A DNA stretch of 64,000 nt from contig JAHLJT010002630.1 of the NCBI GenBank assembly GCA_031308135.1, forward strand, positions 99,693,608 through 99,757,607, read 5' to 3'. Origin of the DNA: Acheta domesticus (taxonomy: Eukaryota; Arthropoda; Insecta; Orthoptera; Gryllidae). Position 1 is the stretch's first letter. Each line of letters begins with the position of its first letter. The translations under genes and the position numbers were made by a program. Of this stretch, positions 1 to 64,000 are shown in pieces. The notes under the pieces were generated by a model. It had not been told where the DNA came from and made no database searches. It was given only the letters and a program-made list of their open reading frames with translations.

Positions 1-127
1 GTGCCAGAGGCGGTAGCCGCGAGGACGCGGGCCAGGCAGAGCGCGCCAGATGCGGGGTTGAAGCGAACGCCAAACCCGTGGCCATCAGCCTCACGCTGCC
101 CCCCCTCCCCCCCCCCGCGCTGACTAT

Positions 128-332
128 TACTGCGATTTTTTGGATCTTTGCCCCTCAAGGCCCGTCTTCACGGTGGAATACGTCACGGTATTTCGCGTCT
201 TTCTCAGTCGTCGCGCTAGATATCGCATGATCGCGACCGTATCAAGCAGTGCTTGCGACAATGCGACTTCTAGCGGCACGACCGAGAAAGACGCGAAATG
301 CTGTGTGATATTCCACCGCGGCCACAATGTCC
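128..332. repeat. Foldback MITE, family M1 (right end lost)
   Basis: The element starts with ACTGCGATTTTT and its two halves are imperfect reverse complements: GGTATTTCGCGTCTTTCTC on the left pairs with GAGAAAGACGCGAAATGC on the right. The same family recurs near 5999, 16490, 24470, 39893, 40150 and 55706. There is no coding capacity, so the small reading frames across it on both strands are products of the palindrome. The right terminus is missing after about 332. Confidence 0.75.
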
Positions 333-614
333 GAATAATATTCCCTTCTACTTGACAGCTGAGGGTGGGGGAGAGCGATGTTGCCACTTGCTCGGGCGGC
401 AGACACGTCGTCGTTATTGCGTCAGAGCTGCTGTTGAGACTTTCACGTCCAACCTATTATATGTTCGGTAGAATTGTATTATAGACACTACTCTATTTGA
501 TTAAATACTTTTACACAAACTTATTGCAATCTCCTACACTAATCCCTAAACTCAAACTCTAAACTCAAGATGTTCTTGTTTTGAGTACATTCGTTTCACG
601 GAATGTTCACAATT

Positions 615-945
615 TTAAAAAAATTGGAGCCGTTTTTGAGAAAATTTGAAAATCCTCGGGGGCTTCATATAAAATACCCCAAAATTTTGAAGAATCTTTT
701 TCAAAATCTCAAAGCTTCGACTAGAACCAGATCAACCGGGGAATATCCATTTTGGAAGAAATCGAACTTACGGGTTTAGGCTCTAGCAGTGTTCACAGAC
801 GGACGGACAGACGTTTTCCTTTAATTGGTTTTTCGGTATCAAGGACCTAGAAAACAGGTGTTTCTGGCTACACCAAGTGTTAGGGGATTTTTTTTTCTTA
901 ATTTAGCAACTGGTTTTATCGACTTTTTCGTTTTCACTTTGGCAA
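615..945 (+). repeat. 310-bp-unit dispersed repeat, terminal part
   Basis: This stretch matches 54460-54790 almost base for base. Shared blocks are TTGGAGCCGTTTTTGAGAAA, GGGGAATATC, a run of GACGGACGG motifs near 800, and GTGTTAGGGGATTTTTT. It is a truncated copy of the family described at 53438-54900. No protein is predicted. Confidence 0.7.
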
Positions 946-1339
946 CTCTGTAGTGACATCTTCACAATTTGAAGGCTCTGATTGGACAACGGAACCCCCT
1001 CTCCACTGTCACCCGGGAGCTGTCGAGTCGGCAGAAGTATTACTCGCAGTATAGAAGCTCGAGAGGCAGACTTGGAAAAATCGCACTATATAGAGCGATT
1101 TTTAGAAGAAACGACCGTTTTGACAGCTAGTGCTGGCAACATATCTGAAGGTTCTGTGAAATAGCAGTGGATCTCTGACACTGCCCTGAGGGACTCCGGA
1201 AGTAATGCTACCCTTTTCCGAAAAATGCTGTCCAATTCGAACCTTTTGATTTCTGTCGCGAAGACATTCATTTATCCATGCTATTAGTCGCCTGTCAATT
1301 TTAGCATAAATTTAGCGTCAATTTTTAGCATAAGTTTCA

Positions 1340-2740
1340 ATATAAATATGTCATGCGACACTACATGAAACGCTTTCAGACAAGTCTTGAGTTAAGGAAA
1401 TAATTTGACTTTCACCAGAAAAGCCATTTCTAAAGCCATGCTGCCCATGAAAAACCCATTCTGTCTGATCCAAATGATCTATAATCGAATTAGCTTAAAA
1501 TTTTTCAAACAATTTACACACTACAAATTTTGCACTTCACATTTTTGCCCACTTTTTTAAAATTGGTCCTACTAAAGTAGATTTTCAATCATCCGGTACA
1601 CTTTCATTATTGATCGATACATTGAAAATTCTGACCAAATATATTATTGTCTCCCCTGCTATCTTTAGCATATTAGTGTAATACCATCCGGACCGCAAGA
1701 CTTACAATTTTTCATTTTCTTCAAATGTGAACGTATTTCCGTTTGATCAATTTTAAATACATGATCCAAGTTGTTGTACCCTGTAATAATTTTGGTTAGT
1801 TTTTTTGCTTGTACACAGAAGAGAAATAATTATTAAATACATTGGCTTTCTCTTCATCATCTACGATACCTGCATTATTCCATCTTACAGGAGGTGTGTC
1901 CTCTTGTTTACCTCGACGGTGACGTACATAGTTAAAGACCTTTGCCGAAGCGTTTTTGTTATCATCTAAAATTAACATAAGATACGATTCTTGCGTAGTT
2001 TTCTTTTTATTTTCTACTTCTTTCATAATTTCTCGGAATTTTTGTAAATGTGCCTCGCATCATTGCCTACCATTATACCCCTTTTCTCATTCTTCTTTCC
2101 AGTTTGCGAATTTCCTTGTTATAATACACTGGGTCTGAATTCTTTTTATGTATTTGAAGGGAACGAAACATGGCCGAGCTTCCTCAATGATTTCTCTGAA
2201 TTTCTTCCATATGTCTTCCAATCTCCGTCCTAACTTTTCGAAAACCGCGTAGTTCAGTTTTAGAAAATGTTGCGGTCCATTTATGACAGTTTTACGATAT
2301 TGCCATATTCTATTATCCATATTACCATATCCCCTGCAAATAGTGGCATTTATTTCAAGAACTACGGCATTGTTGTCACTTATTCCCTGAATAACATCGC
2401 AGAAGTATAACATGCCTATCGGTCTAACGAGAAAATATCTAACACAGAATTTTGATGCGTTGGCTTGTCAAACACCCGCGTCATTCCTGCATCCCAAACT
2501 AGTTCATTTATTATTAACTCTATTTTTCTATTGCATACGTCGCATTGCCAATTAATATCGCTTAGATTGAAATCACGGCCAATAATATCGTATAACTGGT
2601 TCTATTCATAGTGTCCGCCAATTCGAGGATATTCTCAAGAATGCAATAATTACCGTTATGCGGTCCTATAACATGCAGTAAGATCTATTGTCTGCGTGTT
2701 GTCTATGCTTACATCTATCCTATCATTTCATGCTCAATGC
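1340..2740 (-). mobile_element. Decayed non-LTR retrotransposon (CR1/Jockey-like LINE)
   Basis: Read on the minus strand from about 2740 downward, the translation in shifting frames gives endonuclease pieces (a DFNLSDINW-type motif near 2560, a GISDNNAVVLEI motif near 2370), a linker ending KANVFNNYFSSVY near 1810, and then reverse-transcriptase pieces (CGPDGI near 1690, VCKLFEKF near 1510, QHGFRNG near 1440). The order EN, linker, RT fits one ORF2. Stops and frameshifts make it inactive. It is truncated at both ends, and clade assignment beyond CR1/Jockey-like is not secure. Confidence 0.75.
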
Positions 2741-3061
2741 TTTTCCATTTCAAGTTCGCGTTTATATGTGCTTTAACTAAAATAAAGACCCCTCGCCTCT
2801 ATTTTCCCTGCCCCAACTGTATCCAGACAGGCTTAAATGTTGCATGTGAAAAGAGAAGTGTGGGGGTTAACACGTTCCTTCACTGCCAACGCCCTGGGTC
2901 AGTCAGGAGACGCCACTGGCGTTGATAGCTCGTAAGACGACACCTCAGTGGCCCTGGATCACGCGTTTTAGAGGGAGGATACCACACGATTGACTGATGG
3001 ATTCGTGTTCCCGGGCGCGTCAACGACTTAGGTCATTAGTCCCGTAAGTGTAGTGCGTGTT

Positions 3062-3088
3062 TCTCTCTCTCTCTCTCTCTCTCTCTCA
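3062..3088. repeat. (TC)n microsatellite
   Basis: A run of about 27 bases of alternating T and C. It could be the tail of the neighbouring SINE-like element, but no clear boundary is seen. Confidence 0.9.
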
Positions 3089-3239
3089 AGAGGTGGCGAT
3101 GAACTTTTCCCCGCTGGATGGCGAGATCTGGCGCCTATTTACCGTCGACTAGTGGGGTTTTCCCCTCAACCAGGTATCTCCCACCAGCGGGGCACCGACC
3201 CAGCCGGACAAACTGTAAGCTCCCGACCGGTCTCCCGGC

Positions 3240-3570
3240 ATGTGTGGTAGTGTAGTGTATGTTAGTGTGTGTGTAAGAGGAGAGGATAGGACAAGGAAGA
3301 GAAAGGAAAGATCGCGCGCGGTCCGTGGCCCGTTTGTTATGGTACTGCTCCGGCATTCCCCTAGTGTTGATCGGAGAAACCACGGAAAAACTACCGATCA
3401 GAGCAGCCGGCCGCGAATTTCTCCTCCAGAGAGCGACTGAATTCGACACTAGGTGACAAACCAGTGTCGAAAATCCTGCCGCCGTCGGGACTAGAACCTA
3501 GGACCTCCCGGTCAGAGGGACTGCAGTGACATCAGGTTGATGCACTGAGCCGTCTCTCCAGGTGATACCA
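3240..3570 (-). repeat. tRNA-derived SINE-like element
   Basis: On the minus strand, 3551-3541 reads GGCTCAGTGCA, close to an RNA polymerase III A box, and 3498-3484 reads GGTTCTAGTCCCGAC, close to a B box. The 40-50 base spacing is as in tRNA genes. No cloverleaf with an anticodon arm is evident, so a tRNA gene is unlikely. The body toward 3240 includes a segment AACCACGGAAAAACTACCGA (plus strand), which I recall only loosely from insect SINEs. Limits are approximate. Confidence 0.45.
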
Positions 3571-4081
3571 CCCGGATTGCTCACATCCACTTCGTTTCTC
3601 GTTAGAGATAGAAGAGTTTTCGGTAGCGCATTGTCACGAGGGATTGGCATGGATCTCGCGAGTCCCCGGCAGATCGCTTAGGCGCCGTTTGTTGGCAGCC
3701 GGGAATAGGGGTGGGCGAAATTGAAAAAGTGACCCCGACTGACAGGGAAGTTTAGTTGGAAAAATCCTTATATTTTGTAGCAACCTTACTTTGTTACGGA
3801 CAAATGCCGAGCCATGACATTTTGGACTCAGGGCTATTTGGTGAAAGCTGCTTCCGTACGTATGTCATCTGTGTATGTTCTCTTTTTCTCTGAAACACCT
3901 TCAATGCGCTAGAACATGGAGCGTAATTTGTTTATTACTGCTAAACTTACGTATGCACGGGAAGTATCTCGAAAAGTGTTGTAGATGTTGCTATCTAGTG
4001 GCTTTTAAATCTGTCAATGATATTTACTTTCGTCCCTTACCCAACATACTACCATATTCCATCAGGCATTTTATTTACTAG

Positions 4082-4513
4082 GACTCTGCTGAAAAACATG
4101 GGGATAAAATGGAAAAAATGTTGGTTATGGGGGAAACTGATTTTGTGCCACAATATTGGAGGTACAAAACCGGAAGTTTAGGTTACACAAACCTGTTGGA
4201 TATCGTGTCCACCGAAAAGCGTGAACGTCATATTACGACTGCGCCGTTCGCGGCGCCGCTGCCGGCGTGGTCGCTGCCGCTGCGCGTGTTCTCCCGTCGC
4301 ATTTGGCTGGCGCTGCTGGGGACGGCGGTGGCGTACGCGCTGGCGTGGCGCGTGGTGGCGGGCGAGTCGCTGGCCGCCAGCGCCGCCGCCGCGCTGCGCG
4401 CCTTCTCCTCGTGCGGGGGCGCCCCGCAGGACAGGGTACGCGCCACGCCGCAGCGCCTGCAGCTGGCCGCCGCGCTGCTCGCCTCCGCCGTCGTCGTCGC
4501 CGCCGCCTACCAG
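4082..4513 (+). CDS. IR gene 1, exon with end of S1, TM1, pore and TM2
   Basis: The exon follows an acceptor TTATTTACTAG ending at 4081 and ends at CAG before GT at 4514. The start of S1-type sequence is GETDFVPQYW. A strongly hydrophobic run beginning IWLALLGTAVAY is TM1; RLQLAAALLASAVVVAAAYQ is TM2, joined directly to GRLFDLIT of the next exon as in other IRs. The exon is extremely GC- and CpG-rich from about 4240 to 4510, unlike the AT-rich surroundings, which creates several spurious overlapping frames. An ATG at 4109 is in frame but is more likely internal. The donor GTTAGC is not a strong match, the weakest point of this model. Confidence 0.78.
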
Positions 4514-7500
4514 GTTAGCCCTCATCTCCGTTTTAATGATTTTCCTTTTTCGTATTCCTTGCTGATGAAAAGTGTTGACTGTTACTGACACCGACAATAA
4601 TTTGACATTCGAACAATTAACAAGATCCAACGCATTGTATTTGGTCTACATCGGACGTCTACTTCAAATGTTTCTTTTGATCTGGTGACTTCTAGTTTCC
4701 AATGTTCCACTTACAAGAAATCATTTCATGAATTGTAATTAAATTAATAACTTATGAATAGTATCACGTAATAAATTTAATAAAATAATTATTTATTTTT
4801 TAATCGCTCTTGTTACGGACGTCGGGGAATCTTTGAAAATAATGTTAAAATTGTTGTCCAAATTGTAGCTTGTGGTTCTCTTTGGGACCAAAAGAATGTT
4901 TTAGGGAACTGATGGAATTACTTACGTGAAATTCTGAGCCACTTCTATTTGCAATTGAAGACTTGGCTGCAATAAAAGCATAGGAAATGAAATGCTCTGT
5001 TGAAGAAATATCATTTGAAGTTTTAAAATGGAAGGAAACTTGTTATTATGTGCTTCAATGTTGGTACTAAAAACGTACACACGTTTAACATTATATTTGC
5101 ATCAATTTTTCTTTCTCGCTGACGCTTACGCAGTAAAGTTATGTAAAACTGCCCAACAAAATTCGAATTTTTGGCAGAAAAACTAGTATCACAGGCCCTG
5201 GTAACGAAAAAATAGATAAATCCAGTAGCAAAATGTTGAAAAAATCCTCTAACACATGGTGTAGCCATAATTCATCTTTTGTTGAGTCCTTGATACAGAA
5301 ATATCGATTGTCAGTCTTTCCGTCCGTTTGTGAACAACGCTAGAGGCTAAACTGTTCAGCCGATTTTCTCCAAAATTCATATTCCACAATCGATCTGACT
5401 GATGTCACGGCCCCTTGAATTTGAAATCAAAATTTTAATTTTGGGGGTACTTCACATAAATTCCCTGGGACATTTACAAAAGGTAAAAAAATGGCTTCAT
5501 CCTCTTTGAATAAATTTTGTTGTTGGATAGTGCGAAGGACGTTTATACGAATGGTACAGGTCTCATTTCCGTTGAAAACTCTAAAAACATTGAAGCAAGA
5601 GCATTTCACCAGTCTCTTGAAAGGCAAGCAGCATTAATGGCATTGAATGGCAGGGGTGACAGTCTACCTCTTTAGTAATATTTCTGTCTGTCTTCACTTG
5701 GAACACACATAATTTCAACCTTCTTCAGTAACACACCATATGTCCCAAACTTTCTTCATGCGAAGAAGAAATACAGTGCCACCATTTCATAAATGTCCCA
5801 GTCGTGCCAGATTTTGCGAACGAAGACCAGGGATGCCGCAGAAATAAAGGCCGTCCGACCGGTAGAATCGCCGAAGAAAGTAGGTGGTTTTTCGCTACCG
5901 GAAAATTTAAATAGCTCTCCCGTTATAGCAGATGCTGAAACTGCTTCCGTCGGCTCTGAAGCATTCTTACATCTCCTACACTCGGGGTTTTATTTCTTGC
6001 TGCGAGTGTGTCTGTCTTCACGAGGCAATATCTCACGGCATTTCGCGTCTTTCTCGGTCTAGCCGCTACATGTCGCATGATAGCCAGTACTGCTCGATAC
6101 AGTCGCGATCTTGCGACATCTAGCGACACGACCGAGAAACACGCGAAATGCCGTGAGATATTCCATTGTGAAGACAGACCCACTCGCGCCAAGAAAAAAA
6201 CAACAGCATAAACAAGTTCTGGTTCGCTCGGCGCAGGCTGCCTCTTGGTATTGCTGAGATCTGTCCCTGTATTTCGTGCCTTCATTCTGCTTCCTGGGGA
6301 TTGGTCGCGTTGAACCCTCCGGCGGGCGCGTCCCATCATTTCCCACCAGCAGGTGCGTGCGGCACTCCGTAACGCATTTTTCAACTTCGATTTTTGAGTC
6401 AATAGTTATTAGAAAGTTCCAGAATATTAAGCAAACGGTTTTCGCTTATCTTTTCGGTAAAAAATAAGGGCCCAATATGAACTTGATACCCATGCATCAG
6501 TGCGGAACATCAATTCCATTTAAAAGATGAAAATGTCTACAAAATTAAATTTGTATTTATACAAACTCTTAAAGTGTTTATATAAACTCTAAAATTTATA
6601 TAAAATTTAAAATGAAGTCGATGCTGATGTTTCATCTAAAATTAAGTTGCTTATTGGTACAACTGTTGCACACAACTGTTCCGAAACAGTATGGATATTG
6701 CAGATTATATTAAATGCTTTTTTTTATTTCAAGAAATTTGGAAAGTAATAACTAATATTTATGTAATTCAATTGTTCGTGTTATGACATTCAGTGTTACA
6801 TTCTTAACAAAAATTGTTCGTAAACAGTTCTTTGTTACGTAGCATAAAAGTGTACTTGTTTCTTTCTCGCGAACTTCTTACACAGTAAAGAAGAGGTATT
6901 GTCATGCTGCGAGGAAAAACCAGTGGATACACAACGGCGAATATTTGATGAGTTGAAGCACACGTCGAATGTGGACTAAATTCATCGCGCTAGAGCTCCG
7001 AAACAGAAAAAATCCTAACAGACATTGTTTGTAGGAAATAAATCAGTCTTATTTTTTGTATAGGAGCAAATTTCTATAAAAGTATGCATTTATTAGTTGT
7101 ACGGAAAATTTGCAGGGACGTACTTTATTTCATGAGTATTCATTTGCGATGATTTTTGTGTTCCAGGGCCGCCTCTTTGATCTTATTACGAATCCACAAC
7201 ATGGAGCAGAGATAGAGACCTACGATCAGCTGGTTAAAGAAAAGTTTACTGTGTTATTCCCAGAAAAAGGAATGCCCCCATTTTATGGAAAGATGCAATC
7301 GGAAACTCCACTACGTGGTTACAAAAATAAACGGGACTTATCAGCAATTTTGAGAAGTGAAAAAAAAGAACGTCTTGCAATGTTCTATCCCTCTGAACTT
7401 TGGCAGCAGTATGGAACTTCCATTTTCCTTGAAGCTAGATTTTATAGGAAAATAAAAGAAAAGGTCATCGGATTTAGCCCACTTGCCTACAGCAGGCGGT

Positions 7501-9639
7501 GAGTGTTAAAATGATCTGATAATTACAAACCTGGAATTCGTAAACGCTTCCTTTAATTTTATTTTACATGTAGATTTGTGAATTCTAAATCATCGCTAAG
7601 AGTTCGGTATTTAACTTTATACAATTATAACTTATTGTGGAGGATATATTGCTTATGAATCCTTTTATATAAATACCCTAAAGCATTATAAAACTAGTTG
7701 TCAGCAGTCATTTTAAATTTATGAAAATGACTCCCAAATAACACACTTTAGCTACAGCCCGCTACTATACGTAGGTAGTATAGTAGCGGTTCATGTTTAA
7801 TGTGAAATGATTTCAGGCAAGAAATAAAGATCAATTCAAATTCATGATTTATCAGAGTTGTTTCAGACCGCAGATTTCAGCTTTTTGAACTGATATTTTC
7901 AAGAAGTATAACCAATTACTATGTTATTTTATAAATTACAGAAAAGCACTTGAACATTTGATAATAATACAGAAGAGCAATTATTGATAAAACAAAATGC
8001 AAAATACAATATAACGTATGTAACCGAACCCTTTCTCGTATATTTTTATTTCGTTGCAAATAATTCAATCAGTTGATAAAAATCACGCGAAACTCTCGTT
8101 TTTCGCTTACTGTTTATAATGTTTGAAAGCATTATTTTACAGTGCTAAATTTGCTCTGAAATGAACAAATATTTAAAGGTCAAAAAGTCATATTTACTTT
8201 TTTGCGTTTTGCTTACGCTTATTCAGTTCTTGTTCAAACACAAATGATTTTATTCTCAATTCTCTGCGGGTATTGTTTTTCAAAAACATGAATTTTATGT
8301 GACGATGATCCTTTACCTTGTGACGTGCGGTCTCCGAGACCGGTGAGAAAAAAAATCAACGCTGAGCTCTCCTGCCTGGTACGTTTCAATAATTTTGATT
8401 AATCGTACCTTCTTATCTCTCTGTAAACTACATTCACACGTGGGGCAGCGAATTCAGTACCAACCGTTCGCCTTTGAGGGTCAGTTGAAGTTTCAGAGCG
8501 GTCTTGCAGATCGCACACCACCAGTAATAGAACTTTCTTACCACAGTGAATATGTGTGAACATACTGGACGATCCGGGAATGTGTTTCTCAATAATACTA
8601 TAATAATTAATGAGTCCATAAAGTAAATCTCTTTTGGTATTGACAGTGATGTGAACGATTTCGCGTTTGAAAATATACACGATGATAATACTGAAGAGGA
8701 ACTAATTGAAGAACTAGGTGATAAAATAGAATCATTAGAGGAAATAGAAGCAAAGGAAGAGGGAAAATGAGGAAATGAGATGAATACTATAATCGTTTTG
8801 ACAAAAGATGGCTATTTCTAAGAATAAAACAGACACAAGTGGTTAAACGTATGTCTTCAATCAGTAGAAAGATACATTGCACATTTTTATTGATGGATAA
8901 TTTTCGTGTAAGAATGCTATATATAATTCAAATGAAGATATTTTAATGTAGTGAACAATATTTCAAACAATTCTACGATTCTTCACATTGAAACGGTATA
9001 GAACAAATTGTTATCAGAAATTTACACGGCGAGTTATAAATAGTTATATTTTTCATTTTACATATTAATAACAAACCATTTCTTGTTTATTAAGTCTTTG
9101 TTAATGAGAAAAAAATTATCAAGTCAAAATGAAATGGAACACCGAAAATAATCTGTCTAAAACTTTAGGGGTCTCACTGACCGCACGTCACCGGTTACAG
9201 AAGTTTAAAAGCATGTCAACAGTTAACGTTTAAAAGAGTCACCTATTCTTTAGGACGTCTAACATTCTTAAATTTAATTTCAATTCTTCTCTTCAACAGC
9301 AATTGGCCGTGGTCTGAACTTCTGAAAGTGACAATATTGCAAATGGAAGAGACTGGACTGATTCGTAAGTGGAAGGGCGACTTCAACACATCGTTTGGCT
9401 TGGTCACTCGCTTGGGCATATTGCCGGAGACCCCACCACAGCAGAGCTCCAAAGACGCACCAAAGGTTCTGGCGCTGAAAGACGTCGCGGGACATCTGCA
9501 GCTGCTGTGCGCAGGCCTCTTCGCGTCTGCGCTGGCCCTCTGCGCAGAGCTGTGGCGCGGCCACGGGGGCAGGAGTGCGCAGGCGCAGTCGACGCGTGTT
9601 GTGCCAGTGTACGTACAAATAAGCGAATGGGACCTTTGA
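4082..9639 (+). CDS. Divergent ionotropic receptor (IR), 3' three coding exons
   Basis: Joining 4082-4513, 7167-7498 and 9300-9639 gives one open frame of 367 residues plus stop with phases 0, 2 and stop in agreement. It covers the ligand-gated channel core of an insect IR: the end of the S1 lobe, TM1, a short pore loop, TM2, the S2 lobe and TM3. IRs are variant glutamate-receptor-like cation channels in sensory dendrite membranes that detect odours, tastes, humidity or temperature; the ligand cannot be read from this sequence. The N-terminal part (extracellular domain, signal peptide) is not seen upstream; it may lie outside the window or be lost. A second IR on the opposite strand (23304-26358) has an exon of the same length with similar sequence, so these are tail-to-tail paralogues. 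No frameshift or in-frame stop was found, so it may be functional if the 5' part exists. Confidence 0.85.
5110..5490 (-). repeat. 310-bp-unit dispersed repeat, inverted copy
   Basis: Reverse complement of the terminal part seen at 54520-54880: it contains the AACACATGGTGTAGCC block near 5250, TTTCCGTCCGTTTGTGAACA near 5317 and TTTTGGGGGTACTTCACATA near 5438. It is more diverged than the 53-61 kb copies. Confidence 0.65.
5999..6200. repeat. Foldback MITE, family M1
   Basis: Two arms pair around a centre near 6095: CACGGCATTTCGCGTCTTTC on the left and CACGCGAAATGCCGTGAGAT on the right. It is diverged at the outer ends (GTGTGTCTGTCTTCAC) relative to the 39.9-kb copies. It lies within intron 1 of the IR gene. 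Confidence 0.75.
7167..7498 (+). CDS. IR gene 1, exon encoding S2 lobe
   Basis: Acceptor TTTTTGTGTTCCAG ends at 7166; the donor GTGAGT starts at 7499. The exon is 332 nt, starts in phase 0 and ends in phase 2. It begins GRLFDLITNP, the stretch following TM2 in IRs, and ends with PLAYSRR. The paralogous exon 26027-26358 on the minus strand has the identical length and phase and the same start (GRLFDLITNP). Confidence 0.88.
7499..8319. other. IR gene 1 intron, no feature seen
   Basis: AT-rich sequence between exon 2 and the TIR element. A small perfect palindrome CTACTATACGTAGGTAGTATAGTAG lies near 7762-7786. No exon, known repeat or regulatory element was recognised. Confidence 0.5.
8320..9191. 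mobile_element. TIR element inside IR intron (872 bp, possibly piggyBac-derived)
   Basis: GTGACGTGCGGTCTCCGAGACC (start 8320) and its imperfect inverted match ending at 9191 (GGTCTCACTGACCGCACGTCAC) define terminal inverted repeats of about 22 bp with 3-4 differences. An acidic open stretch (EEELIEELGDKIESLEEIEA) at about 8690-8760 resembles the acidic N-termini of piggyBac transposases but is too short to assign. Target-site duplication is not clear; superfamily is open. Confidence 0.5.
9300..9639 (+). CDS. IR gene 1, last exon with end of S2 and TM3
   Basis: The pyrimidine-rich acceptor TTCTCTTCAACAG ends at 9299. The first base completes the arginine codon left by the previous exon. The exon encodes NWPWSELLKVTILQMEETGL, then a variable acidic/proline segment, then the hydrophobic helix beginning LQLLCAGLFASALALC, which is TM3, and a basic cytoplasmic tail ending at TGA 9637-9639. 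The exons at 15324-15607 and 23304-23586 on the minus strand are homologous. Confidence 0.85.
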
Positions 9640-9897
9640 GGAAAAGCAACGCCAGTACCGCCAGAGCGATAACGCAAGCTTTTCGTAACAGTTCCATGAA
9701 AAATAATTTTCAATAGCTGTAATCTACGTTAATTGAAGATACTATAAAATATTGCAAAATCTAACATACGTATATTATCAAGAGTATGAAGATTAATTGT
9801 GATTGTTAAACGTTTTAGTAGGTAGCATTGTGCACATTTTTTACTTGTGTTTCTAGTATTCAAGGTATCACACGTTGGTTTTCATACTCCTCAACAT

Positions 9898-9903
9898 AAT
9901 AAA
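9898..9903 (+). terminator. Candidate polyadenylation signal of IR gene 1
   Basis: AATAAA about 260 nt after the IR stop codon at 9639, in an AT-rich tail. It is the first canonical hexamer noticed; short AT-rich hexamers arise by chance, so this is only a candidate. Confidence 0.35.
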
Positions 9904-9909
9904 AGCACA

Positions 9910-11990
9910 TCTTTCAGGTTTAAATATGTAATGTAATTTATAAATGTATTTTTAAATACACTGAATGAAACCATTAATTACATTTTATGTTGTTTGATAT
10001 ACATTCATGTGAGTAATTTTATTTAAAAAGTAAAACAGGCGACGCAAAGCGGATGTTTTCCTATCGTCTGGGAAGGCGCGTGCACAGGAGCAAAGAGCGT
10101 GCATTACGATATTTCCATCCCCAGTGAGCAAACCTTCAAGGACGCTGCGCGTCTTCGCTAGCTGGCATTGCTCTCAGAAGAGAGTCGACCGCTGGGCGAT
10201 GGACCATGCGGAGCAGCTTCTCCTCCACGACCCGTCACAGAAGGAATATTTGTATTTAGTTTGAATTTTGTTTGTATTTAAATATATTCAGTAAACGCAT
10301 GGGTATGAGTTATTCCGGTCACGGTGACACAGTCCAGACGGGTGTTTGTGATCGGCCTGCTGACGACTCAGCAGCCAAAGAATGGACTGCAGCCCGCAAA
10401 ACCCTGAGCGCTGTCTGAGACGCAGGTGTTTTGCAAAAGATCTGCAACTGGAACGACCCGCACGTCAGCAGTGTCACGTGACCCGTGCTCATACAACCCC
10501 ATGCATCCTCAGACACGACGATCTTCTTCTTGAGCTCGGACTGCTAGAGGGTTAGACTGATGACTGGCGCCATGTTCGTTGAATGCAGCGTGACTGAGAG
10601 CTGCGCGGAGATCGTGTGCCTCGTAAGATGTGCATAACCTTTTCAAGGGTCTTCAGCCACCATGAGATGGCCACATTATCAGAGATAACTTCATAATAAT
10701 AAACATGTTTTAAGTATGTGCTTCCCAATTAATACAGAGACCAGGGCTCCTTCCCCTCGGTTGTAGTGATCCCCTCCCTCTCATAAGCGAGTTTTGCTCC
10801 CTCTGAGCTTTACCCCCATTCGCCACACTTGCGACATAACATATGCACAATGCAAATACGGAAATTTAAACTCCCCAAAATATTGTTTCATGCCATTCAG
10901 TTCTTATTCTCTAAGATTAATGAAATTAGTAACGTTTACAAATTATGGAACAATGCAAACACTATTTTGAATCTGTTCACACTGTGCGTAGTGTTTCAAT
11001 TGTCTTTCATTTGAAGCAAATATCACGAAATTGGGGTGAGTAGAAAGCTCGATTTCGTTCTTAACGAAAACGGTTTGTTTAAAAATAAAGATATTATACA
11101 TATTTTATATATCTGCTTTTAAATAAAGTGTCCTTAAAAATGCAAACCGACATATATTAATGATAAATATGTAAATTAATAGTAAATAAATTAATATTTC
11201 CAAATATACTAGATACTATTTAACATGCCAATGAGATAATACTTAAAAGATAATTTTCCGAAGTAAAAAAAATATAAAAATTCAGAAATTATTCAATTCG
11301 GATAGGGAATATAGAAAGTCGGCCCTCGCCTACATGCATTTCCTGTGGCTCGCAGTTACCAGGAACGCTGAATGTTGCTTCCGGCATTAAGCATCCAAAT
11401 GCTCGTGGGAGTAACTCACTGCTGCTCTCTCTTGCTCCAGCAGCTGTAACTATTACTCGCGCAACGTTTCGTGACCGACAGATTGAAAAAATGCGGGTAG
11501 AGTGGGGGGTATTAGTTACGAAATCGGCCACTAGATTGTATGAAGCAAAGCCAATCTCCGGAAGAATCAGTCGTCTTTGCAACTTTCTCAATAATTTGCG
11601 TTCTAACTTTCTCAGTTCAAGGTATCTCCTATGATGGATTTTCATCTGCTTCGGTCATTTCTTTAGATGTTTTGGAGAAAATCACGGACAGAAGTTCTCG
11701 TCTTCAACAGAAAAAAGTTTCTATTTCGCGCCAGTGTATGGAAAGTTGTCATAAGTGCTCGCTGCGAGCTTTTGCCGTCGACTGTTTATTGTGCCGGAGA
11801 GGGGGAAGCAATGTCTCTGTCAAGAAAAGTTGCGCGATTAATAAAGGATCCGCTTCAACATCACTACAGGTAATAATCACCTCAGTTAACCCTTCTCCGG
11901 ATCCAGGAGGGTCTTCGACGGAATAATGCTTACAAGTGTACATTTGGACTTGGATAATGAAACGGGACGCTCTAATGTAGTGGTTTAATT
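9910..11990. other. Intergenic, nothing recognised
   Basis: Mixed AT-rich sequence with a moderately GC-rich part at 10030-10640 and another at 11290-11930. Open frames on both strands (for example 11289-11645 minus, 11540-11926 plus) show no family I recognise. They may be decayed transposon remnants, since piggyBac-like and gag-like pieces follow directly. Confidence 0.4.
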
Positions 11991-11999
11991 TAACAAAAC

Positions 12000-12190
12000 C
12001 TTTCAAAATACTTCACATTTGTTTTTTAAAACAGTTTTTCTCCTATTACAAATCGCACACACTGTTTTCCTGGGTATGCTCATTACAGACAGGTTTTGAA
12101 CAGATGATACATTTCTTTGTTTCCTACTTCTCTCCCAAGGGTACAAATGACATCGTTTTTGGCACGGTTTTAATTTTCTGAGTTGTAGCA
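12000..12190 (-). pseudogene. piggyBac transposase C-terminal cysteine-rich remnant
   Basis: On the minus strand, two frames together show RCHLYPWERSRKQ followed by KCIICSKPVCNEH and a further cysteine. This is the spacing of the cysteine-rich C-terminus of piggyBac transposases (RCxxCP..., CxxCxKPVCxEH). The body of the transposase is absent, and the frame change makes it a pseudogene. Short length keeps confidence low. Confidence 0.4.
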
Positions 12191-12430
12191 TCTGCTTATT
12201 TCCCGATAACGTGTGTTATTGACAGGTTACACTTACTATTGAAACCTGTTTGACTGTCACATTACATTTTACGAACCAAATTCTTTGCAATAGCAACAAT
12301 AAGTAATCGTATGATCTCATGTTTTCTAAAATTCAGTCTGGGTCAACCACACATCTGTCGCTGTACCGTTTACCAGCTAAACCTGGACCGGACACTACTT
12401 CACAAACTCACTCTCCTGACTCATATTACA

Positions 12431-12505
12431 TACTATACTGCGATTTCTCTAACTTGTCCCCCCAAGCAACTCAAAACCCATCTTCGCGATGGAATATGTC
12501 ACCCC
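12431..12505. repeat. Half of an M1 MITE joined to a gag fragment (copy A)
   Basis: TATACTGCGATTTCTCTAAC through ATCTTCGCGATGGAATATGT is the left arm of the M1 MITE family; it ends abruptly at CACCCCAAG where gag-like sequence begins. The equivalent in copy B is 18506-18578. The other arm is absent, so a deletion or recombination joined the two. Confidence 0.65.
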
Positions 12506-12960
12506 AAGTTCTCGCACTGCCTTGCAACATTTTGGTAGAGCATCTGTGTCTTTTGCCCTCACCAAATGACGTAATCGCAAGGTATCTTTCCACGGCCCTC
12601 AATGAACGCGTGCAGGTTTTCCTTCCCATAACCGTGAAATTTTAGAGACTGTGACAACGACACATGTCGCAACCTACTACTACAGTCGGATCCACTCTGA
12701 CTTCTTTCAGCCCTTCAATTTCGGTTCTCAAAGCCGTTACCTGCGTCTCACACTTTTTAACCTCGCCCTTCAATTCAGTGGCGCGCAGTGTCAACCTCGC
12801 ATCGAACTTGTTTAATTACAGCTGCGAACTCGCTACGATTTTCTGCACGCTCGTCTCTATGGAAAGCGACACTTACATCACTCAGGTATCTCCGTTATAT
12901 TCTGATTCTGCTCATTGTGAACGCTGCGAAATGACTGGGAGAGCAGTTTTGGGATATGAA
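12506..12960 (-). pseudogene. Ty3/gypsy gag fragment (copy A)
   Basis: On the minus strand the product shows a coiled-coil part (ENRSEFAAVIKQ) followed by LKEVRVDPTVV, SLKFHGYRKENLHAFMRAVE and a YQMLQGSARTW segment. These align with gag of the complete element at 26494-35634 (SLKFSGDVKENPYSFMRAVE, YQMLQDNARTW), so it is a related but distinct family. It is cut off by the M1 MITE half at 12505 and has frameshifts. No pol sequence follows. Confidence 0.7.
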
Positions 12961-13812
12961 GAACGAATATTCTGGAAACGTTCGCTCGATCACTGTTTCT
13001 CACGGGAAAGCAACCTCCTTTTGTTTCATTTTTGTGTAATAAGTTTCGCTCATTACTAAGAGCACCTCTTGGCGCCGAAAACGTAAGCATTCTTTGAGAA
13101 CTGCGGAGTAGGCGACACTAGTACCAACTTTTGAGAGCATAACCTGTTCTCATGGAACGTTAATACAACGCTCATTGCAACTTGTTCCTTGTGCGAGAAC
13201 ACAACTGCTGTGAAGTCACTGTTTCGGCGTTTGAATTTGGCGATAATGCTAATGTAGGTTAAAACGGAAATCTCCAAGCCGTTTTCTTTGTGAATATAGC
13301 GTTTTGCGTTGAGGACCAAGTAGGAGCTGCCACCTGATGGAGGGATGCTGAACAAACAAGTAGATGCCGCCAAAACCTATTTCAAAACACTCAGAGAAAA
13401 GAAGTTTCGTGCATGAAGTTCCGGAGTCTATAATAAAATCGTTAACATGACTTTGCATTTTTCTGCACATCCTTGGTCCACAACAGATGGTTTGTGATTT
13501 CTGTGACGGGCCGGTCTATCAAGATGGTCAGAGAACTTCTAGTCACCCCACACAATGGGAAGGACTTCCTTTTCTTTGATCAAATAACCGAGATCTGAGC
13601 TTCCTAGCGCTTGTCTGGCGGGGGGTCATAATCTGTAAAAGAATAATTAAAAGCTTTTGGAAAAGCACACATCCAAATTAAATATATTGCTCCGTGTTTG
13701 AAAATGAATTTGGTTAAAAAATTTGGGTGAATTAAATAATTGTTGTTGGGCGCTCTTTTAACGTGAAAAAGGGATGAAACGGAATCCATTGTCACATGGT
13801 TCCTGCCTGAAA
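12961..13812. other. Unassigned sequence upstream of the gag fragment
   Basis: Probably the leader or flank of the gag fragment read on the minus strand. Open frames on the minus strand show no recognised domain. The point near 13418 (gcatgaag) is the empty site of the P-like insertion found in copy B. Confidence 0.4.
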
Positions 13813-14380
13813 GGGGTCGTCCATAAATTACGTACGCTGAAGAGGATGAGAGGGGGTTTGATGCAGTGTTACGCTGCGTTACATAGGGATAGGGGGTATA
13901 AGTTTTAAAGTTACGTGACATGAGTATTTATGTTTTTATATTTTTCAACATTTGCTGAAGTAATTCCTTTTTCAAACTTGTATCAAAGCATAAAAATATT
14001 AACTAATTAATTTTAAAACAAAAATTAAAGATACAAGATGTACATTTTCACAAATCGAGATACTTTATCAATTTTTCATTGGACCTCCAAGATGGAGAAA
14101 AAAATATTAAAACTGGTAAGTAGTTTATTCTAAAATTCATTTAAATTGCCGCAGTAGACTCTCGCATATGATGCGTGTACATGGCTTGTGATGAAAAATT
14201 TTCTCGCCTATGCGTCTTTCCTTCATTCACAACTTGCTCCCACTTCTTGCATTCACAAGGGGATAGGTGTTGTCGCAAGCTTACGTAATTATTTAAAAGG
14301 GGGTTAACGCGCGTTATGGGCGCATTACAGGGGCATTCACAATACTCCAAATTGGAGTTAGGTAATTTATGGACGGTCCA
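13813..14380. mobile_element. Short TIR element (MITE, family M2), copy A
   Basis: Starts GGGGTCGTCCATAAATTACG and ends with the inverted GGTAATTTATGGACGGTCC. Inside are further mirrored blocks (TTACGTGAC near 13912 and CTTACGTAATTA near 14280) and the palindrome TAACGCGCGTTA near 14306. Non-coding. The counterpart in copy B is 21990-22572. Target-site duplication and superfamily are unclear. Confidence 0.55.
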
Positions 14381-14390
14381 TGATAAGTTA

Positions 14391-14410
14391 TATGTGTGTG
14401 TGTATGTATG

Positions 14411-14451
<41 letters not shown>
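14391..14451. repeat. (TG)n/(TATG)n/(TA)n microsatellite
   Basis: Compound microsatellite directly after the M2 element. The copy-B equivalent at 22587-22642 differs in length and phase, as expected of two haplotypes or of assembly slippage. Confidence 0.85.
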
Positions 14452-14455
<4 letters not shown>

Positions 14456-14799
14456 TTAGTATTGCGGACATTGTTCCTGAACCATTCTTACTGCAGGAGA
14501 AACAAGTAAACAAATAAATTTTTCAATATATGTGCATTCAAACAATGTATCTACATTTATTTTTAATTTTTTCTACAATAAATACCCTAAAATACTCTTG
14601 CCTTTTTTGTGCCCAGTAATTAAAGAAAATAAAAGCACAATAAGTAGAATAGTTTTATACTATACACCTCAGGGACCTATGCCACGCAGGTCGGCGCTAA
14701 AGAGATGTGCGTTGAAGGTTTATGAATATAACGTTCGCTCTTATCGCCCGCTCCTTTGAAAGGCGTTGGTTGCAGCAAGAGCTTCGATCGCGACGACAG

Positions 14800-15290
14800 C
14801 AGGTGTTGCTCAAAGAGGAAACGCCGCCACAGGGGAAGAGGGGCGAGGACACTGGGAGAGCGGAGAGAGAGGAAACGGCGGACGCAAGGAGACAGAAGGT
14901 TAGAGTCATTAAGAGCTGGAGATAGATATGGGAAGGAGAGAGCAATTAGAAGAGTGAGAGAGATGGGCAATCGCAGAGCAAGTAGGTGTTGGAGAGAGGT
15001 GTGTAGAAGGATAGTCATTAGGAGTGGGAGAGAGATGAGCTGTGGGAGTGTTGTAGTGAGTAGAAGAGAAATTAAGGGTGGGAGAGTAATTACGGCTGGG
15101 AGAGATATGGGCAGTAGGAGAGTAGGGCTGGTCCTGTGGGGCGAAGGGCGAGGGCGCAGGGCGTGTGCTAGGAGGGCCCGCCGCCCGCCGCCGGGCTGCG
15201 CGGGGCGCAGGAGGCACAGTCAGCATGAGGGAAGGAAGGAGAGAGAGAAAGGGAGATGGGAGGGGAAAGAGGGAGATGATGGGCAAAACA
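14800..15290. repeat. Purine-rich GA tract with length difference between copies
   Basis: GGGAGAG-type degenerate repeats around 14880-15130 followed by a CpG-rich stretch (15130-15215) and GAGAGAAAGGG. Copy B (22990-23270) lacks roughly 200 bp of the degenerate repeats. Long open frames on both strands here come from low-complexity purine composition and are not genes. Confidence 0.65.
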
Positions 15291-15323
15291 ACGTCTGCCG
15301 GGTTTTCCAAGTTGTATACAATT

Positions 15324-15607
15324 CTAAAAATCCTCGCCCGCTCGGTGAAAGCGCCACAGCTCTGCGCAGAAGGCCAGCGCAGACGGCGAAAAGGCCTGCG
15401 CACAGCAGCTGCAGAGGTCCGGAGACGTCTTTCAGCGCCAGAATCTTGGTTTCATTTTCGCACAGCTGTGGTTTGTCCTCCCTTTCTAGACCCATGCGGA
15501 AGAGTGCGCCATAAGATGCGTTAAAATCATCCTTCCACTTACGAAGAAGTCCCGTCTCTTCCACTTGTAGGATAAACAATTTCAAATGTGGAGACCACGG
15601 CCAATTC
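15324..15607 (-). pseudogene. IR gene 2 last exon, copy A (one-base frameshift)
   Basis: On the minus strand the acceptor TCCTTGTCAACAG precedes NWPWSPHLKLFILQVEETGL, the same S2/TM3 exon as 9300-9639. Compared with 23304-23586 it has one additional base in the TM3 region near 15388 (gacggcg versus gacgcg in copy B), which changes the frame after LLCAGLF and removes the normal stop at 15326-15324. Because the other copy is open, this is either an allele-specific null or, more simply, an assembly indel. Confidence 0.75.
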
Positions 15608-16489
15608 CTGTTGACAAGGAGAAAAATTGAAATCTCTTTGAAGATTGTTAGGCGTACTAAAAAAATGGTAACACACTCTAAAGAACGATCATATTGAAAC
15701 ATCTTCCTCACGTAAGAAAACAAATTGTTTGAAAAACAATAAAAGCTGAGAATTGAGACTAATACGATTTGTGTTTTAACAAGAAATTAAAAGTGTTGCT
15801 ACAAATACGTATACTTTTTCGAATCAGTAACGATTGCATAAAATTATAAAACAGTAATTTGTGTCCTTATTAACGTGTCTCAGCTATCACAAGCAAAAAT
15901 CATGGTATCGTATTACGCGCGAAAGTTCAATTTATTCAAAGGTTCAATCATCAACACATTCGACAATACATCCAGAAATTCGAATTTGCAAAGTTGGAAA
16001 ATCATGACATGATGATTGAAGCTAAAGATATTTCACTTCATGAATTCTTTGCTTCAAAATTAGATCTCTAAATATGATTATTAATATTTTTTGGACAATA
16101 TAAGTAGTTTCGACTATTTTTTACAATGTTTCAAATTTGCAAATTGCTATTTCCCGCGCTTCCTCTGCCGGGGAAAATGTTCACGAAATTGACTAAAGTT
16201 TAGATGGATACTGTAATGGGACGGACGCACGCGTCAGGATTCGACGTACGTGCAAAGTATTATTTCTTTAACATTGAGCGCGCTCAAAAGCGGAGGCAAG
16301 AAAAAGTGGGCGCTTTAACTACCTGCGGTGCGCGGGGCATACCGTAGGCAGCCGCCGTCGTATAAAAACACTTTTCCAGATTTAAGGGCGGCAAACTTAT
16401 GAATAATTTCATCAACATTATGCTAAAATCTATAAAAGATTCTAATTGGTGTCACCTCTAAAATGCCCCTGCCCCTCCCTAACTATACT

Positions 16490-16668
16490 TCGGTTTTTCT
16501 TTCTTGGCGCGTGGGGGTGTGTCAATCAAAATGGAATATCTCTCGGTATTTCGCGTCGTTCTCCGTTGTGCCGTCAGTAATCGCATGATCGACAGCCGCT
16601 CCCGCCTCTGTACTCCCACGCTGCAGAACCGAGAACGACGCGATAATACCGTGAGATATTGCATTGGA
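16490..16668. repeat. Foldback MITE, family M1 (copy A)
   Basis: Arms TCTCGGTATTTCGCGTCGTTC and GAACGACGCGATAATACCG pair around about 16585. The outer parts differ from other copies (TTTTCTTTCTTGGCGCGTGGG). The copy-B equivalent is 24470-24650. Confidence 0.72.
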
Positions 16669-16993
16669 AAACGAGTAACGGTGAAAAAGTTGGAAAAACT
16701 GATAACAAAAGCATTATTATCTATTAATATTATCGACCTTAGTAAATGACCTTAATTCCATTTCAAATCTGTAAGGGAATTTTAGGTTTTGCACTGGAAT
16801 TAACCTTGCACAAATTTGTTAAATAATGTATTCTTTATATTTCATTCAGAAACATTTCTAATAATTAAGTAATACCAGAAAGATATTTTTAGTCTTTCGT
16901 TTGAGCAGCTACATGTCATTGTGATGCTTTATCCAGAATGATAAATAAAAAAATCAAAAGAATAGCGTATTCCTTTTAAATGTTTCAACTACT

Positions 16994-17048
16994 GTAATTA
17001 TTATTGTTATTGTTATTATTATTGTTATTATTATTATTATTATTATTG
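16994..17048. repeat. (ATT)n microsatellite
   Basis: Trinucleotide ATT/GTT run; the copy-B equivalent at 24974-25049 is longer. Confidence 0.9.
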
Positions 17049-17432
17049 GAAGCGTAATATGTCCATTCATTAGCATGAACTCTTCCGTTTTCTATGGCAC
17101 ATCTCATTTTCTCTCATACAGCTCTCGTCCTTATTTTCGCTCAAATACTCGTATACACGGGGCCTCATTGTGGCCCAATGCCCGTTGCCTCCTTCATATG
17201 GAAGCTTAGCGGAGTCGTTCTGAAACCTTATTGAGCATCGGATGCTCGGCTTCGAGGCCGAGCGAATTTCGCTCGGTGGATTGCGGCGCCAGCAAAACTC
17301 TATCCTACTCGGCCTGACGTTATGAGGATTTTCTGCGAACTGCCACGACGCTAGAGCAAAATGGTCTCATGCAGGACTCTAGTGTTCCACAAAGGAGGGG
17401 AAAGAAGAGGAAGAAAAGAGAATGGGAATGGA

Positions 17433-18432
17433 NNNNNNNNNNNNNNNNNNNNNNNNNNNNNNNNNNNNNNNNNNNNNNNNNNNNNNNNNNNNNNNNNNNN
17501 NNNNNNNNNNNNNNNNNNNNNNNNNNNNNNNNNNNNNNNNNNNNNNNNNNNNNNNNNNNNNNNNNNNNNNNNNNNNNNNNNNNNNNNNNNNNNNNNNNNN
17601 NNNNNNNNNNNNNNNNNNNNNNNNNNNNNNNNNNNNNNNNNNNNNNNNNNNNNNNNNNNNNNNNNNNNNNNNNNNNNNNNNNNNNNNNNNNNNNNNNNNN
17701 NNNNNNNNNNNNNNNNNNNNNNNNNNNNNNNNNNNNNNNNNNNNNNNNNNNNNNNNNNNNNNNNNNNNNNNNNNNNNNNNNNNNNNNNNNNNNNNNNNNN
17801 NNNNNNNNNNNNNNNNNNNNNNNNNNNNNNNNNNNNNNNNNNNNNNNNNNNNNNNNNNNNNNNNNNNNNNNNNNNNNNNNNNNNNNNNNNNNNNNNNNNN
17901 NNNNNNNNNNNNNNNNNNNNNNNNNNNNNNNNNNNNNNNNNNNNNNNNNNNNNNNNNNNNNNNNNNNNNNNNNNNNNNNNNNNNNNNNNNNNNNNNNNNN
18001 NNNNNNNNNNNNNNNNNNNNNNNNNNNNNNNNNNNNNNNNNNNNNNNNNNNNNNNNNNNNNNNNNNNNNNNNNNNNNNNNNNNNNNNNNNNNNNNNNNNN
18101 NNNNNNNNNNNNNNNNNNNNNNNNNNNNNNNNNNNNNNNNNNNNNNNNNNNNNNNNNNNNNNNNNNNNNNNNNNNNNNNNNNNNNNNNNNNNNNNNNNNN
18201 NNNNNNNNNNNNNNNNNNNNNNNNNNNNNNNNNNNNNNNNNNNNNNNNNNNNNNNNNNNNNNNNNNNNNNNNNNNNNNNNNNNNNNNNNNNNNNNNNNNN
18301 NNNNNNNNNNNNNNNNNNNNNNNNNNNNNNNNNNNNNNNNNNNNNNNNNNNNNNNNNNNNNNNNNNNNNNNNNNNNNNNNNNNNNNNNNNNNNNNNNNNN
18401 NNNNNNNNNNNNNNNNNNNNNNNNNNNNNNNN
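17433..18432. other. Assembly gap of exactly 1000 N
   Basis: A round-number gap, therefore a scaffolding placeholder of unknown true size. All apparent open frames spanning it are artefacts. Given the dovetailing flanks, the real gap may be negative (an overlap). Confidence 0.98.
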
Positions 18433-18578
18433 CTGTACCGTTTACCAGCTAAACCTGGACCGAACACTACTTCACAAACTCACTCTCCTGACTCATACTA
18501 CATGCTATACTGCGATTTCTCTAACTTTGTCCCCCAAGCAACTCAAAACCCATCTTCGCGATGGAATATGTCACCCCA

Positions 18579-19020
18579 AGTTCTCGCACTGCCTTGCAAC
18601 ATTTGGTAGAGCATCTGGGTCTTTTGCCCCTCACCAAATGACGTAATCGCAAGGTATCTTTCCACGGCCCTCATGAACGCGTGCAGGTTTTCCTTCCTAT
18701 AACCGTGAAATTTTAGAGACTGTGACGACACATGTCGCAACCTACCTACTACAGTCGGATCCACTCTGACTTCTTTCAGCCCTTCAATTTCGGTTCTCAA
18801 AGCCGTTACCTGCGTCTCACACTTTTAACCTCGCCCTTCAATTCAGTGCGCGCAGTGTCAACCTTCGCTTCGACTTGTTTAATTACAGCTGCGAACTCGC
18901 TACGATTTTCTGCCACGCTCGTCTCTACGGAAAGCGACACTTACATCACTCAGGTATCTCCGTTATATTCTGATTCTGCTCATTGTGAACGCTGCGAAAT
19001 GACTGGGAGAGCAGTTTGGG
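18579..19020 (-). pseudogene. Ty3/gypsy gag fragment (copy B)
   Basis: Counterpart of 12506-12960. Here one uninterrupted minus-strand frame (from 18800 down to 18543) runs from the LKEVRVDPTVV segment through FMRAVERYLA and YQMLQGSARTW into the MITE half, so copy B is one indel better than copy A. The stretch upstream is a frameshifted coiled-coil piece. Confidence 0.72.
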
Positions 19021-19539
19021 ATATGAAGAACGAATATTCTGGAAACGTTCGCTCGATCTCTGTTTCTCACGGGAAAGCAACCTCCTTTTGTTCATTTTTG
19101 TGTAATAAGTTTCGCTCATTACTAGAGCACCTCTTGGCGCCGGGAAAACGTAAGCATTCTTTGAGAACAGCGGAGTGGCGACACTAGTACCAACTTTTGA
19201 GAGCATAACCTGTTCTCATGGAACGTTAATACACGCTCATTGCAACTTCTTCCTTGTGCGAGAACACAACTGCTGTGAAGTCACTGTTTCGGCGTTTGAA
19301 TTTGGCGATAATGCTAATGTAGGTTAAACGGAAATCTCCAAGCCGTTTTCTTTGTGAATATAGCGTTTTGCGTTGAGGACCAAGTAGGAGCTGCCACCTG
19401 ATGGAGGGATGCTGAACTAACAAGTAGATGCCGCCTTATTTCAAAACACTCAGAGAAAAGAAGTTTCGTGCATGAAGCATGGAGGAATATAGAACAGGAG
19501 TGGAAACTCGTGTGGCACCATCTACAATAAGGTACAGGA

Positions 19540-20920
19540 GTTAAATCGACAACACTGCACTCTGTGGCCAGAAAGGATACTTCTTGATCGCTGAACCAGC
19601 TGGCTCAGGTGCACGGTACTCGATCTACTTTTTGGGCATACAATGTAAATAATAACCTCCATAACAGCACGTAGAACGATATTGGCGCGATGTATAAAAA
19701 GTACAAAATTTAAGCAAGGGAAGAAAAAGTTGGCAACTAATAAAAACAAACTTTTTTCTGTATTCATAAAATTTATTCTGAAAACAATCTTACATGATCA
19801 CATAAGTACAATACAAATACAGAAGAATAATAATCTGGTATTGTAGACACCATCAAATTACTATTTAAATAGATTTTGACATACAAATATACTATGTGTT
19901 AATAAAATTATAATTGTATCTCCACCATCTTTTCATATTATAACACAAAACGAATCAATTTTATAATTAGCAGAAATGCTTTCATATCAACATAAAATGA
20001 TTTACATCTTAGATAAGATGTAGTTTATTTTACTATCAATTTATGTCATGACTACGACACTGTTAATACACCACATAATCATAGAAATAAATTGTCACAA
20101 AGGAAATATTTGGTACCTCTTGGACCCGAGTTCATGACTTCTGTTATGCAGACATCTCTATCAACTGGGCTAAGAATCAAACACTGCATTCATGACACTT
20201 TTCTTGCAAGGAAAATAAAAATCTACCTGCATATTTGGTGTATTGCCTGTATTTTTGTGATAATTCATGTTCCATAATTAAAAATAATTTAATTGAACCT
20301 AACATTCACGTAAGAACCTTAAAACAGTTACATTAGAAATTCGTATAAATTCTGTAACAGCAATAGTAACATATTTATACATTTTATTAATCCTGATTAA
20401 ATGGTGATTTTGAAATGTGAAGTTATTGAATTACATATACAGTCAATTAGTTTGACAACACCATTAAAAATTATTACAAACCTACAGAAATTCTTTCCAC
20501 TAGATTGTAGATAGGAGAATATATTCTTATATACATAGTTATACATCCAGAAACATGTCATTCAGACCTCCTGATATTTTAACCTCTTCCAGATCTGCAG
20601 TATAGTTTGAAGAAGCTACATATCCTAATATGAATATTATTAGTTTAAAACATGTGTTCTTTCTTGTAATTCATCACATTTTCATTCAAACCATGTAATT
20701 GGAGGGTAATAAACTGGTAAGATTTAAAAGCTTAAATTCAACACAATGGACTGCAAAGAAGTATCCATTTGTGGTGCAAAGCTAGTGAAAAAAAAATGTA
20801 TAAATAAAAACTTATTCATTGAGGTTGGAATACTACTGTTGCTCTGCCTATTTATTTATGAATCAGTGGTATTCAAGTGAATTGCTCAAGGATATTTTCA
20901 TGCGATTCAGACCTCTTCTT
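19540..20920. other. Interior of the P-like element, no coding sequence seen
   Basis: Strongly AT-rich. The longest minus frame (19522-19767) shows no recognised motif, and nothing resembling the P transposase catalytic or GTP-binding parts was found. Confidence 0.5.
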
Positions 20921-21203
20921 CTCTTACTTCTCCCGCTGATCGGATTCTATGCTTCAGGTTACAGACTTGGTGCCGAGTGACCTGTAATGAAAGCATATAT
21001 TTGAAATATGTAATGCAGGAACACCACACCCGAAATTCTCAAGCATCAAGGTGGTACACTATTAAAATTTAGGCCTATAAAATAATGACATTAAACTCTT
21101 AAGGTATCTGAAATGTTCGGAACGATACATGAAATTGCACAACACTAGACGGAAATACCGTTCAATTACAGTAACTCATCATAACTCAAAATATTTCACT
21201 CAC

Positions 21204-21294
21204 CTTCCCATTTCGGAGGAAAACCTGAAGAAACTTTATTTTCATTATCCTGCCGAACAACTTTGGCACATCCTTGGGCCCAACATTTAGTCAT
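21204..21294 (-). CDS. THAP-like first exon of the P-like element
   Basis: The minus-strand frame from ATG 21294 gives MTKCWAQGCAKVV and continues to GFPPKWE, then a perfect donor (GAAG before GTGAGT at 21203). A start M-x-x-C-x4-C followed by a late FP motif is how THAP zinc-finger domains begin, and P transposases have an N-terminal THAP domain that binds subterminal DNA. An acceptor-like site (TTTCATTACAG) on the minus strand near 20986 would join a short exon that reaches a stop after about eight codons, so any product is truncated here. Only about a third of a THAP domain is visible, so the domain call rests on motif spacing plus the P-like ends. Confidence 0.45.
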
Positions 21295-21989
21295 TGTCAT
21301 CTGCAACACTTGACATAAACCACCAAAAAAGCTCGCAAACGAAATGTCACAAACACGTTGATATGAGCATCGCCGTCTCTTCAGCAAAAAATAAATTAGT
21401 GGATGAAATGAATGGTAGAAGGTTCATAAGCTCGCACCGCTACCTGACGAGCAAATTACCGAAGCAGGGTTTGAAATTACGCATGTACCTTAAAATAGAT
21501 GTCGCCACATGGAAACGATGCTAGCGAATCCTCTAGTCCATACTCTCAAACAGCGAGAGTTTCCCCTCCTTTTGTATATTCCTCCATGCATGAAGTCCCG
21601 GAGTCTATAATAAAAACGTTAACATGACTTTGCATTTTCCTGCACATCCTTGGTCCACAACAGATGGTTCGTGACTTCTGTTCGGGCCGGCCTATCAAGA
21701 GGGTCAGAGAACTTCTGGTCACCCCACACAATGGGAAGGACTTCCTTTTCTTTGATCAAATAACCGAGATCTGAGCTTCCTAGCGCTCGTCTGGCGGGGG
21801 GTCATAATCTGTAAAGAATAATTAAAAGCTCTTGGGAAAGGCACACACCCAAATGAACACATATTGCTCTTTTTTGAAAAATGAATTTGTTAAAAATTTG
21901 GGTGAATTAAATAATTATTGATGGACGCTCTTTTTTAACGTGAAAAAGGGATGAAACGGAATCCATTGTCACCTGGTTCCTGCCTGAAA

Positions 21990-22572
21990 GGGGTCTTCCA
22001 TAAATTACGTAACGCTGAAGAGAATGAGAGGGGGGGTTTGATGCAGTGTTACGCTGCGTTACATAGGGATAGGGGGTATAAGTTTTAATGTTACGTGACA
22101 TGAGTATTTATGTTTTTATATTTTTCAACATTTGCTGAAATAATTCCCTTTTGAAACTTGTATCAAAGCATAAAAATATTAACTAATTAATTTTAAAACA
22201 AAAATTAAAGATACAAGATGTACATTTTCACAAATCGAGATACTTTATCAATTTTTCAATTGGACCTCCAAGATGGAGAAAAAATATTGAAAACTGGTAA
22301 GTAGTTTATTCTAAAATTCATTTAAATTGCCGCAGTAGACTCTCGCGTATGATGCGTGTACATGGCTTGTGATGAAAAATTTTTCTCGCCTATGCGTCTT
22401 TCCTTCATTCACAACTTGCTCCACTTCTTGCATTTCACAAGGGGGAAGGTGTTGTCCGCAAGCTTACGTAATTATTTAAAAGGGGTTCAAACGCGCGTTA
22501 TGGGCGCATTACAGGGGGAGAGGGGGCATTCACAATACTCCAAATTGGAGTTAGGTAATTTATGGACGGTCC
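21990..22572. mobile_element. Short TIR element (MITE, family M2), copy B
   Basis: Counterpart of 13813-14380, with the same termini (GGGGTCTTCCATAAATTACG and inverted GTAATTTATGGACGGTCC). Confidence 0.55.
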
Positions 22573-23303
22573 ATGATAAGTTATTATGTGTGTATGTATA
22601 TATAATATATAATATATATTATATATATATATATATAATATTTTAGTATTGCGGACATTGTTCCTGAACCATTCTTACTGCAGGAGAAAACAAGTAACAA
22701 ATAAATTTTTCCATATATGTGCATTCAAAACAATGTATCTACATTTATTTTTAATTTTTTTACAATAAATACCCTAAAATACTCTTGCCTTTTTTGTGCC
22801 CAGTAATTAAAGAAAATAAAAAGCACAATAAGTAGAATAGTTTTATTACTATACACCTCAGGGACCTATGCCACGCAGGTCGGCGCTAAAGAGATGTGCG
22901 TTGAAGGTTTATGAATATGACGTTCACTCTTATCGCCCGCTCCTTTGAAAGGCGTTGGTTGCAGCAAGAGGTTCGATCGCGACGACAGCAGGTGTTGCTC
23001 AAAGAGGAAACGCCGCCACAGGGGAAGAGGGGCCGAGGACACTGCGAGAGCGGGGAGAGAGAACGGCGGACGCAAGGAGAGAGATATGGGCAGTGGGAGA
23101 GTAGGGCTGGCCCTGTGGGGCGAAGGGCCGAGGGCGCAGGGCGTGTGCTGGGAGGGCGCGCCGCCCGCCGCCGGGCTGCGCTGGGCGCAGGAGGCACAGT
23201 CAGCATGAGGGAAGGAAGGAGAGAGAGAAAGGGAGATGGGAGGGGAAAGAGGGAGATGATGGGCAAAACAACGTCTGCCGGGTTTTCCAAGTTGTTTACA
23301 ATT

Positions 23304-23586
23304 CTAAAAATCCTCGCCCGCTCGGTGAAAGCGCCACAGCTCTGCGCAGAAGGCCAGCGCAGACGCGAAAAGGCCTGCGCACAGCAGCTGCAGAGGTCCG
23401 GAGACGTCTTTCAGCGCCAGAATCTTGGTTTCATTTTCGCGCAGCTGTGGTTTGTCCTCCCTTTCTAGACTCATGCGGAAGAGTGCGCCATAAGATGCGT
23501 TAAAATCATCCTTCCACTTACGAAGAAGTCCCGTCTCTTCCACTTGTAGGATAAACAATTTCAAATGTGGAGACCACGGCCAATTC
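23304..23586 (-). CDS. IR gene 2, last exon (copy B, open)
   Basis: Acceptor CTCCTTGTCAACAG on the minus strand, then NWPWSPHLKLFILQVEETGL, a variable part, ILALKDVSGPLQLLCAGLF as TM3 onset, and a short tail ending AGEDF before TAG at 23306-23304. It starts in phase 2 and matches the preceding exon. Frame open throughout, in contrast to copy A (15324-15607). Confidence 0.85.
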
Positions 23587-26358
23587 CTGTTGACAAGGAG
23601 AAAAATTGAAATCTCTTTGAAGATTGTTAGGCGTACTAAAAAAATGGTAACACACTCTAAAGAACGATCATATTGAAACATCTTCCTCACGTAAGAAAAC
23701 ACATTGTTTGAAAAACAATAAAAGCTGAGAATTGAGACTAATACGATTTGTGTTTTAAGAAGAAATTAAAAGTGTTGCTACAACTACATATACTTTTTCG
23801 AATCAGTAACGATTGCATAAAATTATAAAACAGTAATTTGTGTACTTATTAACGTGTCTCAGCTATCACAAGCAAAAATCATGGTATCGTATTACGCGCG
23901 AAAGTTCAATTTATTCAAAGGTTCAATCATCAACACATTCGACAATACATCCAGAAATTCGAATTTGCAAAGTTGGAAAATCATGACATGATGATTGAAG
24001 CTAAAGATATTTTACTTCATGAATTCTTTGCTTCAAAATTAGATCTCTAAATATGATTATTAATATTTTTTTGGACAATATAAGTAGTTTCGACTATTTT
24101 TTACAATGTTTCAAATTTGCAAGTTGCTATTTCCCGCGCTTCCTCTGCCGGGGAAAATGTTTCACGAAATTGACTAAAGTTTAGATGGATACTGTAATGG
24201 GACGGACGCACGCGTCAGGATTCGACGTACGTGCAAAATATTATTTCTTTAACATTGAGCGCGTTCAAAAGCGGAGGCAAGAAAAAGTGGGCGCTTTAAC
24301 TACCTGCGGTGCGCGGGGCATACCGTAGGCAAGCCGCCGTCGTATAAAAACACTTTTTCCAGATTTAAGGGCGGCAACTTATGAATAATTTCATCAACAT
24401 TATGCTAAAATCTATAAAAGATTCTAATTGGTGTCACCTCTAAAATGCCCCTGCCCCTCCCTAACGATACTTCGGTTTTTCTTTCTTGGCGCGTGGGGGG
24501 TGTGTCATCAAAATGGAATATCTCTCGGTATTTCGCGTCGTTCTCCGTTGTGCCGCCAGTAATCGCATGATCGACAGCCGCTCCCGCTCTGTACTCCCAG
24601 CTGCAGAACCGAGAACGACGCGAAATACCGTGAGATATTGCATTGGAAAACGAGTAACGGTGAAAAAGTGGAAAAAATGATAACAAAAACATTATTATTA
24701 TTAATATTATCGACCTTAGTAAATTAACTTAATTCCATTTCAAATCTGTAAGGGAATTTTAGGGTTTTGCACTGGAATTAACTTGCACAAATTTGTTAAA
24801 TAATGTATTCTTTATATTTCATTCAGAAACATTTCTAATAATTAAGTAATACCAGAAAGATATTTTTAGTCTTTCGTTTGAGCAGCTACATGTCATTGTG
24901 ATGCTTTATCCAGAATGATAAAATAAAAAAATCAAAAGAAATAGCGTATTCTTTTTTAAATGTTTCAACTACTGTAATTATTATTGTTATTGTTATTATT
25001 ATTGTTATTATTATTATTGTTATTATTATTAATATTATTATTATTATTGCAAGCGTAATATGGCCATTCATTAGCATGAACTCTTCCGTTTTTCTATGCC
25101 CACATCTCATTTTCTCTCATACAGCTATCGTCCTTATTTTAGCTCAAATACTCGTATACACGTTGCCTCATTGTGGCCCACTGCCCGTTGCCTTCCTATG
25201 GAAGGCTAGCCCGAGTCGTTCCCACACCTTATTGAGCATCGGATGCTCGGCTTCGATGGCCGAGCGAATTTCGCTCGGTGGATTGCGGCCCAGCAAAACT
25301 CTATCCTACTTGCCTGACGTCTAGAGGATTTTTGCGAACTGCCACGACGCTAGAGCAAAATGGTCTCATGCAGGACTCTAGTGTTCCACAAAGGAGGAAA
25401 GAAGAAGAAGAAAAGAGAATGGGAATGGAAAGAAATGAAATTAGAAGTGGGAGAATTTAAATACTTCGGCTTCACATTTTCTTACAACTTAAGAACGGAG
25501 AGACACATTTGGGAAATTAATAGAAGAGCAGTAATTGCATCAAAATAAGTATGGTCTCTCAACATATTCAGCATAGTAGACTTGAAAATACGCGATACTG
25601 CAAGTATTACAAAGTATCAAAACACAGAGAGGCAAACCAAAATATCTCACAAATCCAGGACACAAGTCAGAAGTCATCACTGCAAAATTCCGGTGTGGAA
25701 ATGGGATATTAGGAAACCTCTTTTGAAAGACAGATGGCGAAATCTGCTTCTGGGAAGAAGAAGAAGCAATGGAAAATGTAATTAAATGTGTCCAAGAAGG
25801 AAAAACAAACCAAAAGTAGATAGAGAAAATACTAGATGAAGGAGGAGAGGGAGAGCCCTTATTGAGACTTAAAGAAGAAAGAAGAAAACAGAAAATAAAT
25901 TAGGCACAACTATTCGTTAATTTTCCGTTTTGAGACTTTAGGTAATAACATGATACATGCAAACAAGGTAAGGTATGTCGAGGTTTTAAAAAAGGTGCGA
26001 TTATAATGCCTGTTTTATATACTCACCGTCTACTGCTGAAATGTGTCTGAAATAATGATAAGCTTTCTCTCATTTCTCTATAGAACATAACTTCGGGATA
26101 ATCGGTAGCACCAAATTTCTGCCAATCTTTAGAGCCACGGAATAATGCATAGCGTTCAGTTGTTTTATTTCTGAAAAGTTCTGAAAACTCTTGGTCATTG
26201 TAAAAACTTCGTAAAGAAATTTTCGGTAGAATATCTTGCACTTCTGGCATGAGTTCGTCTCCGCGTATTAACAAAGTAATCTTCTCATTAGCCAGCTGCT
26301 CGAATGTGTTTATCTGTGCTTCATGTTCGGGATTCGTAATAAGGTCAAACAGGCGGCC
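23304..26358 (-). CDS. Second ionotropic receptor gene (IR gene 2), last two exons
   Basis: Exons 26358-26027 and 23586-23304 on the minus strand join in phase to give 204 residues plus stop, covering the S2 lobe and TM3 of an IR channel. They match IR gene 1 exon for exon (332-nt exon; NWPWS start of the last exon), so the two genes are paralogues placed tail to tail. The exon with TM1 and TM2 should lie at higher coordinates, but a Ty3/gypsy element begins at 26494 and a gap and unrelated zinc-finger sequence follow. The 5' part is therefore missing from this assembly: displaced, deleted, or on the far side of a misjoin. Predicted role: a chemosensory cation-channel subunit in the dendritic membrane; ligand unknown. 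Confidence 0.82.
24470..24650. repeat. Foldback MITE, family M1 (copy B)
   Basis: Counterpart of 16490-16668, with arms CTCGGTATTTCGCGTCGTTC and GAACGACGCGAAATACCGTG. Confidence 0.72.
24974..25049. repeat. (ATT)n microsatellite (copy B)
   Basis: ATT/GTT trinucleotide run, longer than the copy-A version at 16994-17048. Confidence 0.9.
25340..25900 (+). mobile_element. Non-LTR retrotransposon 3' fragment
   Basis: In shifting plus-strand frames: YFGFTFSYNLRTERHIWEIN with RRAVIASK near 25460-25548 resembles the post-catalytic reverse-transcriptase segment of insect LINEs. A later part reads AKFRCGN near 25686, then EEEEAMENVIKC, and a lysine/glutamate-rich end GEGEPLLRLKEERRKQK near 25845-25893, the usual order of such a C-terminus. 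Several frameshifts. The first 90 bases are also present at the right edge of copy A. Confidence 0.6.
26027..26358 (-). CDS. IR gene 2, S2-lobe exon
   Basis: Minus-strand acceptor GAATTTTCTGTTCCAG, then GRLFDLITNPEHEAQINTFE; ends FSSRR with donor GTGAGT at 26026. It is 332 nt, the same length and phases as 7167-7498. Only one copy exists because it lies to the right of the overlap. Confidence 0.87.
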
Positions 26359-26493
26359 CTGGAACAGAAAATTCACTACCTATAAATACTGATGATCAGG
26401 GCTCGTATTTTCATGACAAAAATCAACGAAATATCCAAGAATTATGGTCTAAAATGTATGTATGTATGTATATATATATATATGTATATATAT

Positions 26494-27530
26494 TGTGACC
26501 GTACTTACCTTTGCTGGCTCACGGTTACACATATCATAAAATTTTTTTTTTTGTATGGGTACAGGAGTTCTTTAAGGGGGTTACTTTAATCTACAGTATC
26601 TGGATTCAAAGGCCTACTATCATATGAACAGAATTTATTAGAACAAAAGAACAATAAGACATCATTACATTACCAACATAGCTTGCATCATTGCTTTGAT
26701 CATAATTCTATGGTTCATTCTGTACATCTCTAACCTTCCCACCATTACATTATCATTCCCGCTTATGCAACTTCCAACCCTTTGGAAAAACTACGTGCCA
26801 TTCATATGCTACTACGCACATCATTACTTTCAACGTTACACAGTGAGCATCCTGAACTGGCGTTTCATTTAATTTTCCTTCTATTTGTTCACAATTAGAA
26901 TTACTTATCTGATCGTTACGATCGTCGATTTCTACGTGACGCGTTGCTGCCCGTTCCGCCTGAGGCCGGGAGGTAACCTTGATGCCCGCGATGCTCCGTC
27001 TGCCCACGTGTCACCGCAGCCCGTTTCCAATCCACCGGCGTCGCCTTCCCACGGTTTCTTTCTTCACACGATGACTTTAATCGTATCAGCTCAGCAGCTC
27101 CACCGCATAATCACACATCAGCACAGCCGCACCAACTATCATTAACCCGCATCGCCCACGTGTCCGTGCACTGTTTCCCCTTTTTATTTAAATTTCGTAA
27201 TTATTCTCTCTTAAATAAGTTCACCACAATCCTTACACTCGCTTATTGCACAGTTCATCACAATTTTTCTTTCTTAAATACCTGTTGCCCCGATTACACT
27301 GGATTTCTTGTACATCAAAGCATCGCTCTCTAACCACCATTGCATACCGTCCTCACGCCATGCTGCTCAACCGCCAACTGTCGCTTTTGCGCGGTCAGAC
27401 CGATCAGTTCCCACTACCCCGTGCGCTCGTTCACGACTCTGTCGATCCGTTCCGCCGCGGTTCCTCACTCTGCGCGCTACTTTTGAATGTGGTGGAGCGC
27501 CTATTCTTTGTGTTTTGACCAATACGGTCA
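26494..27530 (-). repeat. 3' LTR of the Ty3/gypsy element
   Basis: About 1037 bp. On the minus strand it is preceded by a G-rich tract (GTGGGGGGGTT, 27534-27544) that is the likely polypurine tract. Open frames inside it are duplicated in the other LTR and have no coding meaning. Confidence 0.92.
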
Positions 27531-27611
27531 AATAACCCCCCCACGTTATCAAGATTTTTTTTTTACACAGTGAAAAATAATCTTCTAATCCATTGCTTCC
27601 AGGGTTCTCCT

Positions 27612-28658
27612 TTAGTTTTGATCTTGTCCCTCATGGTATGCCTTCAAGTTGTAAAAGTTGTATTGTTCGACTGTTTCTCCCCGCTCATCCATTAGTTCCG
27701 CCACATTTGGAGCTTTAATTGCCTTTATCTCATATGGTCCTTCATAAAGGAGGAAAAATTTCGAATAAGTTTTTAGTTTGGGATTTGACACTCTAGGTAC
27801 CCTAACCAATACCTTTTGTCCCACCTTGAATTCGTATGGCGTTTTTCTTCATTTTTGCTAGTCGTACTTCGCTCATTTTGACTAAATTCTCGCGGACTGT
27901 TTCCTGTGATGGCTCCTGCGGTCTTTGGAATACCTCTTCTCTGTCAAGTGCGTATAAAACGTGGGGTGGTCTACGTCCAAAATGTGCCTCGTACGGTGTA
28001 ATAACCGTGCTATCGTGTGGAATGGACGGCAACCACCTATTAATCTCCGGTATTAGCTCTCCCCATCTGTCGTGCTGCTCGTGGCAATATGTTCTGAACA
28101 TTCTAGATAATTCCCTCATGACCCGTTCCGCCGGATTTGATTGTGGATGTCGGATTGACGTAAATACTGGTTTTGTTCCAAGTCCCATCAATGTTTGCTG
28201 CCACTGTCGGCTGGTAAACATGGTTCCATGATCTGACAGTATTCTTTGGTATGGTCCTGCTACGTCAAAAAATATTCTTTAACTTCCTCAGACAAGTTTG
28301 AGCATTCGTTCTCTTTATGGGGTAAATTTGGACGAATTTCGAAAATACGTCAATAGTTACAAATATGTGCTGGTTTCCATTTCTGGTTTTCGGCAGTGGT
28401 CCGTAAAATATCCACGGCTGCTATGTCATTTTTCCCAAGCGGAATTATTGATTGCATGGGTCCTGCAAAGCTCTTGTTTGGGTACTTCGCCTTCTGACAT
28501 AAGTTGCATTGACTCACGACCTTTCTAATTTGCCGGGCCATTCCCCTCCAGTAACATAGTTCTTGTATTACCTTCGTAATTTTCTCCGCTCCGAAATGTG
28601 CCATGGACGTATGAACATGCTTAATCAATTGCTCCGTGATACTCTTAGGTATCCACAA
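27612..28658 (-). CDS. Integrase of the Ty3/gypsy pol (frameshifted)
   Basis: The HHCC zinc-binding module is seen as HVHTSMAHFG followed by CNLCQKAK (about 28620-28480). An AVDI segment near 28430 fits the first catalytic aspartate. The catalytic core continues in other frames to FTSIRHPQSNPAERVMRELS (about 28165), which contains the region of the catalytic glutamate. The C-terminal part ends at 27612 and shows no obvious chromodomain. Frame changes near 28350, 28220 and 27810. Confidence 0.83.
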
Positions 28659-28873
28659 CCCTAAATATTTCTGCGTTTCTTGTCACTCTCCTGTCACCAC
28701 TCCCTGGATTAACTTCCATTCATCTTGCTTCTCCTCCATTTCCTCGTAATCCGGGTCTTCCCGTGACATTCTCCCCTCTTTGTAAGACTTTACCTTACTA
28801 ATGTCAGGATCTTGTTCCTGTAGCGCAATTAGGTCTTCCCAATCGACTAGCGGCGCGTCCGTCACTCCAAGGT

Positions 28874-30278
28874 CTATCGCTGCCACTTGAAACTGCCTTT
28901 CGTTAGCGTAAGCCTCGTTTCCCTTGGAGTCTTCCTGCTTAGTAGGTCGGGTAAGTAGTTTAACTCCCCTTTACAGTGTTCTACATCAAATGAAAATTGC
29001 TGCAGATACAAGGTCCATCTATACAATCGATCATTCTGTGTATGGCATCTGTTTAAAAACGTCAGGGCCTTATGATCTGTGCGCACAATGAAGTGCCTAC
29101 CCATCAAATAGGGTCCTTAATTTGGTAATAGCCCATACAATAGCCCCCGCTTCTTTTTCAGTCGTGGTGTACCGAATCTCTGGGCCTTTGAGCACCCGAC
29201 TAATGATTGCGATGATTTTCTCTCTTCCTTCCACCTCCTGATACAGTACGGCCCCCATTCCGAAGTCGCTACTGTCAGTTTGTAGTATGCACGTTTTGCT
29301 AAAGTCAGGGTGTGCTACCACACAATGCCTGTAAAACATGGCCCTTGATTTCATTAAATGCCTCCTCATGGGAATCATCCCACTTCCATCTCTTCCCTTT
29401 TTTGCAACAGCTTATAAAACGGTGACATTATCATAGCGAAGTTAGGGCAGAACCGAGCATAATAATTACAAGTGCCAATCAGCCGCCGAACTTGTCTGAC
29501 ATTCTTGGCGCCGGAATTTGTTGTATCTCCCGAATCGTGTCCTGCTTCATACCAATGCCCTCTGTCGTGATCTCGTACCCCAGAAAATGGATAGTCCTCG
29601 TAGCCCATCTCGACTTCTTGATGTTCAACACCAAATTGTTTTCCTTCAGTATGCCGAACAGCTCTCGTAAATCTCGAAGATGCTCGGAAATGGATTTGGA
29701 TTTAATCACAACATCATCAACGTAAACTGTCACTCTGTCCTGTAGTCGACCCCCTATTATCCTGTCAATGCACTGAACCAGTGCTGCCCCGCTTGTTTCG
29801 CAGACCAAATGGTACTCTTCTGAAGACGTAGCATATTCCTTCCACCATGAATCCCGTGTACTGTTGGTCTTCCTCAGCGATTTTCATTTGCCAATAGGCC
29901 CTACTGAAGTCCGTGCACGAGAACACCTCGCACCCCTCCGAATCCTCTCAGAATTCCCTCCACTTCCGGAGGAGCGTCTCGGTATGGCAAGGTCACAGCA
30001 TTCAGTCTTCTCGCGTCTAAGCAAATCCGAAGTCCTCCGTCCTTCTTCTTAACGATGACTATCGGACTGGTGTAAGATGTGGACGCCCTCTTTATGATCC
30101 CTTCTTCCGTCATCTCTCTGATCAATTCCGCTACTTCTTTTCGATAGGCTGCAGGTATGGGATAGTTCCTCTCCCTGAATGGTGTATAGTCTGTTAATTG
30201 TATCCTAAATTCGTACTCCTTAATAGGTTCACCGTTTTTCATAAATATTTTCTTGTTCTCTAATAGCAATTCCTTCAA
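28874..30278 (-). CDS. Reverse transcriptase and RNase H of the Ty3/gypsy pol (frameshifted)
   Basis: The fragments run in order. RT fingers/palm contain YTSPIVIVKKKDGGLRICLD near 30140-30030 (30278-29901). The active site YVDD is at 29724-29713, followed by NIKKSRWATRTIHFLGYEIT. The RNase H region is LQTDSSDFGMGAVLY (29290) and then DHKALTFLNRC and LPDLLSRK (29075-28935). These are standard Ty3/gypsy motifs. Frame changes occur near 30276, 29850, 29560, 29377 and 29100, mostly single-base indels. Confidence 0.87.
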
Positions 30279-30833
30279 CTCGATTTTACCCTATCATCCA
30301 ACATCTCAGCTCCGTCAGCCTGTTGCTCTATCCACTCCTCCACGCTTTCACCACTTATTACTCCCGCGCTAATATTGTATTCTTCGTACTCCTCGCCTCC
30401 TGTATCAATCCACATCTCGTCTCCGTTTACAATGATGTGCCCCTTTTCGAGATTTATGACAGCCCGATTGTTCGCCAGGAAATCCATCCCCAATATAACC
30501 GATACAACAAATGCCTCACCACCAGCGCAACCATCTCGTACATTATACCCACCAATACATACTTCTAACATCACTTGTTTCGTAATGGGGCTTGACCTCT
30601 TCTGGGTGGCCCCAATTACATACGACCTCGTCATCGGTAATGCCGCCACATGTTTTCCCCGTCGCCACTAACCTCTCATAATAATCCTCCGAAATCGCGC
30701 TCGCCACACATCCTGTGTCAACCAATGCTTCCACTTCTTCACCTAAGCATGATATCATGACGGTTGGACATTTCCGACGAATCTTCTGGCTGCTTTTTCT
30801 CTTGATCCAGGGCTCATCCTCGTAATCGACCAC
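30275..30833 (-). CDS. Protease domain of the Ty3/gypsy pol (frameshifted)
   Basis: Aspartic protease that matures Gag and Pol. The catalytic D-T-G lies at about 30719-30711 within EALVDTGCVASAIS. The later flap/ILGMDFL part (VILGMDFLANNRAVINLEKG) is in another frame after about 30640. It overlaps the gag end in a different frame, so a translational frameshift is possible in addition to decay. Confidence 0.8.
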
Positions 30834-32635
30834 TTGAAATGACTTGATGGAAACCTCGTTGCCTTACTCCGTGATTGTTCGTGTTGGGGTCTCCCGTCAA
30901 CACGAACTCCCTTCGTTAAATTTGGGTTGTAACCCGTCCCGCTGGTATTTGGTCTCATTTCGTTACCACGTGAACCTTCTCCTCCGTTTCCTCCATTAGG
31001 TTGTCTCGACCGCTCGCCGTTCCTTCGACTTTCGCTCTCCTGCTGCCTATCATATCCTCTTTGGTTTTCTCCACCCCTCTGATCACCCCAAACTCTAGCG
31101 CTTTGCTTTCCTCCCCTCTCTTGCTCTTGAGCGCCCCTCACCATCATTGCATTTACATTCACTTCATTTCTGTTTTTCGGTGCATTAGCGAACGTCAGAT
31201 CGAAGCTCCCTAATGCGTCTTGAAACTTCTCTAACTCTGTATGACACGCGCTCCTAAGCAAATTCTGGGTAGTTGTTGGAAATTGTCTGATTAGGATGCA
31301 CATGATTTCTTGATCGCTCATGGGTGGCGATAACGATCGAAATCCATGATGCGCCTAGCCGCGTAATCTCTCATTCCGCCCCCACCTGATGGCTTGTACA
31401 TACTGTTCATGAGACCCATCTTAAAATTTAGCTGGATATCCTCGCTCCAATATCTTCGAAAAAACATCTGCTTAAACTCCGTTACAGTATTTGGAAATGG
31501 TGTGATGGTGTCTGCCCAGGTCCTCGCGTTATCCTGCAGCATCTGGTATATTACCTGCGTCTTACTCTTCTCAGGGAGACAACTAACCGCTAGGTATCGC
31601 TCCACAGCTCTCATGAACGAGTATGGATTCTCTTTTACGTCGCCCGAAAATTTTAATGAGGATGGTATTGCTATATTAACTGGGCCCCCTCCCACATTTG
31701 GCGCCGTCTTAACCTCTTTTAATTCTTGAACTTCTATTTTGCAATTCCGCGATGTCGTCCTCACATTTCCGAAACGTCCTTCTGCAACTTCCTTTCTACA
31801 GGCTGCCACCGACTCCTTCAATTCTACCTTCGTGTCTGCCACCTCCCTCTTGCAGTTTTCTATCTTCCGTTCCATCCCTTGTGATACTCCCCTTCACTTG
31901 CACATGCAGTGACTCGATGGCTTTATCCTGTGCCTCAATCCGTCCTTCCATCTTTGTGGTAATGTTTCGACTAAGTTCACTGCATATCTCTTGAACTCGC
32001 CCGTCTATTCTTTGTTCCCATGACTCGAACTTCTCCACTATAACCTGGTATTGTTCTTGTATTTGTCTCACTTGCTCTTGTTTATGTTCCTTCAGTTCAT
32101 CGACGATTTTCTTTTGCTCCTCAACCATTCTCCTTTGGGCCCGTTCTTCCTGCTTCTCTAGCTCCTCAGTTATTCTCTTCTCTCGTTCTTCCTGATTCTT
32201 TTGCTCCTCGACCATTCTTCTTTGTGCCCGTTCGTCCTGCTTCTCTAGCTCCTCAACCATTCTTCTTTGTGCCCTTTCTTCCTGTCTCTCTAGTTCCTCA
32301 ACCATTCTTCTATGTGCCCGTTCTTCGAGCTTCTCTTGTCCTGCCATGATTTGATGAAGCATGCTCAGTAAGTCCTCTGTTCCGTTTCTTTTCACCATTC
32401 CCAGATTTGGTGTCGACGCACTCGCCCCCGATAACTCCATTCTGGCTCTATCCGAATCTTCTAGTAACGACTCATCCCATTTACCTCCATCATCCTCATC
32501 ATAATGATCTCTGTCCTCGCGCTTCTCTTCCTCTCCCATCATTGTGCCCGTTTGCTTTTCCATTATGCCCCCAAATTGCACCCTACTACACCTATTTCTG
32601 ACTAATCGCCCTCCTACACGCTTGATTCCACCCAA
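30755..32635 (-). CDS. gag of the Ty3/gypsy element (frameshifted)
   Basis: Structural capsid-type protein that packages the element RNA. The N-terminal part (32635 to about 31870) is a long charged coiled coil built of near-repeats of ERAQRRMVEEL and its variants. After a frame change near 31870 comes the capsid-like part with SLKFSGDVKENPYSFMRAVE and YQMLQDNARTWADT, and after another near 31320 a C-terminal part rich in R, G, N and Q without a clear CCHC knuckle. A likely start is the ATG of MEKQTGTMMGEEE rather than the first in-frame ATG. The breaks make it non-functional as assembled. The gag fragments at 12506-12960 and 18579-19020 are relatives. Confidence 0.8.
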
Positions 32636-32640
32636 AATCT

Positions 32641-34568
32641 ATTGCCCAACTTCAGAATGCTCACAGAGGCATACACCGAATACTACAAATTACTTCACTT
32701 CACACCAACGGCATCCTAATTATTCTCAAAAATGACCCTAACACAATCTGAATTGCTTTGAATTAGATGTGAGTGATGCCGCATATATTACGATCCTATA
32801 CATAACTCATCAAAAACACATACAAGAAAAAAAACACACATCAAAACAAATTATTGACCTCCGTCATCCACCTGGGAACAATTCACAAACAAAATGCACT
32901 CAAGCTCAAAACACCTAGAAATACACACAAAATAATTAAATGTAATTACACTGACATCTGTAACAAAATTCACATTGACATAATTCAACTGAATTCAAAA
33001 TATTCATTAGATTATCATTGAATCAGTCTCAGATAGTCTTCCTGCACATTACTGAATGCAATTATTTTTTTGTCATCCACCTAAAATAAAAAAAAATCTC
33101 GATAAATCTTATTCAGTTGCAACTACTTGAATTGTAATGTTCATCAAATAATTAATGCTACTATGTCTCCAAAATAGCTCATAACTTCATAATATTCATT
33201 TACACACACGTCCAATCAGTGCTTCAAAATGCACTGGGCAGCACCTAAAACCCAAATTTATATTCTAACATGAAGGATTTTGTTCCTAATGTATTGCTCA
33301 TTGAACTCAATGAATACACCTACTGTAATAATACTTCAGAAATCATACCCTAACACACTGTGTTTATTTAGATACACTCTGTAAGGACTCTTCAACAAAA
33401 TTATACCCTGATAATTACACTCATGTACACACTCACTGTAATACCACTTTCCAATAATTATGCCCTAACATATTATTCATTGCCACATATACATTATGAT
33501 CTTGTTTCATAAAAATTATCCTTGTATTGTATGATGATATACACATAGGAATGCCTTACAATAATTACCCTGGTATTTACACTGAATTCAGCGCCTTTTT
33601 ACTGGCCACGTTATAACAATCTTAAAAAGAAAACTACATTCCAATATCTGCACTACCTTAAAACACATTAATAAAATTCCCATCTATTGTTATTTAAACT
33701 CAATAGTCATCAAAATGTTTTCTAAATTGTAAATGAATTATTTCAAACAACACCTTGACACAGAGATTTGCACTTAATGTTCATCACAATGTTTTCTAAA
33801 TTGTAAATGAATTATTTCAAACAACACCTTGACACAGAAATTGGCACTTAATACTTATCAAGATATTTTCTGGATTGCAAAGGAATTAATTTACACAAAC
33901 ACCTTGGCATATGAAGTTGGCACTTAATACTCATCAAAATTTCTTCTAAATTGTAAATGAATATTTCACACAACACCTTGGCAAATGAAATTAAACTAAG
34001 CATTCATCAAATTTTCTTCTAAATTGTAAATGAATTATTTCACACAACACCTTGGCAAATGAAATTAAACTAAGCATTCATCAAATTCTCTTCTAAATTG
34101 TAAATGAATTATTTCAAACAACACCTTGATAAATGAAATTAAACTAAGCATTCATCAAATTCTCTTCTAAATTGTAAATGAATTATTTCACACAACACCT
34201 TGGCAAATGAAATTAAACTAAGGCATTCATCAAATTCTCTTCTAAATTGTAAATGAATTATTTCAAAACAACACCTTGATAAATGAAATTAAACTAAGCA
34301 TTCATCAAATTCTCTTCTAAATTGTAAATGAATTATTTCAAACAACACTTCACTGATTCCACTGCAATATGTTAGAGAATATTGATATATTTAATGCACT
34401 TAAACTCTCTTTGAAATATTTAAAACTGGAATGCTGACATTATCAAGAAATTTACACTGTCTTCTGCCTTTTCCAGTCATGCAACTAATTCAGATACCTG
34501 CTGATTAAAGTATGCACTTATGGGGATTGAATTTGTTCAAATCTAATTACAAGTTACCATCTTTCCCT
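32641..34568 (-). other. Long untranslated leader of the Ty3/gypsy element
   Basis: About 1.9 kb between the primer-binding site and gag with no coding frame. It is AT-rich, with loosely repeated ACTGTAATA/CCCTAACA motifs at 33230-33500 and a 74-bp tandem array at 33700-34350. Confidence 0.7.
33700..34350. repeat. Tandem repeat, about nine ~74-bp units
   Basis: The core TTCTAAATTGTAAATGAATT recurs near 33720, 33790, (diverged 33865), 33943, 34017, 34091, 34165, 34240 and 34315, giving a period of about 74 bp. Units also share CAACACCTTG and ATGAAATTAAACTAAGCATT. The inner units are most alike, as in an array that expands by slippage or unequal exchange. Confidence 0.88.
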
Positions 34569-34589
34569 GTCCCTGAATTTCGGGCGCCA
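34569..34589 (-). promoter_or_regulatory. Primer-binding site of the Ty3/gypsy element
   Basis: Six bases inside the 5' LTR the minus strand reads TGGCGCCCGAAATTCAGGGA. The leading TGGCGCCC resembles the complement of tRNA-Lys 3' ends used by several retroelements. The exact tRNA cannot be assigned without the host tRNA set. Confidence 0.6.
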
Positions 34590-34595
34590 ATAATA

Positions 34596-35634
34596 TGTGA
34601 CCGTACTTACCTTTGCTGGCTCACGGTTACACATATCATAAAATTTTTTTTTGTATGGGTACAGGAGTTCTTTAAGGGGGTTACTTTAATCTACAGTATC
34701 TGGATTCAAAGGCCTACTATCATATGAACAGAATTTATTAGAACAAAAGAACAATAAGACATCATTACATTACCAACATAGCTTGCATCATTGCTTTGAT
34801 CATAATTCTATGGTTCATTCTGTACATCTCTAACCTTCCCACCATTACATTATCATTCCCGCTTATGCAACTTCCAACCCTTTGGAAAAACTACGTGCCA
34901 TTCATATGCTACTACGCACATCATTACTTTCAACGTTACACAGTGAGCATCCTGAACTGGCGTTTCATTTAATTTTCCTTCTATTTGTTCACAATTAGAA
35001 TTACTTATCTGATCGTTACGATCGTCGATTTCTACGTGACGCGTTGCTGCCCGTTCCGCCTGAGGCCGGGAGGTAACCTTGATGCCCGCGATGCTCCGTC
35101 TGCCCACGTGTCACCGCAGCCCGTTTCCAATCCACCGGCGTCGCCTTCCCACGGTTTCTTTCTTCACACGATGACTTTAATCGTATCAGCTCAGCAGCTC
35201 CACCGCATAATCACACATCAGCACAGCCGCACCAACTATCATTAACCCGCATCGCCCACGTGTCCGTGCACTGTTCCCCCTTTTTATTAAATTTCGTAAT
35301 TATTCTCTCTTAAATAAGTTCACCACAATCCTTACACTCGCTTATTGCACAGTTCATCACAATTTTTCTTTCTTAAATACCTGTTGCCCCGATTACACTG
35401 GATTTTCTTGTACATCAAAGCATCGCTCTCTAACCACCATTGCATACCGTTACCGTCCTCCGCCATGCTGCTCAACCGCCAACTGTCGCTTTTGCGCGGT
35501 CAGACCGATCAGTTCCCACTACCCCGTGCGCTCGTTCACGACTCTGTCGATCCGTTCCGCCGCGGTTCCTCACTCTGCGCGCTACTTTTGAATGTGGTGG
35601 AGCGCCTATTCTTTGTGTTTGACCAATACGGTCA
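34596..35634 (-). repeat. 5' LTR of the Ty3/gypsy element
   Basis: Minus-strand ends are TGACCGTA and TACGGTCACA (TG...CA). About 1039 bp, nearly identical to 26494-27530; visible differences include homopolymer length near 34646 and TTACCGTCCTCCGCC versus CGTCCTCACGCC near 35450. Confidence 0.92.
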
Positions 35635-35660
35635 AAATATATATATATAATATATATAAG

Positions 35661-35760
35661 NNNNNNNNNNNNNNNNNNNNNNNNNNNNNNNNNNNNNNNN
35701 NNNNNNNNNNNNNNNNNNNNNNNNNNNNNNNNNNNNNNNNNNNNNNNNNNNNNNNNNNNN
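35661..35760. other. Assembly gap of exactly 100 N
   Basis: Placeholder gap between the AT-repeat flank of the retrotransposon and a zinc-finger gene tail. Sequence continuity across it is not established. Confidence 0.98.
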
Positions 35761-35945
35761 CATGCGGACCGCCACTGGTGAGAAACTTTTCGAGTGTTTG
35801 AACTGTGAGAAGTCTTTCAGAAGGATTCCATCTGTGATTAGGGAGTTTCTGTGAAGCGAACCCTGGACGATCACTAGCGCGCTCGCAGTGTTCTACTGTG
35901 ACGTGCATTCAGTGTTCAACAGATCTTTAGTAAACAATCGACGTT
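35761..35945 (+). pseudogene. 3' tail of a paralogous zinc-finger gene
   Basis: Homologous to 57969-58155, the end of the zinc-finger gene and its 3' flank, including CACTAGCGCGCT and GTGACGTGCATTCAGTGTTC. Here the frame is open from MRTATGEKLFECLNCEKSF to a stop near 35852, so this copy keeps the degenerate last finger that the 57-kb gene loses by frameshift. Everything upstream is hidden by the gap or missing. It indicates a tandem family of zinc-finger genes at this locus. Confidence 0.75.
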
Positions 35946-36749
35946 GCTGTCATGCAAATGGCAAATTTTCTGTATTACGTATTAACATTTGAAAATCATT
36001 TTTGATCCATTTATGTGTGCTTCCGTTTGCCGAAAAGCAGTGTTAATAATTAAGAAATAGACGCATCCCCGCCCAGTGGGAAGTCTTTTTCCGATTTGTT
36101 GGTAACGTCTTTGTTTCGGCGATCCACAGTGGCACGGCGGCCGTTCATAAGAGCGGGCGAGAATGCTTTTGACTTTCGTTTTTCAGAATTTTCTGTGGTA
36201 TTGATTGGCCACCATGTATTCGCATCACGTTTCCTTCATCTCCAGTGCACCATAATTCTTCTTTTTTGGTAAATATAGGTTTTTAATTGGAATGATGAAA
36301 ATGTATTTGGTTTGTGATTAAATTCTAATTTTTTGTCAATATGAAGTCAAAAGTGTTTTGGTACGTATACGATGCATGGATTATTGGTAGCTTATCGAGT
36401 TCTACCACTGAATAATTTTTAAAATTGATATAACAGAATACCAGGGTGTATAATACTTTTCAAAACCTTGAAGGAATATTTTTAGACATGAAAACTCATG
36501 ACTTTTTGCTAAAAAGTTTATTCTGGTTAAGTTTTTATAAATATTTCCTTGCACTAATTTTTTTAATGTTTTCGCTAATTACTTTTCTAACATTTTATTT
36601 TTGTTCAGCCGGCTGTTTTTGTGTTACCACTTATTACTTCATTAACCTCAAAATGCTTGTAATAGTGAAATGATAAGAGCGAAGATAATAGAGGGACCAC
36701 AGAGACCGAATCCAGTGTCCAAGGAACGTGTGTGATGCTGGCTCGTCGC
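35946..36749. other. Intergenic, nothing certain
   Basis: AT-rich, with no repeat family of this window and no exon recognised. It separates the zinc-finger tail from the GC-rich block. Confidence 0.4.
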
Positions 36750-36999
36750 CTTTCTCTCTTCCTCATGTGATTGCCAAGAGGTGCGAACAAAGGGCAGTCG
36801 GAGGGTTTTTGGGAAGGAAGAACTCAGCCGAGGGAAGAGTGGGAAGCGACAACTGCGCAGCGGTCGCGCTGCGTCTGTCAACTGTCCTCGTGGGCGATGG
36901 GGAGGGGACGGGGGCGGGGGCAGCAGCGGCGGCCACGCCTCTGAAGAATGCGGGAGGGGGCGTGGTCCAAGCACAGAGGCGGAGGGGAATCGACGTTTT
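36750..36999 (+). promoter_or_regulatory. CpG/GC-rich block, candidate promoter and 5' untranslated exon of the zinc-finger gene
   Basis: A sharp GC- and CpG-rich island (GGGGACGGGGGCGGGGGCAG near 36902; GGGGGCGTGGTCC near 36956) in AT-rich sequence, followed by a strong donor GTAAGT at 37000. Its position is about 3.6 kb before the first recognised coding exon on the same strand. No TATA box or initiator was verified. Frames inside it are open by composition only. Confidence 0.35.
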
Positions 37000-38569
37000 G
37001 TAAGTGGGACGCGCGAACTTCATAACACACTGGTGCACCACGGAACTCCTATAACTGGCGGGAAGAGCACTTAGAGCGCCCAGCTGGGCGAACGTTACTG
37101 CAACTTTAGGCGCGCCGGGAAAATGTGCTAACACACTTGAAAAATATTTATACGGTAACTTTATCTAGAGATTTAAATACATCTAAAACAGACTTGACAG
37201 TGATTTTCTTCGGTTTCGCTGCAGACCGACAGAAAATATTTAGGACATTCGTTAATCTTCTTGGCATGGATTTCAAGAAATTGGTAACTAAATGTGTCAT
37301 TGTAGAAAGAAATTGTAAATTATTTCTCCAGAGCTTCTTGTGGATACAATGTTCCACCTTATTGTACGGTATGCTATTATGGTTTATTCATGAAAATTAG
37401 TTTTTTAATTTGATGTGCTTTGTATGACTTGTTCAAGCGACATCTAATAAGGACTTCATTTGTCCCAAAGGAGGGACTCTATTCCAAAGTGAAAATATTG
37501 CTGGGTGCTTCAATAATGTGTACAAATGTATAATAAACCCTGAAATTAATGCACAGAACTGTTTGTTCTTTTCAAAGTATATTCAATGTCCAGGTGTTTT
37601 AAAGGCGGGAAATGGATTTTATTTTTTTTAATGCAGCCCAGCAATTGAAAAAATCTGAAAAAATTGTACAACAATTTGTGTTTTAAGAGAAACTTCTGAT
37701 ATTTTTTTCGAGCATGTTCCAGGCTTCTAAGACAGTAAAAAATATTTCTTGTTATTTTATTCAAAAATATTTTTTTGTGTTTGAATTTGGGCCTAAGAAA
37801 ATATTGAAAAATGTTTTTCTGATAGTACAAATTGTGTTCTTATTTATCATATTTTTTTCAGTGAGATAAAATAGTGTTAAGTTGACGAAAAAAATTGAAA
37901 TTAAAAAACACCTTTTTGGCTGTATAGGGATGTGGGTGGTGGGAAGGGGGCCAAGAAACCTCTCAAAAATGTTATTTTAAAGTTAGAATTATAGTGTAAC
38001 CACTCATATGTAATTTGGTTGAGGGGTAACTTTTTACCATCTTTTCCGGGGGTACCCTTTTTTAGAATTCTTTTTAGTTCTCTTTGGTATTATTCAGGTA
38101 AGCACGAGGGTGCTCAAGAATACTTGGGCAGAGTGAAGTTACATGTACTGTCCAGAATGAAAGCAAGGGGACCATCTTAGCATTTGCTCAAAGGATCAAC
38201 GGAAACTGGGCAAAAAATCTTGATCGAGTTAGTGTCATTATTCTCACAGCTGAATTACAATTCTTGTAATTAATGATAGTGGTGGTAGTAGTGGTGGTGG
38301 TGGCGGCGGCGGCGGCGGCGGTGACAGTAAGTGGTGGTGGTGGTGGTGGTGGTGTATTGATTTAAAAATGATATAACATTATTGATCATAGAGCCTAATG
38401 TATCAGTCAAATTAAGGTTGAAGGAAATAGAATTTTGGTCGGAGATTGTCCTTCTACATCAACTGCAATTTAATAGGGCAAGATGCAGGACAGTATATGT
38501 CAGTTCTTTTTCTTTGCTTCAGCTCGAACAGTCAACACGAAACAGAAAGTCAAATGGGATAAGAAGTTT
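37000..38569. other. Presumed first intron of the zinc-finger gene
   Basis: AT-rich with no exon recognised. It contains the GGT/GGC trinucleotide repeat at 38277-38354. Confidence 0.4.
38277..38354. repeat. (GGT)n/(GGC)n microsatellite
   Basis: About 78 bp of GGT, GGC and GTA triplets. Confidence 0.9.
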
Positions 38570-39130
38570 TTGTTTATTTATATTTTGTTATGGGAAGTAG
38601 AGTTTGTGATTTGTATATTCCTTCACACTGCTTCAACATGTTGTTAAGCAGGAAAGCTTTCAATTTACTTTGAAACGTATGTATTACGTTTGTGTCTCTA
38701 ATATCATGGCCTCGCGTGTTGTAAAGTGTAAAGCCCTCTATTAGGGTCCTGTTTTGATAAAGTGTAGTTTGAGGGGGGAACATGTAGGTTATACATTTGA
38801 CGAATGTTGTGGTTGTGTACATCAGAATTAAGAGTAAAAGTGTCTTTGTTTTTCGTGAGAATCTTCTCTGTGAAGGCCACTATTTCAAATACGTGCATGC
38901 ATGGTAGAGAAAGAATCCTTTATTTATTGAACAGGGGTTTGCATGACTCAATCTTGTGAGTGCTGGTCATTGTTTGCAGTATTCGTTTTTGGATAATAAA
39001 TGTGGGAGTGCTTTCAGGGGCATTTTCCCCGAAAATTATTCCATATTTTAGGTGTGAGTGCACATTTGCTAAAACGTTGTCTGAAGTGTCCTAAGTGTAA
39101 TGCGAAGTGTAATTCTTCACGAGTTTGGAA
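38570..39130 (-). mobile_element. Non-LTR retrotransposon C-terminal fragment
   Basis: On the minus strand the pieces ILSLPCMHVFEIVAF, SDVHNHNIRQMYNLHVPPSN, GLYTLQ and FQSKLKAFLLNNML follow in order with small frame changes. This is the usual C-terminus after the RT domain of Jockey/RTE-type LINEs (consensus HxxNTR...LHxP...FKxxLKxFLL). Inactive. Confidence 0.6.
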
Positions 39131-39892
39131 CGGTAATGAATCTGGCGTTACTTTTAATTACGTTTGATTATGGTGGTATTAATATTTATACTCACTCGTC
39201 TCGATATACTATCTTCGCTGTTCAAAGTTTATTGCAATTTTCACAGTTCATTGTTTCACTGGTTCCATAAGGTTCCACAGAGCAACCATATTATTTATGC
39301 CGTGAGACATTCGATCATGGAGAAGGCCCTCTCGCACCAAGAAATAAAAACCCAAGAATCCTCGTGGATTAACACTTCATGGTATTCACCCATTGTATCG
39401 TCGTCAATATGCGGCTATACTGGCACTTTTCTAAATATAGCAGATAATTGGTAAATTAATAGTTATTGAAAATAATGAATAGAAAATAAGTAAATGATCG
39501 TTCCTGAAAATAAATAAGATTCTTCCATACAGTGTATTTGATTGTTCCATAAAGTAAATGCGATTGTTCCTTAAACTAAATATGATTGTTACTTAAAATG
39601 ACATTCGGCGATTTTTCTTGCCTATACGTGCGTTCTTTCGAGAATGAATAAAACCAGAAAGAATGGCCATGGATTAATATTCACCCATGAAACGACGAAC
39701 CAAGAACAGAATAATTCTTTCTCCATGCATCTAAAATCGCCGTATTCTTCCACCCCAAAACGAGCCCCCAGTTTGAATCACGAAGTCTACAAGGCACGAA
39801 TTAGACTTCGTGGTTTGAATCAAAAGTTCGCCCAGCAAATATCAACAATCTGTATTACGAGCTCATCTTGTGAAGGCAGCAGGGATTCATGG

Positions 39893-40418
39893 CATATACT
39901 GCGATTTTTGTAGGAAGAGCTCTCAAAATAACTCAAATCGCATCTTCGCAATGGAATATGTCACGGCATTTCGTATCATTCACAGTCGTTCCGCTAGATT
40001 TCGCACGATCGCGACTGTATGAAGCAGTGCTTGCGATCATGCGACTTCCACCGGCAAGACCGAGAAAAGACGCGAAATGCCGTGACATATTCCATCGCGA
40101 AGATGGGATTTGAGTTATCTTGAGAGCTCTTCCTAGAAAAATCGCAGTATATACTGCAGTATATACTGCGATTTTTGTAGGAAGAGCTCTCAAGGCCACT
40201 CAAATCCCATCTTCGCGATGGAATATTCACGGCATTTGGCGTCTTTTCTCGGTCTTGCCGGTAGAAGTCGCATGATCGCAAGCACTGCTTCATACGGTGC
40301 GATCGTGCGAAACCTAGCGGAACGACTGTGAATGACACGAAATGCCGTGACATATTCCATCGCGAAGATGGGATTTGAGTGGCCTTGAGAGCTCTTCCTA
40401 CAAAAATCGCAGTATAAA
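39893..40418. repeat. Inverted pair of M1 MITEs forming a ~525-bp palindrome
   Basis: The first copy (39893-40147) and second copy (40165-40418) are reverse complements of each other around a centre at about 40141-40171 (ATCGCAGTATATACTGCAGTATATACTGCGAT region). Outer ends are ATATACTGCGATTTTTGTAG and its inverse. Each copy is itself foldback, so the unit can form a long hairpin or two small ones. Arms differ at a limited number of sites. Confidence 0.85.
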
Positions 40419-40599
40419 GCTGTGGTATTTGTTACTCTCTGGATTGTACACCTTCCATGCCGTTGCGACCGAAGGGCTTGAATGAGCGTGCAGGGCGAAT
40501 TGCTTAGTACTCTTTAAAAGAACGTTTCTTGCCTTAAGCTCTGTCAATACCAGGTTATAAATTTGTTGACTTGTGATTTGTGATCTGGCTATATTAGTT

Positions 40600-40647
40600 A
40601 TGGAAGAGATTAATATATTAACAGAAAGCATTATTAAAGTAGAAGCG
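40600..40647 (+). CDS. Zinc-finger gene, coding exon 1
   Basis: ATG at 40600 gives MEEINILTESIIKVEA, then donor GTAAGC at 40648, phase 0. The TES-I-KVE start is a common form of the first coding exon of insect C2H2 genes. An acceptor-like TCAATACCAG upstream (ends about 40552) would join it to a 5' untranslated exon. Confidence 0.65.
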
Positions 40648-42176
40648 GTAAGCATTTTCTATAAATTAGACATAGTAATGTTGGAATGAGATTTGTCACT
40701 TATTATGAATTCCTATGATCTAAGGTTATATGTAATGAACCCGTAATTAATGATGCTGAAACTCGATTGTAATGGATGTTCGAAGTGGAGCATACGTTAA
40801 AGTTATCCTTGTTTTTAAATGATTGCATTTGTGTTACCTCTAGGTAAAAGAAGAACCGGATGATGTGAATGAAGATGATTGCTGGAATGCTTTTGTGAGT
40901 AATATTTGTGTTAGTGGCATAATCTAGCGACATTATCTTCTGAAAAATGTAATTGATGTGACATTATTGGGGTTTGAAGAAGCAGCCACCATTATGAAAG
41001 TGCAGATTTTTCAGCATTGAAGCGTGTTGAGAGATGAGTGATAGTGTGTGAGGTTTCAGTTCTTAAGTACCTCGGTTGAATTCCTGTTAGAGCAGGAGAA
41101 AATTCAAAGTTTCACAGAAATGTCTAATGTGTTGTTCTGCCAAAAGGAAAACTGAATATTATGGTTAATCGGATTTAATGGGGTTCATGCTTTGGAAGGT
41201 GATTCTGGATAGGTTTTACAAATAACAGCTTGTTAAGGAAAGCTACCTTCCTGCGTCTAAATTGTCATGGTCATTATGCCATTTTTGGGTGTGGAGATTA
41301 AAGAGAAAGGGAAGGTGTTACCATCACTGAAGGGATGTTTGCGTTTGAACGCGCCATGAACTGTATCAAAACAGTAGCTTCATTTGATTTGAAATTTCAA
41401 GAACTTGAATCGGAAGATTTAATTTTTGTTGTGTTAAATTTAACTAGATTCATCTGTGTATTCAGAAACGGCTAGTCGAGATACCATTCTTCCATTTAGT
41501 GAATTCGCATGTAGCATTTATGTCATTTGAATGAAATTAGTAAAATTTGCTTCTGTGATGAAACTTCTTTGCCTATTATCTTCAGTTTATTTTAAAGTTG
41601 AGCCTTTTTGAGTGATCTATCTCAAAAGCATCAATTCACTACTTAAGTTACTTAAGATTTTTAGAACTCGTTTAAAAAAGTAAAGATGAAAAAGTAGAAT
41701 TTGCCAATTCTTTGTTTAGTTGTTAAGAACATAATCCATCAATACTTGTCCAAAATATTTTAACAAAAAACTTGTGTAGTATTGTTAACTAATAAAAGAT
41801 GTGATATTTTCACTTAAAAATTAATGAAATTTTAAGTTAATATTAATTTTAATTTTAATAAAATATAAATATTTCAGATTATCGTAATTATTCAATTGGA
41901 ATTTACAAGCAATATAAGTAATTTTTCATTAATGTCTTAAAATGTAGTTGAAAAATGTAGATTTCGCAATAGTATCACATCAGCATACTACACAAGTATG
42001 AAGTTGAGGTTATATAAAACCAATTCATTTGTTTTTATGACTTGGGCCAGATTGTCTGAAGATATAAAACCAGCTAAATAGCTTTTGATACACTGATGGG
42101 AAGGCTTTTTGCTACGGATTATACGGACTAATTAAAAAAACAATTATATTTTTTGTATTATATAAAGAACAAGGGT

Positions 42177-42224
<48 letters not shown>

Positions 42225-45200
42225 TTTGCCAAACTATAGTTTTGTTCTGACCAATAATCAAATTTATAATATTGATTTCCAAAAAAAAATAAAAAACTTT
42301 GCGAAACGGAATTTCACTTGCTTTAAACATTGTTGTAACAACTCCGCTTTAAACATTTAGTTTCAATGTTGTTTCTATTATAATGTGAAAATCTTGATTG
42401 AAATTTAAGTATTAATAGTTGTATAACAAGTATACTCGATACAAGTTTTGTAATTGTATAACACGTTAAAAAACGCCAAACAATTTGCAGGGTCTGAGAG
42501 ACAATGTTACCTATAATGTAATCAATTTTGTTGCCACAGAAGAGTTAATGAAATTTTGTTCAGCTGCAAGTCAAAACAACACGGATATATTGGTATCTTA
42601 ATGAAATATTGTAAAACTTCTTTCATCTTATTTTCTTACCTGTTCAAACAAAATTTAAGTGTGCGCTCTTTCAGTTGGCGCAGATAGTTCAAAAACACAA
42701 TAAATCTAACGAATGTAATTGAGTGTTTATAAAAAAACCTTGAAATTCATTGTCTAAATGCATTTTGATTCATTTGAGTATCTCATTGAAGCTTTGAGTA
42801 ATGAAGATTAAAATTGTTACTGGGAGTTTGCTGGGATTAATCAGCAGTGCATGTGTTTGCCGCTGCCCCTACCAACGTGATTGTAGCAAGTCAAAGAAGT
42901 GTTGTGTGTGGAGGAGGGCAGGGTGGAATGAAGCAAGATGAAATTGGATGACATGGGATGTAGCAATTGGGATAATGGGCAGGGTATGATGGGGCATGGA
43001 TAAACCAGTTAAAGAATTCATTTCTGGTCTTGTCTAATACATGATTGTAAATAAAAAGCTGGCCAAACAAATAATACAATTTACATAAAGTAGTCCGCTT
43101 CTTTTCATTCCTAGAAACCCCAGTTGCTGGAAAGATAAGCAGAGATCTCCCACTGTTCCATTTTTGGAACATTTTTCTTTTATCTCAGAAATGTCATTAT
43201 TCGCTCTCGGTTCCATGCTAGTTCCCTTTATTATTGAGAAGAAGGATTAGTAGTCTGGTTCACATGCTCACATTTCGTGAAATCTCAGTGACGAGGATGA
43301 ATAATTACTTAAAAATACCCCCATTTGGTGACAAGGTGTCTGAAAAGAAACAGTTAGTATGTAATAACAGGCAGTGTGGTGTATTTGCTTATCAATATTT
43401 GTGAACATTGAAGAAAACATGTATTTTGATGATGAACCTATCGTCCTCTCATTTGACTGAAACCTAAGCCAGAAATTATGTAATAAATCTTGATGTTCTA
43501 TTTTTGGAAAAGTGGGATTGAATGACCTGCATGTTTTATTTTCCCTATGTAGCCTACATGTCGACGAGATCATTAGCATTCTGAAAGAATAAGACTATTA
43601 TTGTACGCAGAAGTTTTTATTTCTTCTCCTAATTTCCTTGCTGATGAGGATTCTGGGGGATAATCTCAGCAGAAATCAGCTAAGAGGATGTACAGAAGCT
43701 AATGTGCTCTAGAGAACTGACTCCCAAATTATTATAGATGAAGACATTGGAATTATAGTTTGTTTCGTGGTTTTTGGTATATCCTGTATGCACTTCCTGA
43801 GTATTACATATTTGCATGTTAGAATGCCATTTGGACAGTATATCTGTTGTTGCTGATGTTTCGGCCCCGAGTTCAGAACCTGAAGTAACACTGAAATATA
43901 GATAGAATTATGAAAATTCAGATGGAAGACGTATACAAGTGGTATCAAAATCAGATAATTGTAATAAAGAGGGAAAGATAATTCGAGAATGATTTCTCAT
44001 AGACATTCAGCAGGATCCCCCCAAAAAATGGATTTCGCTCTCTTTTACGGAAGAAGAAATGATGTCTGTGCACTTGTTGGAATGATTTTATCATAATTAT
44101 TAATGTTTAAATATAATGGTACACCTTACTAATTTATATTCCAGTCATAAGAATGACTTTCGTTTTGAAGTAACTGTTGCAAGAAATAATTTTCTTGAAA
44201 ATTAATATTTACGTGTCCGACAATTCACGTTTATCAAGAACAGATAAATTTGCTAAAAGTTTGCCCATTATGGATTACGCTAAACGAGCAGTGGCTTCAT
44301 GCTTTTACAAACGAAAGAACTGTTTTGAGGAAGCAGTAATATCTTATTATGGGAAGGAGAGCAGCAAGCAGCCCATAATGGGAAAACCCATCCATTTTTT
44401 AAGCCGTTTTACTTGTTTCTACGTGTTGCTTCCAGAAATATACAAGTTCTCTATTAGGACGGCCATCACTAGATCCTTCGAAAATTGCAAGAGTGTGCTT
44501 AATGATGTAAGATATGATGAGATCGATCATTTAATTGTGGGTCATAACAAGGAGTGTTACAATGCCAATATCTACATTGGCATTGTAAGAAAAACACAGA
44601 AAATTCAAGAAGTCCAACATTTCTCTACATGCAGAATCATTTGAAATATATCATAGAATGTAATTTTTAGTATCATTTTTATTATTTTTAAGCTATTTAT
44701 CTTTAGAAAACAGTAAATAACCGAAATAAAAATATAATATATATTTTAGAAACATGTTACCCATTCGATCCCACTGTTCCATTTTTGGAACATGCAATTA
44801 TTTCTAAACTAAAATTGATAAAGTCCCTGTTACTCTCACAATGTTCTCCTCAGACCTATTATATGTTGTTAATATGTTAAAAAAATGAAAAAGTTACAAA
44901 AAATAATTTGGGATAAAATGGGTTAATATTTTAATATGGGCATGTATGTTTTTCATGTTTAATTACACATTCATGTCAAAAGGAGTTTTTTTTAATAAGC
45001 TTTATTTTTCTGGTTCCATGAACTACAAGGTCATTAGCGACAATTTATACAAAACTTGCATCAAATAATTTTATAACCTTTAGAAATTGTAAGCCGAAGA
45101 CTTTCTAAATTTCTAACGAAAACATCTATTTATAAAGGCAATTTGGAAGGAAATATATTGTAAGTAGCTCTGAATACACTAGGCAATCTATTAAAATATG

Positions 45201-48200
45201 ATGAATAATTATTGAAATATTACAAGATACACAAAGTGGTGGAGTTTTTTCGTGAACAGATGTGAATGCGTAAGACAGCTAGTTCTCTTATAGTTTCTGC
45301 TTTGAAGGGAAGGTGTGTCATTTTGAAAAATACTTCTGATTTTGTGGAGGTGACTAGATTGATTATACCACATGGTATTCCAGTGGAGCTTAAGATGTGT
45401 ATGGAGTTCTTTCTTTGTGTCATCATATGCAACTGTTTTGTCTTGGAGAGGGAGTTAAGTTGCTTGCTTAGCAGCTGAATCCACCAGGATATTACGTTGG
45501 ATTTCTTTATGTAATGGAATCCATGAAAGAAATATGGCTATTTTCTTATATGCTAAACCATTGTAAAAATCGATGATGGCATTTATAATTGCTTCACTTT
45601 TAGTTACATTACTCAAACATTTTAATACCCTCAATGAATTAGAAAATTATATATATAAATCTTTTGGATGCTGTTGCAGCGAACGTGTAACCTCCTAGAT
45701 TATGGTGAAACTGTGAATGCAATATTGTACTGCCCCACTCTGCGGGAACTCCGACAGGCCATTCGCCGCAAGCGACCTGGACTCCTGTCAAAGGGTTTGA
45801 TTCTTCTGGATGACAATGCCTGCCCTCACACAGCACGACCAACGCAGGAGCTGTTACGGACATTTCATTGGGAACGCTTGGAACATCCACCGTACAGCCC
45901 TGACTTAGCACCCAGTGATTTTCATCTGTTTGGGCCCCTAAGAAATCATTTGGTGGCCGTCATTTTGATGCAGTTGATGCCGTAATCTGAGATTACACGT
46001 TGGCTGCGACAGCAACCAATGGACTTCTTTGCTGCTGGCTTCCGAGGAGTTGTAATGAGATGGGATAAGTGACTGAATGTACAGGGTGATTATGCGGAAA
46101 AGTGAAATAAATGTCAGAAAGTTACTTTGATTATTTTTGCCTCAATTCCGGTTTGCGACTTATTTATTGCCATATTTATTGCCACTTACTCCCATATATA
46201 TAAATATTGTGATATACCAAATGCGGGAGGGCATTCGAAATTGAATAATTTAAGGCTTTAACGCTAATTTAAATTAGAATTAGGCACCGTAGTAACAGGT
46301 TGCTAGGGAGGACACCGATGTTTAACATGCCACGATATTTGGTAAACGGGCACCGTAGTAACGGAAGTAAACAATTTCATGAGCCCGTGAATGTAATGTA
46401 AAATCAGTCGAAAGATGCGTAAGAGAGGAAATTTCGCCCAAGAGTGCTCCTTGGTTAGAGGAGTGAATACCTAATAAGCAGTGGCGTAGCGTCAGGGGAC
46501 GCTGAGATGCTGAGCATCCCCGTATATAAGAACCTTAAATACTGTATTGATAATCTTACAAGTGGTCTGTTGAGCGAAACACGTTTTGTATTAATTTTAA
46601 ATTGATTTCCTATGATTGAATTCGGCGGGCTGTTGAAGCTGGCCTCTGATTGGTTGGAAGCTAAAATACTTCAGCGTCTGCCGCCAGATTGCGACGAGCA
46701 ATGACGCATGCGCAGATGGCGAGGTCCCCCTCTCCCCTCTTCATCCCTGGCCCTGAGAAACCCGACTGCTTTACGCTAGCGTCCAGAGCGTCTACTGCGG
46801 AAAGAAGCTCGTTTGTGCACGAGAGCGCAGCACACTTCAGGCGTTCAGTAAATTATCTTTCTCTCTCTCTCACTCGGGAGTCCCCGCTTGGTCATGGGTA
46901 CAAACTGTAGAAATAGTGCCTGACTACTATTTCTTAATTAATATCCAAGAAATTGTATTATCTCTTAAATAGATTACATATTATTTAAGTCTGCAATGTA
47001 TAAATTAACAAATGGTCTTATTGCCATTCGCGTATAAGAATTAAAGCTGAGCCATTGTATAATTTGCTTTCAAGACATCGGCAGCCCTGACTGCTGTGAG
47101 GATTTTGTGGGAAGCGCCTACACCGTCGTAAGCAATCGAGATCGTGGAAGTAGTCCCAGTGTATCTGCCTTGTGTTGCGTTCGACTGTTAGACGAAGTAG
47201 TTGATAGTGACATTTTGTGTGTTATTGTTGAGCATCCCCAAACGTGTGAATCACGCTACGCCACTGCTAATAAGAATCCGTTGGTAGGGAATGTAAAACA
47301 GAATTTTGGACATCAATGAACACGAGTTTTCCTGGATTGAAGAACGAAAAAATTAGTTAGTTGGAGCTCAGATCTCATAGCGAGAGGATCATCTCTGAAT
47401 TAGGGGGTGCGTGTTCGAGTTGAGACTTAGTAGATTTTTGTGGTCGAAAGTAGAGACTTCTAAAAAATTCCGGAGATACAGTTCGAGACTTTAACTTTTT
47501 CCTTCCGCGAGTGAAAGTGGAACATTGAAATATTTTGGTAAAACCGTGCATAGACTTGGAGAATTTTCTTACTGATAGGGAGGAACTTTTAAGAAAAAAT
47601 TGCCGACTTTGATTAGTTTTCACCTGTGACGAAGGTGAAGCACTAAGCTAAATGAACTTGTAAATATTTTGCCGAACAAGTGCTGATAGTGATATGGGAG
47701 GCTAGTACATTATGTGAATGGGAGTGACTTCGTAGCGTGCCGGAGGATACAAGATAGGTCAAAGGTGGCCATCAAGACTGGTCGAAGGTGATGGTGTGGA
47801 GGTACGAGCGTCCGAGCGGAGCATCCAACGATACAACGGGAAGAGAGCTCAGGTTAAAGTTCGTACGAACAATTATTTTATTTCTCATGGTTCTGACCAA
47901 AGCTAATTATTTTCAAAGGATGTTGTTTCGATTTAAATGAATTCTTTAATAACATTAAATTCAAACTGTTCTAGTGCTAAAGAAAGTACAAAAACAAACG
48001 TGGTTATTATTGTGCAATCTGGCACATCATTAAAATCACTTTCAGGTTTTGTCGTTTTCCGTATGGAAGCGAGTCTACAGGGGGCAGATTGTGGTCGAAC
48101 GATGAGGTAAGCCGAATTGTGCCCCTTGCATATTCGAACCCATCATAGAAGACCAACATGTCAATAATAGAGACATATCTTGGATTTGATAAAACTGTTT

Positions 48201-51200
48201 CAATAGTTTTTGTTTCTATATATATACATATACACACACACACACACACACATTTACTTTTCTTCAATGCATTTGAGTGCGGCAAGGATAGCATAAACTT
48301 CACAGTAGAAAATGGAGCATTAATTATGTATCCGAGTACAAAGAATGTTTCTGTTGACTTCAACTATTGCCGGATCCGAGTTTGGAGAGTGTTTGAATCT
48401 GTAATTATCTTTTAAAAAATCTGTATGAATTTGTAAGTAGACTTTATTTATTTTGTAGTTCGTTGAATAGGGATTGATATACAGTATCATTAGTGTCTTC
48501 TTTGATGAAAGAGTTGAGATTTGTATTTACTTTTAACTCTGGAACGCCCGGCTTTCGTGTACCCCCCAGAACGCCCAGCGGAGTCTTTTCGACTCCGAGC
48601 CTTCAACGATACTTCTCAAAAGAAAATATTACAAAAATATTTATCTACGTTAGTAAAACAATATTAAAGATAATTGTTTAGTATATAATGGAATTATTAC
48701 GCCACAACTTAAATATATTTTAAACCAATCTTGCCAATTTTATTGCGCAGAATGGAAGTTAAAGCAACATCTTGGACGGAATGGGAAAGAAAACGGACAA
48801 AATTGTGTTGAAAAATTAACTTTTTCCTATTAAAAATACTTTTGCAACAATAACAATTAAAACGTTAACAACTTTTAATTTTCCGTAATACGAGTTTTAC
48901 ATATGTCAGAAAAATAGATTTCTTTTATATTGCACTTATTATTGCACTTTATATTGCACTCTCTCGCATTATGTCATTTTGTTTACTTAATATTTTATTT
49001 AAATAATATTTATTATAAACAAACATATGGTACAAATTTGTGTTTTCTTCATACCGAAAGAAAGTTGATGTCCGTGTCATGACGGAGTTTTCAAAGAAAT
49101 TTAATCGCATATTCTAAACTGCACTTTGTTCTTGTTCGGGTTTTATTTACTTTTTTCTTTACTGTCTTTACTACGCATACAGTATAAAATACGTTCAGTT
49201 GGATGATTCAAACGTTTAATGTCGTGTGCAGGCCACAATTTTCAAGCACATTTGTTAGAATATTATCCACACGTTTGATGAACATCTGTCAAGTATTCTG
49301 ATGCGTAGTTCACGGCTACATTTTTCAGAGTTTCCCCTCGATTTTCAATACTTCCCCAATATTTCCAGTGAATGGAAAAACAAATTGACACACATTTTTA
49401 GTGTCATCCCCCACAAGGCATTATTGTTGCTTATTTTATTAGATGTGTACACCATAAACTGTGTAAATACATCAAGTATGAAAGGAAAATGCCGGCGTAT
49501 TGTTCATCTGACATACGTCTACAGTTTGTAAACGTTTTACTTCATACTAAAAGAATATTTTTCAGATAAAATCAGTGAAATTAGTCTTTATTTGTTCTCA
49601 AACCTCTCTTATTAATTCGAAAATCATGATTACTTAAATAAGAGTGAATAAAAACGAAGTTGTATATCTGACTACATCATCATCTGCAGTTCAAATTGCC
49701 CTCCTGTGCACTAAAAATTCTAAAGTTGGAACATTTCCCTTTATATAAATAATAAGAAATATCTTTTCATTGGAACTTATGTTAATAACAATCCTCTTCT
49801 ATCAAGTGACAATTTGATTTTCGAAACAATTATATTTTTGCTGTTCCTTGACGAAACTACTCATGACTCGAGATTTTTTATGTATTGAATAATAAGTCCT
49901 GAAAATAATGCAAAGGGGAAAGAATGCTCGTATATTTCTTAAGAAGGTATCTGAAATACTAGGAGACACGTTAAACATTTTTCAGCTTTCAAATGTATGA
50001 AACAGCACCTACAAGTTCGGATCAGTATCCAACGAGTCGAAATGACACTTCGCGGGCGTTCTAGGTAAATTCGATAATTTTTCATGAAATATTATATTAC
50101 ATGATTCAGTTTTTCGCATACTGTAAATAATTGAAATTGATGAAAAGTCACGAAATCACAAAATTCTATTTTCAAAAACAAAGAAGTTAAAAGGACACAA
50201 AGACCGCTAGGAGTCAAAATGACGCCTCTGGGCGTTCTATTATTAAAGAAGGAAAATCAAGTTCTTGAAGGTGTGCAATAGTGCTTTAAGAAATTTCTTC
50301 GTTTTCTGTTGTTAATAAATATTTCGTTTTAGATTGTGTTGTTTGGGTGAGATGAAATTTTATTCATGTGTATACGTAAAATGTAGTTTTCTTCTTCGCT
50401 GTTCTTAGGTTCACTGCTGGTCTCTGCGTGTACACTGTTACTATTATTTTTTTTAAGTATTGAAATTTTAATTGATTCTCTGGAAGAGTTTGTAGAAGAA
50501 CCTTTCATTGATTTCTTTGACAAAGGGGAATACTTGGATCTATTCTATTTGAGAGACAAATTCTCTATATTTGTTAAAATTTTGTAACAAGAAGTTCCAA
50601 TTAGGGTTTGTATTAAGGTGACTGCAATGTAATGAATTTTTAGCTTTACTGAGTAAAATTGGGAAGTGATTACTACCAGAAGGAGAATCTTCAGTTGACC
50701 AGTCCAAATGGATGCGTATAGATGAAGAACAAAAATAACGGTCAATGGAACTAAATATTTTATGTGTTGGCTTAGTTTTTATTCATAATAATAATAACAA
50801 TAATATAATAATAATAATGTTGGGATCTAGAATATTTTTGGTGATTCTTGCTCGTGAGTCTTTGTTATATGAATCCAATGAGAGATTGTGACTATTAAAA
50901 TCATTGACAATAATAATTGGCGATGGAGTAAAAGTAAGGATAGTTTTTTTATTTCTCTTTCATAGGAATTTACGTTAATGGAGAGAAAAATGATGAAAAT
51001 ATTACGTTTTGATGTTCCGAGATTGATTTGAACACACACGTGTTCCATTGGCTTGTTTATTATAATTTCTTTAGTTTGAAGTATTTTTTTTCTGTGTATG
51101 GCAACCCTGCCACTGGCTGGATAGGCATTAGAACAATTTCTGTAACAGATATTTTAATTTTTAAGTTGTTGAATATTTTTATTACCGAAATTTTCTTTTG

Positions 51201-54200
51201 AAAGCAAATAAAATTTGGGTTACATCTAGTAATAAGAATATGTAAGTTTTCATATTCAGTATGAAATCCGTTAAGTTTCTATTGAAGGATGTTGTTAATC
51301 ATCAGAAGTAATTAAGTTGAAGTCTGAGAGTTGTCCATATCAGTATTACACGACACATGTTCATAGTTTACAGCAATATTTGTCTTGAGTTTCATTTTTA
51401 GATTTGAAAATCCTTTTTTGATGTATTTATCAGTTAGAAGGGAGTTTGTTTCTTTTATCATTTTAAGTAATAGGCTGACGTTAAAACAGTATAATTGTGT
51501 AAATTTTATATATGCGAGTTTGATTTTTGGTTCTTGTTTTGAGCTGTAGAAGATTTAATGGATAAATAGTTTTATTGGTAGATAATATATCTTTAAGAGA
51601 AGAGAGTTGTTCATCTAATTTGTCAAATTTGTTGTCTTTAGGAGAAGGAATTGTGTTGGGTTTTTATGCGTTTTCAGCTTTTTTAAAATTAATTTACTTT
51701 TTTACTGTAGTTTTCTGTATCATTTATGTAGTTATTTAGTTTTCTGTAGATGGTTTGTAATCAGGATCAGAAATTGAACAGAGTGAGAGAGAGTGATAAT
51801 TTAGGTCTTTTCTTCAAAGAAGTGGAGACAGGAGTAGAAGGATCATTGTTGGATGTTTGAAAAGGAGGAAATTCAGTAATTTGTTCTTGTTGAGGAGGAA
51901 TATTTGTATCTTGAGTTATGGGTAATGTTTGCTGCATTGTTGATTGGTAGTATATTGACGTAATGTTTGGGGCAATTTTTAGCTAAATATCCAAGGTTTT
52001 TATGTATCAAACATGATACCAGTTGAAAGATAAATCCAAAAAGATGTATCATCATAGTCAATCTTTAAAGTCATAGGTTTTTTATTGATGTCTTTAGTAT
52101 GGATATAAATTCTCGAGAAACTTCGTATGACATTATTTAAAGCACATGTACTCGTAAATATAATAATGTAAACAAATCGCCGCCAATGTATTCACGTCAG
52201 AATTAGGAACTAATGTTGTTTTGAAAGTTAAGGCCCGAACACACAACCGAGAATACACGAATGGCCCCGATGTCAATCAGCATCTGACCAATCAGCTGTC
52301 TCTGAAGGCAGCACAAACGCTACGGACACAGCAGATGAATTATGCCTTTCTGACAGTGAGCTGGAGTCGCGCCCTTAAATGATTAAGGAAATCTACAATA
52401 AAATAGATCACACCACACGCTATTCACAACATTCAGGTACAATATTTTTATTCTTTGCACTTATCTACTGCTTAATGGTTATGTTCTTGCCCCGCCGGGT
52501 TCTGTGTGCTGCTCACCGCCATCTATATCATATTAAACGGTCAGTATCTACTGCAGACGCGCGTTTCTCATTCAGTTGGTGGTGACCTCATGTAAACAGA
52601 TAACAGCGCTCCGTCTGCAAATGTAAAGTGAACGAGTAATAAATATTCCCGACGTGGGAGACAAGTCCCAAAAATTACAATTTTGTAATTTCTGGAAAAA
52701 AAACAAAAGAACAATGCAAAATGGGGTTTATGTTCTCTCACAGCGTACATTTAGTACTATCCCTATCAGAAGGTAAAAGAAAAAAATTGGAGCCGTTTTT
52801 AAGAAAAATTTGAAAATGTCGAGAGGGTTTCATGTAAAGTACCCCCAATTTTGAAGAAAGTTTTTCAAATTCGCGGCGCCTGTAGTGGAACGAGATCGAG
52901 CAGTGAAAATTGAGTTAGGAAGAAATGGCCTGCTTTGCCCGGGCTTCAAATCCGATCCTTGCGCGAGAGGAGAACGATGAATTTTCTATCAATGTTAATG
53001 TAATTGATTCACATTTTAATAAAGTACTACAATTATTTATTTCATTTCACAGTACATTGATATTTGATTGAAATTTTTTATTTTACACATTGCTACTGGC
53101 CTCTAGCAAATCTGTTGGGTACCAGTTCTGCTGCACGCCTACTGGCCTCTGGAGAAAATATTAGGAGCCAACTATTAGGTAGCAGTTGTGCATTGCTGTA
53201 GCCCTCTGGCGGAATATATTAGCAACTAATCTTCCCTTGGCGAGAGGCTAATATATTGGTGCATCTACCAATATATTATTTCAATTATTTATTTTCCGAA
53301 TTTGTGTTGTATTAATTTCTACCAAACTTATTCTCTGGGTCTTCACGAAACTATTTTCCTGGGTCTTCGCTAGCTATTCGGAATTGCCAGATACTCTATC
53401 TTGCCAGCTACCATCTATCATCGCCAAAAGTACATTTTTTTGTCATTTTCTTAATTTTTCGGTTTCCTATTGGTAGAACAGAAACATTAATTTTAGAATA
53501 TTAAAGAATACAAAAACCTAGCCGTCAGTGGCAATTTTATTTTAAAAATTATGTGCCGTTTAAGAGAAAATGGCGTTTTAGCACTACTAAAAATGCGAAA
53601 TTTGAAGCTCATTTTCACAGAAAATTTTTGAGTTTTGAAAATACTTTATTTGAAGTTATTTGAAGCACTTACACTCACAAATATAATCATCTTTACAAAT
53701 TGCGGATAATGTGCATATTAAAGATGTGAGAGATCTTTCAAAAAATTTACATTTATATAAATTTTGAAAAAAACAAAAAAAACTCAAAATAAACTTCACG
53801 CTCTACTAATGTGTGTAATTAGCACTATCCGTTACAAAAGTTTCAAGAAAAAAATTGCAGCCATATACGAGAAAATGACGTTTGAGCATTTCTGAAAATG
53901 CCGAAATTTGAGTTACTTTTCACAGAAAACGGTAGTGTTTTCGAGAAACTTTACTTGACATTATTTAAAGCATATATACTCGTAAATAAATACTCGTAAT
54001 GTAAAAAAATCGCCGATAATGTAAATATTAACGACGTGAGAGACAAGTAAAAAAATTTACATTTTTGTAATTTTTGAAAAAACCAACCCATAGACCAAAA
54101 TGGCTTTTATGTCATTGATAGAGTACATTTACCACTATCCCTACCAAAAGTTTAGAGAAAAAAATTGGAGCCGTTTTTGAGAAAATTTTGTTTTTGTAAT

Positions 54201-57200
54201 TTTTTAAAATTGCACACATTGCACGCAATATTGCACGAAAACTACCAAAATTGTGAAAAACATTTACATGAGCTTTATTAAAGAACTCAATATGCAGAAC
54301 AAATTTTATTTGAAGAAAAAATCTCTATCTTCAATTTTGTAGTTGGAGAAAGACGCCGAAAAAAATTCAAACTTTCACAATTTTCGAAAATTCAGAGCTG
54401 TACGTGAAAATCGGACCTATGCCATGTTAAAAAGTGTATTTTCCTCTATTCATACAAGAAATTTAAAGAAAAAATTTGGAGCCGTTTTTGAGAAAATGTT
54501 GAAAATCCCCGGGGGCTTCATATAAAGTACCCCCAAATTTTAAAGAATCTTTTTCAAAATCACAAAGCTTCGACTAGAATCAGATCGACTGGGGAATATC
54601 AATTTTGAAGAACATCGACCGAACGGTTTAGGCGCTAGCGTTGACCACAGACGGACGGAATGCCGTCAATCGATTTTTAAGTATAAAGAAGCAACAAATC
54701 ATGGATTTTGACCACACCACGTGTTAGGGGATTTTTTCTTAATTTAGCAACTGGTTTTATCCACTTATTCGTTTTCACGGCCCGGCAATTAATTTTTTTC
54801 CGCCAAAATTGGCCATTTTTTCGCGCAGCATTACATAACTTTCCCTATACTACGTATATCACTCCGTGTATACGTACGTATACGGGAAAGTAAAAAATAT
54901 TCATTGCCTGTGTTATTGGCATCAAGTGAATGATAACCAAGTATTTCCTTGCAATGATAATTTTAAGTGCAGCAGTTGAAATCATTAAACGAGAACACGG
55001 CTTACTAAAATTGTTAAAAATTACATTATCGTTTCCAAATGAAATTTAAAATTTCTCAACAAATTATCTTACTGCGCGGAGAGATTATTAACTTTTTTTT
55101 TGTCTGCAGGATCCTCTTTCAACCTGCTTTAGTAGTGCTTCTATTGATGCAGTAAAACAAGAGTTCGCTTCATGTTCCCCAGGTAAGAGAATGACAAATC
55201 TTTTGTGTTTCGTGAACCCAGATTACAAACCATTCGGGTCTTGGGTGCAGTACTTGGTAAAAATCATGCCTGAGTTGCACACAAAGAAACGTGTTAATAT
55301 TTCCGTGTCGATTTGAAAACAAAGCCGTCTGGGAGGCTCTGCAAGATCCTAGAAAGCAGTCGATAGTTCCTTCAAGATTACACGGGTCGGACGGCGCCCC
55401 TGAAGCACCCAGAAACACGTAAATATGCAGCGGAATTACGAATTCTGTGCTTGTGAGGGAACGTAGCGATCACATTCCTCACATTATGAAGTCCCTTCTT
55501 ATGAGCGAGAAAGTAAAAATGATAATTAAAGAAAAGGAGATTACCCGTGTAAACCATTGACTGAAGGATTAATATTGTATTAAAATTTTTTAATCTGTTT
55601 CAAATTAGAATTTTTAAATAGTCCCCCTCTATTTTTCTTCTTTTGCTGTTGGCCCGCTCCACATCTCTGCTGGTCCATTTCATTTCTGGTCCAGGGCATA
55701 GACAGCGACTTTTCTAACTCTGCCCCTCAAGCCCTATGGCCACGATGGAATATCATGGCATTTCGCGTCTTTCTCCGTCATGCCAGTAGAAGTCGCATGA
55801 TCGCAAACACTGCTTGATCCGGTGGCGATCATGCGATATCTGGCGGCACAACTGAGAACGTCGCGAAATGACGTGACATATTCCATCGTGATGACCGGCC
55901 TTCAGGGGCAAAGTTAGAAAAATCGCAGTATAGCTCGTCACTGCTGCAATCCACTGTCAAATCCATCGAATATTTGCACAAATTCACTCAACAGTTTTAA
56001 AATTACCCCCTCATTAGTAATATATTATTTTATTGATCTTTTAAAACACTTGGAATTTCAATTGAATCCATGAAAACTGCAGAGACTCTGCTATGGTACA
56101 GGCATTTCACACAGATTAGACAGAAAACATACAAAGATTAGAGAGATAACGGGAAATAAGCTTTCTTATTCAATGCTCGCGCTCAGTCTTCTGGAAAAAG
56201 CAAATCAAACTGTTTTCCCCATAGCCTAGGAAATCTGGGAAATTAATTTTGACTTTTGAAGAAGAGAAAGTTATGTAATCGTGCGTCGGAAAATGGAGAA
56301 TTTTCGACCCAGAAACTTATGACGGGGCCCTGGTGGTTTGGGCTGTCGAAGCCTTCATCTTGTTAGGACATTCAAGTAGAATTTTCTTCAGTTAAAATCT
56401 GGGAAACAATTATCCTTAGCAAGAATCGCGTAGCATTAACTCTGCCTTGAGTTCAGATTAACTACGAGGAAAACAATCCATTAAGTTCTCAATATTCAGC
56501 CTCTCGAATTTGCAAAATAAAAAAAAAAGTTTCCTGTCCCTTGGAACAGAGTATTGCAAATGCGTTGTATGATTTTGTCAACAAATGGTTTATTGTTGTT
56601 AGGCATCAATCGTTGTTGCTAGTCAGCTTCTGAATTCGTTTGTTACAAAGGTTTTTTTTGTTGACAGATAGACGTTTGGCATCAGTGACACGCAGCACAA
56701 TGCCACAGAGCCCAAGGACGGACGAGGATTGCATACGTGAGACTAGCTTGCGCTACGATGACCAGAACATGCCCCTCAAAAAGCCCCCCGCCCCAACCAG
56801 GCGCATCCACACTGAAAAACGATTCAAGTGTTCCGTCTGTGAGATGACACTGAGGACAGAGGAGATGTTTCACAAGCACAAGGGTACACACACTAGTGAG
56901 AGCCCTTTCCAGTGTTCCATCTGTGAGAAGATCTTCACTTGGAAAGGGCACTTGGACAATCACATGCGTACCCACACAGGACAGAAGCCTTTTCATTGTT
57001 CCATTTGTAAGAAAACCTTCGCTCTGAAAGGAACCTTGAATAAGCACAAGTTAACCCACACAGGTGAGAAACCTTTCCAGTGTTGCATCTGTGAGAAGAC
57101 CTTCACTGCAAAAGAAAGTTTGAAATACCACATGCGCACCCACACTGGTGAGAAACCTTTCCAGTGTTCCATCTGTGAGAAGACCTTCACTCAGAAAGTT

Positions 57201-57992
57201 CACTTGGATAGCCACATGCGCAACCACACCGGTGAGAAACCTTTCCAGTGTTCAATTTGTGAGAAGGCATTTAATGAAAAAGGAAACTTGAATAAACACA
57301 TGTGCACCCACACTGGTGAGAAACCTTTCCAGTGTTCCATCTGTGAGAAGACCTTCACTATGAAAGCACACTTTGACTACCACCTGCGCACTCACACTGG
57401 TGAGAAACCTTTCCAGTGTTCCATCTGTGAGAAGACCTTCACTTCGAAACAAGTTTTGAAATACCACATGCGCACCCACACTGGTGAGAAACCTTTCCAG
57501 TGTTCCATGTGTGGCAAGACCTTTGCTCGAAAAGGAACTTTGGATGTGCACATGCGCACCCACACTGGTGAGAAACCTTTCCAGTGTTCCATCTGTGAGA
57601 AGATCTTCACTGAGAAAGGACACTTGGATAACCACATGCGCAACCACACCGGTGAGAAACCTTTCCAGTGTTCCATCTGTGAGAAGGCCTTCAGTCAAAA
57701 AACAACCTCTAATAAGCACATGCGCACCCACACTGGTGAGAAACCTTTCCAGTGTTCCATCTGTGAGGAGACCTTTGCTCGAAAAGGAACTTTGGATGTG
57801 CACATGCGCACCCACACTGGCGAGAAACCTTTCCAGTGTTCCATCTGTGAGAAGACCTTTACTGTGAAAGGACACTTGAATAACCACATGCGCACCCACA
57901 CTGGTGAGAAACCTTTCCAGTGTCCCATCTGTGAGAAGGCCTTCAGACAGAAAAGAAGCTTGAATAAGCACATGCGGACCTCTCACTGGTGA
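40600..57992 (+). CDS. C2H2 zinc-finger protein, five coding exons, 532 residues
   Basis: Join 40600-40647, 40844-40894, 42491-42592, 55110-55182 and 56668-57992: 1599 nt, in frame, ending at TGA. Predicted nuclear DNA-binding transcription factor. The N-terminal 90 residues, spread over four short exons, carry acidic and SUMO-type motifs (IKVEA, VKEEP, VKQEF) typical of insect zinc-finger genes. The last exon carries 14 tandem C2H2 fingers of 28 residues with TGEKPFQC linkers. There is no ZAD, BTB or KRAB domain. A fourth intron of about 1.5 kb and a third of 12.5 kb are filled with transposon remnants. The 5' untranslated exon may be at 36750-36999. Which exons are really spliced needs transcripts; the consistent phases and good splice sites of exons 1, 2, 4 and 5 are the main support, exon 3 being weakest. 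Target DNA is unknown. Confidence 0.75.
40844..40894 (+). CDS. Zinc-finger gene, coding exon 2
   Basis: Acceptor GTTACCTCTAG ends at 40843; the exon reads VKEEPDDVNEDDCWNAF; donor GTGAGT at 40895, phase 0 on both sides. VKEEP is a ΨKxE-type SUMO consensus. Confidence 0.72.
40895..42490. other. Zinc-finger gene intron 2, nothing recognised
   Basis: AT-rich; contains the (TG)n run at 42180-42221 and no identified transposon. Confidence 0.45.
42180..42221. repeat. (TG)n microsatellite
   Basis: About 20 TG repeats. Confidence 0.95.
42491..42592 (+). CDS. Zinc-finger gene, candidate coding exon 3
   Basis: AATTTGCAG ends at 42490; 34 codons from GLRDNVTYNVINFVATEELM to NNTDIL; donor GTATCT at 42593. 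Phase 0 on both sides keeps the frame. The upstream pyrimidine tract is weak and there is no known domain, so this exon is optional: skipping it also preserves the frame. Confidence 0.45.
43146..44926 (+). mobile_element. Decayed, internally deleted piggyBac-type transposon
   Basis: Within the large intron. A hairpin motif TGTTCCATTTTTGGAACA preceded by CCCAC occurs at about 43148-43170 and again at about 44772-44794. The right end reads GGG followed by TTAA (44923-44926), as expected of piggyBac, which targets TTAA. N-terminal transposase pieces are visible in shifting frames at 43560-43700 (HVDEIISILKE, DEDSGG, NLSRNQLRG-like), and further coding at 44177-44644. A left TTAA terminus was not located, so the left limit is uncertain. 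Confidence 0.6.
44177..44644 (+). pseudogene. piggyBac transposase fragment
   Basis: One frame of 155 codons. RTDKFAKSLPIMDYAKRA and then EAVISYYGKESSKQPIMGKP are the classic piggyBac DDE-domain region (consensus ...DKxxKVRPL..., DExMIxYxGxxSxKQxxxGKPxRFG), with A in place of the catalytic-region D in the DE(A/S)M motif. Directly afterwards the sequence jumps to VRYDEIDHLIVGHNK, which in piggyBac proteins lies near the C-terminus, so the middle of the protein is deleted. Not functional. Confidence 0.75.
44990..45640 (-). mobile_element. I-clade LINE 3' fragment (RNase H region)
   Basis: On the minus strand, the stretch from about 45635 reads SNSLRVLKCLSNVTKSEAII, then IAIFLSWIPLHKEIQRNILV and DSAAKQAT. 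That is the pattern of the RNase H domain that I-clade LINEs carry after the reverse transcriptase (S-DS-S-L, WVPSHxGIxGNExAD-AAK). Residual C-terminal sequence continues to about 45000. Stops interrupt it. Confidence 0.6.
45668..46110 (+). pseudogene. mariner-type transposase C-terminal fragment
   Basis: The first frame (to 45985) contains LRQAIRRKRPGLLSKGLILL, DDNACPHTA and LEHPPYSPDLAPSDFHLFGP, the second and third catalytic blocks of mariner DD34D transposases. After a frame change the C-terminus continues as FFAAGFRGVVMRWDK followed by a stop where a cysteine codon is usual. The N-terminal half with the helix-turn-helix and first catalytic D is missing. Inactive fragment in the zinc-finger gene intron. 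Confidence 0.85.
46111..46478. other. Intron sequence between mariner fragment and hAT element
   Basis: No gene. GCACCGTAGTAAC occurs twice, near 46283 and 46351. TSD of the following hAT element: CTAATAAG at 46471-46478. Confidence 0.5.
46479..47266. mobile_element. Non-autonomous hAT transposon (788 bp)
   Basis: Ends CAGTGGCGTAGCGT and its exact inverse (ACGCTACGCCACTG), 14 bp, with the hAT-type CAG start, flanked by a perfect 8-bp duplication CTAATAAG (46471-46478, 47267-47274). GAGCATCCCC occurs in the left subterminal region near 46512 and again near 47231. The interior has no transposase; the open frame at 46689-46910 matches nothing I recognise. A complete, clean insertion. Confidence 0.88.
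47275..48532. other. Intron sequence, nothing recognised apart from a CA repeat
   Basis: A (CA)n run lies at 48233-48252. No exon or repeat family of this window was seen. Confidence 0.45.
48533..50246. mobile_element. TTAA-flanked element with GAACGCCC hairpin ends (piggyBac-like MITE)
   Basis: Bounded by TTAA at 48533-48536 and 50243-50246. GAACGCCC stands just inside both ends in inverted orientation, and a motif of GAACGCCC followed by a short hairpin (GGAGTCTTTTCGACTCC at 48581-48597; GGAGTCAAAATGACGCC at 50210-50226) is also inverted. A third motif copy lies at 50033-50063. TTAA targets and such subterminal hairpins suggest a piggyBac-type non-autonomous element. The interior is AT-rich without a transposase. 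Confidence 0.5.
50250..52100 (-). mobile_element. Decayed I-clade-like LINE (ORF1 end and endonuclease)
   Basis: Read on the minus strand: a CCHC-like knuckle region (CLIHKNLGYLAKNCPKH, about 52010-51965) from ORF1, then endonuclease pieces GRVAIHRKKI (51105), VNDFNSHNLSLDS (50905, cf. GDFNxH) and SIRIHLDWSTEDSPSGSNHF (50730-50670, cf. W...GSDHFPI). This arrangement is typical of I-clade and related LINEs. The catalytic RT part is absent and many stops are present. Confidence 0.65.
52101..52769. other. Intron sequence, nothing certain
   Basis: A moderately GC-rich stretch at 52230-52380 begins GGCCCGAACACACAACCGAG and may be another short repeat, but no matching end was found. Confidence 0.4.
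52770..52945 (+). repeat. 310-bp-unit repeat, short copy
   Basis: CACTATCCCTATCAGAAGG, then AAATTGGAGCCGTTTTTAAG and GTAAAGTACCCCCAATTTTG, matching 54131-54210 joined to 54525-54545. Confidence 0.65.
53438..54900 (+). repeat. 310-bp-unit repeat, four-unit copy (left arm)
   Basis: Unit landmarks GAGAAAATGGCG, GAGAAAATGACG, GAGAAAATTTTG and GAGAAAATGTTG occur near 53560, 53869, 54179 and 54489, a regular 309-310 bp step, although the units are strongly diverged. The last unit leads into the terminal block with GACGGACGG, GTGTTAGGGGATTTTTTC and the end TACGTACGTATACGGGAAAG. The reverse complement of the whole segment is at 60180-61635. Confidence 0.8.
55110..55182 (+). CDS. Zinc-finger gene, coding exon 4
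   Basis: A very strong acceptor (TTTTTTTTTGTCTGCAG, ends 55109) and donor (CCCCAG before GTAAGA at 55183). It encodes DPLSTCFSSASIDAVKQEFA and ends in phase 1, exactly what the finger exon at 56668 needs. VKQEF is another ΨKxE motif. Confidence 0.7.
55706..55934. repeat. Foldback MITE, family M1
   Basis: Starts ACAGCGACTTTTCTAACTCT and ends AGTTAGAAAAATCGCAGTAT; arms ATGGCATTTCGCGTCTTTC and GTCGCGAAATGACGTGACAT. Lies in intron 4 of the zinc-finger gene. Confidence 0.75.
56668..57992 (+). CDS. Zinc-finger gene, last exon with 14 C2H2 fingers
   Basis: Acceptor GGTTTTTTTTGTTGACAG ends at 56667. The exon begins DRRLASVTRS; an internal ATG at 56700 (CACAATG) would be the start if the upstream exons are not used, giving 430 residues. 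Fingers start near 56821 and repeat every 84 bp. All 14 have the C-x2-C...H-x3/4-H ligands. Finger 1 is divergent, finger 11 has S in place of the core leucine in its helix, and fingers 9-11 and 12-14 look like a duplicated three-finger module. Finger 14 runs into HMRTSHW and a stop because of a one-base insertion near 57979; a degenerate 15th finger follows out of frame (to about 58055). Confidence 0.93.
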
Positions 57993-58159
57993 GAAACTTT
58001 TCCAGTGTTTTTACTGTGAGAAGTCTTTCACTCGGAAGTATTCCATCTGTGATAAGGAAGTTTCTGTAAAGCGAACACCGGATGATCACTAGCGCGCTTG
58101 CAGTGTTCCACTGTGACGTGCATTCAGTGTTCAACAGATGTTCAGTAAACAATCGACGT

Positions 58160-58794
58160 TGTCAATGAATATACATTAATTAATACTTTTAGTTTACACT
58201 TGACTATTCACATGTGTAGTAGCTATATCAAAAATAACTCATTTAAAACATCTTTCTTCACTTTTGTCGAGTAAATTCTTTTATAAAATCATCAAAATTC
58301 GACGCATAACGTCAGCTTCAATTGATAGTAAAGTCAATGAACTCGATCTATCTTGTCGTACTATCGTCCTCAGATGATTTTCTAAGAGTGAAAAAGGTCG
58401 CTCACCAGAACAATATAATATCAGTTTTTAAAATAGCGGTCTAAGGCAGATTTGTAAGTTGGGAAAACTGACTAGATTTTATCATTTATGATTTTATAGA
58501 AATCAGTATAATTGACATGAATACTTTTATCTTCGTTCATTTTCATAAGTGTGTAAGGATGAAAGTGTTTCAATTCTCCGGCAAGTTTCAAATCCAGACC
58601 CTCAGGATACGATGCGACAAGCGTTTCAACGTTAGAAGATAACTCATCGTTAGACTAGTGCATGTTTATCAAGAAAGAAAACTTGTCTGACTGATTTTTT
58701 ATAAACCTGGCCGTTTTTGCATATGAGTTTGCAGAATGTCATTAATCACATAAAAAAATTTTTTATCAATATTTAGGACTGTCTGTTGTAATAA
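58160..58794. other. Downstream of the zinc-finger gene, nothing certain
   Basis: AT-rich flank. No clear polyadenylation signal could be chosen among the many AT-rich hexamers. Confidence 0.4.
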
Positions 58795-58955
58795 TTTGAA
58801 TATAAAATAATAGTTCCAAGACGTTTATAGACAGACTAACAATAAAATTTTTATTCATAAAATCACATAATTGCACAGTTGATTAAACATTTATGTTAAA
58901 AATTTTATTGTTAGTCCGTCTATAAACGTCTTCGAACTATTATTTTATATTCAAA
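58795..58955. repeat. 161-bp hairpin element (MITE-like)
   Basis: Left arm starts TTTGAATATAAAATAATAGT and the right arm ends with its inverse ACTATTATTTTATATTCAAA. Arms of about 57-60 bp differ at only about two sites, around a 40-bp loop. ATCACATAA occurs before, inside and after the hairpin (58744, 58861, 58955), which hints at insertion-related duplication. Confidence 0.8.
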
Positions 58956-59019
58956 TCACATAAAAGTTGAAACCCGCTATTTTTCTCTCGCACTTAAAAC
59001 GTCTTTCGCTTGGCCATCA

Positions 59020-59890
59020 TTAACCTGTTTTCTCCGTGGAAGTGATGCACATTTCGTCAAGAAATACATTGTATCTTCACAATTGTAGTTGTAGAAAGAC
59101 ACCGAAAGTTTTAGAATTTTTTTAAGTTGTCAAAAAAGTAGCATTTTGACGAAAATGAGACCTGCACAATACTTTTTAGCGTTCTTTACGCTATATAAGA
59201 TCTAAATTATATCAAAAAGGTTTTTGCTGTATTCAAGAAAAAATAATTGAAAGAAAATACAAATTGTCTAGGTTTGACGCAAAAAGTATTCACGTTTTTG
59301 AAAAATTGAAGATGACTGTTTTAGATTTATTTTTCAGGAACACATTTCATTAAGAAAAATGTTTGTTTTCATAATTGCAGAATTAGAAAGACGCCGAGAA
59401 ATTTTTAATTGTTTTCAATTTTCGAAAAATCAGAGTTTTCAACGAACAAAAGACCTGCACCATCCCCTTCAACGTCCTTCACTTTCCAATACCAAAGTTT
59501 AATCAAAAACGCTGGAACATTTATTTTTAATTTTGAAAATATCCCAGGGGCTTGATGTAAAGTACCCCAAATTGAAATATGAATTTCAAATGCCAGGGGC
59601 CGCGTCATCAGCCAGATCGATTGGGGAATATCAATGTTGGAGAAAATTGGGTGAACGGTTTAGTCGCTAGCGTTGTTCACACACGGATGTTTCGCCGTCA
59701 ATTTTTCTGTATCAGGGGCCCACAAAACATGGAATCTGGCTACATCAGGTGTTAGACGATTTTTTTCTTAAATGAGCATCTGGATTTATTAAATTTTTCG
59801 TTGCTAGGACCCTTTAATAAGAGTTTTCTGCCGAAACGTCGCCGGTTTTATTCGCACAGTATTTATATAACTTTTTCTCTATTGCGGTAG
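59020..59890 (+). repeat. 310-bp-unit repeat, diverged copy
   Basis: Two AGAAAGACACCGAAAG / AGAAAGACGCCGAGAA landmarks about 300 bp apart (59093, 59387), then the terminal block with GGGGAATATCAATGTTGG, CTGGCTACATCAGGTGTTAG and a GCACAGTATTTATATAACTT end. It lies between the finger exon and the right arm. Confidence 0.7.
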
Positions 59891-60179
59891 CGGCAGCAAG
59901 AAAGTGTTGTAATGTGCGAAAGAACACGGAAAGAGTCTTGAATTCCAAAAGGCCAAATTGCTGGTCACCCTGTAACTAACTACATGGACTAGTATATTTC
60001 AACGTTATAAGAACTTTCTTTATGGTAATAGATTGATGAATCAAGATATTGATATAACTTTATCTATCATAAAAATCACTACGATATATAATTAAGTATA
60101 TCAATACTTACTATAACAGATACAGTTACATAATAAACACAGACACAGCGACTTTAAGCACTACAACATCTTCAATTTG

Positions 60180-61635
60180 GTTTTTACTTTCCCGTATACG
60201 TACGTATACACGGAGTAATAAACGTAGTATAGGGAAAGTTATGTAATGTTGCGCGAAAAAAACCCGGCGGATTTTCGGCAGAAAAAATTTATTGCCGGGC
60301 CCCAATTACGAAAAAGTGGATAAAATCAGTTGCTAAATTAAGAAAAAAAATCCCCTAACACGTGGTGTAGCCAGAAACCCTGTTTTCTAGGTCCTTGATA
60401 CCTAAAACCCAATTGAAAGGAAAACGTCCGTCCGTCTGTCCGTCTGTGAACACTGCTAGCGCCTAAACCATACGTACGATTTCTTCCAAAATGGATGTTC
60501 CCCGCTCGATCTGGTTCTAGTCGAAGCTTTAAGATTTTGTAAAATTTGGGGGCACTTTACATAAAGCCTTCCTGACATTTTCAAAATTTTCTCAAAAACT
60601 GCTACAAATTTTTTCTTTAAATTTCTTGTAAGAATAGAGTAAAATACACTTATTTTCATGGCATAGGTCTGGTTTCCGCGGATCACTCTTAATTTTCGAA
60701 AATTGCAAAAGTTTAAAATTTTTTCGGCGTCATTCTGGAACTGCAAGATTGAAGATAGAAATTTTTCTTTCAAATAATATTTGATATCCAATGTGAGTTA
60801 TTTCATTAAGGTCATGTGCATTTTTTTGGAAATGTTAGTAGTTTTCTCGCAATATTGCGTGCAATATTTGCAATTTTTAAAAAATTACGAAAACTAGATT
60901 TTCTCTAAAACTGCTCCAAATTTTTCTTTAAATTTTTGATAGGGGTAGTGCCTAATGGATTTTATGAGATGACGAAACGCCATATTCCTCTATTCTTTTG
61001 TTTTTTCAAAAGTCGGAAAAATGTAAATTTTTTCACATGTTTCTCACGTCGATAATATTTACATGATCGTTAATTTTTTCACATGATTATATTTACAAGT
61101 ACATGTTCTTTAAATAATGTCAAGTAAAGTTTTTTGAAAACACAACTGTTTTCAGTGAAAAGTAGCTCAAATTTCAGCATATTCAGAAACGCTCAAACAC
61201 CATTTTCTCATAGATGGCTGCAAATTTTTTCTTGAAACTTTTGTAACTGATAGTGCTAATTACACTCTGTAGTATAGCGTAAAGTTTATTTTGAGTTTTT
61301 TTTGTTTTTTCAAAAATTACATAATTGTAATTTTTTTGAAAGAGCTCTCACATCTTTAATATGCACATTATCCGCAATTTGTAAAAAATATTATATTTGT
61401 AGTGCTTCAAATAACTTCAAATAAAGTATTTTGAAAACTCAAACATTTTCTGTGAAAATGAGCTTCAAATTTCGCATTTTTGGTAGTGTTAAAACTCTAT
61501 TTTCTCTTAAATGGCACATAATTTTTAAAAGAAAATTGTCATTTATAACTAGGTTTTTGTGTTTTTTAATATTTTAAAATTTATATTTCCGTTCTACCAA
61601 TAGGAAACCGAAATATTAAGAAAATGACAATATCA
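60180..61635 (-). repeat. 310-bp-unit repeat, four-unit copy (right arm)
   Basis: Reverse complement of 53438-54900, from the terminal TTTCCCGTATACGTACGTAT at 60188 outward to ACCAATAGGAAACCG near 61598. Landmarks repeat near 60598, 60908, 61215 and 61515 (steps 310, 307, 300). Confidence 0.8.
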
Positions 61636-61886
61636 TATTAGTTTATAACTTTGCAATTAGTTTATAACTTTGTCCTTTTTTACACGAATAAGAATATATT
61701 ACAGAACGAAGGACGTTAGAAGTGAGTTCTGTAATATCTTCTTACGCGCGCAAAAAATTAACATTATAAACGAGTTGCATGCACTATTTTTGTATAACAG
61801 TATTATAAGGATTTAAGGAAGCGAAATTAATTGTGTTAAGTTGTAATTCGTAGTTGTAGTAGATCTCAAATTCATGTTTTGACGTC

Positions 61887-62421
61887 ATGAATGCTACCAA
61901 AGCAACTAATTTGTTTACAAATAGCAATTACTTTGAAAGTCGTGATTCAAACATAATGGATTTGCCTAGAGAAGTTGTGGAAGAAGCTGCAAAAGCTGAA
62001 AATGCTATGATACCGAAAAAGTCTTGCAAACTTTATGAGAAAAAGTGCTTAAAGTTTAGGAAATGGATGAATAAAAAATGTGCAAATTTATTATGCAAAG
62101 CTGCTGTTCTTTCGTATCTATCGGAGCAGTTTGTTTAAGTTAGTATAATGCACATGCTAGAATAAAGACGTTTATTAATTTAATGCATGCTTCTTTAAGT
62201 CCACAGCATGTAAAGCGTCGACACTATGGTGCACTTATTCCAAATTAAAGGAAATGCTAAAGATCAAAGAGAATCTTGATATTGGAACTTTTCATAAAGT
62301 AAGTTTACTTATGAAACGGGCAAATCTGGGATATCAACCTACAAAGGCAATGGTATTTTCCCAACAAAATGTAAACACATTTCTTACAAAAGCTGATGAT
62401 GAAACTTATCTTTTATTGAAG
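61887..62421 (+). CDS. Putative gene fragment with recombinase/Crypton-type core-binding domain
   Basis: The first piece (61887 to about 62125) encodes MDLPREVVEEAAKAENAMIP, KKSCKLYEKKCLKF and AAVLSYLSEQF. A second, after acceptor TTTAAGTCCACAG (ends about 62205), encodes KASTLWCTYSKLKEMLKIKE, NLDIGTFHKVSLLMKR, LGYQPTKAMVF and ends LLLK before a GTATAA donor at 62422. The order PKKS..YE..Y..F..W, then STLW..YS.LK, then K...GYxPxK resembles the N-terminal (core-binding) half of tyrosine-recombinase-like Crypton-derived genes common in insects. The catalytic half is not seen in the rest of the window. The two pieces do not join in frame at the obvious splice sites, so it may be a pseudogene or carry an indel. 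Confidence 0.4.
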
Positions 62422-62429
62422 GTATAATA

Positions 62430-64000
62430 ATGACAGTGGCAATAATAGTTAAGTTTTATTTATTAACTGGTGTATTGTATCAAGACCGTCTAGAATAGAA
62501 GGCCTGCTCCTGCGTCGAATGACGTCACGAAGGGTGGCTGGCAGGAAATGCATGCTGTCCACGTTATAAACAGAGACTTAGTTCTTAAAATCGCACAGAA
62601 ACCCATACTTCTTTAAAACAATACGAGGAAACATTAAGCCTTCTTGACGCTCTAGGAATTTATTTTAGAGAGTTATTTGTATTAAGACATTCCGATATTG
62701 TACAATTTTCGGACACCTAAATTAACATATTGAGAAGGCCTTAAATTTTCGTCCATACTACCCTATTTATAATATAAAATTTTGTAGAATTCATAAAACA
62801 ATTTTGCTGCCATAATTGATACTCATAAGAAATTAAATACCTTCATGATAATGCTATTTATATTTTTCCTGCTCTATTTCTTTAAAGTTGTCTACTTTAA
62901 TTTAATATGGAAGTTAGTATTACAGCTAGAAGTAATGCATTTATCAGATATTTCTCTGATGACCGTATTAGTAATTATTAATAATATTTGTTAATATTGT
63001 AAGGAACAGTAAAATATTCACAGGTAGGTTAATAAAATCCAAGCTCCTCAAAAATAAGAAGAGGAAGGATAGAAAGCAATATTTTATTCAGAAGGTACTC
63101 TAGCAGATTATGTAAGACTTTATGAGATTATTTAAAAGACACAAATCACATTGGAAATGCATTAAAATTGTTTTGGACGCTTTAAATCGACTTTAATATC
63201 TTCCTATTTTGCACTCGCTTTTGTGACCTTGCGTCTTACATTCTTGAAACCATTATATTTATTACTGAACATTCCTAATGTATAGTGTTTATTTAATAAA
63301 ATGTTTGACATACACAAAGTGCTATGTTCTATTAATGTGAGCAGAATTTGTCCACAACTCAAAACTGTTTTCCATTAATCGGATCTGTCTCTCATACAAA
63401 GCCCTTCAATAAAGTTCTTTGATTTTCATGCTTCAGGAACTTAATTTCAAAATTTTCAGATATCTATATCTGAAACACTTGGTGATTATTCGTCAAGAAG
63501 TGAGGCTGTTCACTGAGATAGAAGGGTATGCGTCTTTCACTATGGTCGGATACGTTCCTTTAGTAAATATTTCGACACCATCTCTTCTTACTGCCTGTTC
63601 TGGTAGAGAATAAATTTTAAGTCGAAGTGTTTTACACACACACACACGTTCTTTGAGGGGGCAAAATCTTTCCTATTTATGTTTTCATCCACTTCTGTCA
63701 CAGAGCAGGATTGTTTGAAAATTTCAAAGTTGAAACACGTTCCGTCGTTTCATCATAATTCGATCAACAGCACAGCACACTTCACTTGCTTGACGTTTTG
63801 TCATGTATCTCTCCTGCCTAATTTTCGAAATGCCTTCCTTTAAGGATAGTTTGCAAGGATTCACTGAAAAAAATGCAGGGTATAATAGTATAACCAAACA
63901 TCCAAGTGCAAGCAACAAAACATATTACAACATGTATTACATAAAATAATTGATAATTTCACCACATACTTATATCACTCAATACTAGAAGTAGACATAC
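62430..64000. other. Right end, nothing recognised
   Basis: AT-rich sequence with an (AC)n run near 63634-63647. Minus-strand 63918-63724 encodes 64 residues with a hydrophobic start (MLLALGCLVILLYPAFFSVN), but a good acceptor (TGCATTTTTTTCAG) lies inside it and no family is recognised, so it is not called as a gene. Confidence 0.4.

Follow-up and report, generated by a model that had tools for sequence, protein, structure and literature searches.

One survey recorded transposons of the P superfamily in every arthropod that it covered (PMC6327564), and non-autonomous P families are already known (PMC1562414). P-group elements tend to insert into targets of the form ANAGT...ACTNT, with duplications of 7 bp for 1360 and 8 bp for the P element (PMC3276498). 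Since published members of the superfamily duplicate either 7 or 8 bp, a 7-bp duplication does not refute membership. In Drosophila, 1360 (Hoppel/ProtoP) is described with 7-bp duplications at 274 of 279 sites, target flanks ANA...TNT and an inner duplication motif GTTNAAC (PMC3276498). Galileo, also from Drosophila, is described as duplicating 7 bp, rarely 8, within an extended palindromic target motif (PMC4168063) with the duplication consensus GTATTAC/GTANTAC, and its terminal repeats are reported as unusually long (PMC3688188).

Here, we analysed a stretch of 64,000 nucleotides from Acheta domesticus (the window), which contains a 2,111-bp element at positions 19478..21588. Compared on duplication and target only, this element resembles 1360 in its 7-bp duplication and target flanks and differs from it in that the inner motif GTTNAAC is not seen. 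It shares the duplication length and a palindromic target motif with Galileo, while its terminal repeats measure 32 bp and no duplication consensus such as that of Galileo is found. We consider it very likely that the element represents a single insertion from a young, non-autonomous P-superfamily family with many copies, that it is heterozygous at this site, and that an autonomous relative mobilises it in trans. Within the superfamily, its assignment to the 7-bp (1360/Galileo-like) kind is our best reading.

The preliminary description had proposed an insertion with 32-bp imperfect inverted ends and a second, subterminal inverted repeat, and both observations held. The first letters of the element are CATGGAGG / CATGGAGGAATATA and its last letters CCTCCATG / TATATTCCTCCATG. 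The left arm of the terminal repeat (19478..19509, plus strand) and the right arm (21557..21588, minus strand) are complementary at 29 of 32 positions (91%), while the best among 200,000 random pairs of 32-mers drawn from the window reached 27; in the family consensus the arms agree at 30/32. The subterminal pair spans 31 nt with 77% complementarity and is unequally spaced, its left arm (19511..19541, plus strand) lying 1 bp and its right arm (21479..21509, minus strand) 47 bp inside the terminal repeat. Among 2,000 dinucleotide-shuffled pairs made from the 150-bp stretches inside the ends, one equalled its score. Terminal repeats beginning with CA and accompanied by subterminal inverted repeats are a P-superfamily trait, as in P and Pdre2. 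The presumed transposase sense is the minus strand, which would place the 5′ end at 21588 in the right arm and the 3′ end in the left arm. The terminal repeat pattern had no matches in viral contigs or in bacterial and archaeal genome contigs, and a literature search with the terminal repeat letters returned three papers with unrelated titles and no description of this family.

The window's own assembly (2.33 Gb in 6,511 contigs) was searched for copies of the element. At least 44 matches were listed, including the window copy, from the best 40 of 836 candidates that were scored, and the family may well be larger. Among these 44 listed matches, 34 cover all 2,111 bases (1-2111) at 91-100% identity, window copy included; because only the best candidates were scored, the listed matches lean towards full-length, window-like copies. 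The same bias applies to the 39 loci fetched, which were the best-scoring among the matches listed. Fetched copies with both ends measure 2,028-2,144 bp. An alignment of 39 rows (38 loci plus the window copy, with L014 omitted) gave a consensus of 2,120 bp and a median pairwise identity of 96.7% (94.6-99.6), and by their similarity to the consensus these 39 copies form two tiers, at 96.4-97.2% and 98.2-99.1%. Many homogeneous copies, preserved ends and a missing transposase are traits of MITEs and other non-autonomous families, and all are present here. The closest of the 38 other aligned copies (L009) is 99.34% identical to the window copy. The young age of the family suggested earlier is supported.

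This closest copy is found on the same contig, inverted relative to the window copy and about 45 kb from it. It is flanked by the duplication TACACTG, which differs from the CATGAAG of the window copy. Its own duplication indicates an independent insertion nearby, and the pair is consistent with a local hop in either direction between the two sites. For the P element, a local hopping range of about 50-150 kb is given in PMC7776569. At another locus (L014), two elements in the same orientation are separated by about 80 bp, and each is flanked by a separate 7-bp duplication (TCTTACA for one, CCCTGTC for the other). L019 and L024, on two small contigs, have the duplication TCCTTAG in common as well as near-identical flanks, and probably represent one filled site on both haplotypes.

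The window copy is bounded by perfect 7-bp repeats of CATGAAG at 19471..19477 and 21589..21595. At this copy alone, 7 and 8 bp are undecidable, because the last G of the element is also the base preceding the left repeat. The other genome copies settle the length at 7 bp. The survey comprised 40 rows, from which five with one end only (L029, L043-L046), one that had lost its left end (L038) and the tandem pair L014, which was read separately, were left out, giving 33 single copies with both ends. An exact 7-bp duplication flanks 30 of these 33, as well as both elements of L014. The exceptions are L033 with 6 bp, L030 with none, and L020, where the flank reaches Ns after six matching bases. Outside the CATG ends, a perfect 8-bp duplication occurs in none of 32 copies, in a test whose counts ran over both orientations and thus tallied each copy twice. 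In 4/33 copies, including that in the window, a G precedes the duplication, so that an 8-bp reading is possible by sharing the terminal G. The preliminary description had given 7, perhaps 8 bp and had expected the 8 bp typical of the P element when copies were compared; the first figure stands, and the 8-bp duplication of the P element proper is rejected in favour of 7 bp, as in 1360 and Galileo.

The target motif was derived from 32 copies, since L041 was also omitted for too many mismatches in its ends, and 29 of them have exact duplications. These 29 sites are not all independent, as L019 and L024 share a target and the flanks of L025 and L034 are similar. The sequence surrounding the duplication departs from randomness. 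The motif is the palindrome RNA/N7/TNYG, with R at -2 in 25 sites, A at 0 in 19, T at +8 in 21, Y at +10 in 29 and G at +11 in 17; the left-hand neighbour of the duplication is thus A in 19 sites and the right-hand neighbour T in 21. This motif agrees in part with the one published for P and 1360: the flanks RNA...TNY resemble ANA...TNT, and the GT...AC inside the duplication was not seen, with G at +1 in 5/29 sites and T at +2 in 8/29.

A putative THAP-like first exon, MTMTKCWAQGCAKVVRQDNENKVSSGFPPKWE, lies on the minus strand at 21204..21300. Its frame begins at minus-strand position 289 of the element and runs through 32 codons into the splice donor AAG/GTGAGT at 21203. The C-x4-C of this exon followed by VS..FP resembles the start of a THAP domain. 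In an in silico fusion of the exon with the second half of the THAP domain of the Drosophila P element, the Pfam THAP score rose from 28.0 to 37.0 bits, with the match starting at profile position 1, while seven shuffles gave 26.9-28.7 bits and the native Drosophila domain 34.7. The bare half domain and 39 further fusion controls (19 methionine-led segments and 20 of 40 shuffles) were also run, and the best control gave an E-value of 6.5e-8 compared with 5.8e-9 for the exon. Because the best control comes near to the E-value of the exon, support for its identity as the start of a THAP domain, as judged from sequence, is moderate. The consensus exon, MTKCWAQGCANVVRQDKGNKVSSGFPPKWE, reached 38.6 bits in the fusion (eight shuffles, at most 29.8), and a consensus scoring above the window copy is expected if the ancestor had a real THAP exon. 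The donor obtained the top score among 234 GT sites on both strands in a simple weight matrix entered by hand, and is kept in 39/39 aligned copies. The exon itself shows 4 synonymous and 28 non-synonymous changes among the aligned copies (ratio 1.8), with no purifying selection among them, and has gaps in 13 of the 39 aligned rows and a stop in two, all of which speaks against a present-day function.

The window copy has no long coding frame, and the remainder of a transposase is missing. Frames on the minus strand of the consensus extend to at most 91 codons; in single copies, the exon frame was surveyed. Of the domains of P-superfamily transposases (THAP, RNase H-like and GTP-binding), the window copy thus has the N-terminal THAP-like exon only. 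Pfam searches found no family in six frames of the element, none with the exon alone apart from a weak chance match to Tim17 (E 0.14), and no THAP in spliced guesses, which gave a weak chance match to SANTA (E 0.091). As candidates for the start of a second exon, 8 of 21 listed acceptors were scored, of which minus-strand position 808, with the best pyrimidine tract, had the highest THAP score at 34.5 bits. As another reached 33.9 and the tract of position 808 is no longer the best in the consensus, this position is not claimed as an acceptor. A search of solved structures with the exon returned one chance match (E 0.59), and the exon pattern had no matches in viral contigs. With a 75-aa frame as query, the protein database yielded one relative, P0001 (source 'lgn'), a prediction made from public sequence, in which the exon is identical to that of the family consensus. 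The family has therefore been sequenced elsewhere, perhaps from the same species. Among longer database proteins, there was no candidate with three 5-residue words in common with the exon.

The ends, the 7-bp duplication, the target flanks and the THAP-like exon together point to an element of the P-superfamily type, as first proposed. It is unlikely that the element belongs to another cut-and-paste superfamily, such as hAT, Merlin, Mutator or a Dada-like group, with CATG ends that arose by chance and an exon that is either a chance resemblance or captured from the host. Such an origin would suit the lack of a transposase in Pfam searches of the exon and six frames, the bases inside the duplication, which depart from the P-group motif, and the THAP test itself, which uses a 30-residue piece and in which the best of 39 controls came within about 11-fold of the exon in E-value. 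Against it, 30 of 33 copies show 7 bp rather than the 8 bp of hobo (hAT), so that the 8-bp duplication of hAT is not what is found here; the flanks of the target, RNA...TNY, are similar to the P-group motif, and the exon combines a conserved splice donor with a consensus that outscores the window copy. We therefore retain the P superfamily as the preferred assignment.

The sequence surrounding the element occurs twice in the window. A near-copy without the element forms the end of the left contig (12361..17432, plus strand), followed by an assembly gap of 1,000 N (17433..18432), and the near-copy with the element forms the start of the right contig (18433..25429, plus strand). With the element excluded, 96.7% of 4,817 aligned bases are identical between the two. 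As for other gaps of at least 8 bases, the empty copy lacks 9 and 21 bases, and the filled copy lacks 209. As the preliminary description had noted near 13418, the first near-copy contains an exact empty site, with a single CATGAAG at 13412..13418 in the context GTG-CATGAAG-TTCC and surrounding sequence otherwise matching that of the filled copy. The matching stretches border the 1,000-N gap directly on both sides, one starting with the base that follows it and the other finishing with the base that precedes it. Since a suffix of the left contig is thus the prefix of the next, the near-copies are best read as unmerged haplotype contigs, and this arrangement suggests that the element is probably present on one haplotype only. 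The presence/absence difference proposed earlier is thereby supported between two near-copies that behave like haplotypes. About 5 kb of the assembly, including any gene located there, is then probably falsely duplicated through a haplotype overlap scaffolded in a row, and users of this stretch of the assembly should be cautious.

It is quite improbable that the near-copies represent a true tandem duplication of which one member received the element, in which case the site would not be heterozygous. Both copies do share a scaffold, with order and orientation preserved, but their similarity is bounded exactly by the 1,000-N gap, as overlapping haplotype contigs would give, and a tandem duplication would require its junction to fall exactly inside that gap. 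P elements can excise, and a site could be restored by repair that uses an empty homologue, but the empty copy has a single copy of the duplication and no footprint of the ends, so that an excision product instead of a never-occupied site is very improbable.

Several other features were observed in the window. Three mutually related frames (9181-9639, 15220-15786 and 23304-23765) may resemble C-terminal exons of insect ionotropic receptors. No Pfam match was found for them, and none of 74 candidate protein relatives reached E 0.01; the latter two are one stretch seen in both near-copies. A likely LTR retrotransposon occupies 26494-35636, with direct repeats at 26494-27532 and 34596-35636 (98.8% identity) and, between them on the minus strand, a weak match to an integrase core (27805-28278) that falls below the Pfam cut-off. 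A palindrome of about 522 bp (39894-40416, 93.5% self-complementary) resembles a foldback or MITE family; related sequence occurs around 128-324, 5989-6200 and 55699-55932. Finally, a 452-codon open frame at 56634-57992 contains 13 C2H2 zinc-finger stretches.

In the mechanism that we propose for the P-superfamily insertion, the cut-and-paste transposase of an autonomous relative would recognise the 32-bp ends and probably also the subterminal repeats, and would use a 7-bp stagger when inserting the element at palindromic RNA/N7/TNYG sites, generating the 7-bp duplication. The 2.1-kb element may derive from a longer ancestor by loss of everything but the two ends and, on the minus strand, the beginning of a THAP-type transposase gene, and the shortened element itself would then have amplified. 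The window copy would reside on one haplotype and be absent from the other, the unmerged contigs of which were scaffolded in a row. Deleted P elements make repressor products. There is a very slim chance that the 2.1-kb copies are similarly transcribed from the right end into a spliced or truncated THAP-half peptide that dampens the autonomous partner; if true, this would be a self-regulating parasite pair outside Drosophila that is still jumping locally today.

Compared with the P element of D. melanogaster, the element in the window shares the beginning of its ends, which in P are 31 bp long and start with CATG (CATGATGAAATAACATA; PMC2895639), as well as subterminal inverted repeats, with inner sites unequally spaced at the two ends, a THAP-type N-terminus, internally deleted copies and local hopping, as described in PMC7776569 and PMC2895639; it differs in having duplications of 7 bp rather than 8. 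The P-MITEs of Anopheles gambiae are likewise described as high-copy non-autonomous derivatives that keep P ends, but their duplications are 8 bp and their consensus sequences 0.2-0.7 kb long (PMC1562414), compared with 2.1 kb and a remnant exon here. Zebrafish Pdre2 (THAP9) resembles the element in its ends beginning with CAT, its subterminal inverted repeats and its internally deleted copies, and differs in its 13-bp ends and 8-bp duplications (PMC10983969). As the P superfamily was found in all arthropods surveyed, this locus is of value mainly as a clean example, open to testing, of recent mobility and of the split between 7- and 8-bp duplications. It adds to the P superfamily a well-supported member with 7-bp duplications, as in 1360 and Galileo, for which the target motif is clear, one copy is very recent and a near-copy of the locus is empty.
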